Both the position numbers and the translations under genes were made by a program. Below are positions 1 to 64,000 of a stretch of 64,000 bases of DNA, one piece after another (the first letter of the stretch is position 1; every line of letters begins with the position of its first letter). The notes under the pieces are model-generated. The model was given only the letters and a program-made list of their open reading frames with translations, was not told where the DNA came from and did no database searches. This DNA is from an uncultured Croceitalea sp. (GTDB taxonomy: Bacteria; Bacteroidota; Bacteroidia; Flavobacteriales; Flavobacteriaceae), in the NCBI GenBank assembly GCA_947499565.1, contig CANMOV010000003.1, forward strand, positions 62,001 through 126,000, in the 5' to 3' direction.

Positions 1-409
1 CATCATGACTTTCCAGCACTACATTTCCTTGTAAATCTATTAAATTAGTATCTGAATAGACAATTCCATAATCAGCTTTTATAATACTTTTTTTGTTGTC
101 ATCATCATAGAAATCTACTAACAATCCTTCTGGAAATATTTGATGTTTGAAGCTTAGGTTTTCATAATTTTCATATAATGGACCTTTTAAAACAGCTATT
201 ACCCTTGAAGCAGAAGAATCTTGATTATTTAGTTCTTTAATAGTTTCCGTATAGGTTAAGGTAAAGTTTTTGGCAATTCCTTCGGGATAAATATTAGTGG
301 CAGCTTCTTCACCAACCCTTTTATAGTTGTCTTGGCATGCCATAAAAAGGATTGCCACGGTAAAAACCGTGGCAATTGATCCTATTCTATTTTTTATAGT
401 GTTTGGCAC
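1..409 (-). CDS. lptC: LPS export periplasmic protein LptC, 3' part missing
   Basis: The N-terminal part of an LptC-like lipoprotein runs off the left edge. LptC bridges the inner-membrane LptB2FG transporter to periplasmic LptA during lipopolysaccharide export. The reading frame opens at a GTG four bases after the stop of the upstream TPR gene. No ATG precedes the signal sequence, so GTG is taken as the start. A hydrophobic stretch is followed by LFMAC, read as a signal peptidase II site. Past it the text includes IYPEGIAKNFTLTYTET and later GIVYSDTNLIDLQGNVVLES, the pattern of LptC/OstA-type beta-jellyrolls. The order coaX, outer-membrane protein, TPR protein, lptC is a common flavobacterial arrangement, which supports the call. 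The C-terminus lies outside the window. Confidence 0.8.
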   Translation of the reverse strand, partial: MPNTIKNRIGSIATVFTVAILFMACQDNYKRVGEEAATNIYPEGIAKNFTLTYTETIKELNNQDSSASRVIAVLKGPLYENYENLSFKHQIFPEGLLVDFYDDDNKKSIIKADYGIVYSDTNLIDLQGNVVLESHD

Positions 410-412
410 TTC

Positions 413-1789
413 TTATAGGTTAGGCACTTTAACACTACCGCCAACCCAACAACTGAAAGTAACTGTTTTACCTCCCATACCAGAGTTAAATATCATCGTT
501 TTATCTGGCGCTTTAGCTCTATACGAAGCCGCAGCTTGTCTAGCTCTTCCACTAATTGAAGGATCTACCCTCGCTGCTTTATCAGCCATCCCTGCAGCCT
601 TCCAATAAATCGCTCTTTTTTCAAAAGCAGTTGATCCACAAGCATTTGCGCTAGTTGCATACAAACTTGCTATCAATAAATATGCTTTACCATTAGACGG
701 ATTAGTATTAATTGCTTTTTGAGCATAATTTCTCGATTGCGATTTACTTCCCCTTTTCTTCATCATGCCAGCAATTTTGTACAAGATATCAGACTTACGA
801 TTACTATCAGATTCCAACTCAACTGCTTTATTGAAATCAGCAACAGCACCATTAGAGTCACCTGATTTAGATTTTAGAACTCCTGAATAGAAATAAGCAT
901 CTGCAGATGGATCCATTGCCAACTGCTGCTCAAATAACTTTTGGAACATTGGGTCATCTGTACACTCTTTTGCATACATTCTACCCACTGCTCTTTTTAC
1001 CCATTTAATATCACTTTTCTTAGCATCGAAGCTTTTTTGGTATAAAGGAATTAAGTTTTCGCAATCAGCTAAATCTCCCAACTTGCTATCAATACTGCCT
1101 GAAACTTTACCTAAAACTTCAGAATTACGAGAATAGATTCTTAATCTATTACCTTCTTTTTTTGTTAAAGGCGTACCAGCTTCTTCTTTTTGAAGGTACC
1201 CATTTATTTTATCCGTATAACCTTTATTAATGACCTCATTTTGTCCATTTACATCATCATAGACATCAAAAACTTCTTGCAAGTCTTTAGAACCTGCTTT
1301 ATGTAAATCTACTAGGCTAGAAAAATAGATATAAAGGACCTTAGCATTTTTAAAACTTTTTAAATCAGCATCAAAAGACGGCTTAATCATATCATAAAAC
1401 TGCTGATCTGAAGCCATATCATTATCACTCATAAAGACTACTTTATCTTCTAAGACGTCGACTTTAGAATATTTGGCAGGAAAATACTTATTGCTGTCAT
1501 CATATAATGCCAATATATCCTGAATATATCCATCTTTATCAGCACCTGTAGAATTCTTAATTTTATATTTAAGAATTTTTTCTCCTAAAGAGAAGTTTGC
1601 TTTGTTTATATCTGGACAAGCTTCATAGGTCTTTTTCCATGGTTCATAAGCTGCATCGTAATTTTTAACTTTTGCATGCTCTGCATAAATTGAAAGATTA
1701 GTCATGCACTCAGGATTCTGTGCTTGAGCCATACTTAATCCTATCGACATAAGTATCGCTATCATCGTTAAGTAGAGTTTCGTCTTCAT
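413..1789 (-). CDS. periplasmic tetratricopeptide-repeat protein
   Basis: A 458-residue exported protein. The frame is open further upstream, to 1858, but the ATG at 1789 begins a clean signal peptide (MKTKLYLTMIAILMSIGLS, cleavage after AQA) and is chosen as the start. The first two thirds are helical with no named domain. TPR-like helices lie in the last third, for example DPSADAYFYSGVLKSKSGDS and NPSNGKAYLLIASLYATSA. The gene sits between an outer-membrane protein and lptC in the same orientation and is separated from lptC by three bases. A role in envelope assembly is therefore an inference from position only; the partners of the TPR units are unknown. Confidence 0.8.
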   Translation of the reverse strand: MKTKLYLTMIAILMSIGLSMAQAQNPECMTNLSIYAEHAKVKNYDAAYEPWKKTYEACPDINKANFSLGEKILKYKIKNSTGADKDGYIQDILALYDDSNKYFPAKYSKVDVLEDKVVFMSDNDMASDQQFYDMIKPSFDADLKSFKNAKVLYIYFSSLVDLHKAGSKDLQEVFDVYDDVNGQNEVINKGYTDKINGYLQKEEAGTPLTKKEGNRLRIYSRNSEVLGKVSGSIDSKLGDLADCENLIPLYQKSFDAKKSDIKWVKRAVGRMYAKECTDDPMFQKLFEQQLAMDPSADAYFYSGVLKSKSGDSNGAVADFNKAVELESDSNRKSDILYKIAGMMKKRGSKSQSRNYAQKAINTNPSNGKAYLLIASLYATSANACGSTAFEKRAIYWKAAGMADKAARVDPSISGRARQAAASYRAKAPDKTMIFNSGMGGKTVTFSCWVGGSVKVPNL

Positions 1790-1891
1790 TTTTATATTTT
1801 TAAAGTGGTTAATGTACAAATTTTTATAAAATGTTTCTCTTAACTCGTTGTTTATCAAACAATATTTATTGATTTAAGAAAAAATATCCTG

Positions 1892-3142
1892 TTAGTTTAT
1901 CTTTCTTTTAACGAACCATTTATCATTTAATGAAAGTCCTACATTTACTTTGAAGTAACTTTCTTCTATTAAACCGGCATCCGTGGTACCCCTTCTGCCA
2001 AGTTCAAAACCTAGGTTCAAATTAGAGAAATTGTTTCCTAACGGTAGACCAAATCCAAAAGTTATGCCAAAGTTGTTTATCTCTTTGTTATTAACTATCA
2101 TTCCTGTTTGGTCGTAACGCAATCCAGCTCTATACGTTATTCTGCTAAAATAACTAGTAAAAGAGTTATAATCAGGTACAAAATAACCTCCAAAAGCTAC
2201 GGTACTGGCGTCATCATATTGGATGTTTTCAATCCTCAAAAATGCATTTTCAAAAGAACTTAGTTGCTGAAAACTATATTCTGCGCCCAAAAACCATTTT
2301 CTTTCCTCACCAAAACCTAGACCCAATGTGGAGATAGTTGGGATTTTTAATTCCGTATTCCTAAGATTTTGTTCATCTAAATTCACATCAACAATTTCAA
2401 TCTCTTGACCATTAGATAAAGAGAAAGATCCTATTCTTTCTGTATTCTTAGAAACCAAATTCACTTGTGTATTTACACCTGCATGTGCAAAAAATGTATG
2501 TTTTTCTCCCACTTTTTTGGTGTAGTTGGCCGCATAATTGAAATCAAATCCGTTTACCCGAGATTCTCTATTATCAATTGTCCCAAATTGCACATTTTCC
2601 ACACTTTGAAGACGGCTATATTCTAAGGTTCCAAAATTATAATTAATGGTTGCTCCTAAACTTAAGTTTTTTATGGGTTCAAATCCTATAGAAAGATAAA
2701 CCCTGTTTAATCCTCCCTCTCCTGAAAAAACGTTTGTTGTTTCTCCACTTACTGAAGTTAAATTATACCCTACAGAAGAATAAGGCATTAATCCAAATCC
2801 TAAACCTACTTTGTTAGCTATTGGAAAACCTATAGCTAGGTAATCCAAATTGGTAACTGAAGTATTTTGCTGCTCCTCAAAATCCTTTAGGCGTAAAGAA
2901 GTATTTGAAATACCCGCAGTATATGTTGTTAAGGCAAGTTTAGAATATGCAGCAGGGTTACGTAAATTAACATGAATACTGTCTGCATACATTTGTAAAC
3001 CACCCATCATTTGATTCTCTACTGTCCCATTGGACCGAGCATCTCCAATACCAAAATAAGAATAAGGGGAAACAGTTCCGTTCTGTGCATAAATACTAAA
3101 AGAAATTAGGCATACACATGAAATCAAAAAATTCTTAATCAT
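1892..3142 (-). CDS. outer-membrane beta-barrel protein (OmpP1/FadL-like)
   Basis: A 416-residue exported protein with signal peptide (MIKNFLISCVCLISFSIYAQ). The mature part begins with SPYSYFGIGDARSNG, has repeated amphipathic strands such as GLGFGLMPYSSVGYNLTS, and ends in a strand (FKVNVGLSLNDKWFVKRKIN), all typical of Bacteroidota beta-barrel proteins annotated as OmpP1/FadL-like. The NPAAYSKL text shortly after the N-terminus resembles the NPAA segment of that family. The ligand is unknown. It abuts coaX with no gap (stop of coaX directly followed by this start), so the two are probably co-transcribed with the TPR and lptC genes downstream. Confidence 0.7.
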   Translation of the reverse strand: MIKNFLISCVCLISFSIYAQNGTVSPYSYFGIGDARSNGTVENQMMGGLQMYADSIHVNLRNPAAYSKLALTTYTAGISNTSLRLKDFEEQQNTSVTNLDYLAIGFPIANKVGLGFGLMPYSSVGYNLTSVSGETTNVFSGEGGLNRVYLSIGFEPIKNLSLGATINYNFGTLEYSRLQSVENVQFGTIDNRESRVNGFDFNYAANYTKKVGEKHTFFAHAGVNTQVNLVSKNTERIGSFSLSNGQEIEIVDVNLDEQNLRNTELKIPTISTLGLGFGEERKWFLGAEYSFQQLSSFENAFLRIENIQYDDASTVAFGGYFVPDYNSFTSYFSRITYRAGLRYDQTGMIVNNKEINNFGITFGFGLPLGNNFSNLNLGFELGRRGTTDAGLIEESYFKVNVGLSLNDKWFVKRKIN

Positions 3143-3868
3143 CTAGCTTTTATTGTATTCCAGCAGGTAATTTAACCCCTCCAACAGAAATTTAGAATTC
3201 GCAAATATGGAATTTTTTAGCCGTTTAGCAAAAAAATGAGCGTCACCGCCTGTTAAAATAACTGTTAAATCTTTAAAGCGCTCTTTATATTGTTCTATTA
3301 CGCCATCCACTTCTTGTATTGTTCCGTTAATAACGCCACTATGCATACTGCTTTCCGTAGTATTGCCAATAAAATCTATTAGCTCCTCCGGAAGCAACAT
3401 GGGAAGACCATCTGTTTGATTATACAGTGCTTTGTAACGCATTAACAAACCTGGTGAAATAGCCCCACCTAAGTACTCATCATAATCATTAATAATATCA
3501 TAGGTGATGCAAGTTCCCGCATCTATGATTAAAGTGTTTTTATGAGGGTTAGTATAAAAAGCCGCAGTTACCAAAGCCACCCTGTCAACTCCTAAAGTTT
3601 GAGGTGTTGCGTAACTATTCTTAAATGGTGTTCTTGAATTATTAGACAGCACATGAACTTTACAAAATAAAGAAAGTACATCCGCCTCCTTATCCAATTT
3701 TTTAACGGAAGAAATAATCGCATTGTCAATTTTAGGAAAAGCTTCAAAGACTTCTTTTACTTTTGAAAGAAAGATTCCAGATTCTATTTTTTCATCAATA
3801 ATTAGTTTTTGATTTTCAAAAACTGCGAATTTTATACGCGTATTTCCTATGTCTACGACAAGATTCAT
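3143..3868 (-). CDS. coaX: type III pantothenate kinase
   Basis: CoaX phosphorylates pantothenate, the first step of coenzyme A synthesis, and belongs to the ASKHA fold. The 241 residues are the usual length. Visible motifs are DIGNT at residues 6-10 (phosphate loop 1), LGVDRVA around 92-98 (the family GVDR signature) and IDAGTCITYD around 115-124 (phosphate loop 2 with the catalytic Asp). A GGDA segment near the C-terminus completes the nucleotide site. The ATG start leaves about 100 bases before the divergent tRNA-Phe gene. First gene of a minus-strand run leading into an outer-membrane protein, a TPR protein and lptC. Confidence 0.95.
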   Translation of the reverse strand: MNLVVDIGNTRIKFAVFENQKLIIDEKIESGIFLSKVKEVFEAFPKIDNAIISSVKKLDKEADVLSLFCKVHVLSNNSRTPFKNSYATPQTLGVDRVALVTAAFYTNPHKNTLIIDAGTCITYDIINDYDEYLGGAISPGLLMRYKALYNQTDGLPMLLPEELIDFIGNTTESSMHSGVINGTIQEVDGVIEQYKERFKDLTVILTGGDAHFFAKRLKNSIFANSKFLLEGLNYLLEYNKS

Positions 3869-3920
3869 ATTACAAAGATGCCTATTTGAAAAAAAAGGTA
3901 CGTCTTTTTTATAGTTTTTG

Positions 3921-3951
3921 TTTGGATATCATAAATTTGAAATTATATTTG
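3921..3951 (+). promoter_or_regulatory. Bacteroidota-type promoter for tRNA-Phe
   Basis: TTTG at 3921-3924, a 19-base spacer, then TATATTTG at 3944-3951. This matches the primary sigma consensus of Bacteroidota (-33 TTTG or TTG, spacing about 19-21, -7 TAnnTTTG) at every defined position. The predicted transcription start, about seven bases downstream, falls 15-20 bases before the tRNA. Confidence 0.7.
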
Positions 3952-3974
3952 CAGCCCCTAATTAAGGGCATAAA

Positions 3975-4047
<73 letters not shown>

Positions 4048-4048
4048 C

Positions 4049-4077
4049 AAAAAACCCCGAAAATTTCGGGGTTTTTT
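4049..4077 (+). terminator. intrinsic terminator after tRNA-Phe
   Basis: A-tract, CCCCGAAA (4055-4062), a minimal loop, TTTCGGGG (4064-4071) and six T residues (4072-4077). The A-tract opposite the T-tract makes the element able to act in both directions. It begins two bases after the tRNA. Confidence 0.9.
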
Positions 4078-4213
4078 GCATAATAGAACTTGGTTTTGAT
4101 AGCGTTAAAAACTCTTAAAGTTTTTATAAATATTAAATACTGATGATTCTATCAACACAAAATATGGTAACCTTACTTTTTTTTTATAGATTACCACATA
4201 ATTTTACACAAAA

Positions 4214-4441
4214 ATGACCAAAGAATTACTTGAGAAGGCAGATGAGTTTATAGGCAGAACATTAAGTCACATGTCTACCAGTGACCGTGTTGCTGCATCT
4301 AGAGAAGCTAAAGCACTTATACTTTCTATAAACGAAATATATAAAGAGACTAAAGACTCTAACCTAATGGATGTTATGAAACGTATCACAGAGAAAAAGA
4401 AAAAAATTGAAAAACGATTAAAAGGTAATCCTCTTTCTTAA
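4214..4441 (+). CDS. small conserved-type helical protein, unknown function
   Basis: A 75-residue protein with no signal peptide or membrane segment. It is almost wholly helical and charged; the C-terminal third (MKRITEKKKKIEKRLKGNP) is strongly basic. No family was recognised from motifs. Codon use is ordinary and the ORF lies alone between the tRNA-Phe terminator and a convergent DoxX-like gene, so it needs its own promoter; a TA-rich stretch at 4185-4213 precedes the ATG but no clean TAnnTTTG was found. A cytoplasmic structural or nucleic-acid-associated role would be a guess. Confidence 0.7.
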   Translation: MTKELLEKADEFIGRTLSHMSTSDRVAASREAKALILSINEIYKETKDSNLMDVMKRITEKKKKIEKRLKGNPLS

Positions 4442-4451
4442 TTTCCAGTAT

Positions 4452-4895
4452 TTATTCCTTGTTTTTATAAAATCTTCCGCCCACCATTAATGCGGCAGAA
4501 ATTATCATTACATTTTTTATAATGTATTGCCCTTCTAGTGTAGGCAACAAATAATTTCCATTTTGAAATGTTATTTCTGGAAGAAATAGTAAAGGCATAA
4601 AAGTCCCTACCATTTGAAGAAATAGGAGCCCTATTGCGACTCTAGTAGTTTTCTCAAATAAAAAAGTAATCCCTATTACTACTTCCCACCAGCCAATTAT
4701 CGTTAACCACCTGTCTGGGTTTCCAAAAGGAAGCCAAGCAACGGTAGCTTTTAGTAATTGTTCTGCAGAAGAAAGCCCTAAGGGTTTTAGTATACCAAAC
4801 CAGAAGAATATAATTGCAAAAGATATACGTACAGCTGGTACACCCAATTGCCGCATGTATTTAGAAATAGTATAATCTAATCTTTTTAAATCCAT
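4452..4895 (-). CDS. DoxX-like four-helix membrane protein
   Basis: 147 residues with four predicted membrane helices: about 20-38 (VRISFAIIFFWFGILKPLG), 62-82, 86-106 and 124-141. The first helix followed by an FGNPDRW loop, the IGWWEVVIGITFLF segment and the GTFMPLLFLP helix resemble the DoxX / DUF417 (YkgB) families. These proteins are associated with redox or oxidative-stress functions in the inner membrane but are biochemically poorly defined. Convergent with the small helical protein, 10 bases apart. Family assignment is from general pattern, not from a catalytic motif. Confidence 0.7.
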   Translation of the reverse strand: MDLKRLDYTISKYMRQLGVPAVRISFAIIFFWFGILKPLGLSSAEQLLKATVAWLPFGNPDRWLTIIGWWEVVIGITFLFEKTTRVAIGLLFLQMVGTFMPLLFLPEITFQNGNYLLPTLEGQYIIKNVMIISAALMVGGRFYKNKE

Positions 4896-5055
4896 GTATT
4901 ACGTTTATTATAATCTAAAGTAAAACCATTTACAGCACATTTACTACCAGTTATAAAATACTAACTACAGCCTATATACTTATCCTTTTTTTAGGAGCAT
5001 TTTTCCATAATTTAGCTTCACCATCAACCTAGAGTAAACACAAAACTTCAACCAA

Positions 5056-5157
5056 ATGAACACTGTAGAAGAAAAATTGGGTTATGCTTTTTGGTATTTA
5101 GTATTAGCTAGTTCTCTAGTTTTACTTGCCAATAGTTTGTACCTATATATCGGTTAG
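5056..5157 (+). CDS. candidate 33-residue single-pass membrane peptide
   Basis: ATG at 5056 opens 33 codons ending with TAG at 5155-5157. The peptide has a short acidic N-terminus (MNTVEEKLGYAF) and one hydrophobic helix (WYLVLASSLVLLANSLYLYI) ending in Gly. This layout is that of small membrane regulators or accessory subunits. It occupies the otherwise empty stretch between the DoxX-like and GH32 genes and ends two bases before the GH32 stop on the other strand. Evidence for real expression is only the codon pattern and the hydrophobic design, so it could be chance. Confidence 0.45.
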   Translation: MNTVEEKLGYAFWYLVLASSLVLLANSLYLYIG

Positions 5158-5159
5158 TA

Positions 5160-6719
5160 TCATTCCCAAATGGATGAAACTTTAGCCACACTAAAGTCTT
5201 TTAAGCTAAGTATTGCTGAGTTATTAGTATTATTTATAAACATTTCTGTATAGTTTTTATTCGGAAAAAGCTGCTCGGTCATAACGTATTGCCCTTCGTT
5301 TATAAATAACTCCATTGAGGATTGGTCCATTAGAATTCGAACTTCAAATATCGAATTAGGCAATTCATCTATTGACATATAATGAAGTTTATTACCAAAT
5401 TCTGGCTGAAAGTCTTTTTTACCGGAGCTTGTCCTATCAATAATTACCAATTTAGAAATAGGGTCAAACTTTATAGAAACAAACCCTCCTTCTTTATTTG
5501 CCAACTTAAGGTTAAAGTCTTTAGAGTCCGTTTTAAAAGCTATTTCTGCTTGGTTAAGATTATTAAAATTCAGTATTTTTTCCTGATTAGGTTCAATATT
5601 TATTGATTCTGAAATTGATTTTTCAATTAATGTGTTAAGGGTTTCCAATGGGTAATTATGCAATAAATAAGAGTCTTCATACTTTTTTAGCCTTAATTTT
5701 CTAGGAACAGTCATAGCACTTCGCCATGTTGTAGTAGGTGTGGATAAAGCATATTGCCAATTACTCATCCACCCTATAAAAATTCGATCTTCACTAGGAA
5801 CATTATTGTAGGTAACTCCCGCATAGTTATCTGTTCCCCAATCGAGCCATTTAAATTCGGTTTGATTGGTAGTAAAAGTTTTTCCATCAAAATCTCCTAC
5901 AAAATATTGAGTACCACTTCCTCCATTAGGACCGCCAGAACCAATACTAATTATAAGTACCCATTTTTCCTCTTCTGTTCCTTCTACTTTTAACTTAAAT
6001 AAATCTGGGCACTCCCAAACGCCTCCATGCGCCCCTACATTTCTTCCAAACTCACTAATATACTCCCATGCTTTTAAATCTTTAGACCTGTAAAATTTTG
6101 CATGATTCCCGGCTACCAAGGCCATAATCCAACTTTCTGTCTCATTATGCCAAAAAACTTTTGGGTCTCTAAAATCTTTTAAAGCAGTATTATCAATAAC
6201 TGGATTGCCTGCATATTTTGTCCATGTATTTCCATTGTCCAAACTATAAGCTATGCCCTGTGTTTGAGTATTTACACCGCCTTTTTTCTCAATATCTAAT
6301 CTAAAATAAGTGTAAATTGCCACTAATGGGACTTTTCCGTCAATCCCAAAACCAGATGTATTTTTATTATCAACAACCGCACTTCCGGAAAAAATAAATC
6401 CCTTTTTATCTGGGAATAGTGCAATTGGCTTATGTTCCCATTTTACCAAGTCTCTGCTAGTAGCATGTCCCCAATGCATTGGCCCCCATACTGTGGCACC
6501 TGGATAGTATTGATAAAAAAGGTGGTACACACCATCATTATAAACCAAACCATTAGGGTCGTTCATCCATTTTTCTTGTGGGGAAAAATGAAATTGTGGT
6601 CTATATTGTTCTACATAACTAGCTTCAATTTGATTTAGAATATCTTCTTTATTTTCTTTCCCCTTCCTACAACTTAAAAAAAGTAGAACTGACAAAATTA
6701 TATAAGCTAGTTTCTTCAT
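5160..6719 (-). CDS. GH32 fructan hydrolase (levanase/inulinase type) lipoprotein
   Basis: Hydrolyses beta-fructosyl links of fructans or sucrose. The ATG at 6719 is chosen over the upstream in-frame start because it opens a lipoprotein signal (MKKLAYIILSVLLFLSC, lipidated Cys17), giving 519 residues. Family GH32 motifs are complete: WMNDPNG at 51-57 with nucleophile Asp54, FRDPKV near residue 182 (transition-state stabiliser) and WECPDLF near 235 (acid/base Glu). A beta-sandwich C-terminal domain follows. The lipid anchor suggests cell-surface or periplasmic display. No SusC/SusD, fructokinase or sugar permease lies beside it, so it is an orphan enzyme here; the exact linkage preference cannot be read. 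Confidence 0.93.
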   Translation of the reverse strand: MKKLAYIILSVLLFLSCRKGKENKEDILNQIEASYVEQYRPQFHFSPQEKWMNDPNGLVYNDGVYHLFYQYYPGATVWGPMHWGHATSRDLVKWEHKPIALFPDKKGFIFSGSAVVDNKNTSGFGIDGKVPLVAIYTYFRLDIEKKGGVNTQTQGIAYSLDNGNTWTKYAGNPVIDNTALKDFRDPKVFWHNETESWIMALVAGNHAKFYRSKDLKAWEYISEFGRNVGAHGGVWECPDLFKLKVEGTEEEKWVLIISIGSGGPNGGSGTQYFVGDFDGKTFTTNQTEFKWLDWGTDNYAGVTYNNVPSEDRIFIGWMSNWQYALSTPTTTWRSAMTVPRKLRLKKYEDSYLLHNYPLETLNTLIEKSISESINIEPNQEKILNFNNLNQAEIAFKTDSKDFNLKLANKEGGFVSIKFDPISKLVIIDRTSSGKKDFQPEFGNKLHYMSIDELPNSIFEVRILMDQSSMELFINEGQYVMTEQLFPNKNYTEMFINNTNNSAILSLKDFSVAKVSSIWE

Positions 6720-6781
6720 TTGTTTCGAACGATTTAATTCAAACAAGATAAACATAAAAACATTCAAACCTTTTAAATCTA

Positions 6782-6789
6782 TATCTTTG
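6782..6789 (+). promoter_or_regulatory. -7 promoter element for the rhodanese/TIGR04282 operon
   Basis: TATCTTTG matches TAnnTTTG exactly and lies 17 bases before the ATG at 6807, giving a very short leader. No good TTG is present 19-21 bases further upstream, so only half of the promoter is visible. Confidence 0.4.
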
Positions 6790-6806
6790 AAGCTTAATTT
6801 TAGTAC

Positions 6807-7334
6807 ATGCGATTAGTAATTACATTACTTCTAATTTGTTTGTTTTGGAATGGTGTTTTTTCCCAAAAATCTATTGATAGTACACTTGAAAAATTTAACC
6901 AAAATACGGTGTCTTACGTTTATCCGAACGAATTAAAATCTTCTAAAAACTTAATTCTATTAGACACAAGAAAGAAAGAAGAATATGAGGTTAGTAAGAT
7001 TGAAGATGCAATTTGGGTGGGGTATAAGAAATTTAAAATAGATGCGCTAATCGAGAAATTTCCTAACAAAAACACTCCAATTGTAGTTTACTGCTCTATT
7101 GGTGTACGCTCGGAAGATATTGGAGAAAAACTATTAAAAGCAGGTTATTCAAATGTAAGAAACCTTTATGGTGGAATCTTTCAATGGAAGAATAATGGAA
7201 ATCCTGTTTTTGATAACCAAAATAATAAAACAGAAAAAGTACACGCTTTTAGTAAGCATTGGGGAAAGTTATTGACCAATGCAGAAAAAATCTACACAAC
7301 CAAATCAAAACCAGTTGAAGAAAACATCAAATAA
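6807..7334 (+). CDS. exported rhodanese-domain protein
   Basis: 175 residues with a signal peptide (MRLVITLLLICLFWNGVFS). One rhodanese domain follows: LLDTRKKEEYEVSKIEDA around 51-68 and the active loop CSIGVRS at 96-102, Cys96 being the sulfur-accepting residue. Rhodaneses move sulfane sulfur or, in related enzymes, act on arsenate or phosphate; here the role is probably periplasmic sulfur transfer. It is first in a tight operon with a TIGR04282 transferase, a nucleoside phosphorylase, DUF547 and TIGR04283. Its 3' end overlaps the next gene by 56 bases in another frame. Confidence 0.85.
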   Translation: MRLVITLLLICLFWNGVFSQKSIDSTLEKFNQNTVSYVYPNELKSSKNLILLDTRKKEEYEVSKIEDAIWVGYKKFKIDALIEKFPNKNTPIVVYCSIGVRSEDIGEKLLKAGYSNVRNLYGGIFQWKNNGNPVFDNQNNKTEKVHAFSKHWGKLLTNAEKIYTTKSKPVEENIK

Positions 7335-7938
7335 CCTACTCTTAATTTTTACAAGAAACCCGGAGTTAGGAAAATGCAAAACTAGACTAGCAGCTACAGT
7401 TGGTGATAAAGCCGCACTTGATATTTATAAGTTCTTATTAAGGCATACCGTATCCATTACAGAAAATCTTGATTTTGACAAACGAGTATATTACTCCGAA
7501 GAAGTATGGGAAGATGATGTATGGAACTCTAAAATCTTTGAAAAAAGATTACAAAAGGGAATAGACTTAGGAGAACGCATGCAAGATGCTTTTAAAGATG
7601 GATTTATAGCTGGCTATAAAAACATTTGTATTATTGGATCCGATATGTTCGACCTTACTCAAAATGATCTTGAAAATGCTTTTAAACAATTAGACAATCA
7701 TAACTTTGTAGTTGGTCCTGCAGAAGATGGTGGTTATTATTTGTTAGGAATGAATGCATTAAACGAAAAATTATTTCGAGATAAAGCTTGGGGAACGGGA
7801 AATGTTTTAAAACATACTTTAGTAGACTTAAAGGAAGAGAATTATAGCTCCTTAGCTCTTAGAAATGATGTAGATTTATATGAGGACATTTCAGCGATAG
7901 ATGCCTTTCAACCATTTTTAAAACACTTAAAAAAATGA
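7279..7938 (+). CDS. TIGR04282 family nucleotidyl/glycosyl transferase (rSAM/selenodomain-associated transferase 1)
   Basis: 219 residues of the GT-A-like DUF2064 family. Visible signatures are LLLIFTRNPELGKCKTRLA near the N-terminus (nucleotide-binding loop resembling MobA/CofC), GSDMFDLTQNDLENAF (metal-binding region), and GPAEDGGYYLLGMN. Members are associated with arsenosugar biosynthesis gene sets. Only the ATG at 7279 can supply the N-terminus, so the gene overlaps the rhodanese end by 56 bases; this is a real overlap of two known families rather than a frameshift. The stop overlaps the start of the phosphorylase gene by four bases, indicating translational coupling. The true sugar acceptor is unknown. 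Confidence 0.88.
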   Translation: MQKKSTQPNQNQLKKTSNNLLLIFTRNPELGKCKTRLAATVGDKAALDIYKFLLRHTVSITENLDFDKRVYYSEEVWEDDVWNSKIFEKRLQKGIDLGERMQDAFKDGFIAGYKNICIIGSDMFDLTQNDLENAFKQLDNHNFVVGPAEDGGYYLLGMNALNEKLFRDKAWGTGNVLKHTLVDLKEENYSSLALRNDVDLYEDISAIDAFQPFLKHLKK

Positions 7939-8750
7939 CTCAAAAACAACTAGATGAATCCGTAGCACATTTAAAAACAAAAGGGTTTGATGCACCAGAA
8001 ATTGGTATTGTTCTAGGCACCGGACTAGGTCAACTTGTTGATGAGATACAAGACCCTTTAGTTGCGCATTATAACCATATACCATATTTCCCCTTAGCTA
8101 CGGTTGAATTTCATACTGGAAAATTGATTTATGGAACTATAGGTGACAAGAAAGTTGTTGTCATGCAAGGTCGTTTTCATTTGTATGAAGGCTATGATTT
8201 CTCTGATGTTACTTACCCAATAAGAGTTATGCATCAATTAGGGATTAAAAAATTGTTTGTTTCCAATGCTGCTGGCGCCATTAATTTAGACTATAAAAAG
8301 GGCGATATAATGTTAATTGAAGATCATATAAACCTACAAGGCGGTTCTCCTTTAGCATTTAAAAATGTAGCTGATTTTGGTGACCGTTTTGTTGATATGA
8401 TGGAACCTTATGATTTGGAAATGCGTAAAAAGATTGAGGAAATTGCCCAAAGAGAAGCTATCTCATTACAAAAAGGAGTTTATGCCTCTGTTTTTGGTCC
8501 ACAACTTGAAACAAAAGCTGAGTACCGAATGTTAAAAATTATTGGGGCAGATGCTGTAGGTATGAGTACCGTTCCAGAAATTATTGTCGCCAACCACTTA
8601 CGTTTACCAGCGGTTGCAGTTTCAGTTTTAACGGATGAATGTGATCCCAATAATTTACAACCTGTTAATATTCAAGAAATTATCGAAATTGCTGGCAAAA
8701 CTGAACCAAAAATGATTCAGCTCTTTAAGGGATTGTTAAAAGAAATTTAA
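7935..8750 (+). CDS. purine-nucleoside phosphorylase
   Basis: Cleaves purine nucleosides with phosphate to base plus ribose 1-phosphate. The 271 residues match the trimeric PNP family: GIVLGTGLGQLVDEI (phosphate loop), MQGRFHLYEGYDFSDVTYP, SNAAGAINLDYKKGD, VFGPQLETKAEYRML, and the GADAVGMSTVPE base-binding region. In arsenosugar pathways a nucleoside phosphorylase removes adenine from a 5'-deoxyadenosyl-arsenical, so its position between the TIGR04282 and DUF547 genes may be functional rather than simple salvage; that is inference. The four-base overlap with the preceding gene supports co-translation. Confidence 0.95.
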   Translation: MTQKQLDESVAHLKTKGFDAPEIGIVLGTGLGQLVDEIQDPLVAHYNHIPYFPLATVEFHTGKLIYGTIGDKKVVVMQGRFHLYEGYDFSDVTYPIRVMHQLGIKKLFVSNAAGAINLDYKKGDIMLIEDHINLQGGSPLAFKNVADFGDRFVDMMEPYDLEMRKKIEEIAQREAISLQKGVYASVFGPQLETKAEYRMLKIIGADAVGMSTVPEIIVANHLRLPAVAVSVLTDECDPNNLQPVNIQEIIEIAGKTEPKMIQLFKGLLKEI

Positions 8751-8905
8751 GCGCTCTAAAGTTATTGTAAGCGAACTATCTAGTAATTTATCTTTTCCTG
8801 ATTTAATATCAGATTCTGCAAATAAGTAAAAATTGTGTTCTGCTCTTGTAATAGAATTGTTTTTTTTTCGTCAAAAGGCAATAGTTGAACATTAAGTTAC
8901 ATTCC

Positions 8906-9820
8906 ATGAATCTTTTAATGGTATTTGCTACAGTTGGGTTATTCTTCTCTTGCGAAGATTCTCCTAAAACAGAAAAAGAAACATCCACGCTAAAAGCAAT
9001 AGAAACTTCAAAAGAGCAGCCGGTTGATATTGATTCAACACTAAGTGAAATTGTTGAAAAAGATACAATCTCATCTAATTTAGAAAAGATTGTACCCACT
9101 CCTGAGAAAAGTAAGCAGCCAAGCATAATTATCGCTAAAAAAGATGAAAATATTGCTGTTGAATTATCAAATGCTTTAAGCCATAAATCTTGGAACGCAT
9201 TATTAAAGAAATATGTTGATAATGACGGGAACGTTAATTATCACGGATTTAAAGGCGATGATGCAAAACTTCAAACTTATCTGGATTTCTTAGCAAAGAA
9301 TAAACCTACAACAGATTGGTCTAAAAATGAAAAGTTAGCATACTATATAAATCTTTACAATGCAGCTACGGTTAAGCTCATTTTAGACAATTATCCTACT
9401 AAAAGTATTAAGGACATTAGGAGCCCCTGGGGTAAAAAATGGGTTAAAATAGGCGATAAATTGCATTCCTTAGGAGGTATAGAACACAAGATATTACGAA
9501 AGATGAATGAGCCTCGTATTCACTTTGCTATTAATTGTGCATCATATTCGTGTCCAAAATTAATTAACGCTGCATTCACCGCAAATGAAATGGAAGCGCA
9601 ACTAGCACAAGCTACTAAGGACTTTATTAATGATACTACACGTAATAAATTTAATGATAACAGTGCTAAGCTTTCAGAAATTTTTAAATGGTACAAAGGT
9701 GATTTTACGGAGAATGGAACAGTACTTGAATACATTAAAAAGCATACAGATAAGTCCATAAACACTAAAAGTAAAATAAGTTACCTAAACTACGATTGGA
9801 GTTTAAATGAAGCAAAATAA
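8906..9820 (+). CDS. DUF547 lipoprotein
   Basis: 304 residues from the ATG at 8906, which opens a lipoprotein signal (MNLLMVFATVGLFFSC); a TTG seven codons earlier is less likely. An acidic, Thr/Ser-rich linker of about 90 residues leads to a DUF547 domain with YYINLYNAATVKLILDNYP, the CASYSCP cysteine motif, LSEIFKWYKGDF and a final YLNYDWSLNE. The fold is related to papain-like/transglutaminase proteins, but activity is unproven. A 155-base gap precedes it, the largest in this operon. The last codons overlap the TIGR04283 gene by 14 bases. A second DUF547 copy lies at 16680-17402. Confidence 0.88.
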   Translation: MNLLMVFATVGLFFSCEDSPKTEKETSTLKAIETSKEQPVDIDSTLSEIVEKDTISSNLEKIVPTPEKSKQPSIIIAKKDENIAVELSNALSHKSWNALLKKYVDNDGNVNYHGFKGDDAKLQTYLDFLAKNKPTTDWSKNEKLAYYINLYNAATVKLILDNYPTKSIKDIRSPWGKKWVKIGDKLHSLGGIEHKILRKMNEPRIHFAINCASYSCPKLINAAFTANEMEAQLAQATKDFINDTTRNKFNDNSAKLSEIFKWYKGDFTENGTVLEYIKKHTDKSINTKSKISYLNYDWSLNEAK

Positions 9821-10505
9821 AATAAGTATAATCATTCCTGTTTTAAATGAAGCAGCTATCATTCAAGATTTACTAGCATATCTACAAAAATATAGTTCCA
9901 AAAAAAATATTGCAGAGATTATTGTAGTAGATGGTGGCAGCTTAGACGATACAGTTTTAATAGCTAAATCAAAAAAAGCAAAAGTTGTATTAAGTAAAAA
10001 GGGACGAGCTAAGCAAATGAATTTTGGCGCAAAGTATGCCACTGGCAATATATTATACTTTTTACATGCAGATACCCTACCACCTGCCAGTTTTGATAAG
10101 CTAATTCTCAATGCCCATGCTAATGATGCCGAAACTGGTTGCTTTAGAATGCAGTTTGATTCCCGAAACCCTATTCTGCGGTTTTTTGGGTGGCTTTCTA
10201 GAATAAATCATACTTTATGTCGCGGGGGAGATCAATCATTATTTATTACCAAGACCCTATTTGAAAAAAGTGATGGGTTTAATGAAAAGTACCTAATTTA
10301 TGAGGATAGTGAATTCATATCAAGGCTTTATAAACAAACAAAATTTAAGATATTACCCGAAAAAGTTATCACATCTGCCAGAAAGTATCGCCAGAAAGGA
10401 TGGTATCGTGTACAATTCCATTTTGGAATAATTCACTTAAAAAATTATTTAGGTGCTAGTCCAGATGAACTGTACAGTTATTATTCAAAAAAACTACTAA
10501 CCTAA
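9807..10505 (+). CDS. TIGR04283 family GT2 glycosyltransferase (rSAM/selenodomain-associated transferase 2)
   Basis: 232 residues, GT-A fold. IIIPVLNEAAIIQDLL opens the nucleotide-sugar site, VVDGGSLDDT follows, HADTLPP carries the metal-binding DxD equivalent, and GGDQSLFITKTLFEK plus IYEDSEFISRL form the acceptor side with the catalytic acid. It is the usual companion of TIGR04282 in flavobacterial and cyanobacterial arsenosugar-type clusters. It ends the operon; the next gene is convergent. AATAAC and GTTATT after the stop can form a weak hairpin but no clear terminator is present. Confidence 0.9.
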   Translation: MKQNKISIIIPVLNEAAIIQDLLAYLQKYSSKKNIAEIIVVDGGSLDDTVLIAKSKKAKVVLSKKGRAKQMNFGAKYATGNILYFLHADTLPPASFDKLILNAHANDAETGCFRMQFDSRNPILRFFGWLSRINHTLCRGGDQSLFITKTLFEKSDGFNEKYLIYEDSEFISRLYKQTKFKILPEKVITSARKYRQKGWYRVQFHFGIIHLKNYLGASPDELYSYYSKKLLT

Positions 10506-10540
10506 AAACTGTTTGCTACTTTACAATAACTTATCTCCTG

Positions 10541-11557
10541 TTATTCGAATGATTTGGATGACTCATAGTCTAATATAGCACCTTCCGAAATCCATTTGGC
10601 AAGTGCTTGCCTATTATCTGGATCCAGAATACGTCTTTGATCTTTCTTATTTCGAATATTACCAACTTCTATATAAGCCATAGCCGGTAAGGTTTCTTTA
10701 ACCATGTAAAGACCGCTACGGTCTTCAAAAGTACCTTGATACCCTCTATTAGGTTGAAATTTTATATATTTTTTTAGAAATGTTTGGTGAATACTTTCCG
10801 CTAAACGCTTACCATTTTTACTCTTCTCGTGATGATAAAAAAACACATCTATATTTGTTCCCTTACTACGACTATCTACATGAGTTACTATTAACCGCTG
10901 ATACTTTCCTAAGTTTTTTTTGTACAACTCATTAACTGCCTCAACGCGTTGCTTTAACCTAGCCAACTGATTTAATGGAATTTCTTTGTTCGGATAAGTA
11001 ACTTCATCAGTATCTAATTCTAACACTCTATCATCTCTAATACCATCATTCTCATCTTTAATAATTAGAAAGACCTCAGCCCCATGCGAGATTAATTCTC
11101 TCGCTAAACGCAATGTTATATCATAAGCATACTCATCTTCAGCAATTAATTCTCCATTATAATTCTCCACAGCACCAGGATCAGGTCCACCATGGCCAGA
11201 TACTAAATAATAAATAGTACCACTAAGCTTATTACTTAAAGAATCTACTTGGGCAAATTCCTTACCAAAAATTGGATACTTCCTAACAGCCTCCAAGTTT
11301 ACTTTTGCTGCCTTATTAGATTCGGTAGTATCTGGAATAAAGTAAGATTGTCCAATTTTTAAAAACTCTTCTTCCAATAGCGAGTTCTTATTTACGTCAA
11401 TAAAGGCATTATAAAACTTAGTAGGGTTGACTCCGTTTTTTCGTAGAAGAGAATAAATGCCATCTCCCCGTTCTGCAATCACTGTCTGTAGCGAATCTTG
11501 GGCGGTAGCAAAAAAACAACTAGCTAAAAGAAAAAATAAGAAAAGTGTTTTGCTCAA
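10541..11557 (-). CDS. LysM-linked N-acetylmuramoyl-L-alanine amidase (amidase_3)
   Basis: 338 residues: signal peptide (to about residue 19), a LysM-like segment (GDGIYSLLRKNGVNP to LKIGQSYFIP, about 31-75) and an amidase_3 domain. Zinc enzymes of this family cut the bond between MurNAc and L-Ala in peptidoglycan. Ligand and catalytic residues appear intact: His122 in SGHGGPDPGA, Glu142 before AYDITLRLA, His226 in THVDSR and the catalytic Glu297 in YIEVGN. Expected location is periplasmic, acting in cell division or envelope remodelling. It is immediately downstream (23 bases) of a paralogue whose active site is lost, so the two are almost surely co-expressed. Confidence 0.9.
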   Translation of the reverse strand: MSKTLFLFFLLASCFFATAQDSLQTVIAERGDGIYSLLRKNGVNPTKFYNAFIDVNKNSLLEEEFLKIGQSYFIPDTTESNKAAKVNLEAVRKYPIFGKEFAQVDSLSNKLSGTIYYLVSGHGGPDPGAVENYNGELIAEDEYAYDITLRLARELISHGAEVFLIIKDENDGIRDDRVLELDTDEVTYPNKEIPLNQLARLKQRVEAVNELYKKNLGKYQRLIVTHVDSRSKGTNIDVFFYHHEKSKNGKRLAESIHQTFLKKYIKFQPNRGYQGTFEDRSGLYMVKETLPAMAYIEVGNIRNKKDQRRILDPDNRQALAKWISEGAILDYESSKSFE

Positions 11558-11580
11558 TCTTTTTTATGCAAATCTAGCAG

Positions 11581-12552
11581 CTATTTTTCAATTTCTAAAT
11601 CTGCGTAATCATTTAAGACGCCACTTGTAATAATACTAGATAACAATTCTTGATTTGAGTTTACCAAAATAACGTCTTCTATTGATGGCTTTTCTCCACT
11701 GCCAATTTCGATTAAAGTAATTGCAGGTAATGCATTTTTTGCTAAGTATAGATTATTTCTCTCTGTAAAAATCTCCGTATACTCTTTAAAAGGTTTGCTT
11801 TCAATACTATTCTCATTAAAAATGCGCTGTATGTTAGCAGCAATTCGTCTGCCATCTTCACTAGAATTATGGTGATAAACAGAAACTTCGCAGTGCTCAT
11901 TTGTGATATTATCATTCACCCTTGTAATAAGCAATCGCTGGTATTTACCATGATGTTTTAAATACTTTTTATTAATAATCTCTACATATTCCTGCATTTG
12001 GCTTAAATCTGCCATTGCCCCCTCTGTTTTTGTATATTTTGTTTCTTGAACAGGTGCATTGTTATTTTCAGCTTCACTCTGTATTAGATATACTTGTGCG
12101 CCATGCACCATTAATTCTTGTGCCAAATTCATTGTAATTTCATCAGTAATTTTATTAACGGATGACGATGTTTTCATTTGACTATTACCAGAAATTAGAT
12201 AAATTACTGCATTCTTTAGTTTTGTGCTTTTAGGTGATATTGCTGCCAGTTCAGATTTAAAAATAGATTCTTCAATATTCTTATCTGCCTGTACTTGAAC
12301 CGCTGTTCTCTTAAAAGAATCTTCAGCATATGGTATAACGTATGCTCTTCCTAAATGCAATTCACTACCATTCCGCAAGTTCTTTTTATTAAGCTCTACA
12401 AACTCCGCGTAGTATTTTGCTGGGTTTAAACCTTGTTTTCTAAGTATTGAAAAAATACCATCACCGCTTTCTGCAACTACAAGATGTGGATTAGCTTGTC
12501 CAAGTAATATTATGGGATATAATACACAAAGAATGGAGAATATTTTTTTCAT
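11581..12552 (-). CDS. catalytically degenerate amidase_3 paralogue (pseudoenzyme)
   Basis: 323 residues with the same plan as the adjacent amidase: signal peptide, LysM-like segment (GDGIFSILRKQGLNP to LGRAYVIP) and a domain alignable throughout. The zinc site is gone. The SGHGG His is Asn123 (SGNSQMKTSS), the glycine-rich loop is replaced, the Glu ligand position reads Lys134 by my alignment, and the THVDSR His is Arg211 (TRVNDN). Only the final Glu282 (LIEIGSG) remains. Length, frame and signal peptide are intact, so it is not a decaying pseudogene. A regulatory, scaffolding or peptidoglycan-binding role is inferred. Confidence 0.85.
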   Translation of the reverse strand: MKKIFSILCVLYPIILLGQANPHLVVAESGDGIFSILRKQGLNPAKYYAEFVELNKKNLRNGSELHLGRAYVIPYAEDSFKRTAVQVQADKNIEESIFKSELAAISPKSTKLKNAVIYLISGNSQMKTSSSVNKITDEITMNLAQELMVHGAQVYLIQSEAENNNAPVQETKYTKTEGAMADLSQMQEYVEIINKKYLKHHGKYQRLLITRVNDNITNEHCEVSVYHHNSSEDGRRIAANIQRIFNENSIESKPFKEYTEIFTERNNLYLAKNALPAITLIEIGSGEKPSIEDVILVNSNQELLSSIITSGVLNDYADLEIEK

Positions 12553-12600
12553 CGTTAAGAATAATTATGCGTGGGATGCCCTGCAAATATGCACAATTAT

Positions 12601-12639
12601 CGACGAAATGCAAAAAAATCCGATGAAATGTATAAAAAT
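12601..12639. repeat. two-copy imperfect direct repeat, possible operator
   Basis: CGACGAAATGCAAAAAAAT (12601-12619) and CGATGAAATGTATAAAAAT (12621-12639) agree at 16 of 19 positions with a 20-base period, about two helical turns. It lies 49 bases upstream of the pseudo-amidase start. Same-face direct repeats of this size suit a dimeric or LytTR-type regulator; the protein is unknown. Confidence 0.45.
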
Positions 12640-12678
12640 ATAGATTAAGTAAGGAAAAAACTTACGAAATAATGAGCG

Positions 12679-13947
12679 TTAAAAATACTGTCCTATCCCA
12701 AAAACGATTCCTCGACTAGCGTCTTTAGTAATGCCATGACCATAATCTATTCTAAATATTGCATTAAAAATACGTTTATGAATAAAACGAACTCCTACCC
12801 CTGGGTATATCCTTAAATTCTGACTGTCCGCAAAGTCTCCAAAGTCACCTCCTGGATTACGCCAACTACCACCATCAACAAAAATATTACTCTGTAGCAC
12901 AAACCAATCTTTATCCATTAGTGTGTGTCTATATTCTGTATTTAAAACGATTGCTCCAGTACCCCGATCAATTGTATTACCTACCCCTCTAATATTTAGG
13001 TTATTATCTACTGCAAAAGGCGCAAATGGAGTATCTAGATTACTTGCAAGCCCTAATCTAAGTCTATTTGCCCAATTCCCGCGTTTACCAATTCTAGCAT
13101 AATATGCAAAATCATTAAATCCAATTGCAAATTCTGGAAGCGTTGTATTAGCACTATTTACATATTGAAAATTTAGTGTACTCTTAAAACCAGATAGGTA
13201 TTGATAGTAATACTCAATTCCATCATAGTTATAAATAAGCTTATATAAGTATTTATCTACATTAAGATTTTGGGGCACATTTGGGTCAGTAGTACCCGAT
13301 ATATATTGGTAATCTTCGGTAAAGAAATTAACTCCAAACTCTATCCTGTGTTTATAGTTGAACTCGTATAATGCTAATACCTCAATAGATTCATTATTAT
13401 ACTTATAGTCTGCAGTACCATTATCCAAAAAAACAGGTTCTTGCGTAGTTAAATCTTGGTAATTAATAGTTAATCCTAAATGTTTAGAAAATAAATAAGG
13501 TGCTCTAACATTAATACCATAAGAGCTGAAAATATCATACTGATAAAATCCTCCTAGAGTTATATTTTGTCCTAAAAAATTAAACTCTTGTAATCCAACT
13601 CTAAAGGCAAATTCATCATTGTTTGAAGTGAAAATATTTGCAAAAGGGATTAACGTAAAATTCTCTTCAACACCATAATAAACATTAAAGTTATTTTCTC
13701 CTTCCGCAGGAAATACCTGATAATAGGCATGAGCAATAGAGGGTAGTCGTTTTAGGCGTTCTATATCATTTTCAAGAATTGTAGAATCTAATGCCATACC
13801 AGCATTTAATCTTACAACTTTTTTTATAAAACTTGTTTTAGTTCTTTTATTACCTTGAATTTTTAAATCCAAGACAGTTCCCTGAGCAGAGACACCTATT
13901 GAAAGTAGTACTACTAAAATGCCTAAATATCTTAAAATCAGTCTCAA
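12679..13947 (-). CDS. Omp85/BamA-superfamily outer-membrane barrel with one POTRA
   Basis: 422 residues with a signal peptide (cleavage after VSA). Residues about 25-95 (LDLKIQGNKRTKTSFIKKVV to NFNVYYGVEE) fit one POTRA domain. The rest is a 16-strand-type barrel with Omp85 hallmarks: NIRGVGN in the RGF/RGY loop-6 position, NTEYRHTL before VLQSNIFVDGGSW, and a terminal aromatic strand (FGIGQYF). At this size it is too short for BamA (five POTRAs) or TamA (three), so it is a lean Omp85 protein. The substrate or partner is unknown; the neighbouring amidase pair hints at envelope function. Confidence 0.8.
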   Translation of the reverse strand: MRLILRYLGILVVLLSIGVSAQGTVLDLKIQGNKRTKTSFIKKVVRLNAGMALDSTILENDIERLKRLPSIAHAYYQVFPAEGENNFNVYYGVEENFTLIPFANIFTSNNDEFAFRVGLQEFNFLGQNITLGGFYQYDIFSSYGINVRAPYLFSKHLGLTINYQDLTTQEPVFLDNGTADYKYNNESIEVLALYEFNYKHRIEFGVNFFTEDYQYISGTTDPNVPQNLNVDKYLYKLIYNYDGIEYYYQYLSGFKSTLNFQYVNSANTTLPEFAIGFNDFAYYARIGKRGNWANRLRLGLASNLDTPFAPFAVDNNLNIRGVGNTIDRGTGAIVLNTEYRHTLMDKDWFVLQSNIFVDGGSWRNPGGDFGDFADSQNLRIYPGVGVRFIHKRIFNAIFRIDYGHGITKDASRGIVFGIGQYF

Positions 13948-13978
13948 TTTTTTTATTTAAATATACTCCAAAAACATG

Positions 13979-14719
13979 CTATTGGACATTGAACTGTATT
14001 TCGGAAAACATATTTACCCAATTATCCTCGCTTACAGCTAAAAGTGTAAAATTATAGTCCTGATTAATTTCTAGTGCTGGGGGCTCTTGTTCTGTAATAT
14101 TTAGCACAACATTATCTAATTTGTAATACTGAAACATCTTTTCAAAAGTATACGTGCCAGAAAGTAAATCGTTATTATTATTTGAGACTACATGAAAATA
14201 AATTTTGGAGTCATCAAAAGTGCCATCTTCCCAAGAAAATATTGGCATATTCGAAGGTTGAATCATTATATTTTGCGGTAAATATTCCGTAGGTTTTGAA
14301 ATCTGCTTTAATCTAATGGGATTAGAAAGGTGAATCTTTCCTTCCTCTTCAAAAGATACAATTACCCATTTTTCTATTTCAGGAACTATTTCATACTTTA
14401 AGAGGTACCCATTAAAAACAGCTACTAAACCTGCATCATTTCTGGTGTATTCAGAATAATCATTCTTATCAACATCTATACTTTCAGTTTCATAAAAATT
14501 AATATCAGAAGCTCCATCGCGGGGAAATAAAAAAACACTAACTGCATTAGAATTCTGATTACTAGCTGCACATGCAATTACATTATCAATAACAACTTCC
14601 CTATCAACCAAAGTTGCATCTAGTGAAGAAAAAAGCGCTATAGGCTCATCATCTGAGTTGCATGATAAAAACAGCAGTAGTAACAAGGGGAGAAAAAGAC
14701 AAATTATTTTCTTTTTCAT
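13979..14719 (-). CDS. hypothetical lipoprotein
   Basis: 246 residues with a strong lipoprotein signal (MKKKIICLFLPLLLLLFLSC) followed by an acidic NSDDEP tether, a combination that favours surface export of lipoproteins in Bacteroidota. The mature protein is beta-rich and acidic, with no recognised catalytic motif. It sits 31 bases from the Omp85-type gene and 12 bases from the GH113-like gene on the same strand, so it is within a minus-strand operon. Function not recognised. Confidence 0.75.
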   Translation of the reverse strand: MKKKIICLFLPLLLLLFLSCNSDDEPIALFSSLDATLVDREVVIDNVIACAASNQNSNAVSVFLFPRDGASDINFYETESIDVDKNDYSEYTRNDAGLVAVFNGYLLKYEIVPEIEKWVIVSFEEEGKIHLSNPIRLKQISKPTEYLPQNIMIQPSNMPIFSWEDGTFDDSKIYFHVVSNNNNDLLSGTYTFEKMFQYYKLDNVVLNITEQEPPALEINQDYNFTLLAVSEDNWVNMFSEIQFNVQ

Positions 14720-14731
14720 AACAACTTTTAT

Positions 14732-15733
14732 CTAATAGTCGCCATAATAATTTCTAATTACATTTTCTGCAGGTTTATTTTGAGGTGTAAAGCGATTATC
14801 CTCTATCCCACCTGATTTGTCATGGTGAATAAACCATTTCCAAACAAAACCTCCTGCAAACCAATCTTCTTTCCAAAACTCTTCAAAAATAGCTTTTGTA
14901 GCATCAGCTTGTGCCTTAAGATTAACATCCATTTCATTCCTATCCACCAACCATGGTTTCTTTGCGGTAAAGTCCATACTGCGATAACCAAACTCAGTAA
15001 ACAGAATATTCTTGTTTTCTTTGTCCGCAGCTGCTTCCAATTTCGCTTTCCACTTTTGCCAACCTTGCTGCATTTGCAACTGTGTTGGGAATTTTTCTTC
15101 GTTTAATGGAAAATATGCATCTACACCTATAAAATCCAGCTGTTTCCAAAAAGGGGTTCTCGTATATTCATCCCAATTTGCTGCATAGGTTAATTTACCT
15201 TTGTAAATGCTTCTTACCTTTTGGATTAGTTCTTGCCAGTATTCGGGTCTATTTTTTACAAACTCTTCCAATTCGGTACCTATACAATAAATTTCAGCAT
15301 TGGTATCTTCTGCCAGTCTAGCATAGGTTAAAATAAAGTCTGAATAGGTCTTTTCCAATGTGTTCCAATCTTCTTCAGATTGCATAGCCATATCCCCGGT
15401 AAACTCGCCTCGCCAAACCCAAATTTGAGGCTTTAGCATTATTTTTACTTTATTTTTTTTAAGTAATTCTATATACTGCTTTGCACCAGCTCTAGTTTCA
15501 CCAAACCATTGCCTATCTGTATTAAAGACAACATTTGGAGAGCTTAGACTTCTAATAAAACCAAAAGGCATAATTGCTGCGTAATTTGCATTTACCTTTA
15601 CTACTGGGTCCACATGAGTCTGCGAAATTTTATCTCTTGAGGCAACAAAACTGACCCCATTAATTTTTTCCTCAATCTGACTCTTACAAGAAAACTGAAG
15701 TAGGCATAAAAAAAGAAGCCCTAATCTTTTCAT
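14732..15733 (-). CDS. GH113-like glycoside hydrolase lipoprotein
   Basis: 333 residues with lipoprotein signal MKRLGLLFLCLLQFSC. It is a TIM-barrel hydrolase resembling family GH113 (endo-beta-mannanases and relatives): the N-terminal NGVSFVA strand, MLKPQIWVWRGEFTG, IGTELEEFV (acid/base Glu candidate), YAANWDEY, IGVDAYFPL and ILFTEFGYRS (nucleophile Glu candidate), then GGFVWKWF. Such lipoproteins without sugar transporters nearby may act on envelope or environmental mannans; the substrate is not readable. The neighbours on both sides are envelope proteins, so a housekeeping glycan role is possible. Confidence 0.8.
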   Translation of the reverse strand: MKRLGLLFLCLLQFSCKSQIEEKINGVSFVASRDKISQTHVDPVVKVNANYAAIMPFGFIRSLSSPNVVFNTDRQWFGETRAGAKQYIELLKKNKVKIMLKPQIWVWRGEFTGDMAMQSEEDWNTLEKTYSDFILTYARLAEDTNAEIYCIGTELEEFVKNRPEYWQELIQKVRSIYKGKLTYAANWDEYTRTPFWKQLDFIGVDAYFPLNEEKFPTQLQMQQGWQKWKAKLEAAADKENKNILFTEFGYRSMDFTAKKPWLVDRNEMDVNLKAQADATKAIFEEFWKEDWFAGGFVWKWFIHHDKSGGIEDNRFTPQNKPAENVIRNYYGDY

Positions 15734-15780
15734 AGTTAAAAAATTAAGACTTCTAAAATACTTGTTTTGTAGGCTAATGA

Positions 15781-16647
15781 CTAAAAAACTGCTCGCAAAC
15801 CTATGTTAAAAGTTTCCCCTAGGCCGGTGTTTTCTCCTCTTACAAAGTTTGTATAAAGTACTTCTACGTTAAGTTCATTAGTTAATTGATACTTAGCACC
15901 ACCGCCTAAAGCTGTAAAGTTTTGAGTAAAATCATTACCCAGGTCAAGTCGTTGAGAATGTTGCGCCAATGCTAAAACAGTGAACTTAGAACTTGGAAAA
16001 TAGCTTAAAAATACTCCTGGAGTTAGGTTTAAACTATTATTAGCAAAACTTTTTTCCTTATCTCCAAAATTTAATTCTGAATTTAGCTCAGTAAACAATT
16101 GCCATTTCTTCCCTGGAAAAGTATAGTCATAAAAGAACCTATTCTGCCAGGTAAAACCATCTTGGTCCAAGAACACCCCATTATCATCATTCTCGCTGCT
16201 CACTAAAGGAATGGAAAATGCACTTAAAATTGAAAAGTTTCCAACATTTTTAAAAGGAACAAATTTTATAGCTGGTGCTATTGATGTAATCCCTGAAGTA
16301 GTCCTGCGCTCCGTTGAACCATCTCCTAAAATAAAATCTCTTCCATTGGCTCTATATTCTACAATAGCACCTATGTTTACTCTTTTGCTTGGAGAGACCC
16401 CGGTAAATGCCTCTAAGGTTGATGTGAAAAAATTTTGTCTAATCCCATCATCAGAAGGGAAAGTACTTTCCGTTTGGGTATACAAATTATTGAATAATTT
16501 AAGATCCCATTGCCCTTGTCCAATAAGTTTGGATGGGGTTAGATTCTGTATTACACTACCGCCATCATCAGAATCATCTTGAGCAATTAAGCTAAGCGTG
16601 GACAGTAAAAGTCCAGCCATGAGAATATGGTTTTTAAAAATTTTCAT
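15781..16647 (-). CDS. outer-membrane beta-barrel protein, unknown ligand
   Basis: 288 residues from the ATG at 16647, preferred to the upstream frame opening because it starts the signal peptide (MKIFKNHILMAGLLLSTLSLIAQ). The mature part begins acidic (DDSDDGGS) then shows alternating amphipathic strands: KLIGQGQWDLKLFNNLYTQ, NVGNFSILSAFSIPLV, and ends NIGLRAVF with a terminal Phe typical of barrel insertion signals. It lies 32 bases downstream of a DUF547 gene in the same direction, and the two probably work together or share a promoter. No named family was recognised with confidence. Confidence 0.7.
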   Translation of the reverse strand: MKIFKNHILMAGLLLSTLSLIAQDDSDDGGSVIQNLTPSKLIGQGQWDLKLFNNLYTQTESTFPSDDGIRQNFFTSTLEAFTGVSPSKRVNIGAIVEYRANGRDFILGDGSTERRTTSGITSIAPAIKFVPFKNVGNFSILSAFSIPLVSSENDDNGVFLDQDGFTWQNRFFYDYTFPGKKWQLFTELNSELNFGDKEKSFANNSLNLTPGVFLSYFPSSKFTVLALAQHSQRLDLGNDFTQNFTALGGGAKYQLTNELNVEVLYTNFVRGENTGLGETFNIGLRAVF

Positions 16648-16679
16648 TTTCGTTGTTTTTAAAAAGATTGTTGTTTTAA

Positions 16680-17402
16680 TTATTTGATTTCGTTCAAAGT
16701 CCAATCGTAAGCGTAGTAACTTACTTTAGCTCCTGAATCAATTTTTTCATTTCGGTATTGGTTAACATAGTCGATTTCGCTTTTCCCGTCTTGAGTAAAA
16801 TCTCCTTTATACCATTCAAAAAGTTGAGAAAGTTGCACTTTCTTTCCTTTAATTTTAATAAAGCTTGGATTATTTAAAGCAATCTTAGTTTGCTTTTGTA
16901 ATTGACTTTCTAGGGTGTTAGGCAAGTATGCATTATTTATAATTGGTGGGCAACCTAATCCTGCACAGACTAATACAAAGTGGAATCGCGCTTCTTTAGG
17001 AAAATTACCTCTAAGCAACTTATTCTCAATATCATTTAAGGTTATACTCTTTCCACCAATGTCATACTTAGTTTTATCAAAAAAGCCTGCCTTATCCAAA
17101 GGCGATTTAATAGGATAATTAGCTACAATTCCTTTAATAACTGATAAGTTATATCCATTAATCCAAAAGGCTTGATAAGTAGCCTTATCACTTTCAGAGA
17201 CTGCTATTCCATTAGCTAAATCAACTAGTTCATTTAGCGAAGTGGGATTTTCCTTAAGGGATTTATAGTCTACTCTTCCATTCTTAACATAAGTATTAAA
17301 GAAGGTATCTGCTTTTGAAAAGAAATCTGCAACATTTTGAGCCATGCTAAACTGAAACAGTAGCATAAGGATTAAAGAGGTTAGCGTTGTTCTATTTTTC
17401 AT
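16680..17402 (-). CDS. exported DUF547 protein
   Basis: 240 residues with a Sec signal (MKNRTTLTSLILMLLFQFSMAQ) rather than a lipobox. The DUF547 core is nearly the whole protein: FWINGYNLSVIKGIVANYP, LVCAGLGCPPI (cysteine motif), LSQLFEWYKGDF and a final YYAYDWTLNE. It is a clear relative of the lipoprotein copy at 8906-9820 but lacks the long linker. Gene order DUF547 then outer-membrane barrel is on the minus strand, divergent from the FAD oxidoreductase operon across a 237-base regulatory gap. Enzymatic role unknown. Confidence 0.87.
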   Translation of the reverse strand: MKNRTTLTSLILMLLFQFSMAQNVADFFSKADTFFNTYVKNGRVDYKSLKENPTSLNELVDLANGIAVSESDKATYQAFWINGYNLSVIKGIVANYPIKSPLDKAGFFDKTKYDIGGKSITLNDIENKLLRGNFPKEARFHFVLVCAGLGCPPIINNAYLPNTLESQLQKQTKIALNNPSFIKIKGKKVQLSQLFEWYKGDFTQDGKSEIDYVNQYRNEKIDSGAKVSYYAYDWTLNEIK

Positions 17403-17639
17403 TTTAAATTATTTAGCCGATTAAAATCTGGTGCATCAGTCGTGGCTATTTCAAACTACCTACACAAATTTTCAATTTTTATGAATTATTTAAGATTTTA
17501 CAAATCAGAGCTTTACCTGTACGCTTTCTATATAATAACCTTACAATAACCATATAAATTTAAATTCTTTCTAAATTAACGGTTTGTGTTAAGTTCCTAC
17601 CTTTAAGAACGACATTTAGTAATAACCAATTAAAAGTCA

Positions 17640-18989
17640 ATGGAGAACATTGTTATTATCGGTAATGGTATTGCTGGCGTTTCTGCCGCAAGACATATTC
17701 GAAAACTTTCAGATAAAAGAATTATAATCGTTTCTGCCGAGACCGATTACTTTTTTTCTAGAACTGCTCTTATGTATGTATACATGGGACATATGAAATT
17801 TGATCATATACAACCCTATGAGAATTGGTTCTGGGAGAAAAATAGAATTGAGCTTGTTAGAGCTTATGTAAATAAGGTTGATACCAATAATAAGCAACTT
17901 CTATTGGACGGCTCAAGAGCATTAAACTACGACAAGTTGATTATTGCGACAGGTTCTAAACCAAATAAATTTGGTTGGCCAGGTCAAGATTTACATGGCG
18001 TACAAGGTTTATATTCCAAACAAGATTTAGATTTATTAGAAGTTAATGCTCCCAACAAAGATGTATGTAAAAGAGCTGTTATTGTGGGTGGTGGTTTAAT
18101 TGGTATTGAGTTAGCTGAAATGCTAAGAAGTAGAGCTATTCCCGTAACATTTCTAGTGAGGGAAAGTAGTTTTTGGAATGGCGTTTTGCCCGAAGGCGAG
18201 TCGCAACTTATTAATGAACATATTAAAGAGCATCATATAGATCTTAGGTTATCTACAAATCTTAAGGAAATTGTTGCTGATGAAAATGGAAAAGTAAAAT
18301 CTATAATTATAGAAGAAACAGGAGAAGAATTAGCCTGCGATATGGTTGGGTTAACTGCTGGGGTGACACCAAATATTGATTTTCTAAAGGATTCGGAGAT
18401 TGAATTGGGCAGAGGGGTTAAAGTAAATCGATTTTTAGAAACCAACGTAAAAGATATATATGCCATTGGAGATTGTGCAGAACAGCATGAAGCTATTGGA
18501 AACAGAAGACCAATAGAAGCTGTTTGGTATACTGGTCGTATGATGGGTGAAACTGTTGCTCAGACCATTTGCGGAAATAAGCTAGAATACAAACCTGGGC
18601 ATTGGTTTAATTCTGCAAAATTCCTAGACGTTGAATACCAAACCTACGGTTGGGTTTTTGGTGAAAGAGGTCAAAAAGAGTATGAAGAACAATTCCATTG
18701 GAGACACGCAACAGAAAAAATATGCATTACAGTTTCTTTCCATAAAGAAAGTAATGCGTTTTTAGGTATTAATACTTTTGGTATTCGAATGCGGCATGAA
18801 ATTTTTGATAGATGGCTTACAGAAGAACGAGATGTTGATTATGTGATATCGCATCTTGCAGATGCCAATTTTGACCCTGAATTCTATAAAAATTACGAGA
18901 AAGAAATTACACATAAATTCAATACTGACTTCAATAAGTCATTAAGTACAAAAAAGAAAAGTTTAAAAAGAATATTTCAATTCAACTAG
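17640..18989 (+). CDS. NAD(P)/FAD-dependent oxidoreductase
   Basis: 449 residues, pyridine nucleotide-disulfide oxidoreductase class. FAD site GNGIAGVSAARHI near the N-terminus, ATGSKPNKFGWPG, second Rossmann motif VGGGLIGIELAEML around 151-164, and the FAD-closing TNVKDIYAIGDCAE. No CxxxxC redox disulfide is seen, so it is closer to ferredoxin/rubredoxin reductase-like enzymes than to thioredoxin reductases. The C-terminal 120 residues (HWFNSAKFLDVEYQTYGW onward) are extra. It is followed six bases later by a polytopic 4Fe-4S protein, suggesting an NAD(P)H to iron-sulfur electron path. Confidence 0.88.
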   Translation: MENIVIIGNGIAGVSAARHIRKLSDKRIIIVSAETDYFFSRTALMYVYMGHMKFDHIQPYENWFWEKNRIELVRAYVNKVDTNNKQLLLDGSRALNYDKLIIATGSKPNKFGWPGQDLHGVQGLYSKQDLDLLEVNAPNKDVCKRAVIVGGGLIGIELAEMLRSRAIPVTFLVRESSFWNGVLPEGESQLINEHIKEHHIDLRLSTNLKEIVADENGKVKSIIIEETGEELACDMVGLTAGVTPNIDFLKDSEIELGRGVKVNRFLETNVKDIYAIGDCAEQHEAIGNRRPIEAVWYTGRMMGETVAQTICGNKLEYKPGHWFNSAKFLDVEYQTYGWVFGERGQKEYEEQFHWRHATEKICITVSFHKESNAFLGINTFGIRMRHEIFDRWLTEERDVDYVISHLADANFDPEFYKNYEKEITHKFNTDFNKSLSTKKKSLKRIFQFN

Positions 18990-18995
18990 ACCAAT

Positions 18996-20600
18996 ATGAG
19001 CACTTACGATAGAAGCATGGCCTTAACTGGGCAACCACCTACAGCACTTAGCAGAAACCAAAAATTGGCAACATTGATTGGACTTTTTGGATTGGCTATA
19101 GTTTTACTCTCAGCATTCAATGTAAATTTCCCCAATAAAGGACTTTGGCTTAGTGTCTCTTTATCTGCTATAGCAACAGGTATAATTTGGTTTGCATGGG
19201 ATGCTTATTCTAAAAAGGAACCTGGAATTAAAAATGATGGCGTTTGGTTTAAATCCATTTCGAGTAAAGGTTTTTGGGGCTGGGTAGCTGGTATAGCTTT
19301 AACTAGTTTTTACATTATCCTTTATTTCTATCCAGAATATTTAGGCCTTGTTGCTAAAGGAAGTAATAAAGGAGTTATTGGATTATTTGACCCCTTAAGT
19401 AGAGCTCTAAGTGGTAATCCAGCCAGTCAATGGTTTGTTTATGGAACACTATATACCGTTGCTATTTTAGCTTTTGGTATTAAGTTTATGTGGAAATACC
19501 GCCACAATAGATACGAACGTATTAGAACAATAAGCGTAATGTTCTTTCAAACAGGGTTTGCTTTCATCATTCCAGAATTGATGGCTCGTTTAAATGGAAG
19601 TTCGGTGTTAAATGGAGGAAGCCTACCATATTATGACCTCAAAAACATGTGGCCATTAAACTATTATAACTTTGAAGGTTATCGTATTAAAGGGTTTTTA
19701 AGTTCTGGTGATATTGGTTTTGGATTATTAATATTTGGAGTACTTACAATTTTTGTAATATCTCCAATACTCACTTATAAATACGGCAAACGCTGGTACT
19801 GCTCTTGGGTTTGCGGATGCGGAGGATTGGCAGAAACTGCTGGAGATTCTTTCCGCCAGCTTAGTGATAAAACTGTAAAAGCATGGAAAGTAGAACGTTG
19901 GGTAGTTCATAGCGTAGTAGTTTTTGTTACCCTTATGACTACTGCCGTAGTTTACTCTTACCTAGGAACAGATACTAGTAAATATTGGTTAACAAAAAGT
20001 ACATTTTTACTTGGAGTTGCTTTTTTATTGACCTTAGTTTTTGGATTGGTAATGTTATTCAAAAGAAAACAATTACAAAAAGATGCTCAATATGGCGCGA
20101 TTGGTTATTTGGTTATTATTTTAGCTTTAATTGGAATACATTTCTTCAGTGGTGACGGTAATGTGTTTTTATTCAAATCGGAAACACTACGTAAATCATA
20201 CTCTTTCCTAATTGGAAGTATTTTTTCCGGCGTAATAGGAACTGGTTTTTATCCCATATTTGGGAATCGTGTTTGGTGTCGTTTTGGATGCCCAATGGCA
20301 GCTATCTTAGGTTTTCAGCAACGCTTATTTTCTAAATTTAGAATAACCACTAACGGAGGGCAATGCATCTCTTGTGGCAACTGTTCTACATACTGTGAAA
20401 TGGGGATAGATGTCCGCGCATATGCCCAAAAAGGGGAGAATATTGTTCGCTCTAGTTGTGTAGGCTGTGGTATCTGCTCTGCGGTATGTCCAAGAGGGGT
20501 TTTAAAGTTAGAAAATGGCCCATTACAAGGCCGTATAGATAGCAATCAAGTTTTATTGGGTAATGACGTTGATTTAATGTCTTTGGTAAACAAAAAATAA
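18996..20600 (+). CDS. polytopic membrane 4Fe-4S protein (NapH/CcoG-like)
   Basis: 534 residues with about seven to nine membrane helices and clustered cysteines. After the middle helices comes WYCSWVCGCGG, then WCRFGCPMAAILG, and near the C-terminus two ferredoxin-type motifs, CISCGNCSTYC and CVGCGICSAVC followed by PRG. The layout recalls NapH, CcoG/RdxA and related membrane ferredoxins that carry electrons across or along the inner membrane. It is paired with the upstream FAD oxidoreductase and followed three bases later by a MORN-type gene and two glycosyltransferases. The final electron acceptor is unknown. Confidence 0.88.
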   Translation: MSTYDRSMALTGQPPTALSRNQKLATLIGLFGLAIVLLSAFNVNFPNKGLWLSVSLSAIATGIIWFAWDAYSKKEPGIKNDGVWFKSISSKGFWGWVAGIALTSFYIILYFYPEYLGLVAKGSNKGVIGLFDPLSRALSGNPASQWFVYGTLYTVAILAFGIKFMWKYRHNRYERIRTISVMFFQTGFAFIIPELMARLNGSSVLNGGSLPYYDLKNMWPLNYYNFEGYRIKGFLSSGDIGFGLLIFGVLTIFVISPILTYKYGKRWYCSWVCGCGGLAETAGDSFRQLSDKTVKAWKVERWVVHSVVVFVTLMTTAVVYSYLGTDTSKYWLTKSTFLLGVAFLLTLVFGLVMLFKRKQLQKDAQYGAIGYLVIILALIGIHFFSGDGNVFLFKSETLRKSYSFLIGSIFSGVIGTGFYPIFGNRVWCRFGCPMAAILGFQQRLFSKFRITTNGGQCISCGNCSTYCEMGIDVRAYAQKGENIVRSSCVGCGICSAVCPRGVLKLENGPLQGRIDSNQVLLGNDVDLMSLVNKK

Positions 20601-20602
20601 AC

Positions 20603-21070
20603 ATGCTTCGTTTTAGTCTTACTTTTCTTTTATTAGTTATTTCTGCTAATAAATTGTATCATCGAGATTACTATGAAAATGGAAACTTAAAGGCTCAGGG
20701 GTGGAAAATTGAGAATTCCAAAGAAGATTTCTGGAAGTTTTACCATGACAACGGAATGCTAATGTCTCAAGGGCATTTCAAGAAAAATGCTAAAATTGGA
20801 TATTGGTATTTCTACAATACAGACGGAACATTAGAAATGGAAGGGCATTTTAAAAATGACCAAAAAGTAAAATGGTGGCTTTTTTACGACAAAAAGGGAA
20901 AAGTTAATCATAAATGCCAATTGAAAGATGGTATTAAAAATGGATACTGCTTAAAATATATGGATGAGGAGTTAACTTCAGCAGAGAAATATAGAAACGG
21001 AAAAAAAATAAAGGAGTGGTTTAGCTTCAGTAGTTTTAAAAAAGAAAATAAACTTTCTGACCTCAAGTAA
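20603..21070 (+). CDS. MORN/YwqK-type repeat protein
   Basis: 155 residues. After a hydrophobic start (MLRFSLTFLLLVISA, likely signal) it has about four 22-residue repeats of the YwqK antitoxin-like MORN class: YYENGNLKAQGWKI, FYHDNGMLMSQGHFKKN, FYNTDGTLEMEGHFKND, YDKKGKVNHKCQLKDG. Databases often name the family toxin-antitoxin YwqK antitoxin, but there is no toxin partner here. It is wedged between the 4Fe-4S protein and two GT2 enzymes with single-base spacing to the next gene, so a structural or membrane-associated role in that pathway is more likely. Confidence 0.8.
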   Translation: MLRFSLTFLLLVISANKLYHRDYYENGNLKAQGWKIENSKEDFWKFYHDNGMLMSQGHFKKNAKIGYWYFYNTDGTLEMEGHFKNDQKVKWWLFYDKKGKVNHKCQLKDGIKNGYCLKYMDEELTSAEKYRNGKKIKEWFSFSSFKKENKLSDLK

Positions 21071-21759
21071 TGGTAGACATTAAAGTGATTATCCCCGCTT
21101 ACAATGAAGGTGATTCAATTGGTCATGTTGTTTCTGAGATTCCCAAGTCCGTTTCTGAAGTTATTGTTGTTAACAACAATTCTACAGACAATACTATCCT
21201 AAATGCCCAACAGGCAGGAGCTACAGTACTGACCGAGAATAGAAAAGGTTATGGTTATGCCTGTCTAAAAGGAATGGATTACATAGCCGAACAGTCCAAA
21301 CAACCGGATATTATCGTATTTATTGATGGAGACTATTCTGACTATCCAGAAGAACTGGATAAAATAGTTGCTCCAATTTTAAATGAAAACATGGACTTTG
21401 TAATAGGAGCACGTAATAAAGAGCTTAGAGAACCTGGTTCAATGACTTTCCCACAAATTTTTGGAAACGAATTGGCAACTTTTTTAATGAAATTATTCTT
21501 TGGTGCAAAATTTACGGATTTAGGACCTTTTCGTGCTATTAAGTACGAAAAGCTCAAAGAATTGCAGATGGAGGATAAAACTTATGGGTGGACCGTAGAA
21601 ATGCAACTAAAAGCTTTACGTAAAAAACTAGCATATACCGAAGTACCAGTACGTTACAAAAAAAGAATTGGCGTCTCAAAAGTATCAGGAACCGTAAAAG
21701 GTGCTATATTTGCAGGCGTAAAAATTTTAGGTTGGATATTTAAATACAGCATTAAATAA
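21070..21759 (+). CDS. GT2 glycosyltransferase, DPM1/polyprenyl-phosphate type
   Basis: 229 residues. VIIPAYNEGDSIGHVVSEIP opens the nucleotide site, VVNNNSTDNT follows, and FIDGDYSDYPEEL carries the DGD metal motif. FTDLGPFRAIKYEKL and TYGWTVEMQLKALRK give the acceptor side and VRYKKRIGVSKVSGT the basic loop found in dolichol/undecaprenyl-phosphate sugar transferases. There is no strong membrane helix apart from a short C-terminal hydrophobic stretch. It shares a base with the end of the MORN gene and lies two bases from the next transferase, so one operon. Confidence 0.88.
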   Translation: MVDIKVIIPAYNEGDSIGHVVSEIPKSVSEVIVVNNNSTDNTILNAQQAGATVLTENRKGYGYACLKGMDYIAEQSKQPDIIVFIDGDYSDYPEELDKIVAPILNENMDFVIGARNKELREPGSMTFPQIFGNELATFLMKLFFGAKFTDLGPFRAIKYEKLKELQMEDKTYGWTVEMQLKALRKKLAYTEVPVRYKKRIGVSKVSGTVKGAIFAGVKILGWIFKYSIK

Positions 21760-21761
21760 TT

Positions 21762-23246
21762 ATGGGACTTACAATCGCTTATATCATTATTGGAGTTTAC
21801 AGTTTGGCCTTGATTCTAATTTTCTGCTATAGCTTGGCTCAATTGAATTTATTAGTCAATTACTTGAGTAATAAAAAGGAAAATGATGAAGCTCCAAAAT
21901 TCAACTTACTCGACCCCAAAGAAATTCCACACGTAACAATACAATTGCCTATTTACAATGAGGAATATGTAATGGAGCGTTTATTAGATAATATTGCTAA
22001 GATAGAATATCCAAGTAGCAAACTTGAGATTCAGGTTTTAGATGATTCTACAGATGATACTGTAATAGAAACAGCTACTCGCATTAAAGAATTGCAAAAA
22101 ACTGGACTCGATATTCAGCATATATGCAGAACAAACCGCCAAGGCTTTAAGGCCGGTGCACTTAAAGAAGGTCTAGAAATTGCGAAAGGAGAGTTTGTAG
22201 CCATTTTTGACGCAGATTTTCTACCGGAGAGCGATTGGTTAAAGAAAACTGTACCATACTTTAAGGACAGTGAAATTGGTGTTGTTCAAACCCGTTGGGG
22301 TCATATCAATAGAGATTATTCCACCCTAACAAGAATACAGGCATTTGCTTTGGATGCACATTTTACTTTAGAGCAGGTAGGAAGAAATTCCAAAGGGCAC
22401 TTTATTAATTTTAATGGTACTGCCGGAATTTGGAGAAAAGAATGTATTCTAGATGCAGGAAATTGGGAAGGTGATACCCTAACTGAAGATTTGGATTTAA
22501 GTTATCGCGCTCAGCTAAAAAACTGGAAGTTTAAATATTTGGAAGATGTTGAAACACCAGCAGAATTACCAGTGGTTATGAGTGCTGCACGTTCGCAGCA
22601 ATTCCGTTGGAATAAAGGTGGAGCCGAGAACTTCAGAAAAACGGTGTTAAGCGTTGTAAAATCTAAGAACATTGATTTTAAGACTAAGTTTCATGGTGTA
22701 ATGCACTTATTAAATAGTTCTATGTTCTTATGTGTATTCATAGTAGCATTATTAAGTATCCCTATGCTTTATATAAAAAACACCTATGGCCATTTAGGTT
22801 GGGTATTTGAGGTAACCAGCTTTTTCATTGTAAGTACAATTATCTTATTCTTCTGTTATTGGTATACGTACAAAAGCATACAAGGCAGTGGTTTTGATAA
22901 CTTTATTGATTATATAAAGCTATTCTTCACCTTCTTCTCTGTTGCTCTAGGGCTTTCTTTACACAACTCAATTGCTGTTATGGAAGGACATTTAGGGAAG
23001 CGCAGTGAATTTGTTCGTACTCCTAAATTTAATATCAACAACTTAACGGATAGTTGGAAGGGCAATCGGTATTTAGCAACAAAGCTTTCTCCAAATATGA
23101 TTATTGAGTTTGCTTTAATGCTATACTTTTTGTTTGGAATGTACAGTGCTGTTCCTTTAAATGATTTTGGACTTTTCCCATTTCATTTAATGTTGTTCTT
23201 AGGTTTTGGTTTTGTTTTCTTTAAGTCTTTAACCGCAAAGGCATAG
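21762..23246 (+). CDS. processive GT2 (cellulose-synthase-like) membrane glycosyltransferase
   Basis: 494 residues: one N-terminal helix (about 4-28), a cytoplasmic GT-A domain and about four C-terminal helices. The D,D,D,QxxRW set is complete: VLDDSTDDT, FDADFLPE, TEDLDLSY and QQFRWNKGG. This pattern belongs to enzymes such as cellulose synthase, glucomannan synthase and ceramide glucosyltransferase-like proteins. No PilZ or BcsB partner is nearby, so lipid glycosylation is as likely as polysaccharide synthesis. It is the last gene of the run beginning with the FAD oxidoreductase; TAGTC and GACTA around its stop form only a weak hairpin. Confidence 0.88.
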   Translation: MGLTIAYIIIGVYSLALILIFCYSLAQLNLLVNYLSNKKENDEAPKFNLLDPKEIPHVTIQLPIYNEEYVMERLLDNIAKIEYPSSKLEIQVLDDSTDDTVIETATRIKELQKTGLDIQHICRTNRQGFKAGALKEGLEIAKGEFVAIFDADFLPESDWLKKTVPYFKDSEIGVVQTRWGHINRDYSTLTRIQAFALDAHFTLEQVGRNSKGHFINFNGTAGIWRKECILDAGNWEGDTLTEDLDLSYRAQLKNWKFKYLEDVETPAELPVVMSAARSQQFRWNKGGAENFRKTVLSVVKSKNIDFKTKFHGVMHLLNSSMFLCVFIVALLSIPMLYIKNTYGHLGWVFEVTSFFIVSTIILFFCYWYTYKSIQGSGFDNFIDYIKLFFTFFSVALGLSLHNSIAVMEGHLGKRSEFVRTPKFNINNLTDSWKGNRYLATKLSPNMIIEFALMLYFLFGMYSAVPLNDFGLFPFHLMLFLGFGFVFFKSLTAKA

Positions 23247-23324
23247 TCATTTTCGACTAGATATTTTAGATTTAGTTATCGCTTTCGTATTTTTTCATGA
23301 GATTAATTTCCCGTAAAAATCACT

Positions 23325-24044
23325 ATGGAAGAAAAACCAAGGCTTGCTAGGCTAACTGCAATCTTAATACAACTTCAAGCTTCAAAAATTATTACCGCCA
23401 GAGTTTTAGCTCATAAGCACGATGTAAGTATTAGAACTATTTACAGAGATATCAGAACCCTAGAAAAATCTGGTGTTCCAATAGTAACCGAAGAAGGTAG
23501 AGGATATACTGTCATGGAAGGGTACAAACTTCCTCCAGTAATGTTTACAGAAGAAGAGGCCAATGCCCTTATAACCGCAGAACAATTAGTGTTAAAAAAT
23601 AAAGACACTTCTTTTGTGCAAAACTATACGGATGCTATTCAAAAAATAAGAACACTTCTAAAGGGTCCTCAAAAAGAAAGAACTAACTTATTAACTAATA
23701 GAATTTACTTCACAACTAACTATCGCAACCAAAAAACAAGTAACCATTTGATGCGGATTCAATTGGCTATTACAAACTTTGAGGTTTTGCACATTGACTA
23801 CCATTCATCTAAAAACAAAAAAACAAAAAGAGACATTGAGCCATTTGCGTTGTACAGTACACAAGAGAATTGGCTGCTGATAGCTTTTTGCAGATTAAGA
23901 AAAGAGTTTAGGGTCTTTAGAATCGATTATATCCAAAAAATAACATCCAATTCAGAGTTTTTTGAGTCGCACAATATGACATTGGAAGAATATTTTAAAA
24001 AAACATACGGCACCGAAACAACCCCTGACACACCCTTGTCATAA
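23325..24044 (+). CDS. YafY-type HTH/WYL transcriptional regulator
   Basis: 239 residues. The N-terminal winged helix-turn-helix (RLARLTAILIQLQASKIITA, HDVSIRTIYRDIRTLEKSG) is HTH_11/DeoR-like; the C-terminal half is a WYL domain (LHIDYHSSKNKKTKRDIEPF, WLLIAFCRLRKEFRVFRIDYI). WYL proteins sense small ligands or nucleic acid. The downstream GyrI-like gene, 32 bases away, is a frequent partner and may be the regulated target or a ligand-binding helper. Start chosen at the ATG at 23325 with the HTH beginning at once. Confidence 0.9.
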   Translation: MEEKPRLARLTAILIQLQASKIITARVLAHKHDVSIRTIYRDIRTLEKSGVPIVTEEGRGYTVMEGYKLPPVMFTEEEANALITAEQLVLKNKDTSFVQNYTDAIQKIRTLLKGPQKERTNLLTNRIYFTTNYRNQKTSNHLMRIQLAITNFEVLHIDYHSSKNKKTKRDIEPFALYSTQENWLLIAFCRLRKEFRVFRIDYIQKITSNSEFFESHNMTLEEYFKKTYGTETTPDTPLS

Positions 24045-24076
24045 GGCTATTTTAATTTTACTCAAAATTTAAAATC

Positions 24077-24535
24077 ATGACAAACATCAAAAAAGAATCT
24101 TTAGACATTGTTGGAATTTCAGCAAGAACCTCAAACCAAAATGGAAAAGCCGCAAAAGATATCCCGGCATTGTGGCAAAAATTTATAACCGAAAACATTG
24201 CTAGTAAAGTACACAACAAAATTAATGATACCATCTATGCGCTCTATACTGATTACGAAGGAGACCATACCAAGCCTTATACTATAATTATCGGGTATAA
24301 TGTTAGCAGTCTTGATAACATTCCTGAAGACTTAACCGTTAAAATAGTACCAAAAGCAAATTACATAAGATTCATTGCAAAAGGTGACCTAACAAAAAAT
24401 GCCATAATCGATAAATGGATGGAAATTTGGAATATGGATTTGCAAAGGTTATATACAACTGATATGGAAGTTTATGATGATAAGGCAATAAATCCAACCA
24501 ATGGAGAGGCAGAGATTCTTATTGCTGTAAAGTAA
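24077..24535 (+). CDS. GyrI-like effector-binding domain protein
   Basis: 152 residues forming a single AraC-effector-binding/GyrI-like domain (about 5-152): LDIVGISARTSNQNGKAAKD, IPALWQKFI, TIIIGYNVSSLDNIPE, YIRFIAKGD and WMEIWNMDLQRLYTTDMEVY. It lacks any DNA-binding part. Proteins of this type bind hydrophobic small molecules or have been shown to hydrolyse some of them. It follows the WYL regulator and ends before a strong terminator at 24591, so the two genes form a bicistronic unit. Confidence 0.85.
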   Translation: MTNIKKESLDIVGISARTSNQNGKAAKDIPALWQKFITENIASKVHNKINDTIYALYTDYEGDHTKPYTIIIGYNVSSLDNIPEDLTVKIVPKANYIRFIAKGDLTKNAIIDKWMEIWNMDLQRLYTTDMEVYDDKAINPTNGEAEILIAVK

Positions 24536-24590
24536 TCTACATTATTCTACTTAAGTCTCTGACAACCAAATTATAGTGACTAATTATATT

Positions 24591-24618
24591 AAAAGAATGG
24601 CTAAAACCATTCTTTTTT
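24591..24618 (+). terminator. intrinsic terminator
   Basis: AAAAGAATGG (24591-24600), loop CTAAAA, CCATTCTTTTTT (24607-24618). A perfect ten-base-pair stem ending in a T-tract, placed 55 bases after the GyrI-like gene. The complementary A-tract would allow action in both directions. Confidence 0.92.
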
Positions 24619-24691
24619 AATTTTAGCACTATTAAATACAGCTTTATTGTTTCCTATCTTAGTTCCCAACAACAACTAACTTTTTGGAGAA

Positions 24692-25468
24692 ATGATAAAA
24701 TTTTTCAGAAGAATCAGAAAAAAGCTGCTCAAAGAGAACAAATTCAAAACTTATATTTTCTATGCAGTTGGAGAAATTGCCCTTGTTGTTATTGGAATCT
24801 TAATTGCATTATATCTAGACAATGTAAATGAACAAAATGCCATAGAAAAAAAGCAGGAAAATCACCTAAGGTTAATAATGGGAGAAATGACCAACAATCT
24901 TGATTCTCTGCAAACCGAAAGAGAGGCATTAGGTAAAATATTAATGAGTAACCGCTTAATTATATCCTTATTCAATAACCAGGAAAAAATAGATACTTTA
25001 AGCGAGAGTTATCTTTCAGACATATTGTTTATGCCACTTACCAGACAAATAAAGTTTGATAATGAAAACGGAGCGCTTACAGAGTTGTTGGCATCTGGGG
25101 GATTAAAAGACATAAAAAATGATACTATTAGGAGTGTTTTAGCATCTTGGGATGCTAAACTATCGGTATTTCAGTCACAAGAAGCGGGGTTATATAAAAG
25201 CTTTAATGTGGCTCATAACTTGGTAAGGAAAAAAGGAAGTTTTAGAGTAATATTTGACCAATTAGGGCTTTCCGAATATCTAGAAATATCAGTAGCATCT
25301 AATACGGAAAGCAACAAGCACTTTTTAACCTCTAAAGAATTCGAAAATATCATGTTAAATTATCTTGCTATAGGCGACCAATTATATCGAAAATACTACC
25401 CTAGCTATCAAAAAGATTTGGAACAACTTATAAAAGTAATTAACCAAGAACTCTCTTCAAAAAAGTAA
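24692..25468 (+). CDS. DUF6090 family membrane protein
   Basis: 258 residues. The N-terminus is the family hallmark: a basic stretch MIKFFRRIRKKLLKENKFKT, then one membrane helix (YAVGEIALVVIGILIALYLD) and an N-E-Q turn. The remaining 210 residues are helical and extracytoplasmic. This family is abundant in marine Bacteroidota, often in several copies, but has no known function. It is followed 11 bases later by a GT-C transferase. The preceding terminator at 24591 indicates that it has its own promoter. Confidence 0.9.
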   Translation: MIKFFRRIRKKLLKENKFKTYIFYAVGEIALVVIGILIALYLDNVNEQNAIEKKQENHLRLIMGEMTNNLDSLQTEREALGKILMSNRLIISLFNNQEKIDTLSESYLSDILFMPLTRQIKFDNENGALTELLASGGLKDIKNDTIRSVLASWDAKLSVFQSQEAGLYKSFNVAHNLVRKKGSFRVIFDQLGLSEYLEISVASNTESNKHFLTSKEFENIMLNYLAIGDQLYRKYYPSYQKDLEQLIKVINQELSSKK

Positions 25469-25479
25469 AGCAAAAAGCC

Positions 25480-26856
25480 TTGGTAAAAACCTTACGACCA
25501 TATATTAAATTACATAAATACTCCATTTTAATAGTTCTGGGGTGCATTCTTTTTTATCTAAGTTTCGCATATGATTTAGATAGGGAAGATTTTACAAAAT
25601 TGATGTTGTTATATGGGGCCTTGGTTTTCTTCCACTACAAATTAATCCAGTTCGAAAAATGGAATTTTAAATTTCTGTTGATTGCTGGAATCCTTTTTAG
25701 ATTGGTCTTTGTAATTGCAGAGCCTAATTTATCACAGGACTTCTATCGTTTTATTTGGGATGGGGAGTTAATCAAAAATGGAATAAATCCATACCTACAC
25801 ACTCCAAATACTTTAATTGAAAGACCAGATTTTGCGATTACCAATTCTCAAGAATTATATAATGGAATGGGCGCTCTTAGCGCTAGGCACTACAGTAATT
25901 ACCCCCCGCTTAACCAGTTAATTTTTACCGTTTCTACTTATCTTGGAGGAGGAAGTGTTTTAGGTTCTTTAATAATCATGCGCCTAAGTATAATTCTAGC
26001 AGATATAGGCATTTTATATTTTGGTAGAAAGCTTTTGAAGATTATTGGGAGTTCAACACATTTAGCTTTTTGGTATTTTCTAAATCCCTTGGTAGTTATT
26101 GAATTAACTGGGAACTTACATTTTGAAGGTGTAATGCTCTTTTTCTTTGTTTGTTCCATTTACCTTATTTCCATAAACAAATGGAAACTTGCCGCGCCTG
26201 TTTATGCGATGTCTATATTATTAAAACTAGTTCCGTTGCTTTTCTTACCATTATTATTAAAATATTTTGGGTTTAAAAAGAGTGCCATTTTTTATACTTT
26301 AATAGGAGTTACTTCCCTAATATTTCTTCTTCCTTTCATTTCTCCAGAATTCCTAGCTAATTATTCAAAAACTGTTGGACTCTGGTTTTCTAATTTTGAA
26401 TTCAATGCTTCTATCTACAATATTGTCAAAAAAGTTGGAGTTCATTATTTTGAAGCTAAACCCTGGGAGTTGGTAAAATCTTATGGCAATCTTGTACCTA
26501 AACTTGTGATTTTAATCGCCTTGTTACTAACTTTTCTGAGGAAAAATAAAAATATTAAAACATTGCTTGGTTCCATGCTGATATTACTAACAAGCTATTA
26601 TTTTCTTTCCAGCACGGTACATCCTTGGTACATTATTTTTCTACTAACACTGACTATTTTTACCAATTATCGCTTCCCAATAGTCTGGTCAGTTCTGGTA
26701 ATTTTAAGCTATTATGCCTATTCCAACCCAGAATTTAAAGAGAATCTTTGGCTGTTAGCTATTGAATATAGTTTGGTTTTAGGGTATATCATTTATGAAA
26801 TTTTTAAAAATCATAACACATTATCACTGTTTCGTAAAAAATTCACTCAAAAATAG
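25480..26856 (+). CDS. GT-C fold mannosyltransferase-like membrane protein
   Basis: 458 residues, about ten to twelve membrane helices. An early extracytoplasmic loop contains SQDFYRFIWDGELIKNGINP, whose acidic residue after a helix is the mark of GT-C transferases that use polyprenyl-phosphate sugars; PYLHTP and YPPLNQLIF are shared with polyprenol-phosphomannose-dependent mannosyltransferases. The start is a TTG at 25480, the only plausible codon before the first helix. The sugar and acceptor are not deducible. Upstream GT2 DPM1-like gene at 21070 could supply the lipid-linked sugar, which is inference. Confidence 0.82.
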   Translation: MVKTLRPYIKLHKYSILIVLGCILFYLSFAYDLDREDFTKLMLLYGALVFFHYKLIQFEKWNFKFLLIAGILFRLVFVIAEPNLSQDFYRFIWDGELIKNGINPYLHTPNTLIERPDFAITNSQELYNGMGALSARHYSNYPPLNQLIFTVSTYLGGGSVLGSLIIMRLSIILADIGILYFGRKLLKIIGSSTHLAFWYFLNPLVVIELTGNLHFEGVMLFFFVCSIYLISINKWKLAAPVYAMSILLKLVPLLFLPLLLKYFGFKKSAIFYTLIGVTSLIFLLPFISPEFLANYSKTVGLWFSNFEFNASIYNIVKKVGVHYFEAKPWELVKSYGNLVPKLVILIALLLTFLRKNKNIKTLLGSMLILLTSYYFLSSTVHPWYIIFLLTLTIFTNYRFPIVWSVLVILSYYAYSNPEFKENLWLLAIEYSLVLGYIIYEIFKNHNTLSLFRKKFTQK

Positions 26857-26890
26857 CGGCGTTCAGATTAATTTGTACATTTACCACATA

Positions 26891-26971
26891 ATGAACGAGC
26901 AAAACAACATATTTACTTCAGGAAGTCATTTGGCTCCAGTGCGTCTGTTCGCTCCCCGCCGCCGCCCGTAA
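26891..26971 (+). CDS. candidate arginine leader peptide
   Basis: A 26-codon ORF, ATG at 26891 and TAA at 26969-26971, lying between the GT-C gene and the first gene of the arginine operon. The last ten residues read VRLFAPRRRP: one CGT and three consecutive CGC arginine codons next to the stop. The stretch 26951-26968 is almost pure G+C in a very AT-rich genome, and CGC is scarce in the neighbouring genes, which prefer AGA. An arginine-rich short ORF directly before arginine biosynthesis genes is the classic form of a leader peptide for attenuation: scarce Arg-tRNA would stall the ribosome at the run. The downstream gene starts 90 bases after this stop. Confidence 0.75.
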   Translation: MNEQNNIFTSGSHLAPVRLFAPRRRP

Positions 26972-26976
26972 GGGTG
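26963..26976 (+). promoter_or_regulatory. GNRA-capped hairpin over the leader's Arg codons and stop
   Basis: CGCCC (26963-26967) and GGGTG (26972-26976) pair around the tetraloop GTAA (26968-26971), one pair being G-U. The hairpin contains the last Arg/Pro codons and the stop, so a ribosome stalled at the arginine run would melt it. GTGC at 26939-26942 can instead pair with GCAC at 26976-26979, giving an alternative fold. A third stem, GGAAAT (26990) with ATTTCC (27006), lies downstream; no T-tract follows immediately, so no standard terminator is visible. Confidence 0.5.
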
Positions 26977-27061
26977 CACATATATCTATGGAAATAGGTG
27001 AGTCCATTTCCGCAAGTTCCAAAAACATTTTTTCAAATTATTTATTCAAAAACATTTAGCA

Positions 27062-27676
27062 ATGGAAATCATTGTTGCTAACGAATCACATTTTAAGTAC
27101 GCTCAAATCATAAGCGACACCATTACCGATTCTGCAAAAGTACGGGGGACAGGAATTGCCCAACGCACTCCTGAGTATATTATTAAAAGATTAGAAAACG
27201 GAAACGCAGTAATTGCTCTTGATGGTGATACATTTGCCGGCTTCTGTTATATAGAGGTATGGGGAAATAAAGGATATGTTGCTAATTCTGGCTTAATTGT
27301 GCATCCTGATTTTAGAAATCAAGGACTGGCCAAAAGAATAAAAAAGCGAATTTTTGAGCTATCAAAAGAAAAATTTCCAGATGCCAAAATCTTTGGAATT
27401 ACTACAGGTTTGCCAGTTATGAAAATGAACTATGAATTGGGCTACAAACCAGTTACATTTTCGGAGCTAACGGATGACCCAGATTTTTGGAAAGGCTGTC
27501 AGACATGCAAAAATTTTGATATTCTAACACGTACAGAACGTAAAATGTGTTTATGCACTGGGATGCTATATGATCCCGTTACTAAATCAAAGAAAAAAGA
27601 AAAATTAAACAGTAAAGCTTTTAAAAGATTAAAAGGCATTAAAGAAAATCTGTTTCTAAAGAAAAAATCAAAATGA
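27062..27676 (+). CDS. GNAT acyltransferase heading the arginine operon
   Basis: 204 residues with one GNAT domain; the acyl-CoA loop is VHPDFRNQGLAKRI, with RNQGLA at 85-90. Unusual are four cysteines after the domain (Cys146, Cys149, Cys163, Cys165; CQTC and CLC), a possible metal site. No argA or argJ is otherwise present in the operon, so this enzyme probably performs the first step, acylating glutamate at its amino group; in view of the argF' residue Ser90 the acyl group may be succinyl. That is inference from position. The gene overlaps argG by four bases. Confidence 0.8.
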   Translation: MEIIVANESHFKYAQIISDTITDSAKVRGTGIAQRTPEYIIKRLENGNAVIALDGDTFAGFCYIEVWGNKGYVANSGLIVHPDFRNQGLAKRIKKRIFELSKEKFPDAKIFGITTGLPVMKMNYELGYKPVTFSELTDDPDFWKGCQTCKNFDILTRTERKMCLCTGMLYDPVTKSKKKEKLNSKAFKRLKGIKENLFLKKKSK

Positions 27677-28857
27677 AAAAACTAGTACTCGCATATAGTG
27701 GCGGATTGGATACTTCCTATTGCGCAAAATACCTTTCAAAAGAAAAAGGGTATGAGGTACATGCCGTAAGTGTAAATACTGGAGGTTTTTCGGCAAAAGA
27801 AATCAATACAATAAAAGAAAAAGCAATTGCTCTTGGTGCAACAAGCTATACTTCTATAGATTCCGTGCAGCGCTTTTATGACAAAGTAGTTAAATACTTA
27901 ATTTTTGGTAATGTTTTACGGAATAATACCTATCCACTTTCGGTAAGTGCAGAACGAATTGTCCAAGCGGTAGAAATTGTAAATCATGCTAAACAGGTGG
28001 GCGCAAAATATATAGCTCACGGTAGTACTGGAGCCGGTAATGATCAGGTAAGGTTTGATATGATTTTTCAAACCTTAGCGCCAGATATTGAAATTATCAC
28101 CCCAATAAGAGATAATAAATTAGCTAGGGAAGAAGAGATTGCCTATTTAAAAGCAAACGGTGTTGATTACTCTTGGGAAAAGGCAAAATATTCTATTAAT
28201 AAAGGATTGTGGGGAACTTCTGTTGGTGGCGATGAGACCTTAACTTCTAACCTGCCGTTACCAGATTCTGCATACCCAAGTCAGCTTCAACAAAAAGAAC
28301 CATCTGAAGTTAAATTGACTTTTAATAAAGGTGAATTAGTAGCTATAAATGATGAGAAGAATACTCCTATTGCTAATATTGAAAAATTAGAAGTACTCGC
28401 ATCTAAATATGCCATAGGCAGAGATATACATGTAGGAGATACTATTATAGGTATTAAGGGAAGAGTAGGGTTTGAAGCTGCTGCTCCATTACTAATAATC
28501 AAAGCCCATCATTTACTAGAAAAACATACGCTAAGTAAGTGGCAACAATACCAAAAAGAACAGTTGGGTAATTTTTACGGAATGTTACTACATGAAGGTA
28601 ATTATTTGGATGAAGTCATGAGAAACACCGAAGCTTTTTTAACAGACACTCAAAAGAATGTTTCCGGTGATGTTTTTGTAGGACTTTATCCTTTCCAGTT
28701 TAGATTACTTGGCATTGATTCCCGACACGACTTAATGAATGCTTCTTTTGGTAGTTATGGTGAAATGAACAAAGGCTGGACAGCAGATGAAGCCAAAGGT
28801 TTTATAAAAATATTATCCAATCCTGGAAAAATTGCAAACCATGTAAACTCCAATTGA
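27673..28857 (+). CDS. argG: argininosuccinate synthase
   Basis: Joins citrulline and aspartate with ATP. 394 residues; the PP-loop AYSGGLDTSYC at 8-18 binds ATP, and AHGSTGAGNDQVRFD, YSINKGLWGTSVGGDE and SFGSYGEMNKGW follow the family. Starts four bases inside the GNAT gene, so translation is coupled. Placed early in an operon holding all arginine steps, which makes ornithine-derived citrulline (after deacylation by argE) its substrate. Confidence 0.96.
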   Translation: MKKLVLAYSGGLDTSYCAKYLSKEKGYEVHAVSVNTGGFSAKEINTIKEKAIALGATSYTSIDSVQRFYDKVVKYLIFGNVLRNNTYPLSVSAERIVQAVEIVNHAKQVGAKYIAHGSTGAGNDQVRFDMIFQTLAPDIEIITPIRDNKLAREEEIAYLKANGVDYSWEKAKYSINKGLWGTSVGGDETLTSNLPLPDSAYPSQLQQKEPSEVKLTFNKGELVAINDEKNTPIANIEKLEVLASKYAIGRDIHVGDTIIGIKGRVGFEAAAPLLIIKAHHLLEKHTLSKWQQYQKEQLGNFYGMLLHEGNYLDEVMRNTEAFLTDTQKNVSGDVFVGLYPFQFRLLGIDSRHDLMNASFGSYGEMNKGWTADEAKGFIKILSNPGKIANHVNSN

Positions 28858-28890
28858 GAGTGGATTATTATTAGTAAAATAAAACAAGAT

Positions 28891-29865
28891 ATGATCAAAG
28901 CAGGAATTATTGGAGGTTCTGGATACACTGGAGGTGAATTAATCAGATTATTACTAAACCATCCTAAGGCAGAAATCGACTTTGTATATAGTACCACTAG
29001 AGCTGGCAAAAAAATAGCGCATACACATCAGGACCTTTTAGGGCAGACTGACCTGAAGTTTTCAGACTCGATAAATGAAACTGTTGCTATTGTCTTCTTA
29101 TGTTTGGGGCATGGGAATTCTTCTAAATTTTTAGAAGAAAATACTTTTTCTGATCAAACCAAAATCATTGATTTAAGCAATGATTTTAGACTGCAACAGG
29201 ATTCCGTTTTTCAAGGAAAAACATTTGTATATGGACTGCCAGAATTGTTCAAAAAAGAAATTAAAGAAGCAAATTTTATTGCCAATCCAGGTTGTTTTGC
29301 AACAGCAATTCAGTTAGCATTGCTGCCATTAGCAAAAGAAGGGTTTCTTAAAAATGAAGTTCATATTAATGCGATAACCGGCAGCACAGGAGCAGGAATA
29401 AAACCCTCAGAAACTACACATTTTAGCTGGCGAAATAACAATGCTAGTTGGTATAAACCTTTTACACATCAACATTTAGGAGAAATAGGAGAAAGTTTAA
29501 GTTCTTTTGGGAATAAAGTTGGAAAGTTACAATTCCTACCAAATAGAGGAAACTTCCCAAGGGGGATTTTAGCGACAGCTTATAACAAGTTTGATGGACG
29601 TCTTGAAGACGCTCAAAACTTATTTCAAGACTATTATCAAGAAGCCCTTTTTACAAACATTTCAGAAGAACCAATCCACCTAAAACAGGTAGTGAACACC
29701 AATAACTGTCATATTCATTTACACAAACATGAAGATGTATTATTGATTACATCTGTAATAGACAATTTATTAAAAGGAGCCTCTGGACAAGCAATTGAAA
29801 ATATGAATTTAATGTTCGGATTGGAAGAAGGTTTGGGCTTACAATTGAAAGCAGGGGTCTTTTAG
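28891..29865 (+). CDS. argC: N-acyl-gamma-glutamyl-phosphate reductase
   Basis: 324 residues. NADP-binding GGSGYTGGELIRLL at 8-21 and the nucleophile Cys135 in ANPGCFATAIQLAL. FLPNRGNFPRGIL and a C-terminal LMFGLEEGLGL complete the family. Reduces acylglutamyl phosphate to the semialdehyde; whether the acyl is acetyl or succinyl is set by the other enzymes. Only two bases separate it from the VOC gene. Confidence 0.95.
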   Translation: MIKAGIIGGSGYTGGELIRLLLNHPKAEIDFVYSTTRAGKKIAHTHQDLLGQTDLKFSDSINETVAIVFLCLGHGNSSKFLEENTFSDQTKIIDLSNDFRLQQDSVFQGKTFVYGLPELFKKEIKEANFIANPGCFATAIQLALLPLAKEGFLKNEVHINAITGSTGAGIKPSETTHFSWRNNNASWYKPFTHQHLGEIGESLSSFGNKVGKLQFLPNRGNFPRGILATAYNKFDGRLEDAQNLFQDYYQEALFTNISEEPIHLKQVVNTNNCHIHLHKHEDVLLITSVIDNLLKGASGQAIENMNLMFGLEEGLGLQLKAGVF

Positions 29866-29867
29866 TT

Positions 29868-30290
29868 ATGAAACAAAAAATAGCACATATAGCATTGGTA
29901 GTTAGAGAGTATGATGAAGCCATTGATTTTTATACTAAAAAATTAAATTTCAATCTAGTTGAGGACACTAAGCTAGATGATAATAAAAGATGGGTAGTTG
30001 TTTCCCCTCCTGGAGCGGCAGAATGTTTTCTTTTATTGGCCAAAGCTGCAAATGAAAAACAACTTCAAAGTGTAGGTAATCAATCTGGCGGAAGAGTATT
30101 TCTTTTTTTATTCACTGACGATTTTTGGAGAGATTATAATCTAATGTGTGAAAAAGAAATAAAATTCATTAGAAAACCTAAAGAAGAAATATACGGCACA
30201 GTAGCTGTTTTTGAAGATTTATATGGAAATCTATGGGATTTACTCGAACCAAGTGATAAAAATAAAGGGATTCTAAAAAAGAGTATATGA
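29868..30290 (+). CDS. VOC-family (glyoxalase/bleomycin-resistance fold) protein
   Basis: 140 residues, one VOC domain: KIAHIALVVREYDEAIDFYTKKLNF (first half), then FLFTDDFWRDYNLM and a C-terminal EDLYGNLWDLLEP, where the Glu at the end and the His near the start (HIALVV) are typical metal ligands. These proteins range from glyoxalases to dioxygenases and resistance proteins. It is inserted between argC and proC with two-base spacing and a four-base overlap, so it is a fixed member of the operon. A role in detoxifying or repairing a reactive semialdehyde is possible but unproven. Confidence 0.85.
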   Translation: MKQKIAHIALVVREYDEAIDFYTKKLNFNLVEDTKLDDNKRWVVVSPPGAAECFLLLAKAANEKQLQSVGNQSGGRVFLFLFTDDFWRDYNLMCEKEIKFIRKPKEEIYGTVAVFEDLYGNLWDLLEPSDKNKGILKKSI

Positions 30291-31081
30291 AACTAGCAAT
30301 AATAGGAGCAGGTAATTTAGGATTGGCCATTGCAAAAGGCATATTACATAGCAATGGAGCTACTACTATGTATCTAACCAAAAGAAATACAGCTGAAATC
30401 GCGGCCTTTGAAAAGTACGGAAATGTGACTGTTACTTCAGATAATTCTGAAGCGGTTAAAAATTCAGATATTTTAATTTTTGCAGTTCAGCCAGGTCACT
30501 TTGAAGCCATCTTACATGACATCAAAGACCTCTTAAGTGACAATCATGTAATCATGAGCACAATTACTGGGTTTGGTATTAATAAGATAGAATCTATTAT
30601 TGGTTCCGATAAATATATTATTAGAAGTATGCCAAATACTGCAATATCTGTAGGTAAATCCATGACTTGTATTTGCAGCAATGGACTAGGTAAAAAACGA
30701 ATAGATTTAGCTAAAGCCATATTCAATAGAATGGGTAACTCTTTAGAAATTCCTGAAGAGCAAATGCAAGCCGCGACGGTCATTTGTGCCAGTGGAATTG
30801 CTTTTTGGATGCGATTAATAAGAGCAACTACCCAAGGTGCTATACAGTTGGGGTTTGATGCTAAAGAAGCGCAAGAATTGGCAATGCATACTTGCAATGG
30901 CGCTGCAAGCTTATTGATTGAATCTGGAAGTCATCCAGAGGAGGAAATTGATAAAGTTACTACGCCTAAAGGCTGTACTATTTCTGGGCTAAATGAGATG
31001 GAGCATCAAGGCTTAAGCTCATCACTAATTAGAGGAATAGTGACTTCATTTGAAAAAATAAGTGACATAAGAAAAGACTAA
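30287..31081 (+). CDS. proC: pyrroline-5-carboxylate reductase
   Basis: 264 residues. Rossmann start GAGNLGLAIAKGIL at 7-20; RSMPNTAISVGKSMT and the C-terminal TTPKGCTISGLNEMEHQGL are the ProC signatures. Makes proline from pyrroline-5-carboxylate. Its presence in the arginine operon links proline and ornithine metabolism, both starting from glutamate. Overlaps the VOC gene by four bases and is two bases from argD. Confidence 0.95.
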   Translation: MKLAIIGAGNLGLAIAKGILHSNGATTMYLTKRNTAEIAAFEKYGNVTVTSDNSEAVKNSDILIFAVQPGHFEAILHDIKDLLSDNHVIMSTITGFGINKIESIIGSDKYIIRSMPNTAISVGKSMTCICSNGLGKKRIDLAKAIFNRMGNSLEIPEEQMQAATVICASGIAFWMRLIRATTQGAIQLGFDAKEAQELAMHTCNGAASLLIESGSHPEEEIDKVTTPKGCTISGLNEMEHQGLSSSLIRGIVTSFEKISDIRKD

Positions 31082-31083
31082 TT

Positions 31084-32211
31084 ATGAAACTATTTGATGT
31101 TTATCCGCTTTATGACGTTACTCCAGTTTCCGCCAAAGGAATTGAAGTGATTGATAATAAAGGTCAAAAATATTTAGATTTTTACGGTGGTCACGCCGTA
31201 ATTTCCATTGGTCATTCACATCCATACTATGTAAAACGAATGACCGAACAGCTAGAGCATATTGCTTTTTATAGTAACTCTATAAAAAATCCGTTGCAAA
31301 TTGAACTTGGCGAAAAATTAGGTATAGCTTCCAATTGTGATGACTATCAACTATTTATGTGCAGTTCTGGAGCCGAAGCCAATGAAAATGCACTAAAAAT
31401 GGCATCATTTCATACAGGTAAGTCTGGTGTTATCGCATTTAAAAATAGTTTTCATGGAAGAACTTCAGCCGCTGTAGCAACAACAGATAATCCAAAAATA
31501 AATGCGCCTATAAATCAACAACAAAAAGTAGACTTTGTTCCTTTAAATGATTACGAAGCTTTTGAGAAAACCATCGCCACAAACAAGCATTGCGCAGTGA
31601 TTCTAGAAGCTATTCAAGGTGTTGGTGGTTTGGATGAGCCCACAACTGAGTTTTACCAATTTATAGCTCAAAAATGTGAAGAACATCAGGTGGTTTTAAT
31701 TGCAGATGAAGTACAATCAGGTTTTGGACGAAGTGGCAAATTCTTCGCTTTTCAGCACCATGGAGTAAAACCAGGAATAATTTCTATAGCCAAAGGAATG
31801 GGCAATGGCTTCCCTGTTGGTGGAGTACTTATTCATAATTCCTTTGCTCCCTCTTACGGGCTTCTAGGCACTACATTTGGTGGAAATCATTTGGCCTGTG
31901 TAGCTACACTTGCTGTTTTACAAGTCTTAGAAAAAGAAAATCTTGAAGAAAACGCAGCTAAATTAGAAAATCATTTTAGAGCGATTGCAAAGACAATTCC
32001 TCAAGTTAAAAGGGTAAAAGGCAGAGGTCTTATGCTAGGTCTTGAATTTGATTTTGAAGTCGCTGATTTAAGAAAAAAATTAATCTATAATCAGCATGTT
32101 TTTACAGGTGGTTCAGCCAACAAAAAATTATTGCGTTTTTTACCTGCGCTAAATATTACCAAAGAACAAATTAATATGTTCTTTGCAGCCATAAAAGCAG
32201 AATTACCATGA
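31084..32211 (+). CDS. argD: N-acylornithine aminotransferase (class III PLP enzyme)
   Basis: 375 residues. The PLP-binding lysine is Lys237 in ISIAKGMGNGFPVGG; LIADEVQSGFGRSG holds the cofactor Asp, and SSGAEANENALKMA near 100-113 the phosphate-binding turn. Transfers the amino group from glutamate to acylglutamate semialdehyde. Overlaps argF' by four bases. The class includes ornithine and succinylornithine transaminases; the operon context makes the biosynthetic role clear. Confidence 0.94.
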   Translation: MKLFDVYPLYDVTPVSAKGIEVIDNKGQKYLDFYGGHAVISIGHSHPYYVKRMTEQLEHIAFYSNSIKNPLQIELGEKLGIASNCDDYQLFMCSSGAEANENALKMASFHTGKSGVIAFKNSFHGRTSAAVATTDNPKINAPINQQQKVDFVPLNDYEAFEKTIATNKHCAVILEAIQGVGGLDEPTTEFYQFIAQKCEEHQVVLIADEVQSGFGRSGKFFAFQHHGVKPGIISIAKGMGNGFPVGGVLIHNSFAPSYGLLGTTFGGNHLACVATLAVLQVLEKENLEENAAKLENHFRAIAKTIPQVKRVKGRGLMLGLEFDFEVADLRKKLIYNQHVFTGGSANKKLLRFLPALNITKEQINMFFAAIKAELP

Positions 32212-33149
32212 AACATTATATTTCCATAAACGATTTAGGGAATCTGCAAAGTGCAGTTAAAGAAGCCATTTCTTTAAAAAAAGACCCTTATGCTTTTGAA
32301 GCATTAGGAAAGCAAAAAACTATTTGCTTATTGTTCTTTAACAACAGTCTTCGAACACGGTTAAGCACTCAAAAAGCAGCGATAAATTTGGGTATGAAAG
32401 CTATGATCATGAATTTTGGCAGTGAAGGCTGGCAGTTAGCTTTCGAGGATGGTACGGTAATGAATGAAGGTAAATCTGAACACATAAAAGAAGCAGCACA
32501 AGTAGTATCACAATTTGCAGATATTATAGCTATTAGAGCATTTGCAGGCCTAGTTGACAAAGAAAAAGATGAAGCAGAAGTAGTTTTAAATGGCTTTATA
32601 AAATATGCTACTATCCCAGTAGTAAATATGGAAAGCTCCGTAGCACACCCTTTGCAAGCTTTAGCAGACGCTATAACTCTAAAAGAAAGCCAAACAGTTC
32701 CTAAACCAAAAATAGTTTTATCATGGGCACCTCATCCAAAAGCTTTACCACATGCGGTTGCAAATTCTTTTGTAAAAATGATGAAACTCCAAGATGCAGA
32801 CTTTGTAATTACATATCCTAAAGGATACGAATTGAATCCTGATATCACAAAGGGTTGTAAAATTGTGCATAATCAGGAGGAAGCATTAGAAAATGCGAAC
32901 TTTGTCTATGTAAAAAACTGGAGTAGTTATGCAGATTATGGAAAAGTACTTTCTCAAGATAAGAATTGGATGATGACAAAAAGAAAGCTCGGGAATGCCA
33001 AATTCATGCATTGCCTTCCAGTAAGGAGAAACGTAGTAGTGGAAGATGCCGTTTTAGATAGCAACCAAAGTTTAGTTATTGAACAAGCAAACAATAGAAC
33101 CTATTCAGCGCAATTGGTTATAAAACGCTTATTGGAAGATTTAAAATAA
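32208..33149 (+). CDS. argF': N-succinylornithine/N-acetylornithine carbamoyltransferase
   Basis: 313 residues, transcarbamylase fold acting on an acylated ornithine rather than ornithine. SLRTR at 47-51 binds carbamoyl phosphate, and MHCLPVRRNVVV is the HCLP substrate loop. The loop residue that decides the acyl group lies in the GKSEHIKEA segment: residue 90 is Ser. From memory of published work, the Bacteroides fragilis enzyme (succinyl) has Pro at 90 and the Xanthomonas enzyme (acetyl) has Glu at the equivalent position 92; a Glu-to-Ser change there gives succinyl specificity. Ser90 therefore favours N-succinylornithine. Confidence 0.9.
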   Translation: MKHYISINDLGNLQSAVKEAISLKKDPYAFEALGKQKTICLLFFNNSLRTRLSTQKAAINLGMKAMIMNFGSEGWQLAFEDGTVMNEGKSEHIKEAAQVVSQFADIIAIRAFAGLVDKEKDEAEVVLNGFIKYATIPVVNMESSVAHPLQALADAITLKESQTVPKPKIVLSWAPHPKALPHAVANSFVKMMKLQDADFVITYPKGYELNPDITKGCKIVHNQEEALENANFVYVKNWSSYADYGKVLSQDKNWMMTKRKLGNAKFMHCLPVRRNVVVEDAVLDSNQSLVIEQANNRTYSAQLVIKRLLEDLK

Positions 33150-33176
33150 AATATCATTTTGACAAAGCTTAGTGCC

Positions 33177-33194
33177 GAGAAATCTAGATTTCTC
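33177..33194. repeat. 18-base perfect palindrome, part of a degenerate intergenic repeat
   Basis: GAGAAATCTAGATTTCTC reads the same on both strands. With the preceding TGACAAAGC it resembles the TGTCAT...CGAGAAATCT elements scattered through Bacteroidota genomes. It separates argF' from the 61-aa gene inside the arginine operon, and as RNA would form a nine-base-pair hairpin with no loop room beyond the centre. Confidence 0.6.
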
Positions 33195-33228
33195 ACCTAA
33201 AGACAAGATGTAAGTTAAAAGAACAGTT

Positions 33229-33414
33229 ATGGACACAAAAAATAAATTACGCTATGGCCTCGCAATAGTAGCTGGCATTCTATTAGTGCTCTATTTTATC
33301 AGAATGGATTTTCAAAATTTTGATTGGGGAGATTTATTAGGCCCAATTTCGATGCTACTTGTAATAATTGCAATGATACTTGAAATAAGAAATTCTAAAA
33401 AAAGTGAAGCATAA
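33229..33414 (+). CDS. 61-residue two-helix membrane protein
   Basis: Two hydrophobic helices, about 8-24 (YGLAIVAGILLVLYFIR) and 34-52 (LLGPISMLLVIIAMILEI), separated by an acidic DFQNFDWGD loop, with a basic tail. No family is recognised. It ends 11 bases inside argB, whose GTG start lies within it, so it is translated with the arginine genes. It could be a passenger or a membrane-located regulator. Confidence 0.7.
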   Translation: MDTKNKLRYGLAIVAGILLVLYFIRMDFQNFDWGDLLGPISMLLVIIAMILEIRNSKKSEA

Positions 33415-34183
33415 CCTTTCCATAGTAAAAATTGGTGGTAACATCATTGAAAATGAGACCGAGCTTTCAAAATTCTTGACTTTATTCTCAAAAATTGATG
33501 GTCCTAAAATTTTGGTTCATGGAGGTGGGAAAAAAGCTAATCAAGTATTGCAAAAAATGGGGATTGAACCCAAAATGGTAAACGGCCGAAGAATTACAGA
33601 TATAGCAAGTTTAGATGTTGCTATTATGGTATACGGAGGGCTTACCAATAAGAAAATCGTTGCGGAACTTCAATCTATGAATTGTAATGCTATAGGAATG
33701 AGTGGTGCGGATGCTAATGCAATTATAGCTCATAAAAGACCTATAAAAGAAATTGATTATGGATTTGCTGGGGACGTAGACAGCGTCTCAAATAAAACAT
33801 TGAGTTCAATTTTGGAATTAGGGCTTACACCAATATTTTGCGCCTTAACACACAATCAAAAAGGACAATTATTAAATACAAATGCAGACACTATTGCCTC
33901 CGAATTAGCTATTGGAATGAGTGCGGATTTTGAAACAACCCTTTATTACTGCTTTGAGTTAAATGGAGTATTAAAGAATTTTGATGATAAAAACTCTGTC
34001 ATTAAAAATATAGATTCAGATGCCTATAAAACTCTAATTACAGAAGGGGTAATTGCAGATGGAATGCTTCCAAAAATGCACAATTGTTTTCATGCCCTTA
34101 AAAAAGGCGTGAAAGAAGTTAGAATAGGTAATTTAGCCTTGTTCGACAATTCAAATACAAATTATACAACACTAGTCTTATGA
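33404..34183 (+). CDS. argB: N-acylglutamate kinase
   Basis: 259 residues of the amino-acid kinase fold. LSIVKIGGNIIENE at 5-18 (ATP phosphate), LVHGGGKKANQVLQKMG around 46-62 (glycine loop), NGRRITD and LNTNADTIASELAIG (acyl-glutamate site). Phosphorylates N-acetyl- or N-succinylglutamate. Begins with GTG inside the preceding small membrane gene and overlaps argE by four bases. There is no N-terminal extension of the arginine-feedback-inhibited kind, so control may lie at the leader peptide. Confidence 0.93.
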   Translation: MKHNLSIVKIGGNIIENETELSKFLTLFSKIDGPKILVHGGGKKANQVLQKMGIEPKMVNGRRITDIASLDVAIMVYGGLTNKKIVAELQSMNCNAIGMSGADANAIIAHKRPIKEIDYGFAGDVDSVSNKTLSSILELGLTPIFCALTHNQKGQLLNTNADTIASELAIGMSADFETTLYYCFELNGVLKNFDDKNSVIKNIDSDAYKTLITEGVIADGMLPKMHNCFHALKKGVKEVRIGNLALFDNSNTNYTTLVL

Positions 34184-35250
34184 CGATTGATAAAGACACC
34201 TTGGCTCAGGAGGCCATAGCACTATTAAAGCAACTAATTTCTATTCCCTCATTTTCAGAGGAAGAAGATGAAACTGCAGCAGCTATTGATACATGGCTTA
34301 AAAAGTTTAGTGTAAAGACTAAACGCCAGTACAATAATATTTATGCTTTTAATAAGTATTATGATGAAAGCAAACCAAACTTATTATTGAACTCTCATCA
34401 TGATACCGTAAAACCAAATTCCGCTTATACGAAAGACCCATTTCATCCTCATGTGGAAGATGGCAAATTATATGGATTAGGTAGCAATGATGCTGGTGGT
34501 TGTTTATGTTCTTTGTTAGCGACTTTTATCCACTTCTATGAGCGAGATGATTTAAAATATAACATTATTATGTCCGCTACAGCAGAAGAGGAAGATGCTG
34601 GAGATTTAAGTATTTCTGCCCTACTACCAATTCTTCCGAAGATTGACCTTGCTATAGTTGGCGAGCCAACTTTAATGCAATTGGCAATTGCTGAAAAGGG
34701 GTTGATCGTTTTTGACGGAAAAATAGAAGGAACTCCCTCACATGCGGCGCACCCTAATGATAACAATTCAATTTATAATACCATTGAAGTTTTAGAATGG
34801 TTTAAAAACTATAACTTTCCTAAAATTTCAGAAGTTCTCGGGCCAGTGAAAATGACAGTCACTCAAATAAATGCTGGTTCCCAACACAATGTGGTCCCAG
34901 CACATGTAGATTTGGTAATAGATACTCGTGTAAATGATTGCTATACAAACGAGGAAATAAATACTATCCTTCAAAAAGAAGCCCCTTGTGAGTTAACACC
35001 AAGATCTTTAGATAAAAGTAGTTCTGCAATTGCTATTGATCACCCTTTGGTACAATCGGGTATTGCTATTGGAAGGGAAACTTATGGTTCTCCTACCCTT
35101 TCTGACCAAACGGAATTGAGCTGCCAATCTTTAAAATTAGGCCCTGGCGATAGTACTCGTTCACATTCCGCCAATGAATACATTTATGTTCATGAAATTG
35201 AAGAAGGCGTTGATTTATATATTAAAATTTTAGAAGGATTTTTACAATAA
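34180..35250 (+). CDS. argE: N-acylornithine/N-acylcitrulline deacylase (M20 family)
   Basis: 356 residues, di-zinc M20 peptidase. NSHHDTVKP near residue 67-75 provides the first His and Asp, GLGSNDAGG the bridging Asp, TAEEEDAGD the catalytic Glu pair, and GDSTRSHSANEYI the last His. In a pathway using an acyl-ornithine transcarbamylase, the substrate is N-acylcitrulline. Four-base overlap with argB. Confidence 0.93.
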   Translation: MTIDKDTLAQEAIALLKQLISIPSFSEEEDETAAAIDTWLKKFSVKTKRQYNNIYAFNKYYDESKPNLLLNSHHDTVKPNSAYTKDPFHPHVEDGKLYGLGSNDAGGCLCSLLATFIHFYERDDLKYNIIMSATAEEEDAGDLSISALLPILPKIDLAIVGEPTLMQLAIAEKGLIVFDGKIEGTPSHAAHPNDNNSIYNTIEVLEWFKNYNFPKISEVLGPVKMTVTQINAGSQHNVVPAHVDLVIDTRVNDCYTNEEINTILQKEAPCELTPRSLDKSSSAIAIDHPLVQSGIAIGRETYGSPTLSDQTELSCQSLKLGPGDSTRSHSANEYIYVHEIEEGVDLYIKILEGFLQ

Positions 35251-35274
35251 ACAGTAATCATTTAACAATGTCCA

Positions 35275-35299
35275 ATTGATAATTGTTCATTGATAATTG
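35275..35299 (+). repeat. short direct repeats before argH
   Basis: ATTGATAATTG occurs at 35275-35285 and again at 35289-35299 (14-base period). TGTTCA (35284) and TGAACA (35305-35310) are also inverted around it, just before the argH ATG. It looks like the AT-rich intergenic repeats of flavobacteria and may be neutral. Confidence 0.45.
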
Positions 35300-35312
35300 C
35301 AAATTGAACATC

Positions 35313-36596
35313 ATGAAACTCTGGGACAAAGGCTTTAGTACAGATAAAAAAATAGACAATTTTACAGTTGGTAACGACCGTGAACTGGATTTGGTTCTAG
35401 CAAAATATGATGTTATCGCTTCAAAAGCTCATGCAAAAATGTTAAGTAAAGTTGAGCTTATTTCAGAGAGTGAAGCCAATGCGCTGGTAAAGGAACTGGA
35501 AATAATTAATCAATCCATTGAAAAAGGAGAGTTTACTATAGAAGATTCTTTTGAGGACATGCACTCCAAAATAGAGTTTTTACTAACAGAAAAACTTGGG
35601 GATACTGGAAAGAAAATACATACTGCACGTTCTAGAAATGATCAGGTTCTAGTGGCAATGCATTTGTACTTAAAAGATGAATTAACAGAAATTAAAGGAA
35701 TGGTGAAAAGTCTTTTTGACTTACTCTTGAAGTTGGCCGAAAAGCACGAAAAAGTATTATTGCCGGGCTATACTCACCTTCAAATTGCAATGCCTTCATC
35801 TTTTGGATTATGGTTTTCCGCCTATGCAGAAAGTTTGATTGATGATTTATATTTTATTAAAGCAGCATATAAAATAGCTGACCAAAATCCTTTAGGCAGT
35901 GCTGCGGGTTATGGGAGTTCTTTTCCTATAGACCGAAGTTTTACTACACAAGAAATGGGTTTTGAAACTTTAAAATACAATGTAGTAGCAGCACAAATGG
36001 GACGGGGAAAAGTAGAAAAAGCTACCGCTTTTGGAATCTCATCTATCGCTTCCACACTTTCTAAATTAGCAATGGATATAACTGTCTACATGAGTCAAAA
36101 TTTTGATTTTATCTCCTTTCCAGATAAACTCACCACGGGTAGTAGTATTATGCCACATAAAAAGAATCCAGATGTTTTTGAATTGGTCCGTGCTAAGTGC
36201 AACAAAATTCAGGCAATCCCAAATCAATTAATATTAATCACCAATAACTTACCAAGTGGCTACCATCGAGATTTACAATTGGTTAAAGAAGTAATTGTAC
36301 CGGCTTTGCAGGATATGAAAGCTTGCCTTGAAATTCTCACTTTTAGTTTAAAGGAAATCAAGATTAACAAGGACGTTTTAAAAGACCCCAAATACGATTA
36401 CTTATTCAGTGTAGATACCCTAAATGAAATGGTCAAAAACGGAATGCCTTTCCGAGATGCCTATAAAACAATGGGGAAGGCCATTGAGAATGGTAATTTT
36501 AAACCAAAAAAGGACATTTCGCACAGCCATGAGGGTAGTTTAGGCAATTTGTGTTTAGAGGACATCAAGGAGAAAATGAATAATTTCCTTAGTTAA
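35313..36596 (+). CDS. argH: argininosuccinate lyase
   Basis: 427 residues from the ATG at 35313 (MKLWDKGF), which is where family proteins begin; the frame is open ten codons further upstream but through repeat-like AT sequence. The superfamily signature GSSIMPHKKNPDVFE is complete, with the flexible catalytic serine; HTARSRNDQVLVAMHL and PGYTHLQIAMPSSFG are the other conserved regions. Final step, releasing fumarate and arginine. Last gene of the operon; 250 bases separate it from the large surface-protein gene. Confidence 0.95.
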   Translation: MKLWDKGFSTDKKIDNFTVGNDRELDLVLAKYDVIASKAHAKMLSKVELISESEANALVKELEIINQSIEKGEFTIEDSFEDMHSKIEFLLTEKLGDTGKKIHTARSRNDQVLVAMHLYLKDELTEIKGMVKSLFDLLLKLAEKHEKVLLPGYTHLQIAMPSSFGLWFSAYAESLIDDLYFIKAAYKIADQNPLGSAAGYGSSFPIDRSFTTQEMGFETLKYNVVAAQMGRGKVEKATAFGISSIASTLSKLAMDITVYMSQNFDFISFPDKLTTGSSIMPHKKNPDVFELVRAKCNKIQAIPNQLILITNNLPSGYHRDLQLVKEVIVPALQDMKACLEILTFSLKEIKINKDVLKDPKYDYLFSVDTLNEMVKNGMPFRDAYKTMGKAIENGNFKPKKDISHSHEGSLGNLCLEDIKEKMNNFLS

Positions 36597-36699
36597 AAAT
36601 ACTTCGTTTTATCATCATAATTTATTCCAACGCTTAAATATCCTGCGTTTCAGGGTTTAGTTTTTTTTACCCTTAAGTACATATGCTATTTCCTTTATT

Positions 36700-36742
36700 G
36701 TAAACCCAATGATACTGAATTCACGGTTTACAGGGTATCATT
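36700..36742. promoter_or_regulatory. two interleaved inverted repeats before the surface-protein gene
   Basis: GTAAACC (36700-36706) is the exact complement of GGTTTAC (36725-36731), and AATGATAC (36708-36715) of GTATCATT (36735-36742). The arms alternate, so both hairpins cannot form as simple stems at the same time. It may be an RNA switch, overlapping operators or chance. Confidence 0.4.
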
Positions 36743-36785
36743 TCACCACTACTTAATCCTAGTTTTACAACAAAAAACTGCCTTG

Positions 36786-36815
36786 TAGGGCTTTTAAAAA
36801 ATAATTTCAGCCCTA
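36786..36815 (+). promoter_or_regulatory. hairpin in the probable 5' leader of the surface-protein gene
   Basis: TAGGGCT (36786-36792) pairs perfectly with AGCCCTA (36809-36815) around a 16-base AT-rich loop; it ends 32 bases before the ATG. No T-tract follows, so it is not a terminator. It may shield or stabilise the leader. Confidence 0.4.
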
Positions 36816-36847
36816 AATCGTTGAGGTAGAACCCCAAACATTTATAC

Positions 36848-39800
36848 ATGTTTAAAAAGCTACTCTTTTTATATACATTTTTAGTCACTACAATTATTTA
36901 TTCTCAAGGCTTTTCTAGTATTTGGGATACAGAACAAATTGGCTCTCCCAATAATGAGATAAGAATTCCTACCAACCCAGCATTTACATATAATTATGAT
37001 ATTGATTGGGGTGATGGCGCAACGGATACCAATATAACCGGAGATATTACACACACTTATGGTTCACCAGGAATATATACTATAGAAATTACAGGAGCTT
37101 TCCCTGCAATTTATTTCAATAACAATGGTGATAGAAGAAAGATTATAGAGATTTTAAGCTGGGGTAATATACAATGGCAATCTATGGAATCTGCTTTTTA
37201 CGGTTGCCAAAACCTCAATTTTGATGCAATAGATGCTCCTGATTTATCTAACGTAAGCACCTTACAAGATATGTTTAGGAGATGTTCCGCTTTTAATGGC
37301 ATTCTAAATAACTGGGATGTTAGTGGAGTAACTAATATATCTGGAATATTTGCCGATGCCATTGTTTTCAATAGACCCTTGGATAACTGGGTTACCAACT
37401 CAATTACGGATATGTCATCCGTTTTTGAAAATGCCTCTTTATTTAACGAACCATTGGATAATTGGAATACTGCTGCTGTAGAAAATATGGAAAATATGTT
37501 CTCCGGAGCTAGCCTGTTTAACCAAGATATTAATAATTGGATAGTTACCCAAGTTACCAATATGGCTGGAACCTTTAGGGCTACTGTAAGCTTTAATAGA
37601 CCCTTAAACAATTGGGTGGTTAACAATGTAACTGACATGTCTAGAATGTTTAGTTCTTCCGCTTTTAATCAAAATATTGCCGGATGGAATGTAAGTGCAG
37701 TTACTAATATGTCTGAAATGTTCAGCAATACGCAATTCAATCAACCAATAGAAAGTTGGAATGTAGGTTTGGTTACCAACATGAGCTTTATGTTCAGTAG
37801 TAACAGGTCCTTTAATCAACCTTTAAATCTATGGGATGTTAGCAATGTTGAAAATATGAGCAGTATGTTTAGAGGTTCTGGAGCTTTTCCTACTGTTTTT
37901 AATCAACCTTTAAATCTATGGGATGTCAGTAGTGTACAAAACATGAGTAGCATGTTTGAAGTAGCCGAATTTAATCAGCCTATTAATGATTGGGAAGTTG
38001 GTAATGTAACGGATATGAGTAACATGTTTTCTGGATTTAGCACATTCATATACAACTTTAACCAACCCTTAGATCAATGGGATGTTAGCAGCGTTACTAA
38101 TATGAGTGGTATGTTTCAATCTTCACCATTTAACCAAGCTATTGGCAATTGGGATGTTACTAATGTAGAAAACATGAGCAACATGTTTAACAGGGCTTTA
38201 GATTTCAACCAACCTTTGAATGGCTGGGTAACTACTTCACTTAGTAATACCTCTGGGATGTTCTCAAATGCTTCAGCATTCAATCAACCACTGAATAGCT
38301 GGAATACCAATTTAATTGTTAACATGCCAAATATGTTTGCCAATGCATTAGTATTTAATCAACCTCTAAATAATTGGAATACAAGCTTGGTTAGTAGTAT
38401 GCAAAATATGTTTACTGATGCTTTAGCATTTGACCAAAGCTTAGCGGATTGGAATATTAGTCAAGTAACCGATATGACTAGTATGTTGAACAATACCGCA
38501 TTATCACTAGAAAATTATGACGCCACCTTAATTGGGTGGGCGGCACAAACGGTGAATAACAATGTTAGTCTTGGCGCTGATGGACTTACCTATTGTGATG
38601 GAAGAGAAGAGAGACAAGAACTTATTGATACAAATGGATGGAGCATAACTGGAGATACTGTTGACTGTAGTTTTGTGTTATGTACCTCTTTTAGCTCCCC
38701 AACAAATGGTGACACTAATGTACCTGCCAACTTTGATTTAAGATGGAATCCGGCTCCCAATGCCACGGGGTATAATGTAAGTGTGAGCTATGTTCGTGGA
38801 GGAGTTACCACTGTTGTATTAGATAATTCAGATGAAGGTAATGTAGTTGGCATTGATTTTACAACCGACTTTCAACCTGGAGATATAGTTACGGCTCAAG
38901 TAGTTCCCTATAATGGTGATGGCCCAGCAACGGGTTGTGAAGAAATTACTTTTACGGTAGTTCCAAACTGGAGAGATGGCACTGATGCTTTTAAACTTAC
39001 CATAGATACTAGAAATGTTACTTTTCCAGGTAATTATTCAAATGCCAATCAATTTAGAATAACTGCCAGATCAGGTGTAACTTATAATTATTCTATTGAT
39101 TGGGGAGATAATCAATTTGACAATAACGTTGACAATACGATTACGCATACTTATTTGACCCCTGGTATATATACTATTGCAATTATTGGTGATTACCCAG
39201 CACACTTCTATCCAAGTCCATTTGCAGATAATGATAAACTACTAACTATTGATCAGTGGGGAACTATTGAATGGGAAATATTAGAATCCGCCTTTTATTC
39301 CTGTGGTGCGTTTACAGGTTATAATGCCACTGATACTCCAGATTTATCAAGGGTTACAGACATTTCTAGAATGTTTGAGTCTTCCAACTTTAATGGTAAC
39401 ATTAATAACTGGGATGTAAGTAACATAGAAAACATGTCTCGAACTTTTATTGGAATGAGTCTTTTTAATCAACCATTAAATGACTGGGATGTCGGCAATG
39501 TGACCGATATGAGTGATATGTTTTTAAGCACCCGTAATTTCAATCAACCATTAAATCAATGGGATGTAAGCAAGGTAGTCTCTATGCGCAGAATGTTTGA
39601 TGGATTTAGTAGTAATATGGCCTTTAATCAAAATTTAAATGATTGGGATGTAAGCAGTGTTAGAGACATGACCTCTATGTTTAGCTTCTGTGTTGATTTT
39701 AATCAACCATTAAATAATTGGGTTCCATCATCTGTCACAACAATGGAAGAGATGTTTGATAGCACTACTTCTTTTAATCAAGATATTTCTAGTTGGGACG

Positions 39801-42800
39801 TATCGGCCGTTCAGAGTATGAACGGGATGTTCAGAAATGCCACTAGTTTTAATCAGTCTCTGGATAATTGGACAGTTTCAGCAGTACAGAATATGGCATC
39901 TATGTTTCAAAATGCCACAAATTTTAATCAGTCTTTAAACCAATGGGATGTTATTAATGCAACAACTATGGCATTTATGTTCCAAGAAGCCACGAGCTTT
40001 AATCAGTCTATAGGAAATTGGGATGTTGCTAATGTAATAAATATGGAGGCCATGTTTAGAAATGCATCTGTATTTAATCAAAATATAGACCCTTGGAATG
40101 TTACAAGTGTGATAAATATGAGTTCTATGTTCGAAGGAGCTAGCGCTTTTAATTCTCCATTGAACAATTGGGATGTAAATTCAGTGGTGAATATGACATC
40201 AATGTTTAAAGATGCTATTGCTTTTGACCAGCCTTTAGGTTCATGGGATGTTAGTGCCGTTGCAAACATGTCCTCAATGTTTCAAAATGCTCAGCTTTTT
40301 AATCAAGATATTCAAAATTGGAATGTGAGTTCGGTTACGCTTATGAACGCTATGTTCGAAGATGCTGGTGCATTCGCAAGTCCAATGCAAAATTGGCAAG
40401 TAGGCTCGGTAACCAGAATGGACAATATGTTCAAAAATGCGCTAGTATTTAATAGTCCTATAAATAATTGGGATACTGGAGAAGTACTAACTATGCAGGA
40501 AATGTTCAGTGGTGCAACCACCTTTAATCAAAATATAGACAGTTGGGATGTTTCTTTTGTTACTACAATGCAAGAAATGTTTAAAGATGCCACATCTTAC
40601 AATCAGCCTATGGATTCGTGGAATGTAGCATCGGTAAACACAATGTTTGGAATGTTTCAAAATACTACTGCCTTTAATGGCACCATAGATAGTTGGAACG
40701 TTAGAGGAGTTACTACCATGGAAAGCATGTTTGATAATGCTACTTCATTTAATCAAACTATAAACAGTTGGAGAGTATCTGGAGTTGAAAATATGAACGC
40801 TATGTTCAGAAACGCATTAGCTTACAACCAAAGTATGGATCGCTGGGATTTGGGCAATGTTACCATGAACGCTATGTTTCTAGATGCTTCAGCCTTAAAT
40901 CAAACTCTTGAGGATTGGAATATTAGCGGTGTAAGTAATATGGCAAATATGCTAGATAATACTGCTTTGACTAGGGAAAACTATGATAATACACTTATTG
41001 GATGGTCAGAACAAACTTTAACCAATGGAATAACATTTGGTGCTCTAGGTTTGCCCTATTGCGATGCTTTAGAAGAAAGACAATTCATCATAGATTCCTT
41101 TGGGTGGACTATTATAGGTGATGTTCTAGATTGCCCTATTCCAGAATGCACCCAATTAGTCTCTCCTTTGAATGGAGCAACAGCTGTACCTGTAAATACA
41201 AATTTAACTTGGGAACCTTCACTTTTTGCAAGAGGATATCGTTTAACCGTGGGGACAATAGCTGGAGGAAATGATATTGTAAACAACGAAACAATAAATA
41301 ATGCTACTTCGTATGAATTTGCAGCAGATTTTGCCGGTGGTGAAACCGTTTATGTAACTATTATTCCTTTTAATGATGAAGGTGATGCCGTAGGTCCTTG
41401 TGCCGAGGAGAGTTTTACAATATCTAATGATGCAGCTACCATACCAGATTGCACTTCACTTATTAACCCTTTAAATACTGCTACCGATGTCGTTATCGAT
41501 ACAGATTTAAGCTGGAATCCAATAGCTAATGCAGACGGATATCGTCTTACTGTAGGAACATCTTCCGGAGCTAGCGATATTGTTAATGATGAAGATGTAA
41601 ATAGTGTTACCACTTATGATTTTACTTCAGATTTACCAGAGGATACCCAAATCTTTGTTACGATAACTCCGTATAATGAAGAAGGAGATGCCCTTACATG
41701 TGCTGAGGAAAGTTTTACTACTGAAATCATTCCTGTAGCACCAGCATGTACAAATATTAGTGATCCATTAAACAATGCTACTGACGTTCCTGTTGGCACC
41801 AATCTTAGTTGGGATGCTGTAGATGGAGCTACTGGCTATTTAGTAGTTGTAGGAACAACTCCCGGTGGTATCGAAATTGCAAATAATATAGATGTAAACA
41901 ATACAACTACCTATGATTTTCCAGTCGATTTACAAGAAAATAGAACCTTTTATGTGACAATTATACCATATAACGAAGTTGGTGATGCTACAGGCTGTTC
42001 TGAGCAGAATTTTAGAACAGCTACCATACCAACAGCACCTGTCTGTACAACACTTAATAGTCCTGCTGATGGTGCTATTGATGTAGCCATAAATCTTGCT
42101 AGTATTTCTTGGGGAGCTGTAACAAATGTCGATGGGTATCGATTGACCGTTGTAGGAAGTAGTAGTACTGCTAATAATGAAACGAATCTTGATATCACAT
42201 CAGGGACTACGCATAACTTTGCAAATAACTTTGATAATGGGGAAACCATTACAGTTACAATTGTACCTTACAATGCTGTTGGTGATGCTACCGGATGCAC
42301 TTCGGAAAGTTTTACCATTGTTGCCACTACACCTACCGTACCATCATGCTCAAGATTAATGGGTCCGGATAACGGGGCTATAGATGTACCTATTGATACG
42401 GATATTACTTGGGATCCTATCGCAAACGCTGATGGATACAGATTAACTGTAACAGGAAGCAGTAGCACGGCAAACAACTTGGTAAATGAAGACGTTACAA
42501 CAGGAGCCTTTTATGATTTACCAGGCAATTTTGACAATGGAGAAACAGTCACAGTAACCATTGTTCCATACAACGCTGCAGGGGATGCAGTTGGATGCGT
42601 TTCGGAGAGCTTTACCATAATTGGGAGTGCACCTTCTGAACCAGCTTGTACAACACTAATAAATCCAACCGATGGGGATACTAATATAGCTTTAGATCTT
42701 GCTAGTATTTCTTGGAATGCCGTAGCCAATGCAGATGGGTATCGATTGACCGTAACGGGAAGTAGCAGTACTGCTAATAATGAAACCAATCTTAATATCA

Positions 42801-43831
42801 CTTCAGGAACTACACATAACTTTGCTAATGACTTTGACAATGGGGAAATCGTAACGTTAACCATTGTTCCATACAATGCCGTAGGCGATGCGGTTGGTTG
42901 CAGTTCGGAAAGTTTTACGATTGTAAATTCTACTACTGATTTGCCTACATGTACAAGTTTAATAAGTCCGCTTAATGGTGCTATTGCTGTTTCTCCTGAT
43001 ACTGATATTTCTTGGGAAGCAGTTGCTAATGCCGATGGATACCGATTAACTGTAGGAACGTCCCCCGGAGCAAATGATGTTATTGATAATTTTGATGCTG
43101 GCAATACCTTAACTTTTGATTTTTCCGGCCCATTTGCGGATGGTACTGTAGTTTATGTAAACATTACTCCTTACAATGCCGATGGAGACGCAATAAATTG
43201 TGCTGAAGAAAGCTTTACCATAGCAACTCCAATGCCGGAAGTACCTTCTTGTACTGTATTGAGCACTCCAGTAAATGATGCTACTAATGTACCTGTAGAT
43301 ACGGAAATTGTTTGGAATGAAGTTCTTGGAGCTGATGGTTATCGTATAAGTGTTGGAACTACTCCGGGGGGAACAGATATTCTAAACGATGAAGATGTAA
43401 GTATATTAACCACATATCAACTGTCTGAAGAACTACCTTTTAATCAACAAATATTTGTCAGTATTGTTCCTTACAATGCGATAGGCGATGCCGAAAATTG
43501 TGAGATTGAATCTTTTACAACGATAGTTGAGCCCGAAGTAGCATCGCAAAACGGACTTTCCCCAGATGGTGATGGCATCAACGAGTTTTGGGAAATCAAC
43601 GGTATTGAAAACTACCCTAATAACACCGTTGTTATTTACAACCGTTGGGGAGATATGGTATTTAAAGTAGAAGGTTATGATAATTCAGGAAACGTTTTTA
43701 ATGGGGAGGCTAATCAGCTAACAGGTTTTGGTGCCAGTCAACTGCCCGAAGGAACTTACTTCTTCCAAATCATAATTCCAGAACCAAACAACTTAAAACA
43801 GACCAAAGGCTATTTGGTGCTAAAAAGATAA
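36848..43831 (+). CDS. giant T9SS-exported BspA/DUF285 surface protein
   Basis: 2,327 residues. Signal peptide 1-19; a PKD-like domain (DWGDG to THTY, about 20-110); 16 BspA/DUF285 repeats of 25-26 residues with the core FNQPLNNWDVSNVTNMSSMF (about 125-600); an Fn3-like domain (about 614-708). A second full copy follows: PKD-like (about 712-820), some 21 DUF285 repeats (to about 1430). Then eight Fn3-like repeats of about 100 residues, several with ANADGYRLTV, and a type-B T9SS sorting domain from about 2232 (NGLSPDGDGINEFWEINGI). It is expected on the cell surface as an adhesin. A PorP/SprF gene follows two bases later. Confidence 0.95.
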   Translation: MFKKLLFLYTFLVTTIIYSQGFSSIWDTEQIGSPNNEIRIPTNPAFTYNYDIDWGDGATDTNITGDITHTYGSPGIYTIEITGAFPAIYFNNNGDRRKIIEILSWGNIQWQSMESAFYGCQNLNFDAIDAPDLSNVSTLQDMFRRCSAFNGILNNWDVSGVTNISGIFADAIVFNRPLDNWVTNSITDMSSVFENASLFNEPLDNWNTAAVENMENMFSGASLFNQDINNWIVTQVTNMAGTFRATVSFNRPLNNWVVNNVTDMSRMFSSSAFNQNIAGWNVSAVTNMSEMFSNTQFNQPIESWNVGLVTNMSFMFSSNRSFNQPLNLWDVSNVENMSSMFRGSGAFPTVFNQPLNLWDVSSVQNMSSMFEVAEFNQPINDWEVGNVTDMSNMFSGFSTFIYNFNQPLDQWDVSSVTNMSGMFQSSPFNQAIGNWDVTNVENMSNMFNRALDFNQPLNGWVTTSLSNTSGMFSNASAFNQPLNSWNTNLIVNMPNMFANALVFNQPLNNWNTSLVSSMQNMFTDALAFDQSLADWNISQVTDMTSMLNNTALSLENYDATLIGWAAQTVNNNVSLGADGLTYCDGREERQELIDTNGWSITGDTVDCSFVLCTSFSSPTNGDTNVPANFDLRWNPAPNATGYNVSVSYVRGGVTTVVLDNSDEGNVVGIDFTTDFQPGDIVTAQVVPYNGDGPATGCEEITFTVVPNWRDGTDAFKLTIDTRNVTFPGNYSNANQFRITARSGVTYNYSIDWGDNQFDNNVDNTITHTYLTPGIYTIAIIGDYPAHFYPSPFADNDKLLTIDQWGTIEWEILESAFYSCGAFTGYNATDTPDLSRVTDISRMFESSNFNGNINNWDVSNIENMSRTFIGMSLFNQPLNDWDVGNVTDMSDMFLSTRNFNQPLNQWDVSKVVSMRRMFDGFSSNMAFNQNLNDWDVSSVRDMTSMFSFCVDFNQPLNNWVPSSVTTMEEMFDSTTSFNQDISSWDVSAVQSMNGMFRNATSFNQSLDNWTVSAVQNMASMFQNATNFNQSLNQWDVINATTMAFMFQEATSFNQSIGNWDVANVINMEAMFRNASVFNQNIDPWNVTSVINMSSMFEGASAFNSPLNNWDVNSVVNMTSMFKDAIAFDQPLGSWDVSAVANMSSMFQNAQLFNQDIQNWNVSSVTLMNAMFEDAGAFASPMQNWQVGSVTRMDNMFKNALVFNSPINNWDTGEVLTMQEMFSGATTFNQNIDSWDVSFVTTMQEMFKDATSYNQPMDSWNVASVNTMFGMFQNTTAFNGTIDSWNVRGVTTMESMFDNATSFNQTINSWRVSGVENMNAMFRNALAYNQSMDRWDLGNVTMNAMFLDASALNQTLEDWNISGVSNMANMLDNTALTRENYDNTLIGWSEQTLTNGITFGALGLPYCDALEERQFIIDSFGWTIIGDVLDCPIPECTQLVSPLNGATAVPVNTNLTWEPSLFARGYRLTVGTIAGGNDIVNNETINNATSYEFAADFAGGETVYVTIIPFNDEGDAVGPCAEESFTISNDAATIPDCTSLINPLNTATDVVIDTDLSWNPIANADGYRLTVGTSSGASDIVNDEDVNSVTTYDFTSDLPEDTQIFVTITPYNEEGDALTCAEESFTTEIIPVAPACTNISDPLNNATDVPVGTNLSWDAVDGATGYLVVVGTTPGGIEIANNIDVNNTTTYDFPVDLQENRTFYVTIIPYNEVGDATGCSEQNFRTATIPTAPVCTTLNSPADGAIDVAINLASISWGAVTNVDGYRLTVVGSSSTANNETNLDITSGTTHNFANNFDNGETITVTIVPYNAVGDATGCTSESFTIVATTPTVPSCSRLMGPDNGAIDVPIDTDITWDPIANADGYRLTVTGSSSTANNLVNEDVTTGAFYDLPGNFDNGETVTVTIVPYNAAGDAVGCVSESFTIIGSAPSEPACTTLINPTDGDTNIALDLASISWNAVANADGYRLTVTGSSSTANNETNLNITSGTTHNFANDFDNGEIVTLTIVPYNAVGDAVGCSSESFTIVNSTTDLPTCTSLISPLNGAIAVSPDTDISWEAVANADGYRLTVGTSPGANDVIDNFDAGNTLTFDFSGPFADGTVVYVNITPYNADGDAINCAEESFTIATPMPEVPSCTVLSTPVNDATNVPVDTEIVWNEVLGADGYRISVGTTPGGTDILNDEDVSILTTYQLSEELPFNQQIFVSIVPYNAIGDAENCEIESFTTIVEPEVASQNGLSPDGDGINEFWEINGIENYPNNTVVIYNRWGDMVFKVEGYDNSGNVFNGEANQLTGFGASQLPEGTYFFQIIIPEPNNLKQTKGYLVLKR

Positions 43832-43833
43832 GT

Positions 43834-44760
43834 ATGAAAAAGCATCAACTCATTTTTTCCTTAAGCATTATGGTTTTAGGAAGCATAATAAAGACTGCGG
43901 CACAACAAACTCCTGTTTTTACGGAGTATAATTATAATCCGTTTCTTATAAATTCTGCATACGCTGGCACTTATAACGAAGCTGAAGCCACCTTAAGTAA
44001 TTCAGGCTTTAACAGCCAATTTCCCGGTACTCCTAAAAACTTTGCATTTACATTTAATACCGCTTTAGATAATGGTAAAATGGGGCTTGGAGCTGGTGTC
44101 ATAAATGATGAAATTGGAGTAACCTCAGCTACCCAAGTTTTTGCTACGTATTCCTATAAACTGTTCTTTGATTTTAAAAAGAATAGACCATACTGGCAGT
44201 TGTACGACCGTACAGTGCTTTCTTTTGGTATTACAGCTGGTGCATTGCTTTATAATGAAGACTTATTGCAACTGGGCATACAAGATGATCCTAATTTTGC
44301 AGAAAATATAGATGCTACCTTACCTGCTGCAGGAGTTGGAATTTTATTTGGGCATTCTAATTTCTTTATTGGTGCTTCCATGCCCAATGTTATTGGAGAT
44401 GCATTTTCCAACCAAGACAATTTAGAACTCTCTAGACCTATTTATGGCTATACAGGGTACTATTTTTCGACTAGCAGATTTAATGATGATTTTATTTTAA
44501 AACCAAGCATGCTTTTTAAATATGAAAGTGGTGCACCTTTTCAAGTAGACTTGAATATGGGAATTAGCTATAAGAACAGTTTTGAAGTTGGTTTAGGCTA
44601 CCGTACCAGCAGTTCTATAAATTTTGCCGCAGGGTTTTATATCTTTAAAAACTTTAGAGCACTTTATAACTATACACAAACTGGCGGCGATGCTCCTATA
44701 GGGAATACGCATGGGATTGTATTGAGTTACCGTGGCGGGTTGGGGTATGGAAATAAGTAA
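43834..44760 (+). CDS. PorP/SprF family T9SS outer-membrane protein
   Basis: 308 residues with signal peptide and barrel strands. PVFTEYNYNPFLINSAYAGT after the signal is the family signature, and GNTHGIVLSYRGGLGYGNK closes it. SprF-like proteins are needed for export or surface attachment of the specific type-B CTD protein encoded beside them, as for SprB in gliding bacteria. The start is two bases after the stop of the giant surface protein, so this is its dedicated partner. Confidence 0.95.
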   Translation: MKKHQLIFSLSIMVLGSIIKTAAQQTPVFTEYNYNPFLINSAYAGTYNEAEATLSNSGFNSQFPGTPKNFAFTFNTALDNGKMGLGAGVINDEIGVTSATQVFATYSYKLFFDFKKNRPYWQLYDRTVLSFGITAGALLYNEDLLQLGIQDDPNFAENIDATLPAAGVGILFGHSNFFIGASMPNVIGDAFSNQDNLELSRPIYGYTGYYFSTSRFNDDFILKPSMLFKYESGAPFQVDLNMGISYKNSFEVGLGYRTSSSINFAAGFYIFKNFRALYNYTQTGGDAPIGNTHGIVLSYRGGLGYGNK

Positions 44761-44823
44761 TCTCACCTGTTAAGTTAATAACTCTTTAAAAGTTTAGTTT
44801 TTCCAAAAAGACTTCAAGACTAA

Positions 44824-44841
44824 TTTTAACTCACGTTAAAA
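44824..44841. promoter_or_regulatory. hairpin/palindrome next to the start codon
   Basis: TTTTAAC (44824-44830), loop TCAC, GTTAAAA (44835-44841): a perfect seven-base-pair stem ending seven bases before the ATG at 44849. It may be an operator or a translation-blocking hairpin; no T-tract follows. Confidence 0.4.
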
Positions 44842-44848
44842 CAGCAAA

Positions 44849-46873
44849 ATGAGGTGTCTTGGAAGAACAAAACATTTTAAACAATGTAAAAATAATTGCA
44901 AATTCATTTTTTGTACACTCCATAGAAAGCAGTGGTTTGCAATTGTATTCTTTTTATCTGCACTAGTTACTTTTTTATGGAATTCCATAAATCTTATAGA
45001 ATATTTTAAAAATGACGACAAAAGTTCAAAAATAACTGTTTCTAGTTTCAATCATCTTTTTAATTCCAACGACAGTACGTCCTTCAAAGTACTGATTACA
45101 CGTTTCGAAGATTATATTACTGACAACGATACTAAATGTATAGGACGTTCAATAGAAGATCGCATCGAAACAATTAACCTAAAAAATAATGACTCAATTA
45201 ACATATTAGTTAAATATGCTGATAGCATTTCTAATCCTAAAACTATTTATCAAGCGCGTGAAATTAGAAAAAACCATAATGCTGACTTAATTATATATGG
45301 CCTAGTAACAATTATAGATGATTCATGTAGTTTTAAAGATTTAAGGTTTCGAGCAAACTTTGATGAGACATTCATTTCTAATGTAAATCCAGCAGTTCAA
45401 ATTTCTTCAACAAAACATGATGCGGAAAAAAGTTCTGTTTCAAGCCCAAATCAAATATTAGATGGTGTTTTAGAAATAAATGACGTATTAATAGATAATT
45501 GGATTAAAGCTGTTACAGATTTAAAATATGGTAATCTAATCAATGCCTTATTAGTATTAGACGATAGGATATCAAGAATAACTGATTTAAACCTAAATAA
45601 AATAGAAAAGTCCAGACTTTATCGAGAAATAGGTAAATCTTATTTACAACTAAGGCATAACGAAATATCTGTGGGTTTTTTTAATGAGGCATTAAAATTG
45701 AATCCTAATGATACTATTTCTTATTACAAAAAGGGATTAGGTTTAAAAAGAGTAAAAAAATATATAGAAGCAATAGAAGCATGTAACAAAGCAATTTATC
45801 TAGATTCTATATGTGCACCAGCCCATTATGTGCGAGGCATGGCGTATGAGCATTTAGATAATTACACAATTGCAATAAGAGACATACAAAAAGCTATAGA
45901 AATAGACTCAATAACTGCCAAATATCCAATATATCTAGGTTACACTTATTCCAGAATTAACAACTATCCAAAAGCCCTGAAATACTTTAACAGGGCAGTA
46001 AAAATAGACTCAACTAATTTTGAAGCACATTTTTATAGAGGTATTACTTACAGAAAAAGCAAAAATACTGAAAAGGCCATGGCAGATTTTAACAAGGCTA
46101 TTTCAATAGATTCTATGGATGCATCAGTTTATAATAGTCGTGGTATCCTTTTCAAAAATTTAAAAAAATATGATGAATCTCTTAATGATTACAATAAAGC
46201 AATTTTATATTCTAAAAAGAAGTCCAAGTTTTGCTCTCAAGCATATTTCAATCGAGGATATTTATACATTTTATTAAAAAAGTACGGATATGCTATTGAG
46301 GACCTAAAGAATTATAATAATTCATATCCTGAGGATATTGATGGGCTATATTATTATGGACTTGCATTATACAGACAAAAAAGATACGCCGAAGCAAAAA
46401 ATAAATTTAAAAAAGCTTCCGAAATAAATCACTCTGAATATGAAAGCTTTTTTTATACTAAGGCTCAATCATATTATTATCTGAATGAATATGAAAAAGC
46501 CATTAAATATTACGATTCTGCTATTTCAAAAGATTCAACCAGTGCAGTCCTTTATAGATTAAGAGCTGATACAAATAAAAAAAATGGAAGAACAGATTTA
46601 GCCCTAAAAGACTTTAACACATCAATAAAGATTGACTCCACAAATGCAAATGCATACAATAGCAGAGGTTCTATTTATTTAAAATCATTGGAATTAAACA
46701 TGTCCATTAGTGATTTTAAAAATGCAATAAAAATTGATTCCTCTTTTAGTTATGGGTATCTAAATTTGTTTTTTGCTTACAGTATAAAATATTCGTATAT
46801 AATCGTAATTATTGGAATGGTGGTTTTGGCGTATTATAGAAAGAAAATTCTTAAAATAACTTTTCGCAAATAA
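44849..46873 (+). CDS. TPR membrane protein with Cys/His N-terminal motif
   Basis: 674 residues. The first 25 hold a zinc-finger-like pattern Cys3, Cys13, Cys22, His25 (CLGRTKHFKQC, FCTLH), similar to short DUF5763-type motifs. A membrane helix follows (about 31-50). Residues about 70-190 (FKVLITRFEDYI to ADLIIYGLVT) resemble the TolB-N/CsgG-like fold found in Bacteroidota sensors. About eleven TPR units fill 230-640, with frequent AI.IDS..A..Y. A second helix at about 645-662 precedes a basic tail. A membrane signalling or scaffold role is inferred. Its AAA/ATA-rich codon use and high Lys content differ from its neighbours. Confidence 0.75.
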   Translation: MRCLGRTKHFKQCKNNCKFIFCTLHRKQWFAIVFFLSALVTFLWNSINLIEYFKNDDKSSKITVSSFNHLFNSNDSTSFKVLITRFEDYITDNDTKCIGRSIEDRIETINLKNNDSINILVKYADSISNPKTIYQAREIRKNHNADLIIYGLVTIIDDSCSFKDLRFRANFDETFISNVNPAVQISSTKHDAEKSSVSSPNQILDGVLEINDVLIDNWIKAVTDLKYGNLINALLVLDDRISRITDLNLNKIEKSRLYREIGKSYLQLRHNEISVGFFNEALKLNPNDTISYYKKGLGLKRVKKYIEAIEACNKAIYLDSICAPAHYVRGMAYEHLDNYTIAIRDIQKAIEIDSITAKYPIYLGYTYSRINNYPKALKYFNRAVKIDSTNFEAHFYRGITYRKSKNTEKAMADFNKAISIDSMDASVYNSRGILFKNLKKYDESLNDYNKAILYSKKKSKFCSQAYFNRGYLYILLKKYGYAIEDLKNYNNSYPEDIDGLYYYGLALYRQKRYAEAKNKFKKASEINHSEYESFFYTKAQSYYYLNEYEKAIKYYDSAISKDSTSAVLYRLRADTNKKNGRTDLALKDFNTSIKIDSTNANAYNSRGSIYLKSLELNMSISDFKNAIKIDSSFSYGYLNLFFAYSIKYSYIIVIIGMVVLAYYRKKILKITFRK

Positions 46874-46875
46874 TT

Positions 46876-47736
46876 TTACTTTATCATCCCCAAGTTAATG
46901 ATTTCCTGAGAAGTTAGATTACGCCAGTGCCCTCGTGGCAAATCCTTTTTGGTAAGACCAGCAAAAACAACGCGGTCCAATTTGGTTACTTTATATTCTA
47001 AATGCTCAAAAATTCGCCGTACAATTCTATTACGTCCAGAATGGATTTCTATTCCCACTTCTTTTTTTGTACTCCCTTGAATGTAGGCCGCTTCATCTAC
47101 TTGTACTGGACCATCCTCTAATTCTAGTCCTCCTTGTATTTTCTTAAGATCGGCTGCTGTCACATTTTTGTCCAGAACTACATGGTAGATTTTACGTACA
47201 CCAAACTTAGGGTGCGTTAACTTCTTCGTCATGTCTCCATCATTGGTAAACAACAATAGTCCCGTTGTATTTCGGTCCAAACGCCCTACTGGAAATAAGC
47301 GATTATTGGTAGAGTTAGAGATAAGTTCCATTACGGTTCTTCTCCCTTTTTCATCATTGGTTGTAGTAATAAAACCTTTAGGCTTATTTAGGAGTATGTA
47401 CTCTTTCTTTTCAGGGTTTAAACGTCTACCATCATAACGTACATCATCAGTAGATTTTACTTTGTAACCCATCTCAGATACTACCTTACCATTAACAGTT
47501 ACACTTCCTGCGGCTATATAAGTATCTGCTTCTCTACGGGAACAAACTCCAGCGTTAGCAATATACTTATTTAACCGAATCTCATCTGGATTGGTATTTG
47601 TTTTTGGAGGTGCTTTCCTTTTATTAGGCGGAGTATTTTTAGAAAAGTTTTTCTTTTTTCTGAACCCTCCAGTTGGTCGGTTCTTATTGCTATCGGAATT
47701 GGCTTTGCGATTACCCTTATAGTCTGATTTCGCCAT
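46876..47736 (-). CDS. rluB: 23S rRNA pseudouridine synthase (RluB/RsuA family)
   Basis: 286 residues. A basic, low-complexity N-terminal tail of about 50 residues precedes an S4 RNA-binding domain (RLNKYIANAGVCSRREADTY) and the synthase domain with the catalytic Asp in VGRLDRNTTGLLLFTNDG. LRRIF-type motif appears as GRNRIVRRIFEHL. Modifies U to pseudouridine in the large-subunit rRNA helix 80 region. Convergent with the TPR gene, two bases apart. The basic tail is a flavobacterial feature. Confidence 0.94.
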   Translation of the reverse strand: MAKSDYKGNRKANSDSNKNRPTGGFRKKKNFSKNTPPNKRKAPPKTNTNPDEIRLNKYIANAGVCSRREADTYIAAGSVTVNGKVVSEMGYKVKSTDDVRYDGRRLNPEKKEYILLNKPKGFITTTNDEKGRRTVMELISNSTNNRLFPVGRLDRNTTGLLLFTNDGDMTKKLTHPKFGVRKIYHVVLDKNVTAADLKKIQGGLELEDGPVQVDEAAYIQGSTKKEVGIEIHSGRNRIVRRIFEHLEYKVTKLDRVVFAGLTKKDLPRGHWRNLTSQEIINLGMIK

Positions 47737-47772
47737 CAGTCATTTAGTTTTTGCAAATGTAGGTTTTTAGTT

Positions 47773-47850
47773 TTGTCATTCCAGTCTTAAAATGAAATCA
47801 GTTGTTATCGTAGATTATTGATTTCCCTTCGATTGCACTCAGAATGACAA
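47773..47850. repeat. REP-like intergenic element
   Basis: TTGTCATTC (47773-47781) and GAATGACAA (47842-47850) are exact inverted repeats bounding 60 bases, and the right arm continues as CTTCGATTGCACTCAGAATG, the common Bacteroidota repeat core (CTTCGACTGCGCTCAGAATGAC in its usual form). No coding potential was seen within. Confidence 0.7.
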
Positions 47851-47853
47851 TAA

Positions 47854-48357
47854 TTAATCGTCAAAAATCAATCCATTCTCATAATCAAAAGCTTCTTTTT
47901 CTTTATCAGATAAGGATTCTCTAATTACTCTTATGGTGTACCCTCCTCTTACAACTCCATCATCAAAATACATCCAATCACTTATTCTTTCTTTATTGAT
48001 TTTAATAGTATCACCTAATTTTACTTTAGTAGTATATACAGGCACATTATTCACAACACCTGAGAGCTCTTCATTTTCAATAATAATATTTCCAACCCAA
48101 ATATGTTCATCGTTTTCCAAAGCACTAAATTTTTGCTTTACTGCAAAATATTCATGTTTAGGATTATCACGCTCTAAAGCTTCAATAAATAAGTGTAAAT
48201 TACTTCTGGCCATTTTCATTGCCTCATTCATATCATTATTAGATTCAGATACACTGAATACATCTGGTTCCCCGTCTCTTTCAGTTTTTGATTCAACTAG
48301 CTGTTTGCAAGAACAAGCAACCATAAAAAGTAACAGGACACTTATTTTTAATTTCAT
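47854..48357 (-). CDS. DUF2314 lipoprotein
   Basis: 167 residues from the ATG at 48357, which starts a lipoprotein signal (MKLKISVLLLFMVACSC). The DUF2314 domain fills the second half: FAVKQKFSALENDEHIWVGN, VNNVPVYTTKVKLGDTI, ISDWMYFDDGVVRGGYTIRVIRE. The family occurs widely as single-domain proteins with no known activity. It lies just downstream of a nitrilase on the same strand, whose stop at 48362 is four bases from this start. Confidence 0.85.
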   Translation of the reverse strand: MKLKISVLLLFMVACSCKQLVESKTERDGEPDVFSVSESNNDMNEAMKMARSNLHLFIEALERDNPKHEYFAVKQKFSALENDEHIWVGNIIIENEELSGVVNNVPVYTTKVKLGDTIKINKERISDWMYFDDGVVRGGYTIRVIRESLSDKEKEAFDYENGLIFDD

Positions 48358-48361
48358 ATAC

Positions 48362-49312
48362 TTAATCCTCAAACGCAACAGTAGATTGTCTTTCGCGATT
48401 CACTATCAGCTTGGTAACGTCTGGTCTTGAGTAATGACCAACAGCATCAAAATTTTGTCGTTCTTCGTAAACCCTATTAAAATCTAGTGTATGGTAAATT
48501 AGCCCTTCTTTGTTTACTACTGGTTCTACCAACCATTCCCCATCTGGACCCGCAATACAAGAACCCCCATTGCCTAAAACCTCAGGTGCTTTTTCTAGAA
48601 TTTTATCTAAATGTGGTGTGGTGTCTGGAAAATCATTTTTGGACATCATGGAAGAAACAGAAATCACATAGCTACGAGATTCCCTAGCTATAAATCTTGT
48701 AATATCTTTTGTATTATTTAGATTTCCAGGCCAAACTGCTACGTGAAGATTTTCTCCCTGTCCATAAAGCGCTGTTCTTGGCAAAGGCATCCAGTTTTCC
48801 CAACAGTTGAGACCACCAACCGTAAACTGTTTTAATGGATGAACTTTAAGTCCATTTCCATCTCCAGGTGCCCAGGTTAATCGCTCATCATAGGTTGGTT
48901 GTAGTTTCCGGTGAACTGATTTTATTTCTCCCAACTGATTTATATAGACCAAAGAGCAGTATAAACTATGGCCTCCCCTATCTTTGGCCCTTTCCATAAT
49001 ACCCAAGTAAACCGCAATGGAATAGTTTTTTGCCAGCTTGCAAATTGTATCTAATTCATTTTCTTCTATCTGGATAGAATTTCGCACGTAATGCGCATGG
49101 AGCTCCTTATTCACTTTTAAATCCCATGCTGCACCTTCCGTATATGCTAACCAAAAAGGATAACCGGGTAGTAAGGCTTCACCAAATACAACCAGTTCAC
49201 TTCCATTTTCAGCAGCTTCAATTAGTGTAGTTTCAATTTTTGCTATAGTTGCTTTTTTATCCAACCAAACTGGAGCGATTTGAGCAAGGGCAACATTGAG
49301 TAAGTTTTCCAT
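48362..49312 (-). CDS. nitrilase
   Basis: 316 residues, nitrilase branch of the carbon-nitrogen hydrolases. The catalytic triad is Glu45 (VVFGEALLPGYPFW), Lys136 (HRKLQPTYDERL) and Cys170 in GGLNCWENWMP; the CWENxMP form is that of true nitrilases, which convert nitriles to acids and ammonia. The WLAYTEG segment is also typical. The natural substrate is unknown. It overlaps the UbiA gene upstream by one base, so it is co-transcribed with prenyl-lipid genes. Confidence 0.92.
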   Translation of the reverse strand: MENLLNVALAQIAPVWLDKKATIAKIETTLIEAAENGSELVVFGEALLPGYPFWLAYTEGAAWDLKVNKELHAHYVRNSIQIEENELDTICKLAKNYSIAVYLGIMERAKDRGGHSLYCSLVYINQLGEIKSVHRKLQPTYDERLTWAPGDGNGLKVHPLKQFTVGGLNCWENWMPLPRTALYGQGENLHVAVWPGNLNNTKDITRFIARESRSYVISVSSMMSKNDFPDTTPHLDKILEKAPEVLGNGGSCIAGPDGEWLVEPVVNKEGLIYHTLDFNRVYEERQNFDAVGHYSRPDVTKLIVNRERQSTVAFED

Positions 49313-50217
49313 TATAAAATTCGATTTAAAACCAAATTCACATCAATCAAAAGAATACTAAAAACTCCTGAAATGATAATCAATTTTAAAATATTGTGAA
49401 GCCAAACATAGTCCTTTTTAGTTTCAGCTTTCCATAACAAAAACATAAAAAGTACAAGTAAAATGATACTAACTACAAAATAAATAAACATATATCCCAC
49501 ATCAAACTCGTTAATTAGTAACCAAGCCGGAATTAGGGTAAGTACTATTAATAAGCCAATTACTATTTTAGAAAGCTTAGCTCCATATACAATAGGCGTA
49601 GTTTTATAATTCTGTGCCAAATCGCCAGCCATATTTTCTAAGTCTTTTATGATTTCGCGAGCTAAAATGAGTAAAAACAAGAAAAGAGCGTGTACAAAAA
49701 TTACTGTTTCAAAATTCCTATAGTACACAAAAACCACAAAGAAAGGAGCTATCGCCAGTGTGGCTGAAATAATATTTCCCAAAAATGGGATTCGTTTTAA
49801 TTTGTGCGAATACAACCATATTCCAAATATATAGGCTGAAAAGAATAGTACCGCTCTAAAGGAAATGTAGCTTGCTAAGAAAACAGCTAAAAAGTTTAAT
49901 ATAAAATAAGTGGTTAGTTTAAAGCGCTGGCTCACCAAACGGTCTAACATACTTTTGGTTGGCTTGTTAATTAAATCTTTCTCTGCATCATAAAAGTTAT
50001 TTATAATGTACCCAGCGGCTATAACTAAAGCAGAAGCAGTAACAATTAAAAAAAGATTGATGTCAAAAACTACTTCTCTTAATGGAAGATTAGGCGAAAG
50101 AATATAAATAGAAGCTAAATACTGTGCTAAGGTTATCATTAGAATATTATAACCACGAACTACAGAGAATAGACTCAACAACTTATAAAGCAGGAGTCTG
50201 TTTCTTCTACTAAGCAT
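49312..50217 (-). CDS. UbiA-family prenyltransferase (digeranylgeranylglyceryl-phosphate synthase-like)
   Basis: 301 residues, about eight or nine membrane helices. The first aspartate-rich motif is NNFYDAEKDLINKP, the second IKDLENMAGDLAQNYKTTP; both hold Mg-diphosphate in UbiA enzymes. Bacteroidota homologues are usually annotated as geranylgeranylglycerol-phosphate geranylgeranyltransferase, and its position after a GHMP kinase and mvaD fits isoprenoid use. Quinone prenylation is the alternative. Stop overlaps the nitrilase start; ten bases to the kinase gene upstream. Confidence 0.85.
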   Translation of the reverse strand: MLSRRNRLLLYKLLSLFSVVRGYNILMITLAQYLASIYILSPNLPLREVVFDINLFLIVTASALVIAAGYIINNFYDAEKDLINKPTKSMLDRLVSQRFKLTTYFILNFLAVFLASYISFRAVLFFSAYIFGIWLYSHKLKRIPFLGNIISATLAIAPFFVVFVYYRNFETVIFVHALFLFLLILAREIIKDLENMAGDLAQNYKTTPIVYGAKLSKIVIGLLIVLTLIPAWLLINEFDVGYMFIYFVVSIILLVLFMFLLWKAETKKDYVWLHNILKLIIISGVFSILLIDVNLVLNRIL

Positions 50218-50227
50218 TAGAAATTTT

Positions 50228-51160
50228 CTAGAAATTGTAAACGACCTCTAATTTATGGCCTTGTAGCGATTTTTTAGCTTTATCAATATCTTCTGTAAAG
50301 CCTAAAATATAACCACCACCACCTGAACCACAAAGTTTTAAGTAGTAGTCGTTAGTTTCGATACCTTTCTTCCAAAGGGTATGAAATTGCTTCGGAATCA
50401 TTGGTTTAAAGTTATCTAAGACTACATGAGATAACTGCTTAACATGACCAAATAGCGATTTAATATCACCATTCAAGAAATGTTCAACACAAGCATCGGT
50501 ATGCTTAATAAATTTGTCTTTTAGCATATTACGAAACCCTTCTTGCTTCATTTGCTCCATAAAAATCTGAACCATTGGCGCAGTTTCCCCTGTCATACCA
50601 CTATCTAATAAGAAAACTGCTCCTTTACCTTCTTTATTCTGGCTTGGAAGACTCGTTGACTCTATATTATCGTGGGAATTAATAAGGATAGGTAAGCTTA
50701 AATAACTATTTAATGGATCCAAACCTGAGCTTTTTCCATGGAAAAAAGATTCCATCTTTCCAAAAATAGTCTTCAGTTTTAATAGCTTCTCACGAGTTAA
50801 GTTCTCAAGAACTGTAATTTTATCAGAAGCATATTTGTCATAAATAGCAGCAACCAAAGCTCCGCTACTTCCAATACCGTAACCTTGAGGAATGGAACTA
50901 TCAAAATACATTCCTTCTTCTATATCTTTTTGAAGCGCAACAATATCAAACTGTACCAAGTCTTCACTTTGTATTTCTGCTAAATGGTTCGCAAAATTCT
51001 TCAAACTACTGTTAGAATCCTTTGCCTCCCTAGAAAGTTGAGAATCGGTTTTTAATGCACCTTTAAAAAAGTTATAAGGAATAGAAAGTCCCTTAGAATC
51101 TTTAATGATACCATACTCTCCAAAAAGAAGAATTTTAGAATAAAAAAGAGGTCCTTTCAT
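50228..51160 (-). CDS. GYDIA-type GHMP kinase, probable mevalonate-pathway kinase
   Basis: 310 residues. GHMP motifs: KILLFGEYGII near the N-terminus, PQGYGIGSSGALVAAI (ATP loop, about 90-105) and CGSGGGGYILGF near the C-terminus. ESFFHGKSSGLDPLNSYL is the substrate region and carries the catalytic Asp. In Bacteroidota this family fills the place of mevalonate kinase or phosphomevalonate kinase; which one cannot be decided from sequence alone. It is next to mvaD in the same direction. Confidence 0.88.
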   Translation of the reverse strand: MKGPLFYSKILLFGEYGIIKDSKGLSIPYNFFKGALKTDSQLSREAKDSNSSLKNFANHLAEIQSEDLVQFDIVALQKDIEEGMYFDSSIPQGYGIGSSGALVAAIYDKYASDKITVLENLTREKLLKLKTIFGKMESFFHGKSSGLDPLNSYLSLPILINSHDNIESTSLPSQNKEGKGAVFLLDSGMTGETAPMVQIFMEQMKQEGFRNMLKDKFIKHTDACVEHFLNGDIKSLFGHVKQLSHVVLDNFKPMIPKQFHTLWKKGIETNDYYLKLCGSGGGGYILGFTEDIDKAKKSLQGHKLEVVYNF

Positions 51161-51269
51161 TTGTATTGTTGAAACTTTATAATTTAAAGATAAACATTAT
51201 TGGTAGTGAATTCAAAATACCTTCGTTCTAATTCCATTTTTCACTCCTGAATAACGCTATTTTCTACAA

Positions 51270-52370
51270 CTAATTGTTGTTTTTAATTCGCATTTCTTTA
51301 GCGCCATTGCCAATTCGGTCGCAAATATAATGTCCATTTTCGCAGAACACAACTAATTCATCTTGAATAAATTGAAAGACTTCTTGCTTTTCTGACTCTG
51401 GATACAAAACATGAACATTAGCCCCTGCATCCAAGGTAAAACAAACATGAGTTTTAGATTTTTGACGAAACTCCCATATTCTATTAATAATTTCCAAAGT
51501 ATTGGGCTTCATTAACATAAAATATGGCAAACTAGTCATCATCATTGCATGCAGCGTTAATGCTTCACTTTCAACAACTTCTACGAAATTATCTAGATTT
51601 CCTTCCTCAAAAATAGTTTTTAATCTATCTAAGTTTAGGTGGGCTTGTGCAAAACGTTGTTCGGCAAAAGGATGGTTGTGCATTAAATCGTGTCCAACAG
51701 TACTACTAACCGTTTTTTGACCTTTGTGAACTAATAAAATAGTATCATGATAGTTCTTAAATACAGGATGAACCTTAAAGGGATATTTAACTCCGAATAA
51801 GTTAGAACTTTCCGAAATGGCATCATAATTCCCCCATTGTATTAAATCCCCTTGAATACTCCTACAAGCGCTACCAGAGCCTAAACGCGACAAAAACGAA
51901 GCTTTCTTTTTAAAATAACTGTCTTCCAAAGAAGGATTTATCCTTTTTTCTATGGTCATTAGACAAAGCGCTAAGGCAGCCATACCACTAGCCGAAGAGG
52001 CAATTCCACTACTATGCGGGAAGGAATTTGATGTTTTAATCGTAAAATGATATTCTTTTAGAAAAGGAACATATTTTTCAATTCGCTCAAAAAAGGTGTT
52101 TATTTTAGGTTTAAAATCTTCCTTAGGTTTTCCTTCAAAAAAAAGGTCAAAAGAAAACGTATTTGACTTCTCGCTTAGCTTAGAAAAATCTAATGAAGTT
52201 GTTGTAGCACAAGCATCCAAAGTAAAACTAATTGAAGGATTGGCAGGTATCTGATTTGGTTTTTTACCCCAATATTTTACTAATGCAATATTGCTAGGAG
52301 CTTTCCATGCCACCACACCTGATTCAGGATATTCAAAATCACCATTTAGAACAAAATCACGCTCGGTCAT
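51270..52370 (-). CDS. mvaD: diphosphomevalonate decarboxylase
   Basis: 366 residues. APSNIALVKYWGKKPNQIPANPSIS is the MvaD N-terminal signature; SFPHSSGIASSASGMAALAL the ATP loop and FLSRLGSGSACRS the active-site loop with Ser/Asp region. FTLDAGANVHVLYP closes the family. Makes isopentenyl diphosphate with ATP and release of CO2. Together with the GHMP kinase it shows that this organism uses the mevalonate rather than the MEP route. Confidence 0.94.
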   Translation of the reverse strand: MTERDFVLNGDFEYPESGVVAWKAPSNIALVKYWGKKPNQIPANPSISFTLDACATTTSLDFSKLSEKSNTFSFDLFFEGKPKEDFKPKINTFFERIEKYVPFLKEYHFTIKTSNSFPHSSGIASSASGMAALALCLMTIEKRINPSLEDSYFKKKASFLSRLGSGSACRSIQGDLIQWGNYDAISESSNLFGVKYPFKVHPVFKNYHDTILLVHKGQKTVSSTVGHDLMHNHPFAEQRFAQAHLNLDRLKTIFEEGNLDNFVEVVESEALTLHAMMMTSLPYFMLMKPNTLEIINRIWEFRQKSKTHVCFTLDAGANVHVLYPESEKQEVFQFIQDELVVFCENGHYICDRIGNGAKEMRIKNNN

Positions 52371-52386
52371 TCCAACAAATTTTTGG

Positions 52387-52394
52387 CAAAGATA
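52387..52394 (-). promoter_or_regulatory. -7 promoter element upstream of mvaD
   Basis: On the minus strand this reads TATCTTTG, an exact TAnnTTTG, 17 bases before the mvaD start codon. A clear TTG at the -33 distance is not seen. Confidence 0.4.
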
Positions 52395-52461
52395 ACAATG
52401 CGTTTTTGACTACTTCATTTGCTAAAAATAAATTGTTATTTTAGTATGAATAGCACTGCCC

Positions 52462-52935
52462 ATGCAAAGAAAGCTTCTTAAAATAATAATAACCGTTGCT
52501 ATCTGCCTGCTTATTGGTTTTCTATCAAGTTTTGCCACGCAAAGCTCGGTGAACGATTGGTATCTAACGCTTAATAAACCCAGTTTTAACCCTCCTAATT
52601 CGATTTTTGCCCCCGTTTGGGGTATTCTTTATCTGATGATGGGTATTGCTGCAGGTGTTGTATGGGGAAAAGGATTTCACCATATATGGGTTAAAACTGC
52701 TTTATATCATTTTGGCTTTCAATTGCTTTTAAACGCATTATGGAGCATGGTTTTCTTTGGTTTAAAAAATATTCTTGCTGCACTTTTTATAATTCTTGCC
52801 TTAATCGTTGCAATAGTGTTAACCATAAAATGGTTTAAAGTGGTGAGTAAAAAAGCAGCAATACTAATGATACCATATTTGCTTTGGGTTTGCTTTGCTG
52901 CAGTACTTAACTACAAAATTTGGGAATTAAACTAG
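52462..52935 (+). CDS. TspO/MBR family protein
   Basis: 157 residues and five membrane helices. Family features are complete: WYLTLNKPSFNPPNSIFAPVWG in the first loop, ALWSMVFFG in helix 3, and the C-terminal PYLLWVCFAAVLNYKIWELN. TspO binds tetrapyrroles and is linked to oxidative or light-dependent regulation. Divergent from mvaD by 91 bases; convergent with DUF1697, overlapping it by four bases at the stop codons. Confidence 0.93.
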   Translation: MQRKLLKIIITVAICLLIGFLSSFATQSSVNDWYLTLNKPSFNPPNSIFAPVWGILYLMMGIAAGVVWGKGFHHIWVKTALYHFGFQLLLNALWSMVFFGLKNILAALFIILALIVAIVLTIKWFKVVSKKAAILMIPYLLWVCFAAVLNYKIWELN

Positions 52936-53462
52936 CTAGCTAGTTCAATCATTTTTTTCATTGTTCTTAAATTTCTTGTGGTTGCCGTTACTTTTAATTT
53001 GCGCTCAATAAGGTTATTGTTTAATTTGGCATTACCAGCTCCTTTTCTACAATTTAAATAGACACATTTTCCAATAAGTTCAAAGTCTTCATTTTGAAAT
53101 TCAAGAGCATTAAACTCCCTTGCCAATTCTTCATCTGGAAACTCATGCAACATTGCAAAATATAGGTTTTTTTCCTCCGCTTCTTTAAAAGGAATGGCTT
53201 CTAAAACTTCAGAAAGCACTCTTGCACTTAAAATTAGTATGGGTACTTCATAACCGAAATCCTTTAAAATCACATTATAAATGTTCTTTTGAAGAAGAGC
53301 TAAATCAGTACTTTCAGATAGGATAACAAGATTTCCGCTTTGTATATAGGTCTGCACATTTTTAAAGCCGGCTTTTTCTAAACTAGTCCTTAAATCTGCC
53401 ATCTTTATTTTTTTCTGTCCACCAACGTTAATACCTCTCAAAAAAGCGATATAAATATTCAT
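52932..53462 (-). CDS. DUF1697 protein
   Basis: 176 residues, one DUF1697 domain: YIAFLRGINVGGQKKIKMADLR at the start and VQTYIQSGNLVI, both hallmarks. The C-terminal LNNNLIERKLKVTATTRNLRTM completes it. The domain is cytoplasmic and widespread but its function is unknown. It stands alone between TspO and glpK, sharing an 80-base upstream gap with the divergent glpK. Confidence 0.9.
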   Translation of the reverse strand: MNIYIAFLRGINVGGQKKIKMADLRTSLEKAGFKNVQTYIQSGNLVILSESTDLALLQKNIYNVILKDFGYEVPILILSARVLSEVLEAIPFKEAEEKNLYFAMLHEFPDEELAREFNALEFQNEDFELIGKCVYLNCRKGAGNAKLNNNLIERKLKVTATTRNLRTMKKMIELAS

Positions 53463-53542
53463 TTTACGTTTAAATTTTTACTTCAAATTAGTTAAATCTA
53501 CTACAATTATTTTTAGTAATTTCCGTGAATTAAATCCTTACA

Positions 53543-55036
53543 ATGAGTCAATATATTTTAGCCTTAGACCAAGGCACTACAAGTTCACGAGCAGTTGTTT
53601 TTGATAAAAAAGGCAGTATAGTATCTGTGGCGCAAAAAGAGTTTACTCAAATTTTTCCAAAACCAGGATGGGTGGAACATGATGCTACGGAAATATGGTC
53701 TACTCAGGCAGGCATGGCCGCGGAAGCCGTTGCCAAAAAAGGATTGGAAGGCTCACAAATAGCCGCTATTGGAATTACCAACCAGCGGGAAACTGCCGTT
53801 GTGTGGGATAGAAAGTCTGGAGAACCTGTATACAATGCTATAGTCTGGCAAGATAAACGAACGGCTGATTTTTGTGATGAACTTAAAAAAGCTGGAAAAT
53901 CCGACCTTATTAGAAAAAAAACCGGATTAGTAATTGACTCTTATTTTTCCGCCACTAAAGTAAAATGGATCTTAGATAATGTTGAGGGAGCGAGGGAGCG
54001 TGCCGAAGCTGGAGAATTAGCTTGGGGTACCATAGATTCTTGGTTAATTTGGAAAATGACGCAAGGAAATCTTCATGTTACTGACGTAACCAATGCTTGC
54101 CGTTCTTTGATATTTAATATTAACACCATGGCTTGGGATGATGAACTTCTTGACTTGTTTACCATCCCTAAAAGTATGCTTCCTGAAGTAAAACAATCCA
54201 GTGAAGTTTATGGGCATACCACTCCTAACTTTTTTGCCAGTCAAATTCCAATCGCGGGGATTGCAGGTGATCAACAAGCTGCTCTTTTTGGCCAAATGTG
54301 TACACAAAAGGGAATGGTAAAGAATACCTATGGAACAGGCTGTTTTATGCTAATGAATGTTGGAGAAAAACCTGTTCCTTCAAAAAACAACCTATTAACT
54401 ACTGTTGCATGGAAGATTAATGGAAAGACAACTTATGCACTTGAGGGAAGTATTTTTATAGCAGGAGCAGTGGTTCAATGGCTGCGAGACAGTCTAAAAA
54501 TTATAAAAAAATCATCTGATGTAGAACAACTGGCGAGTTCTGTAGAAGGTTCTGAAGGGGTTTATTTTGTTCCTGCTTTTGCAGGTTTGGGAGCTCCTCA
54601 TTGGAATCAGCAAGCCCAAGGTACCATTTTTGGGTTAACACGAGGTAGTACAGATGCCCATATTGCAAGGGCTTCTTTAGAGTCTATCGCTTATCAAACT
54701 ATGGACATTCTTAAAGCAATGGAGGCAGATTCTGGAATTGCGATTAAGGAACTTCGTGTTGACGGAGGAGCAACTGTAAATAATATGTTGATGCAATTTC
54801 AAGCTGATGTTTTAAACACAACTACAGTTCGTCCTAAAATTATCGAAACCACTGTTATGGGAGCTGCTTATCTAGCTGGTCTAGCTGTTGGTTTCTGGAA
54901 AAGCCCAGAAGAAATTCAAAATATCTGGCAAACCGATGTTCACTTTAAACCAACCGAAGAGCGCGAAGCAATTGATGATGGAATTAAAGGTTGGTATAGC
55001 GCAATTGATGCTTTAGAACACTGGACAAAACATTAA
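53543..55036 (+). CDS. glpK: glycerol kinase
   Basis: 497 residues, the usual length of FGGY-family Glp[15 protein letters not shown] at 6-19 is the ATP phosphate motif, [11 protein letters not shown] and [15 protein letters not shown] the glycerol site, and [22 protein letters not shown] and [16 protein letters not shown] complete it. Phosphorylates glycerol to glycerol 3-phosphate in the cytoplasm. Followed 33 bases later by the glycerol facilitator; the glycerophosphodiesterase further on supplies the substrate, so the region is a glycerol-phosphate module. Confidence 0.96.
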
Positions 55037-55069
55037 TTAGAAGACAATAATAACCTTAACCATATTTAA

Positions 55070-55798
55070 ATGACACCATTTATAGCAGAAATCATAGGTA
55101 CGTTCCTACTCATTTTATTAGGGTGTGGTGTAAACGCTAATGTATCTTTAGCGAAAACTTATGGGAGTAGTTCTGGTTGGATTGTGATAGCCACTGGTTG
55201 GGCAATTGCAGTTTATGTGGGTGTTGTAGTTTCGGCACCTTACAGTGGTGCACATTTAAATCCCGCTGTTAGCGTAGGCTTAGCGGCGGCTGGAAAATTT
55301 TCTTGGGGTGATGTGCCATTATATATTTTCGCACAATTTATTGGTGCTATGCTAGGGGCATTTTTTGTTTGGTTAACCCATAAAGACCATTTTAATGCCA
55401 CTGAAGACGGAAGTGCTAAAAGGGGTGTGTTTTGCAATGCCCCTGCTATACCAAACACACCGCTAAATCTTTTAAACGAAATTGTTGGCACTTTTGTTTT
55501 AGTATTTACTGTACTCTATTTTTCAGATGCCGTTATAACAAATACCGACACTGTAATTGGTTTAGGTTCTTTAGGCGCTTTACCTGTAGCATTTTTAGTT
55601 TGGGGTATAGGTTTATCACTAGGAGGAACAACAGGTTATGCAATAAATCCAGCTAGGGATTTAGGCCCGCGTATTATACATGCAATAGTTCCTATAAAAG
55701 AAAAAGGTTCAAATGGATGGGGGTATTCTTGGATTCCTGTAATAGGGCCTATTTTAGGTGGATTAGCAGCAGCAGGTTTATTTTTAGCACTGCAATAG
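55070..55798 (+). CDS. glpF: aquaglyceroporin / glycerol facilitator
   Basis: 242 residues, six helices and two NPA half-helices: HLNPAVSVG in loop B and AINPARDLG in loop E. The Asp after NPAR marks glycerol-conducting members rather than pure water channels. Placement behind glpK supports glycerol uptake. Convergent with the flavoprotein gene, a single base apart. Confidence 0.93.
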   Translation: MTPFIAEIIGTFLLILLGCGVNANVSLAKTYGSSSGWIVIATGWAIAVYVGVVVSAPYSGAHLNPAVSVGLAAAGKFSWGDVPLYIFAQFIGAMLGAFFVWLTHKDHFNATEDGSAKRGVFCNAPAIPNTPLNLLNEIVGTFVLVFTVLYFSDAVITNTDTVIGLGSLGALPVAFLVWGIGLSLGGTTGYAINPARDLGPRIIHAIVPIKEKGSNGWGYSWIPVIGPILGGLAAAGLFLALQ

Positions 55799-55799
55799 A

Positions 55800-57074
55800 T
55801 TAGTCTTTTGCTATAGCATTTGCTGCTATATAGGCTCCGGTCCAAGCATTTTGAAAATTAAAGCCTCCTGTTATTGCGTCTACATTTATAACTTCGCCTG
55901 CAAAGTAAAGGTTTGGTAATTTTTTACTTTCAAAGGTTTTAAAGTCTATTTCTTTTAAATCGACCCCACCAGCAGTTACAAATTCTTCTTTAAAGGTGCT
56001 CTTACCTTCTACTTTAAAAGAACATTTGGTGAGCTGTAAGGCCAATTTTTTAAGCGCCTCCTTAGTGACATCTGCCCATTTTAAATCTTTGCTAATTTCA
56101 GCAGCTTCCACCAGATTTATCCATAAGCGTTTTGGTATGTCAACCGAATTAGTGCGGACAATGGTTTTTTTAGCCTCAACACCTTTTATTCGGAATAATA
56201 CTTCTTCCATCATCTCAGTTGTATATTCTGGAACCCAGTTAACAATAATCCTAAAGTTATAGTTGTATTCATTTAAAATATTAGCACCCCATGCGGAAAG
56301 CTTTAGAATGGCAGGACCACTCATACCCCAATGTGTTATTAAAAGTGGTCCATTGCTTTCTAAAACCGGTCGTTCATTAACTTTGCTTCGCAGCTGTACT
56401 ACTATTTTAGAATTGTAGTGTTTTTTTGCTGGCACAACAACCTGAACATAAGTGCTTAATCCTTGTATTCCCTTTATTCTTTTGTCTTTTATATTGAAAG
56501 TAAATAATGAGGGGACAGCTGGAACAATTGTGTGCCCCATACCTTCTAATTGCTTCCATATTTTAGGGTTGCTCCCAGAAGCGATTAAAAGATTTTTGCA
56601 TTTATAATGCTTATTCATTGTGGTTATTTGCCAACCTTCATTGCCATTGTCTATTGGCAGAAAAGATTTTACAGAACTATTCTTCAAAACGTTTATACCT
56701 AAACGTTCAATCTCCTTTAAAAAGCAATCTATGATACTTTGCGAAGTATTACTTTCAGGAAAGATACGCCCATCTTCTTCTATCTTTAAAGGAACTCCCC
56801 TTTCTTCAAAAAATGCCATAACATCACCGGTACTATGACTATGAAAAGGTCCTAGAAGTTCTTTTTTACCACGAGGATAATTATTTACAAGTTCTACGGG
56901 ATTAAATTCTGCGTGGGTTACATTACAGCGACCACCGCCAGACACTTTTACTTTTCCCAAAACCGTTTTCCCACGTTCAAAAATTGCAATTTTTAACTTA
57001 GGGTTCACTGTTGCCATTTGAATAGCGGCATAAAAGCCAGCGGCACCACCACCTACAACAATAACATCAAACAT
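55800..57074 (-). CDS. HI0933/BaiN-type flavoprotein
   Basis: 424 residues. FAD motif VGGGAAGFYAAIQMA at 7-21 and GKVKVSGGGRCNVTH, the family-specific segment. THWGMSGPAILKLSAWG and the C-terminal TAGGVDLKEI and TGGFNFQNAWTGAYIAAN are all typical. These NAD(P)/FAD proteins are found in most bacteria; one gut relative reduces bile acid intermediates, but the general function is uncertain. Its ATG overlaps the stop of the glycerophosphodiesterase gene by one base. Confidence 0.92.
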   Translation of the reverse strand: MFDVIVVGGGAAGFYAAIQMATVNPKLKIAIFERGKTVLGKVKVSGGGRCNVTHAEFNPVELVNNYPRGKKELLGPFHSHSTGDVMAFFEERGVPLKIEEDGRIFPESNTSQSIIDCFLKEIERLGINVLKNSSVKSFLPIDNGNEGWQITTMNKHYKCKNLLIASGSNPKIWKQLEGMGHTIVPAVPSLFTFNIKDKRIKGIQGLSTYVQVVVPAKKHYNSKIVVQLRSKVNERPVLESNGPLLITHWGMSGPAILKLSAWGANILNEYNYNFRIIVNWVPEYTTEMMEEVLFRIKGVEAKKTIVRTNSVDIPKRLWINLVEAAEISKDLKWADVTKEALKKLALQLTKCSFKVEGKSTFKEEFVTAGGVDLKEIDFKTFESKKLPNLYFAGEVINVDAITGGFNFQNAWTGAYIAANAIAKD

Positions 57075-57826
57075 TAATTTGCTCTGTCTGGATAATTTGT
57101 AAATATCCCATCAACTCCGAACTCCTTCATTTTAGCAATGTCTTCAGGCTCGTTTACCGTATATGTAAATACTTTAAAGCCCTCTTTTTGTATTTGCTTC
57201 GTATTTTCAGCAGTTAACGTTTTATACCAGGGATTCACAGCAATAGCATTCAATTCCTTGGCTACAGGAATAGCATCTAAAGGATTTTCTTCGGTCAGCA
57301 CGGCAATCGCAATATCTGGATTGCTATTGCGCATTTCACGCAGCTCGTCCCAATTAAAACTTGAAATAACAAAATTATCGAGTGTCCAGCCTTTTTTTGA
57401 TATGTAGTAGTTTGTAATAAAGTTTACTCTCTCTGAAGTATTAGCTCCTTTCAATTCTATATTTAAAGCAACTTTATTGTCAATTAACTTTAGCACATCT
57501 TGTAGCGTGGGGATTTGATGATTCCCATCAAGAATTACTTTTTTTAAATCAAAAATATTATACTCTTCAATATTTCCTACAGCATTAGAAAGCCTTTCCA
57601 AACGTTCATCATGAAAAACGACAGTTTCACCACTCTTAATGTTAAATACGTCAATTTCAATCATATCAACTCCTAAATCAAGGGCTTTTTGAATTGATGC
57701 TAAAGTATTTTCAGTTTCATAACCCATAGCTCCTCTATGGCCAATTACTAAAAAATTATCTTCTTCCATTTTACAGCCATTTAAAAAAAATACTAAGACT
57801 AGTCCAAGTATGGAAAGTTTGTTCAT
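57074..57826 (-). CDS. glycerophosphodiester phosphodiesterase lipoprotein
   Basis: 250 residues from the ATG at 57826; an in-frame TTG three codons earlier is a weaker choice. Lipoprotein signal ends LNGC. The catalytic histidines are in VIGHRGAMGYETENT and VFHDERLERL, and IEIDVFN and ALNIELKG give the metal ligands. A C-terminal GVDGIFTNYPD is standard. It cuts glycerophosphodiesters to glycerol 3-phosphate outside the inner membrane, feeding glpK/glpF or the phosphate store. Confidence 0.93.
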   Translation of the reverse strand: MNKLSILGLVLVFFLNGCKMEEDNFLVIGHRGAMGYETENTLASIQKALDLGVDMIEIDVFNIKSGETVVFHDERLERLSNAVGNIEEYNIFDLKKVILDGNHQIPTLQDVLKLIDNKVALNIELKGANTSERVNFITNYYISKKGWTLDNFVISSFNWDELREMRNSNPDIAIAVLTEENPLDAIPVAKELNAIAVNPWYKTLTAENTKQIQKEGFKVFTYTVNEPEDIAKMKEFGVDGIFTNYPDRAN

Positions 57827-57981
57827 ATGCCTCAATTTTAATGTTTAAAAATACAATTTGAAAATGAAATATGAACTACGCTCTTCATCTCTAAAACAAC
57901 TAATTTGAAAATGACCTAATATAGCTTCTACGAGATAATTTTATATATTGTGCTGATTATTAACCAACTAAATAAATTATT

Positions 57982-58407
57982 ATGTTTTCAAAATCAAATT
58001 TACTTGCAACACTTGTAGGTGGTATTGCCATGTTTGTATTGGGTTATGTTTTATGGGGTATGTTGGGTGAGAGCCTAAACGGAGATAATGTACTGACTAA
58101 TGTAATGAAGGCTGAGCCAGATTTCATTCATTTATTTTTAGGGTGCCTTATTAGTGCTTTTGCTATGAGTACGTTATATGGAAAATGGGCTCGCGGTCAT
58201 CATAGTGCCAAAGAAGGTGCTGAGTTCGGTATTTGGATTGGAATCTTTGTCGGATTAGGAATGGGATTAATTTGGTTTGCTACATCTACAATGATGAATT
58301 TTACAGGACATCTAATTGATGCTGTATTAAATATTATTTACTACATTCTTATTGGTGTTATTATTGCACTTATTTACAAGGCAACCAGCAAAAAATCCGC
58401 TTCTTAA
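57982..58407 (+). CDS. four-helix membrane protein, DUF1761-like
   Basis: 141 residues, four helices at about 8-27, 48-66, 78-99 and 108-132. The G.vlwGMLGE turn and the HHSAKEGAEFGIWIGIFVGLG segment resemble the DUF1761 membrane family, but the match is general. No signal peptide and no known function. Isolated on the plus strand and closed by a perfect terminator at 58431. Confidence 0.75.
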   Translation: MFSKSNLLATLVGGIAMFVLGYVLWGMLGESLNGDNVLTNVMKAEPDFIHLFLGCLISAFAMSTLYGKWARGHHSAKEGAEFGIWIGIFVGLGMGLIWFATSTMMNFTGHLIDAVLNIIYYILIGVIIALIYKATSKKSAS

Positions 58408-58430
58408 AGAATTTTAAGAAGTGAAAAACT

Positions 58431-58457
58431 AAGCGGACTATAATAGTCCGCTTTTTT
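58431..58457. terminator. bidirectional intrinsic terminator
   Basis: AAGCGGACTA (58431-58440), loop TAA, TAGTCCGCTT (58444-58453), then a T-run to 58457; an A-run precedes it on the other strand. Ten perfect base pairs between the convergent membrane-protein and amylase genes, so it serves both. A second, AT-rich inverted repeat (CTTCTTAAA at 58400 with TTTAAGAAG at 58413) overlaps the membrane-protein stop. Confidence 0.95.
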
Positions 58458-60330
58458 ATTCTTTAATTTTAAATATAAAAGATTCTAGAGGTTCCATTTC
58501 TAGATTAATTATGCCTAATTCACTGTTAATATTTAACTCACAATTGACTTCTCCGTAAAGTTGTTCTACCAATTTATAGTGCTTTCCATTCAACTTCCAT
58601 TTTTTAATGATTTCAGGTGGAAGCTTAAATTCAATATCATATTGTTTTTCAGTATCAAAATTGGAAATTACTATCAATTTTTCATCATCGACCCAGCGAA
58701 CATAAGAAAGAAGCCTATGGTCATAGTTTTCTGTATGCTCCTTGTTGTAAAAATGAATTTCCTGATAGTCACCCATTAAAGCATCACTAGTAATGGTAAA
58801 ATTTAAAAGTCGTTTGTAAAAATCTCTAAGACTTTTCTCTTTATTTGAAAGCTGACCTCCATCATACTTATGGTTATTTACCCATCTTTGGTGATTCGGA
58901 ACTCCTATATAATCGAAGATTGATGTTCTTGTAGGGTTTCCAAAACCTGCTTCCTCAGCTCCAGGTTCACCTACTTCTTGTCCAAAATATAGCATCGTAG
59001 GTGAAGTGCTTAAGGTTGCAGATACTACCATCGCAGGTTTCGCTACCTCAGCCCTTCCCACAAAGTCTGGACTTGCAATACGTTGCTCATCATGATTTTC
59101 TAAAAAATGTAGCATGTTATGCTCTATATCTTGCAATCCTTTCTGAACAACAGGAATATGGTCTGTCCACCCATGCCCTTGCATAATATGTTTTATGCTA
59201 TCATACAGCTCTACTTTGTCATACAGATAATCCATTTTTCCTTTACGGATATAAGCTCTATATAATTGAGGATTGTAAACCTCTGCTAAAAGAAAAGCTT
59301 CAGGGTTTTTCATTTTGATAGACGAATTCATAAAACTCCAGAACTCTACAGGGACCATTTCAGCCATATCAAAACGAAAACCATCTACTCCAAAATCTAA
59401 CCAGTACAGGGCTATATCTCTAAACTTAATCCATGAATCTGGCACTTCTTTGGTTTTCCAAAATTCAAAATGAGCTTTGTAATCCATTTGCCCATAAGAA
59501 TCCGGCAGCTCATCAAAATCTTTAGAGCCATCTGGACGAACTCCGTAATTAATTTTAACTGTTTCATACCAATCGTTAAAATGTGGTTGAGGCAATCGAG
59601 ACCCATTACCTGTCCATTTTGCCGGAACTTCAGTAAACTTATTATCTTCAAGAGGGTTATTATTATTTCCTAAAGGGGAATAACTATTTTCCCAATCTGG
59701 AACCTTAAATTTCGAATCAGGGATATAGTAGAAATTATTACTTTGGTGATATTCTACAGAAGTATCATCCTGCGCTCCAAAATCTACAACACCTTCTGGA
59801 TTGGTAAGTCCTTCATAATTTCTAGCAACATGATTGGGAACAATATCTATTAGAACCTTCATTTGATGCAGATGTGTTCTATTGATAAGTGCCTTAAATT
59901 CCCCTAGTCTTTTTGCTGGGTTAGTAGCCAAATCTGGGTTTACATTGTAGTAATCTTTAACTGCATAGGGTGAACCAGCCCTTCCCTTAACAACATCTGG
60001 GTCATCATTAGATATTCCAAATGCTGTATAATCGTTAATTACTGCATGATGCGGAACACCTGTATACCAGATATGAGTAATCCCTAAATCTCTAATCTCT
60101 GAAAGCGCTTTATCATTAAAATCCGCAAATTTACCAACACCGTTTTCTTCAATAGTACCCCATGGCTTATTTGAAGTATTTGTGTTTCCAAAAAGTCTTG
60201 TAAAAACTTGATAAACAACCGCTTTTTTCTTCTTCATTACTTTAACTTCACTTTCATTTGAATCTTTATCATTACAACCCAGAAGCAAACCAATAGTAGC
60301 TACTAACAAAGTCCAAATAAGCTTTTTCAT
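58456..60330 (-). CDS. GH13 alpha-amylase lipoprotein
   Basis: 624 residues, lipoprotein signal ending LLLGC. GH13 catalytic set: nucleophile Asp321 in GVDGFRFDMAE, acid/base Glu350 in LLAEVY and Asp414 in ENHDEQRIAS; the early IDIVPNHVARN region completes the four conserved blocks. It acts on alpha-1,4-glucans outside the inner membrane, similar to SusG-type or neopullulanase-like enzymes. It follows the GH65 phosphorylase with a four-base overlap, so malto-oligosaccharides it makes can be phosphorolysed inside. The first ten residues after the lipid cysteine are acidic. Confidence 0.94.
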   Translation of the reverse strand: MKKLIWTLLVATIGLLLGCNDKDSNESEVKVMKKKKAVVYQVFTRLFGNTNTSNKPWGTIEENGVGKFADFNDKALSEIRDLGITHIWYTGVPHHAVINDYTAFGISNDDPDVVKGRAGSPYAVKDYYNVNPDLATNPAKRLGEFKALINRTHLHQMKVLIDIVPNHVARNYEGLTNPEGVVDFGAQDDTSVEYHQSNNFYYIPDSKFKVPDWENSYSPLGNNNNPLEDNKFTEVPAKWTGNGSRLPQPHFNDWYETVKINYGVRPDGSKDFDELPDSYGQMDYKAHFEFWKTKEVPDSWIKFRDIALYWLDFGVDGFRFDMAEMVPVEFWSFMNSSIKMKNPEAFLLAEVYNPQLYRAYIRKGKMDYLYDKVELYDSIKHIMQGHGWTDHIPVVQKGLQDIEHNMLHFLENHDEQRIASPDFVGRAEVAKPAMVVSATLSTSPTMLYFGQEVGEPGAEEAGFGNPTRTSIFDYIGVPNHQRWVNNHKYDGGQLSNKEKSLRDFYKRLLNFTITSDALMGDYQEIHFYNKEHTENYDHRLLSYVRWVDDEKLIVISNFDTEKQYDIEFKLPPEIIKKWKLNGKHYKLVEQLYGEVNCELNINSELGIINLEMEPLESFIFKIKE

Positions 60331-62630
60331 CCTTGCGTTTTCTCTCCAGGAATTAGTACAACTCGTTCCCCGTTCACTCTAATCGACATTTCTTCACTAC
60401 CAGTCAATTCAAAACTTGATCCTTTTGTAGATACCGTTACTTTAATAATTCTATTTCTAAAGTTTATTTTAAAAGAATACGATTCCCACTCTTTTGGTAT
60501 TTGTGGTGTAAAATGTAACTTATCATCAAGAACTCTCATACCTCCAAAACCTTCTACTACACTCATCCAGGTGCCGGCCATTGAAGTAATATGCAGCCCT
60601 TCTTCAACTTCTTTGTTATAATCATCTAGATCTAAGCGAGAGGTTCTTAAGTAGAACTTATAAGCTTGATCCATTCTGCCTAATTTGGCTGCCTGAATGC
60701 TATGCACACAAGGTGATAAAGAAGATTCATGAACAGTAAAGGGTTCGTAAAAGTCAAAATGTTTTTCTAATTCTTCAGTTGAAAAATGGTCTTCAAAAAG
60801 GTAAAAGCCTTGTAAAACATCCGCTTGTTTTATGTAAGGGGAACGAAGAATACGGTCCCAACTCCATTTTTGATTTATTGGTCTTTCGGATTTTTCCAAC
60901 TCATCAACCTTAATAAGTTCTTTATCTAGAAAACCATCTTGCTGTAAATAAACGCCTTGTTTTTTTGAATACGGAAAATACATTTCTTTAGCAACCTCAG
61001 CCCACAAATCTGTCTCTGCTGTAGTAAGCTTCGTTTGTGCTAGTATCCTATCATAGTCTACGGAATAACCATCTTTTACTTTCTCTAGCTGTTCTATTGT
61101 ATACTGAATACACCACTTTGCCAAATAGTTTGTATACCAGTTATTATTGATATTATTCTCATACTCATTGGGACCAGTAACTCCTAATATGACATATTTC
61201 TTTTTCTTTTTTGAATAATTGGCACGCTGATGCCAGAATCTTGAAATACCTATAAGCACTTCTAATCCCATTTCAGGGATGTAACTATAATCTCCAGTAA
61301 AGCGGTAGTAATTATAAATAGCAAATGCTATAGCTCCATTTCTATGAATTTCTTCAAAAGTGATTTCCCACTCATTATGACATTCTTCACCATTCATGGT
61401 TACCATAGGGTACAAAGCTGCACCATTAGAAAAACCTAATTTTTGCGCATTTTCAATAGCTTTTTCTAGATGATTATATCGATATTCTAATAAATTCCAA
61501 GCTACTTTTTGGTTTTTTGTTGCCATATAAAAAGGAAGGCAATACGCTTCTGTATCCCAATAGGTACTACCACCATATTTTTCACCAGTAAAACCTTTTG
61601 GCCCGATATTGAGCCTGGAATCTTTCCCTAAATACGTTTGATTTAACTGAAAAATATTAAACCGTATCCCTTGTTGTGCTTTTACATCACCCGAGATAGT
61701 AATATCGCTCATCTCCCAGATAGAAGCCCATGCTTCTTTTTGTTTTTCAAGTAAAGCATCAAACCCTAAATCCGAAGCTTTGTCCAAAACCAAATTGGCT
61801 GCCTTAGCTAAATCATCAACTTTATGGTTTCTTGAAACGGTATATCCGCCATACTTTATCAAGCTTATTTTCTGATTTTTTTTTAAATCATTCTCAAACT
61901 CAAGTGAAACAGCAGTGTCCGTTTTTTTAGATTTTGCTTCTTGGATTTTTACTCCATCTAAAAGTATTTCCGACTGCATATAGGTACAGGTACCAAAGTT
62001 GGTTTTCATGGTATGTGCCTCAATGAAACCTCTATTGCCTTTACACGATACATTTGCAGTATTCCAAAATTTATCGTCCCAATTACTGTCTTCATTGGTG
62101 ATTCCGGAATCTAGATATGGGGCAAATTTCACTTTAGCATTAGAATTTAATAATTCCAATTCATAACTTATTGCTCCAAGTTCATCAAAGTGAAGGCTTA
62201 AAAACCGAGTTGCCGTCACAGAAATTTCTATGTCATTTTTTAATAATGCTTTAAAAGAACGTCTATACCAACCTTCTTTCATATTTAGCTCTCTGGTAAA
62301 GTCTTTTACTTTTTTACACGTTTTTAAATCCAACCGTATGTCATCGATAAATACCTCTATTCCAATCCAATTTGGAGCATTTAATACTTTAGCAAAATAT
62401 TCTGGATATCCATTTTTCCACCAACCTACTCTAGTCTTGTCCGGATAATATACTCCAGCAATATAACTACCTTGAAATGTTTCTCCAGAGTAATATTCTT
62501 CAAAATTGGCACGTTGACCCATGGCGCCATTACCAATACTAAATAGGCTTTCAGACGATTTTACACGATTTTGGTCAAAACCTTCTTCTATAATTGACCA
62601 TGCATTAGGTTTTATATAATCTTGATTCAT
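60327..62630 (-). CDS. GH65 disaccharide phosphorylase (maltose phosphorylase type)
   Basis: 767 residues, typical GH65 length with an N-terminal beta-sandwich, a linker and an (alpha/alpha)6 barrel. GNGAMGQRANFEE near 34-46, KYGGSTYWDTEAYCLPF and ILGVTGPNEYENN, with the catalytic acid Glu in GPNEY, and WSWDRILRSPYIKQADVLQG carry the family pattern. No signal peptide, so it is cytoplasmic. It splits maltose (or a related alpha-glucobiose) with phosphate to glucose and beta-glucose 1-phosphate. The next gene, beta-phosphoglucomutase, uses that product, which confirms the phosphorolytic route. Confidence 0.93.
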   Translation of the reverse strand: MNQDYIKPNAWSIIEEGFDQNRVKSSESLFSIGNGAMGQRANFEEYYSGETFQGSYIAGVYYPDKTRVGWWKNGYPEYFAKVLNAPNWIGIEVFIDDIRLDLKTCKKVKDFTRELNMKEGWYRRSFKALLKNDIEISVTATRFLSLHFDELGAISYELELLNSNAKVKFAPYLDSGITNEDSNWDDKFWNTANVSCKGNRGFIEAHTMKTNFGTCTYMQSEILLDGVKIQEAKSKKTDTAVSLEFENDLKKNQKISLIKYGGYTVSRNHKVDDLAKAANLVLDKASDLGFDALLEKQKEAWASIWEMSDITISGDVKAQQGIRFNIFQLNQTYLGKDSRLNIGPKGFTGEKYGGSTYWDTEAYCLPFYMATKNQKVAWNLLEYRYNHLEKAIENAQKLGFSNGAALYPMVTMNGEECHNEWEITFEEIHRNGAIAFAIYNYYRFTGDYSYIPEMGLEVLIGISRFWHQRANYSKKKKKYVILGVTGPNEYENNINNNWYTNYLAKWCIQYTIEQLEKVKDGYSVDYDRILAQTKLTTAETDLWAEVAKEMYFPYSKKQGVYLQQDGFLDKELIKVDELEKSERPINQKWSWDRILRSPYIKQADVLQGFYLFEDHFSTEELEKHFDFYEPFTVHESSLSPCVHSIQAAKLGRMDQAYKFYLRTSRLDLDDYNKEVEEGLHITSMAGTWMSVVEGFGGMRVLDDKLHFTPQIPKEWESYSFKINFRNRIIKVTVSTKGSSFELTGSEEMSIRVNGERVVLIPGEKTQG

Positions 62631-63287
62631 TTAAATTTTGGCTAATTTTTTTAAAAACTCTAATTCGATTTGAGTGAAATCTGTAAATACATAATCGGCT
62701 TCATGTAATACCTCTTTATCACCAATTCCAATACTTAACATATTCGCTGCATTGGCTGCTTGTATTCCGGCAACCGCATCTTCAAAAACAACGCAGTTTT
62801 CGGGAGAAACCCCTAGTTCTTTAGCTGCAATTAAAAATACTTCAGGGTTGGGCTTTGCTTTAGAAACTGAATTGCCATCAACAATGGCATCAAAATAGGT
62901 AAACAAGTTTACTTTCTCTAGAATTGGCCTAGCATTCTTACTGGCAGAACCCAAAGAAATTGGAATAGTATTTGATTTTAAAAATTGTAACACTTTTGGA
63001 ACATCGGGTAAAATTTCCGATTCGTCCATTTTCTCTATGTATGCTAGATAGTCTACATTTTTTTCAACCATCCATCCATCAAATTGTTCCTGGGTTGCTT
63101 TCACCTTTCCTAAATCCAAAAGAATCTCTAAACTCTTTTTCCTGCTTACGCCCTTAAAAAGCTCATTTTGTTGTTTAGTGAACTCAAAACCCAATTCATT
63201 AGCCAAATTCTTCCATGCTAAATAATGGTATTTTGCAGTATCAACAATAACACCGTCAAGGTCAAAAATAAATCCAACTTCGCGCAT
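62631..63287 (-). CDS. pgmB: beta-phosphoglucomutase
   Basis: 218 residues of the HAD family. Asp9 and Asp11 in FDLDGVIVDTAKYHYLAW are nucleophile and acid/base; FKGVSRKKSLEILL is the cap segment, LGSASKNARPIL motif 2, and CVVFEDAVAGIQAA motif 4. Converts beta-glucose 1-phosphate to glucose 6-phosphate. Abuts the GH65 gene with no gap and follows a LacI regulator, giving a complete maltose operon core. Confidence 0.95.
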   Translation of the reverse strand: MREVGFIFDLDGVIVDTAKYHYLAWKNLANELGFEFTKQQNELFKGVSRKKSLEILLDLGKVKATQEQFDGWMVEKNVDYLAYIEKMDESEILPDVPKVLQFLKSNTIPISLGSASKNARPILEKVNLFTYFDAIVDGNSVSKAKPNPEVFLIAAKELGVSPENCVVFEDAVAGIQAANAANMLSIGIGDKEVLHEADYVFTDFTQIELEFLKKLAKI

Positions 63288-63308
63288 TTTGTAAATGTTT
63301 GGACAAAC

Positions 63309-64000
63309 TTAATTAATTGTAGAATCTCGCTCAATTAAAGTAGGCTCTAAAATTTTAGTTTTATAGCTCTCCTCCTCATTCTCGCTTTCAATTTTCTGAA
63401 TTAACATTTCTGCAGAAATTTCACCCATGCGCTCTCCATGCTGCGCTATAGAAGTGAGACTAGGATTGGCATATTTTGATAATAGCCCATCTGTAAAGCC
63501 TATAAAAGAAATATCTTCCGGGATTTTTAGTCCTAAATCTTGTGCAACCTGCATACCATAAATAGAAAAGATTTCATTTACCGTTAAAATTGCATCAACC
63601 TGAGAGTTTTTGATAAACTCTTTAATTAGTTTTTCATTCATTTCCATGGAAGGCATTTTTAAGATAAGCTCATCTTCTTCACTTATACCGAATTCTTTTA
63701 ATGCTTTTTGATATCCGGTAGTCCTTGCCTTACTAACGCTCAAATAGTCAGATGTAGTAATGATTCCTATACGCTTTCTATTCTGTTCTATTAATTTTTT
63801 CGTAGCCAAATAAGCTCCTAGAGCATCATCAATAATGACTTTATCACATTCAACCTCATTTGTTATTCTATCAAATAAAACCAGAGGAATACCTTGTTCT
63901 GTAACCTCTTTTAAATGATTATAGTCATTCTCTTTTTGAGTACCTGAAGATAGTGACATTATAAAGCCATCAATACTACCATTAGCAAGTAATTCCATGT
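63309..64000 (-). CDS. LacI-family regulator, N-terminus beyond the window
   Basis: The 230 residues present are the effector-binding half of a LacI/PurR repressor: ELLANGSIDGFIMSLSSGT, VLFDRITNEVECDKVIIDD, NRKRIGIITTSDYLSVSKAR, VDAILTVNEIFSIYGMQVA and IPEDISFIGFTDGLL, ending ILEPTLIERDST. The reading frame is open through position 64000, so the DNA-binding helix-turn-helix lies outside. Directly upstream of pgmB, it probably controls the alpha-glucan genes with maltose or a glucose phosphate as effector. Confidence 0.93.
   Translation of the reverse strand, partial: MELLANGSIDGFIMSLSSGTQKENDYNHLKEVTEQGIPLVLFDRITNEVECDKVIIDDALGAYLATKKLIEQNRKRIGIITTSDYLSVSKARTTGYQKALKEFGISEEDELILKMPSMEMNEKLIKEFIKNSQVDAILTVNEIFSIYGMQVAQDLGLKIPEDISFIGFTDGLLSKYANPSLTSIAQHGERMGEISAEMLIQKIESENEEESYKTKILEPTLIERDSTIN

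Follow-up and report, generated by a model that had tools for sequence, protein, structure and literature searches.

A short arginine-rich open reading frame (ORF) upstream of the arginine operon in an uncultured Croceitalea sp. would function as the sensor of a ribosome-based arginine attenuator, with an early stop of expression that depends on a factor. From the sequence comparisons, we put the probability of this reading at about two in three. Its parts differ in strength: arginine sensing by the leader is very probable, and a read-out at the level of transcription, rather than of translation or decay, is probable. The ORF, its arginine bias, two hairpins (H1 and H2), the linkage of these features to the operon and the lack of a detectable ArgR domain were established by comparison of related loci and genomes. 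The initial annotation of this DNA had read the leader as an arginine attenuation device, and the comparisons support that reading.

Arginine-rich leader ORF and downstream operon

The window, that is, the whole 64,000-nucleotide stretch of DNA analysed, belongs to a genome of 3.88 Mb in 19 contigs (97% complete). The leader ORF encodes 26 residues (MNEQNNIFTSGSHLAPVRLFAPRRRP-stop) with the C-terminal end VRLFAPRRRP, and the last three of its four Arg codons are CGC CGC CGC, followed by CCG TAA. A gap of 90 bases separates the stop codon from the start of the GNAT gene (27062). The ORF, its C-terminal end, the triple CGC and the 90-base gap to an arginine operon had all been described in the initial annotation and were confirmed in the sequence.

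The operon comprises ten genes, with the GNAT gene as the first and argH as the last (Table 1). The NCBIfam curated cut-offs were passed by argC, proC, argB and argH, and the other genes were named from a best match below cut-off or from Pfam; by Pfam, the M20 gene encodes an ArgE/DapE-like deacylase. A glyoxalase-family gene (29868-30290) and proC (30287-31081) lie inside the operon, between argC and argD. Directly after argH, there is an ORF of 2327 residues (36848-43831) that carries 12 stretches of DUF285, one PKD domain and, at its C-terminus, a type IX secretion signal domain (CHU_C).

Table 1. Features of the leader region and the arginine operon, in positions of the window.
Feature	Position	Strand	Basis or detail
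Bacteroidetes-type -7 promoter-like box TACATTTA	26876..26883	+	Motif; 7 nt before leader ATG
Arg-rich leader peptide ORF	26891..26971	+	ATG 26891-26893, stop TAA 26969-26971
Three consecutive Arg codons, proposed sensing site	26957..26965	+	Sequence
Hairpin H1, CGCCC-GUAA-GGGUG	26963..26976	+	Overlaps last Arg codon, Pro codon and stop codon
Hairpin H2, GGAAAU, bulged A, GG-UGAGU-CC, AUUUCC	26990..27011	+	Alignment and covariation
First operon gene, GNAT-family acyltransferase	27062..27676	+	Pfam PF00583, E 1.3e-6, above cut-off
Remaining operon: argG, argC, glyoxalase family, proC, argD, carbamoyltransferase, argB, M20 deacylase, argH	27673..36596	+	NCBIfam best matches, some below curated cut-offs; Pfam for glyoxalase-family and M20 genes

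Conservation, arginine content and codon choice of the leader

The relatives' GNAT gene was detected in 46 of 79, and the best 30 loci were used. A further 80 named loci were the best of at least 589 from GTDB genomes, 79 of them labelled Flavobacteriaceae and one Bacteroidota only; among these best 80, the closest named relatives by the GNAT gene were Croceivirga, Flagellimonas and Allomuricauda. The 110 loci gave 105 distinct elements, including that of the window, after three identical copies and two loci without the H2 core (L076 and L095) were dropped.

The conservation on which the initial annotation depended was found in the alignment of relatives: the ORF, its frame and its Arg run were all conserved, and the frame was open in the register of the window ORF at all 105 distinct loci. 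Arginine accounted for 15.4% of the leader codons (471 of 3061, 105 loci), compared to 2.5% (165 of 6490) in the window genes. The ten codons before H1 contained 3.11 Arg on average in frame, compared to 0.56 and 0.43 in the two alternative frames. For the pN/pS values and the promoter-box counts, 62 loci were chosen in which an in-frame ATG gave 25-29 codons; pN/pS was 0.56 in frame versus 0.82 and 1.08 in the shifted frames (212 pairs, less than 45% different). The script-assigned start codons of the 105 leaders (74 ATG, 20 TTG and 11 GTG) are putative in the distant relatives.

The leaders also differed from the window genes in codon choice. CGU or CGC made up 420 of the 471 leader Arg codons versus 27 of 165 in the window genes, in which AGA was used in 91 of 165. 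At the leader Arg positions CGT and CGC interchanged, with 110 CGT and 107 CGC when the last two codons are left aside. The tRNA-Arg anticodons in the window's own genome were ACG, TCG, TCT and CCT among the tRNAs scanned, and tRNA-Arg(ACG) decodes CGU and CGC under standard wobble rules. The initial annotation had attributed the CGC codons and the G+C richness to selection for slow decoding. Slow decoding was not supported, given the interchange of CGT and CGC; the codon choice is notable for its avoidance of AGA. Because relatives swap CGT and CGC and the G+C richness is partly owed to H1, CGC as such does not appear to be selected; arginine and its isoacceptor are upheld as the probable selected feature.

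The Bacteroidetes -7 consensus is TAnnTTTG. Within 60 nt before the leader ATG, TAnnTTTR was present in 58 of the 62 loci, and the gap to the ATG was 7 or 8 nt in 54 of the 62; these counts are motif evidence. With the box placed 7-8 nt before the ATG, the 5' end of the transcript is expected at the leader ATG or a few bases ahead of it. A transcription start downstream of the leader, which the initial annotation had named as an outcome against its reading, is not what the motif indicates, since the promoter-like box was found upstream of the ORF. A sigma-70-type scan of the + strand gave no promoter-like site ahead of the leader, with a pattern that does not cover Bacteroidetes promoters.

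A lone 26-codon ORF can arise randomly, and H1 by itself forces the sequence CGCCCG, so that the leader might be accidental or a by-product of a structured region rich in G+C. This explanation has a negligible probability, as it is contradicted by the open frames at 105 of 105 loci, the frame controls, the codon choice, the pN/pS values and the spacing of the promoter-like box.

Conserved RNA element with two hairpins

By alignment, H1 and H2 together form a conserved RNA element, which was absent from the account in the initial annotation. H2 follows H1 after about 12-13 nt in the 105 elements and lies, on average, about 50 nt before the first gene. In the whole element 94.1% of cells were paired, and 8 of the 13 pairs had two-sided changes. 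The two-sided changed cells numbered 87, compared to 32.0 in shuffles (0 of 500 as high), and dropped to 19-21 when the partners were slid by one column. Unguided consensus folding of 60 whole leaders returned H1 and H2 and just these two helices. Single-sequence folding of the window leader was not more stable than shuffles (z 0.40), a result that is uninformative for one sequence.

The two hairpins did not contribute equally. H2 was paired in 94.6% of cells, and seven of its eight pairs changed on both sides; its bulge ended in A in the alignment, and its tip, GG-UGNGU-CC, was invariant or nearly so, with N being A in 79, U in 20 and C in 6 of the 105 sequences. H1 was paired in 93.1% of cells (105 sequences), and a two-sided change occurred in one of its five pairs only, from C-G to A-U in 3 sequences (CCC/GGG to CAC/GUG). 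The outer pair of H1 was broken in 25 of 105 sequences. Given these outer-pair failures and the single two-sided pair, H1 rests on less covariation than H2.

Two possible assignments of the element were rejected. No Rfam family matched at the gathering score; the best overlap was Fusobacteriales-1, with 34 bits against a cut-off of 52.1, and an Rfam search in 14 relatives gave nothing up to E 1. A T-box riboswitch or another Rfam family was ruled out by these sub-cut-off scores. Sharing of H1/H2 with other operons of the same genome was also rejected: the exact H2 core TAGGTGNGTCC occurs twice, and the model matched the genome once.

The near-invariance of the H2 tip over 105 sequences would suit a small riboswitch or a protein-binding site, for which the ORF is incidental or merely opens the RNA. 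Two pairs below the loop, a bulged A is a typical trait of hairpins that are bound by proteins, and the bulged A of H2 adds to this likeness. Against it, Arg is present in codons -2 to -10 in 101 of the 105 loci, so that the Arg codons reach upstream of H1, and many genera carry a second Arg-rich leader further upstream. We consider this explanation improbable.

Leader ending and ribosome position

Arg occupied the last codon before the Pro position in 105 of 105 loci, a count that is partly by construction, the codon one earlier in 95 and the codon two earlier in 73. The Arg codon within H1 was CGC in 105 of 105, a count that is also partly by construction, as the extraction preferred CGC. 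The N-terminal half of the leader peptide was variable, and the terminal Arg cluster was its conserved part (105 loci).

The conserved ending bears on nascent-peptide arrest, known from the fungal arginine attenuator peptides, TnaC and SpeFL. In such a case, an R-R-P-stop peptide would bind arginine in the exit tunnel and stall the ribosome at termination. In 100 of 105 loci the last Arg codon was followed by Pro, and the stop codon was within the H1 loop in 95 of 105, as such a peptide would have it. However, the pairing of H1 can account for both the Pro and the stop codon, the N-terminal half is variable, and in 10 of 105 loci the stop was shifted downstream with both Arg codons kept and the Pro-stop ending altered (RRTFVRV, RRLVRV, RRPLGAI, etc.). 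Because the stop moved in these loci while both Arg codons stayed, codon sensing is favoured over arrest at termination, and we regard peptide arrest as very improbable.

The effect of a ribosome on the hairpins was modelled by masking in 60 leaders. With the A site on the second-last Arg codon, the mean probability of H1 fell from 0.72 to 0.00; this drop is a consequence of the footprint that was assumed and is no independent evidence. When the mask was instead placed on an Arg position nine codons upstream of the stop, H1 stayed, at a probability of 0.89. A terminating ribosome also covers H1 under the assumed footprint, and H2 was hardly affected by any mask (0.59-0.71). Because a ribosome at the stop codon hides H1 as well, and H2 is predicted in all states, the switch would have to depend on timing. 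Provided that the assumed footprint is correct, the time that the ribosome spends on the Arg cluster would decide whether H1 folds, with H2 as the constant part.

Terminator, antiterminator and level of the read-out

No intrinsic-terminator-like site was detected in 26700-27200. Behind H2, at least 6 T in the next 12 nt were present in 2 of 105 elements and a TTTT run in 11 of 105. An intrinsic terminator after H2 was accordingly rejected, for want of a U-tract and of a terminator-like site. No covarying alternative pairing was found, the 60-leader consensus fold consisting of H1 and H2 only, and the short candidates were nearly invariant. Among them, an antiterminator CGCC:GGUG or GGGU:GUCC was rejected, as it was nearly invariant, showed no covariation and was not fully kept in the H1 variants (CGCAC/GUGCG). 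With an H2 that lacks a U-tract and no covarying antiterminator, the leader does not appear to be a textbook trp/his device.

An arginine-sensing leader could also be read out by translation or mRNA stability, in which case the ribosome position would alter the fold and H2 or a nuclease would decide the fate of the message. This is consistent with the lack of a terminator in the leader, and H2, at its distance from the first gene, is near enough to act on the message. A precedent is the orf34-speF leader of Salmonella, in which two consecutive Arg codons, rare or frequent, sense arginine and which works via Rho-dependent termination, unfolding of a structure at the ribosome-binding site and RNase G, as described in passages of PMC6386406. 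It is unlike the flavobacterial leader in that its target is a polyamine gene and in its peptide, RNA and phylum. Against such a read-out, an alignment of 60 loci that stopped before the GNAT start codon showed no conserved pairing between H2 and the sequence leading to that codon, and the distance from H2 to the ATG exceeds 100 nt in some loci, which argues against a fixed role in initiation. We consider a read-out by translation or stability rather unlikely.

Tandem leaders in relatives

The window locus has the one-leader form. A second Arg-rich leader further upstream was present in 38 of the 45 loci outside the near group (33 by script and five by eye), about 220-420 nt upstream of the GNAT start; an example is MKNLKNKIRCTTPGLPVRLCRRF, and the loci include L016, L018-L027, L029-L031 and many of L079-L111. 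The 33 second leaders found by script contained 157 Arg in 733 codons, with a promoter-like box of their own 4-5 nt before the start. In the 38 loci, the opening codons of leader 1 pair with sequence that follows this leader, mostly a U-rich tract, giving a putative long-range AU-rich stem. Its mean duplex energy was -14.6 kcal/mol versus -10.9 with foreign partners (0 of 2000 permutations as low), and the native partner beat 80% of the foreign ones in 22 of 38 loci, both comparisons being uncorrected for kinship. In a quick GNAT tree, the one-leader/two-leader label required 4 changes, with several labels set by hand.

Two leader peptides before one gene are also known for ermB, where they control erythromycin-induced translational attenuation of the resistance gene, as described in passages of PMC8274638; ermB differs from the tandem-leader relatives by its induction by a drug.

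Distribution of the element and absence of an ArgR domain

A scan of 395 genomes of the phylum at E 0.01 gave matches in 20 genomes. Sixteen were strong (E 1.3e-6 or better), all within Flavobacteriaceae, and the other 4, outside the family, had E values of 0.0037-0.0084, about chance level. In 149 Flavobacteriaceae genomes, one per genus, there were 96 element matches in 93 genomes, and the GNAT gene was detected in 99. The element was located directly upstream of the GNAT gene in 91 of the 96 family matches, on the same strand and at 37-237 nt. The remaining five were one strong match, in G509, and four weak ones (E 0.00117 to 0.00482) that were taken as chance. In G509 (L148:959-1543), an ORF without a GNAT or Pfam match replaces the GNAT gene, with the element and leader upstream and argG downstream; by eye, a tandem leader accompanies this element. 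As G509 keeps the element without the GNAT gene, the element appears to belong to the operon and not to that gene.

Eight genomes had a GNAT match but no element match. Seven were clear (G040, G098, G490, G494, G506, G535 and G561), and the GNAT match of the eighth, G501, was marginal. By eye, a leader ORF with Arg codons persists at several of the element-less loci, its hairpins being changed or absent.

At L076, L095, L141/L155, L149, L150, L152 and L153, the Arg leader was kept, by eye, and the H2 tip was lost or H2 was missing; L141, for instance, has a plain hairpin. In the large genus g64, a different conserved leader ORF (MNKISLHITSLSRTN..SPEVRTLSL-like) was seen by eye at eight loci (L132-L139). 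It lies 200-330 nt before the GNAT start, its Arg codons are CGG, and it is accompanied by a hairpin ACTTC-TCCC-GAAGT. This type of leader was not seen in two other g64 loci (L143 and L144), and 19 g64 genomes among those listed for the phylum scan gave no element match.

ArgR/AhrC is a protein repressor that gives arginine-dependent control of arg genes. The C-terminal domain of this repressor (PF02863, Arg_repressor_C) was found in none of the 149 Flavobacteriaceae genomes, including that of the window, whereas 8 of 14 control genomes were positive, a Bacteroides among them. The initial annotation had reported no ArgR gene in the window, and this extends to the whole genome and the family at the level of the domain search.

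Proposed mechanism

In the proposed attenuator, transcription would begin near the leader ATG and a ribosome would translate the leader. When charged Arg-tRNA for CGU/CGC is scarce, the ribosome would halt on the terminal Arg cluster, cover H1 and prevent it from folding, and RNA polymerase would continue into the arginine operon. When arginine is plentiful, the ribosome would run on to the stop codon, which lies in the H1 loop, and be released, and H1 would form beside the constant H2. Expression would then end early, most likely by premature transcription termination via a factor, such as Rho or a reader of H2; a factor would be needed because no U-tract terminator was found. In many genera, the second Arg-rich leader upstream may provide an additional gate. 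Stalling, the direction of the response and the level of the read-out are the steps that we infer.

The fullest form of this proposal is tentative, and we hold it at somewhat less than even odds. It sees a family-wide arginine attenuator that replaces ArgR and that has its sensors in tandem in many genera. The read-out would involve neither an intrinsic terminator nor the hiding of a ribosome-binding site; instead, a protein, Rho/RNA polymerase or the ribosome would recognise the H2 tip, with H1 in a licensing role.

Relation to known attenuators and significance

Ribosome-mediated transcription attenuation is known for the trp, his, leu, ilv, thr and phe leaders. The present leader resembles the trp/his-type attenuators in that a short ORF rich in codons for the end product follows just after the promoter, here a promoter-like box, and is itself followed by hairpins, one of which (H1) overlaps the control codons and the stop codon. 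It is unlike them in the amino acid, arginine, in that neither a U-tract terminator nor a covarying antiterminator was found, in the near-invariant H2 tip, and in the tandem second leader of many relatives.

In the same bacterial family, a study of Flavobacterium psychrophilum reported strong indications that leader peptide attenuation acts ahead of operons for amino-acid biosynthesis, along with structured 5' elements that lack an Rfam match, such as those of pheA and hisG (passages of PMC9723704, which do not name the arginine operon). A literature search that left subscription papers largely uncovered returned no report of an arginine leader peptide for Flavobacteriaceae, which does not prove that there is none.

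The H1/H2 element is an RNA motif with strong covariation and without an Rfam match. With one strong copy per genome, in front of one operon, it may offer a clean system for studying attenuation without a visible terminator. The tandem leaders of relatives are natural variants for asking what a second sensor adds, and the loci with an Arg leader and a degenerate H2 could reveal what H2 is for. If the proposed attenuator is true, arginine would join the amino acids for which leader peptides act as sensors in biosynthetic operons, and the control of arginine synthesis would be explained in Flavobacteriaceae, a family in which no ArgR domain was found.
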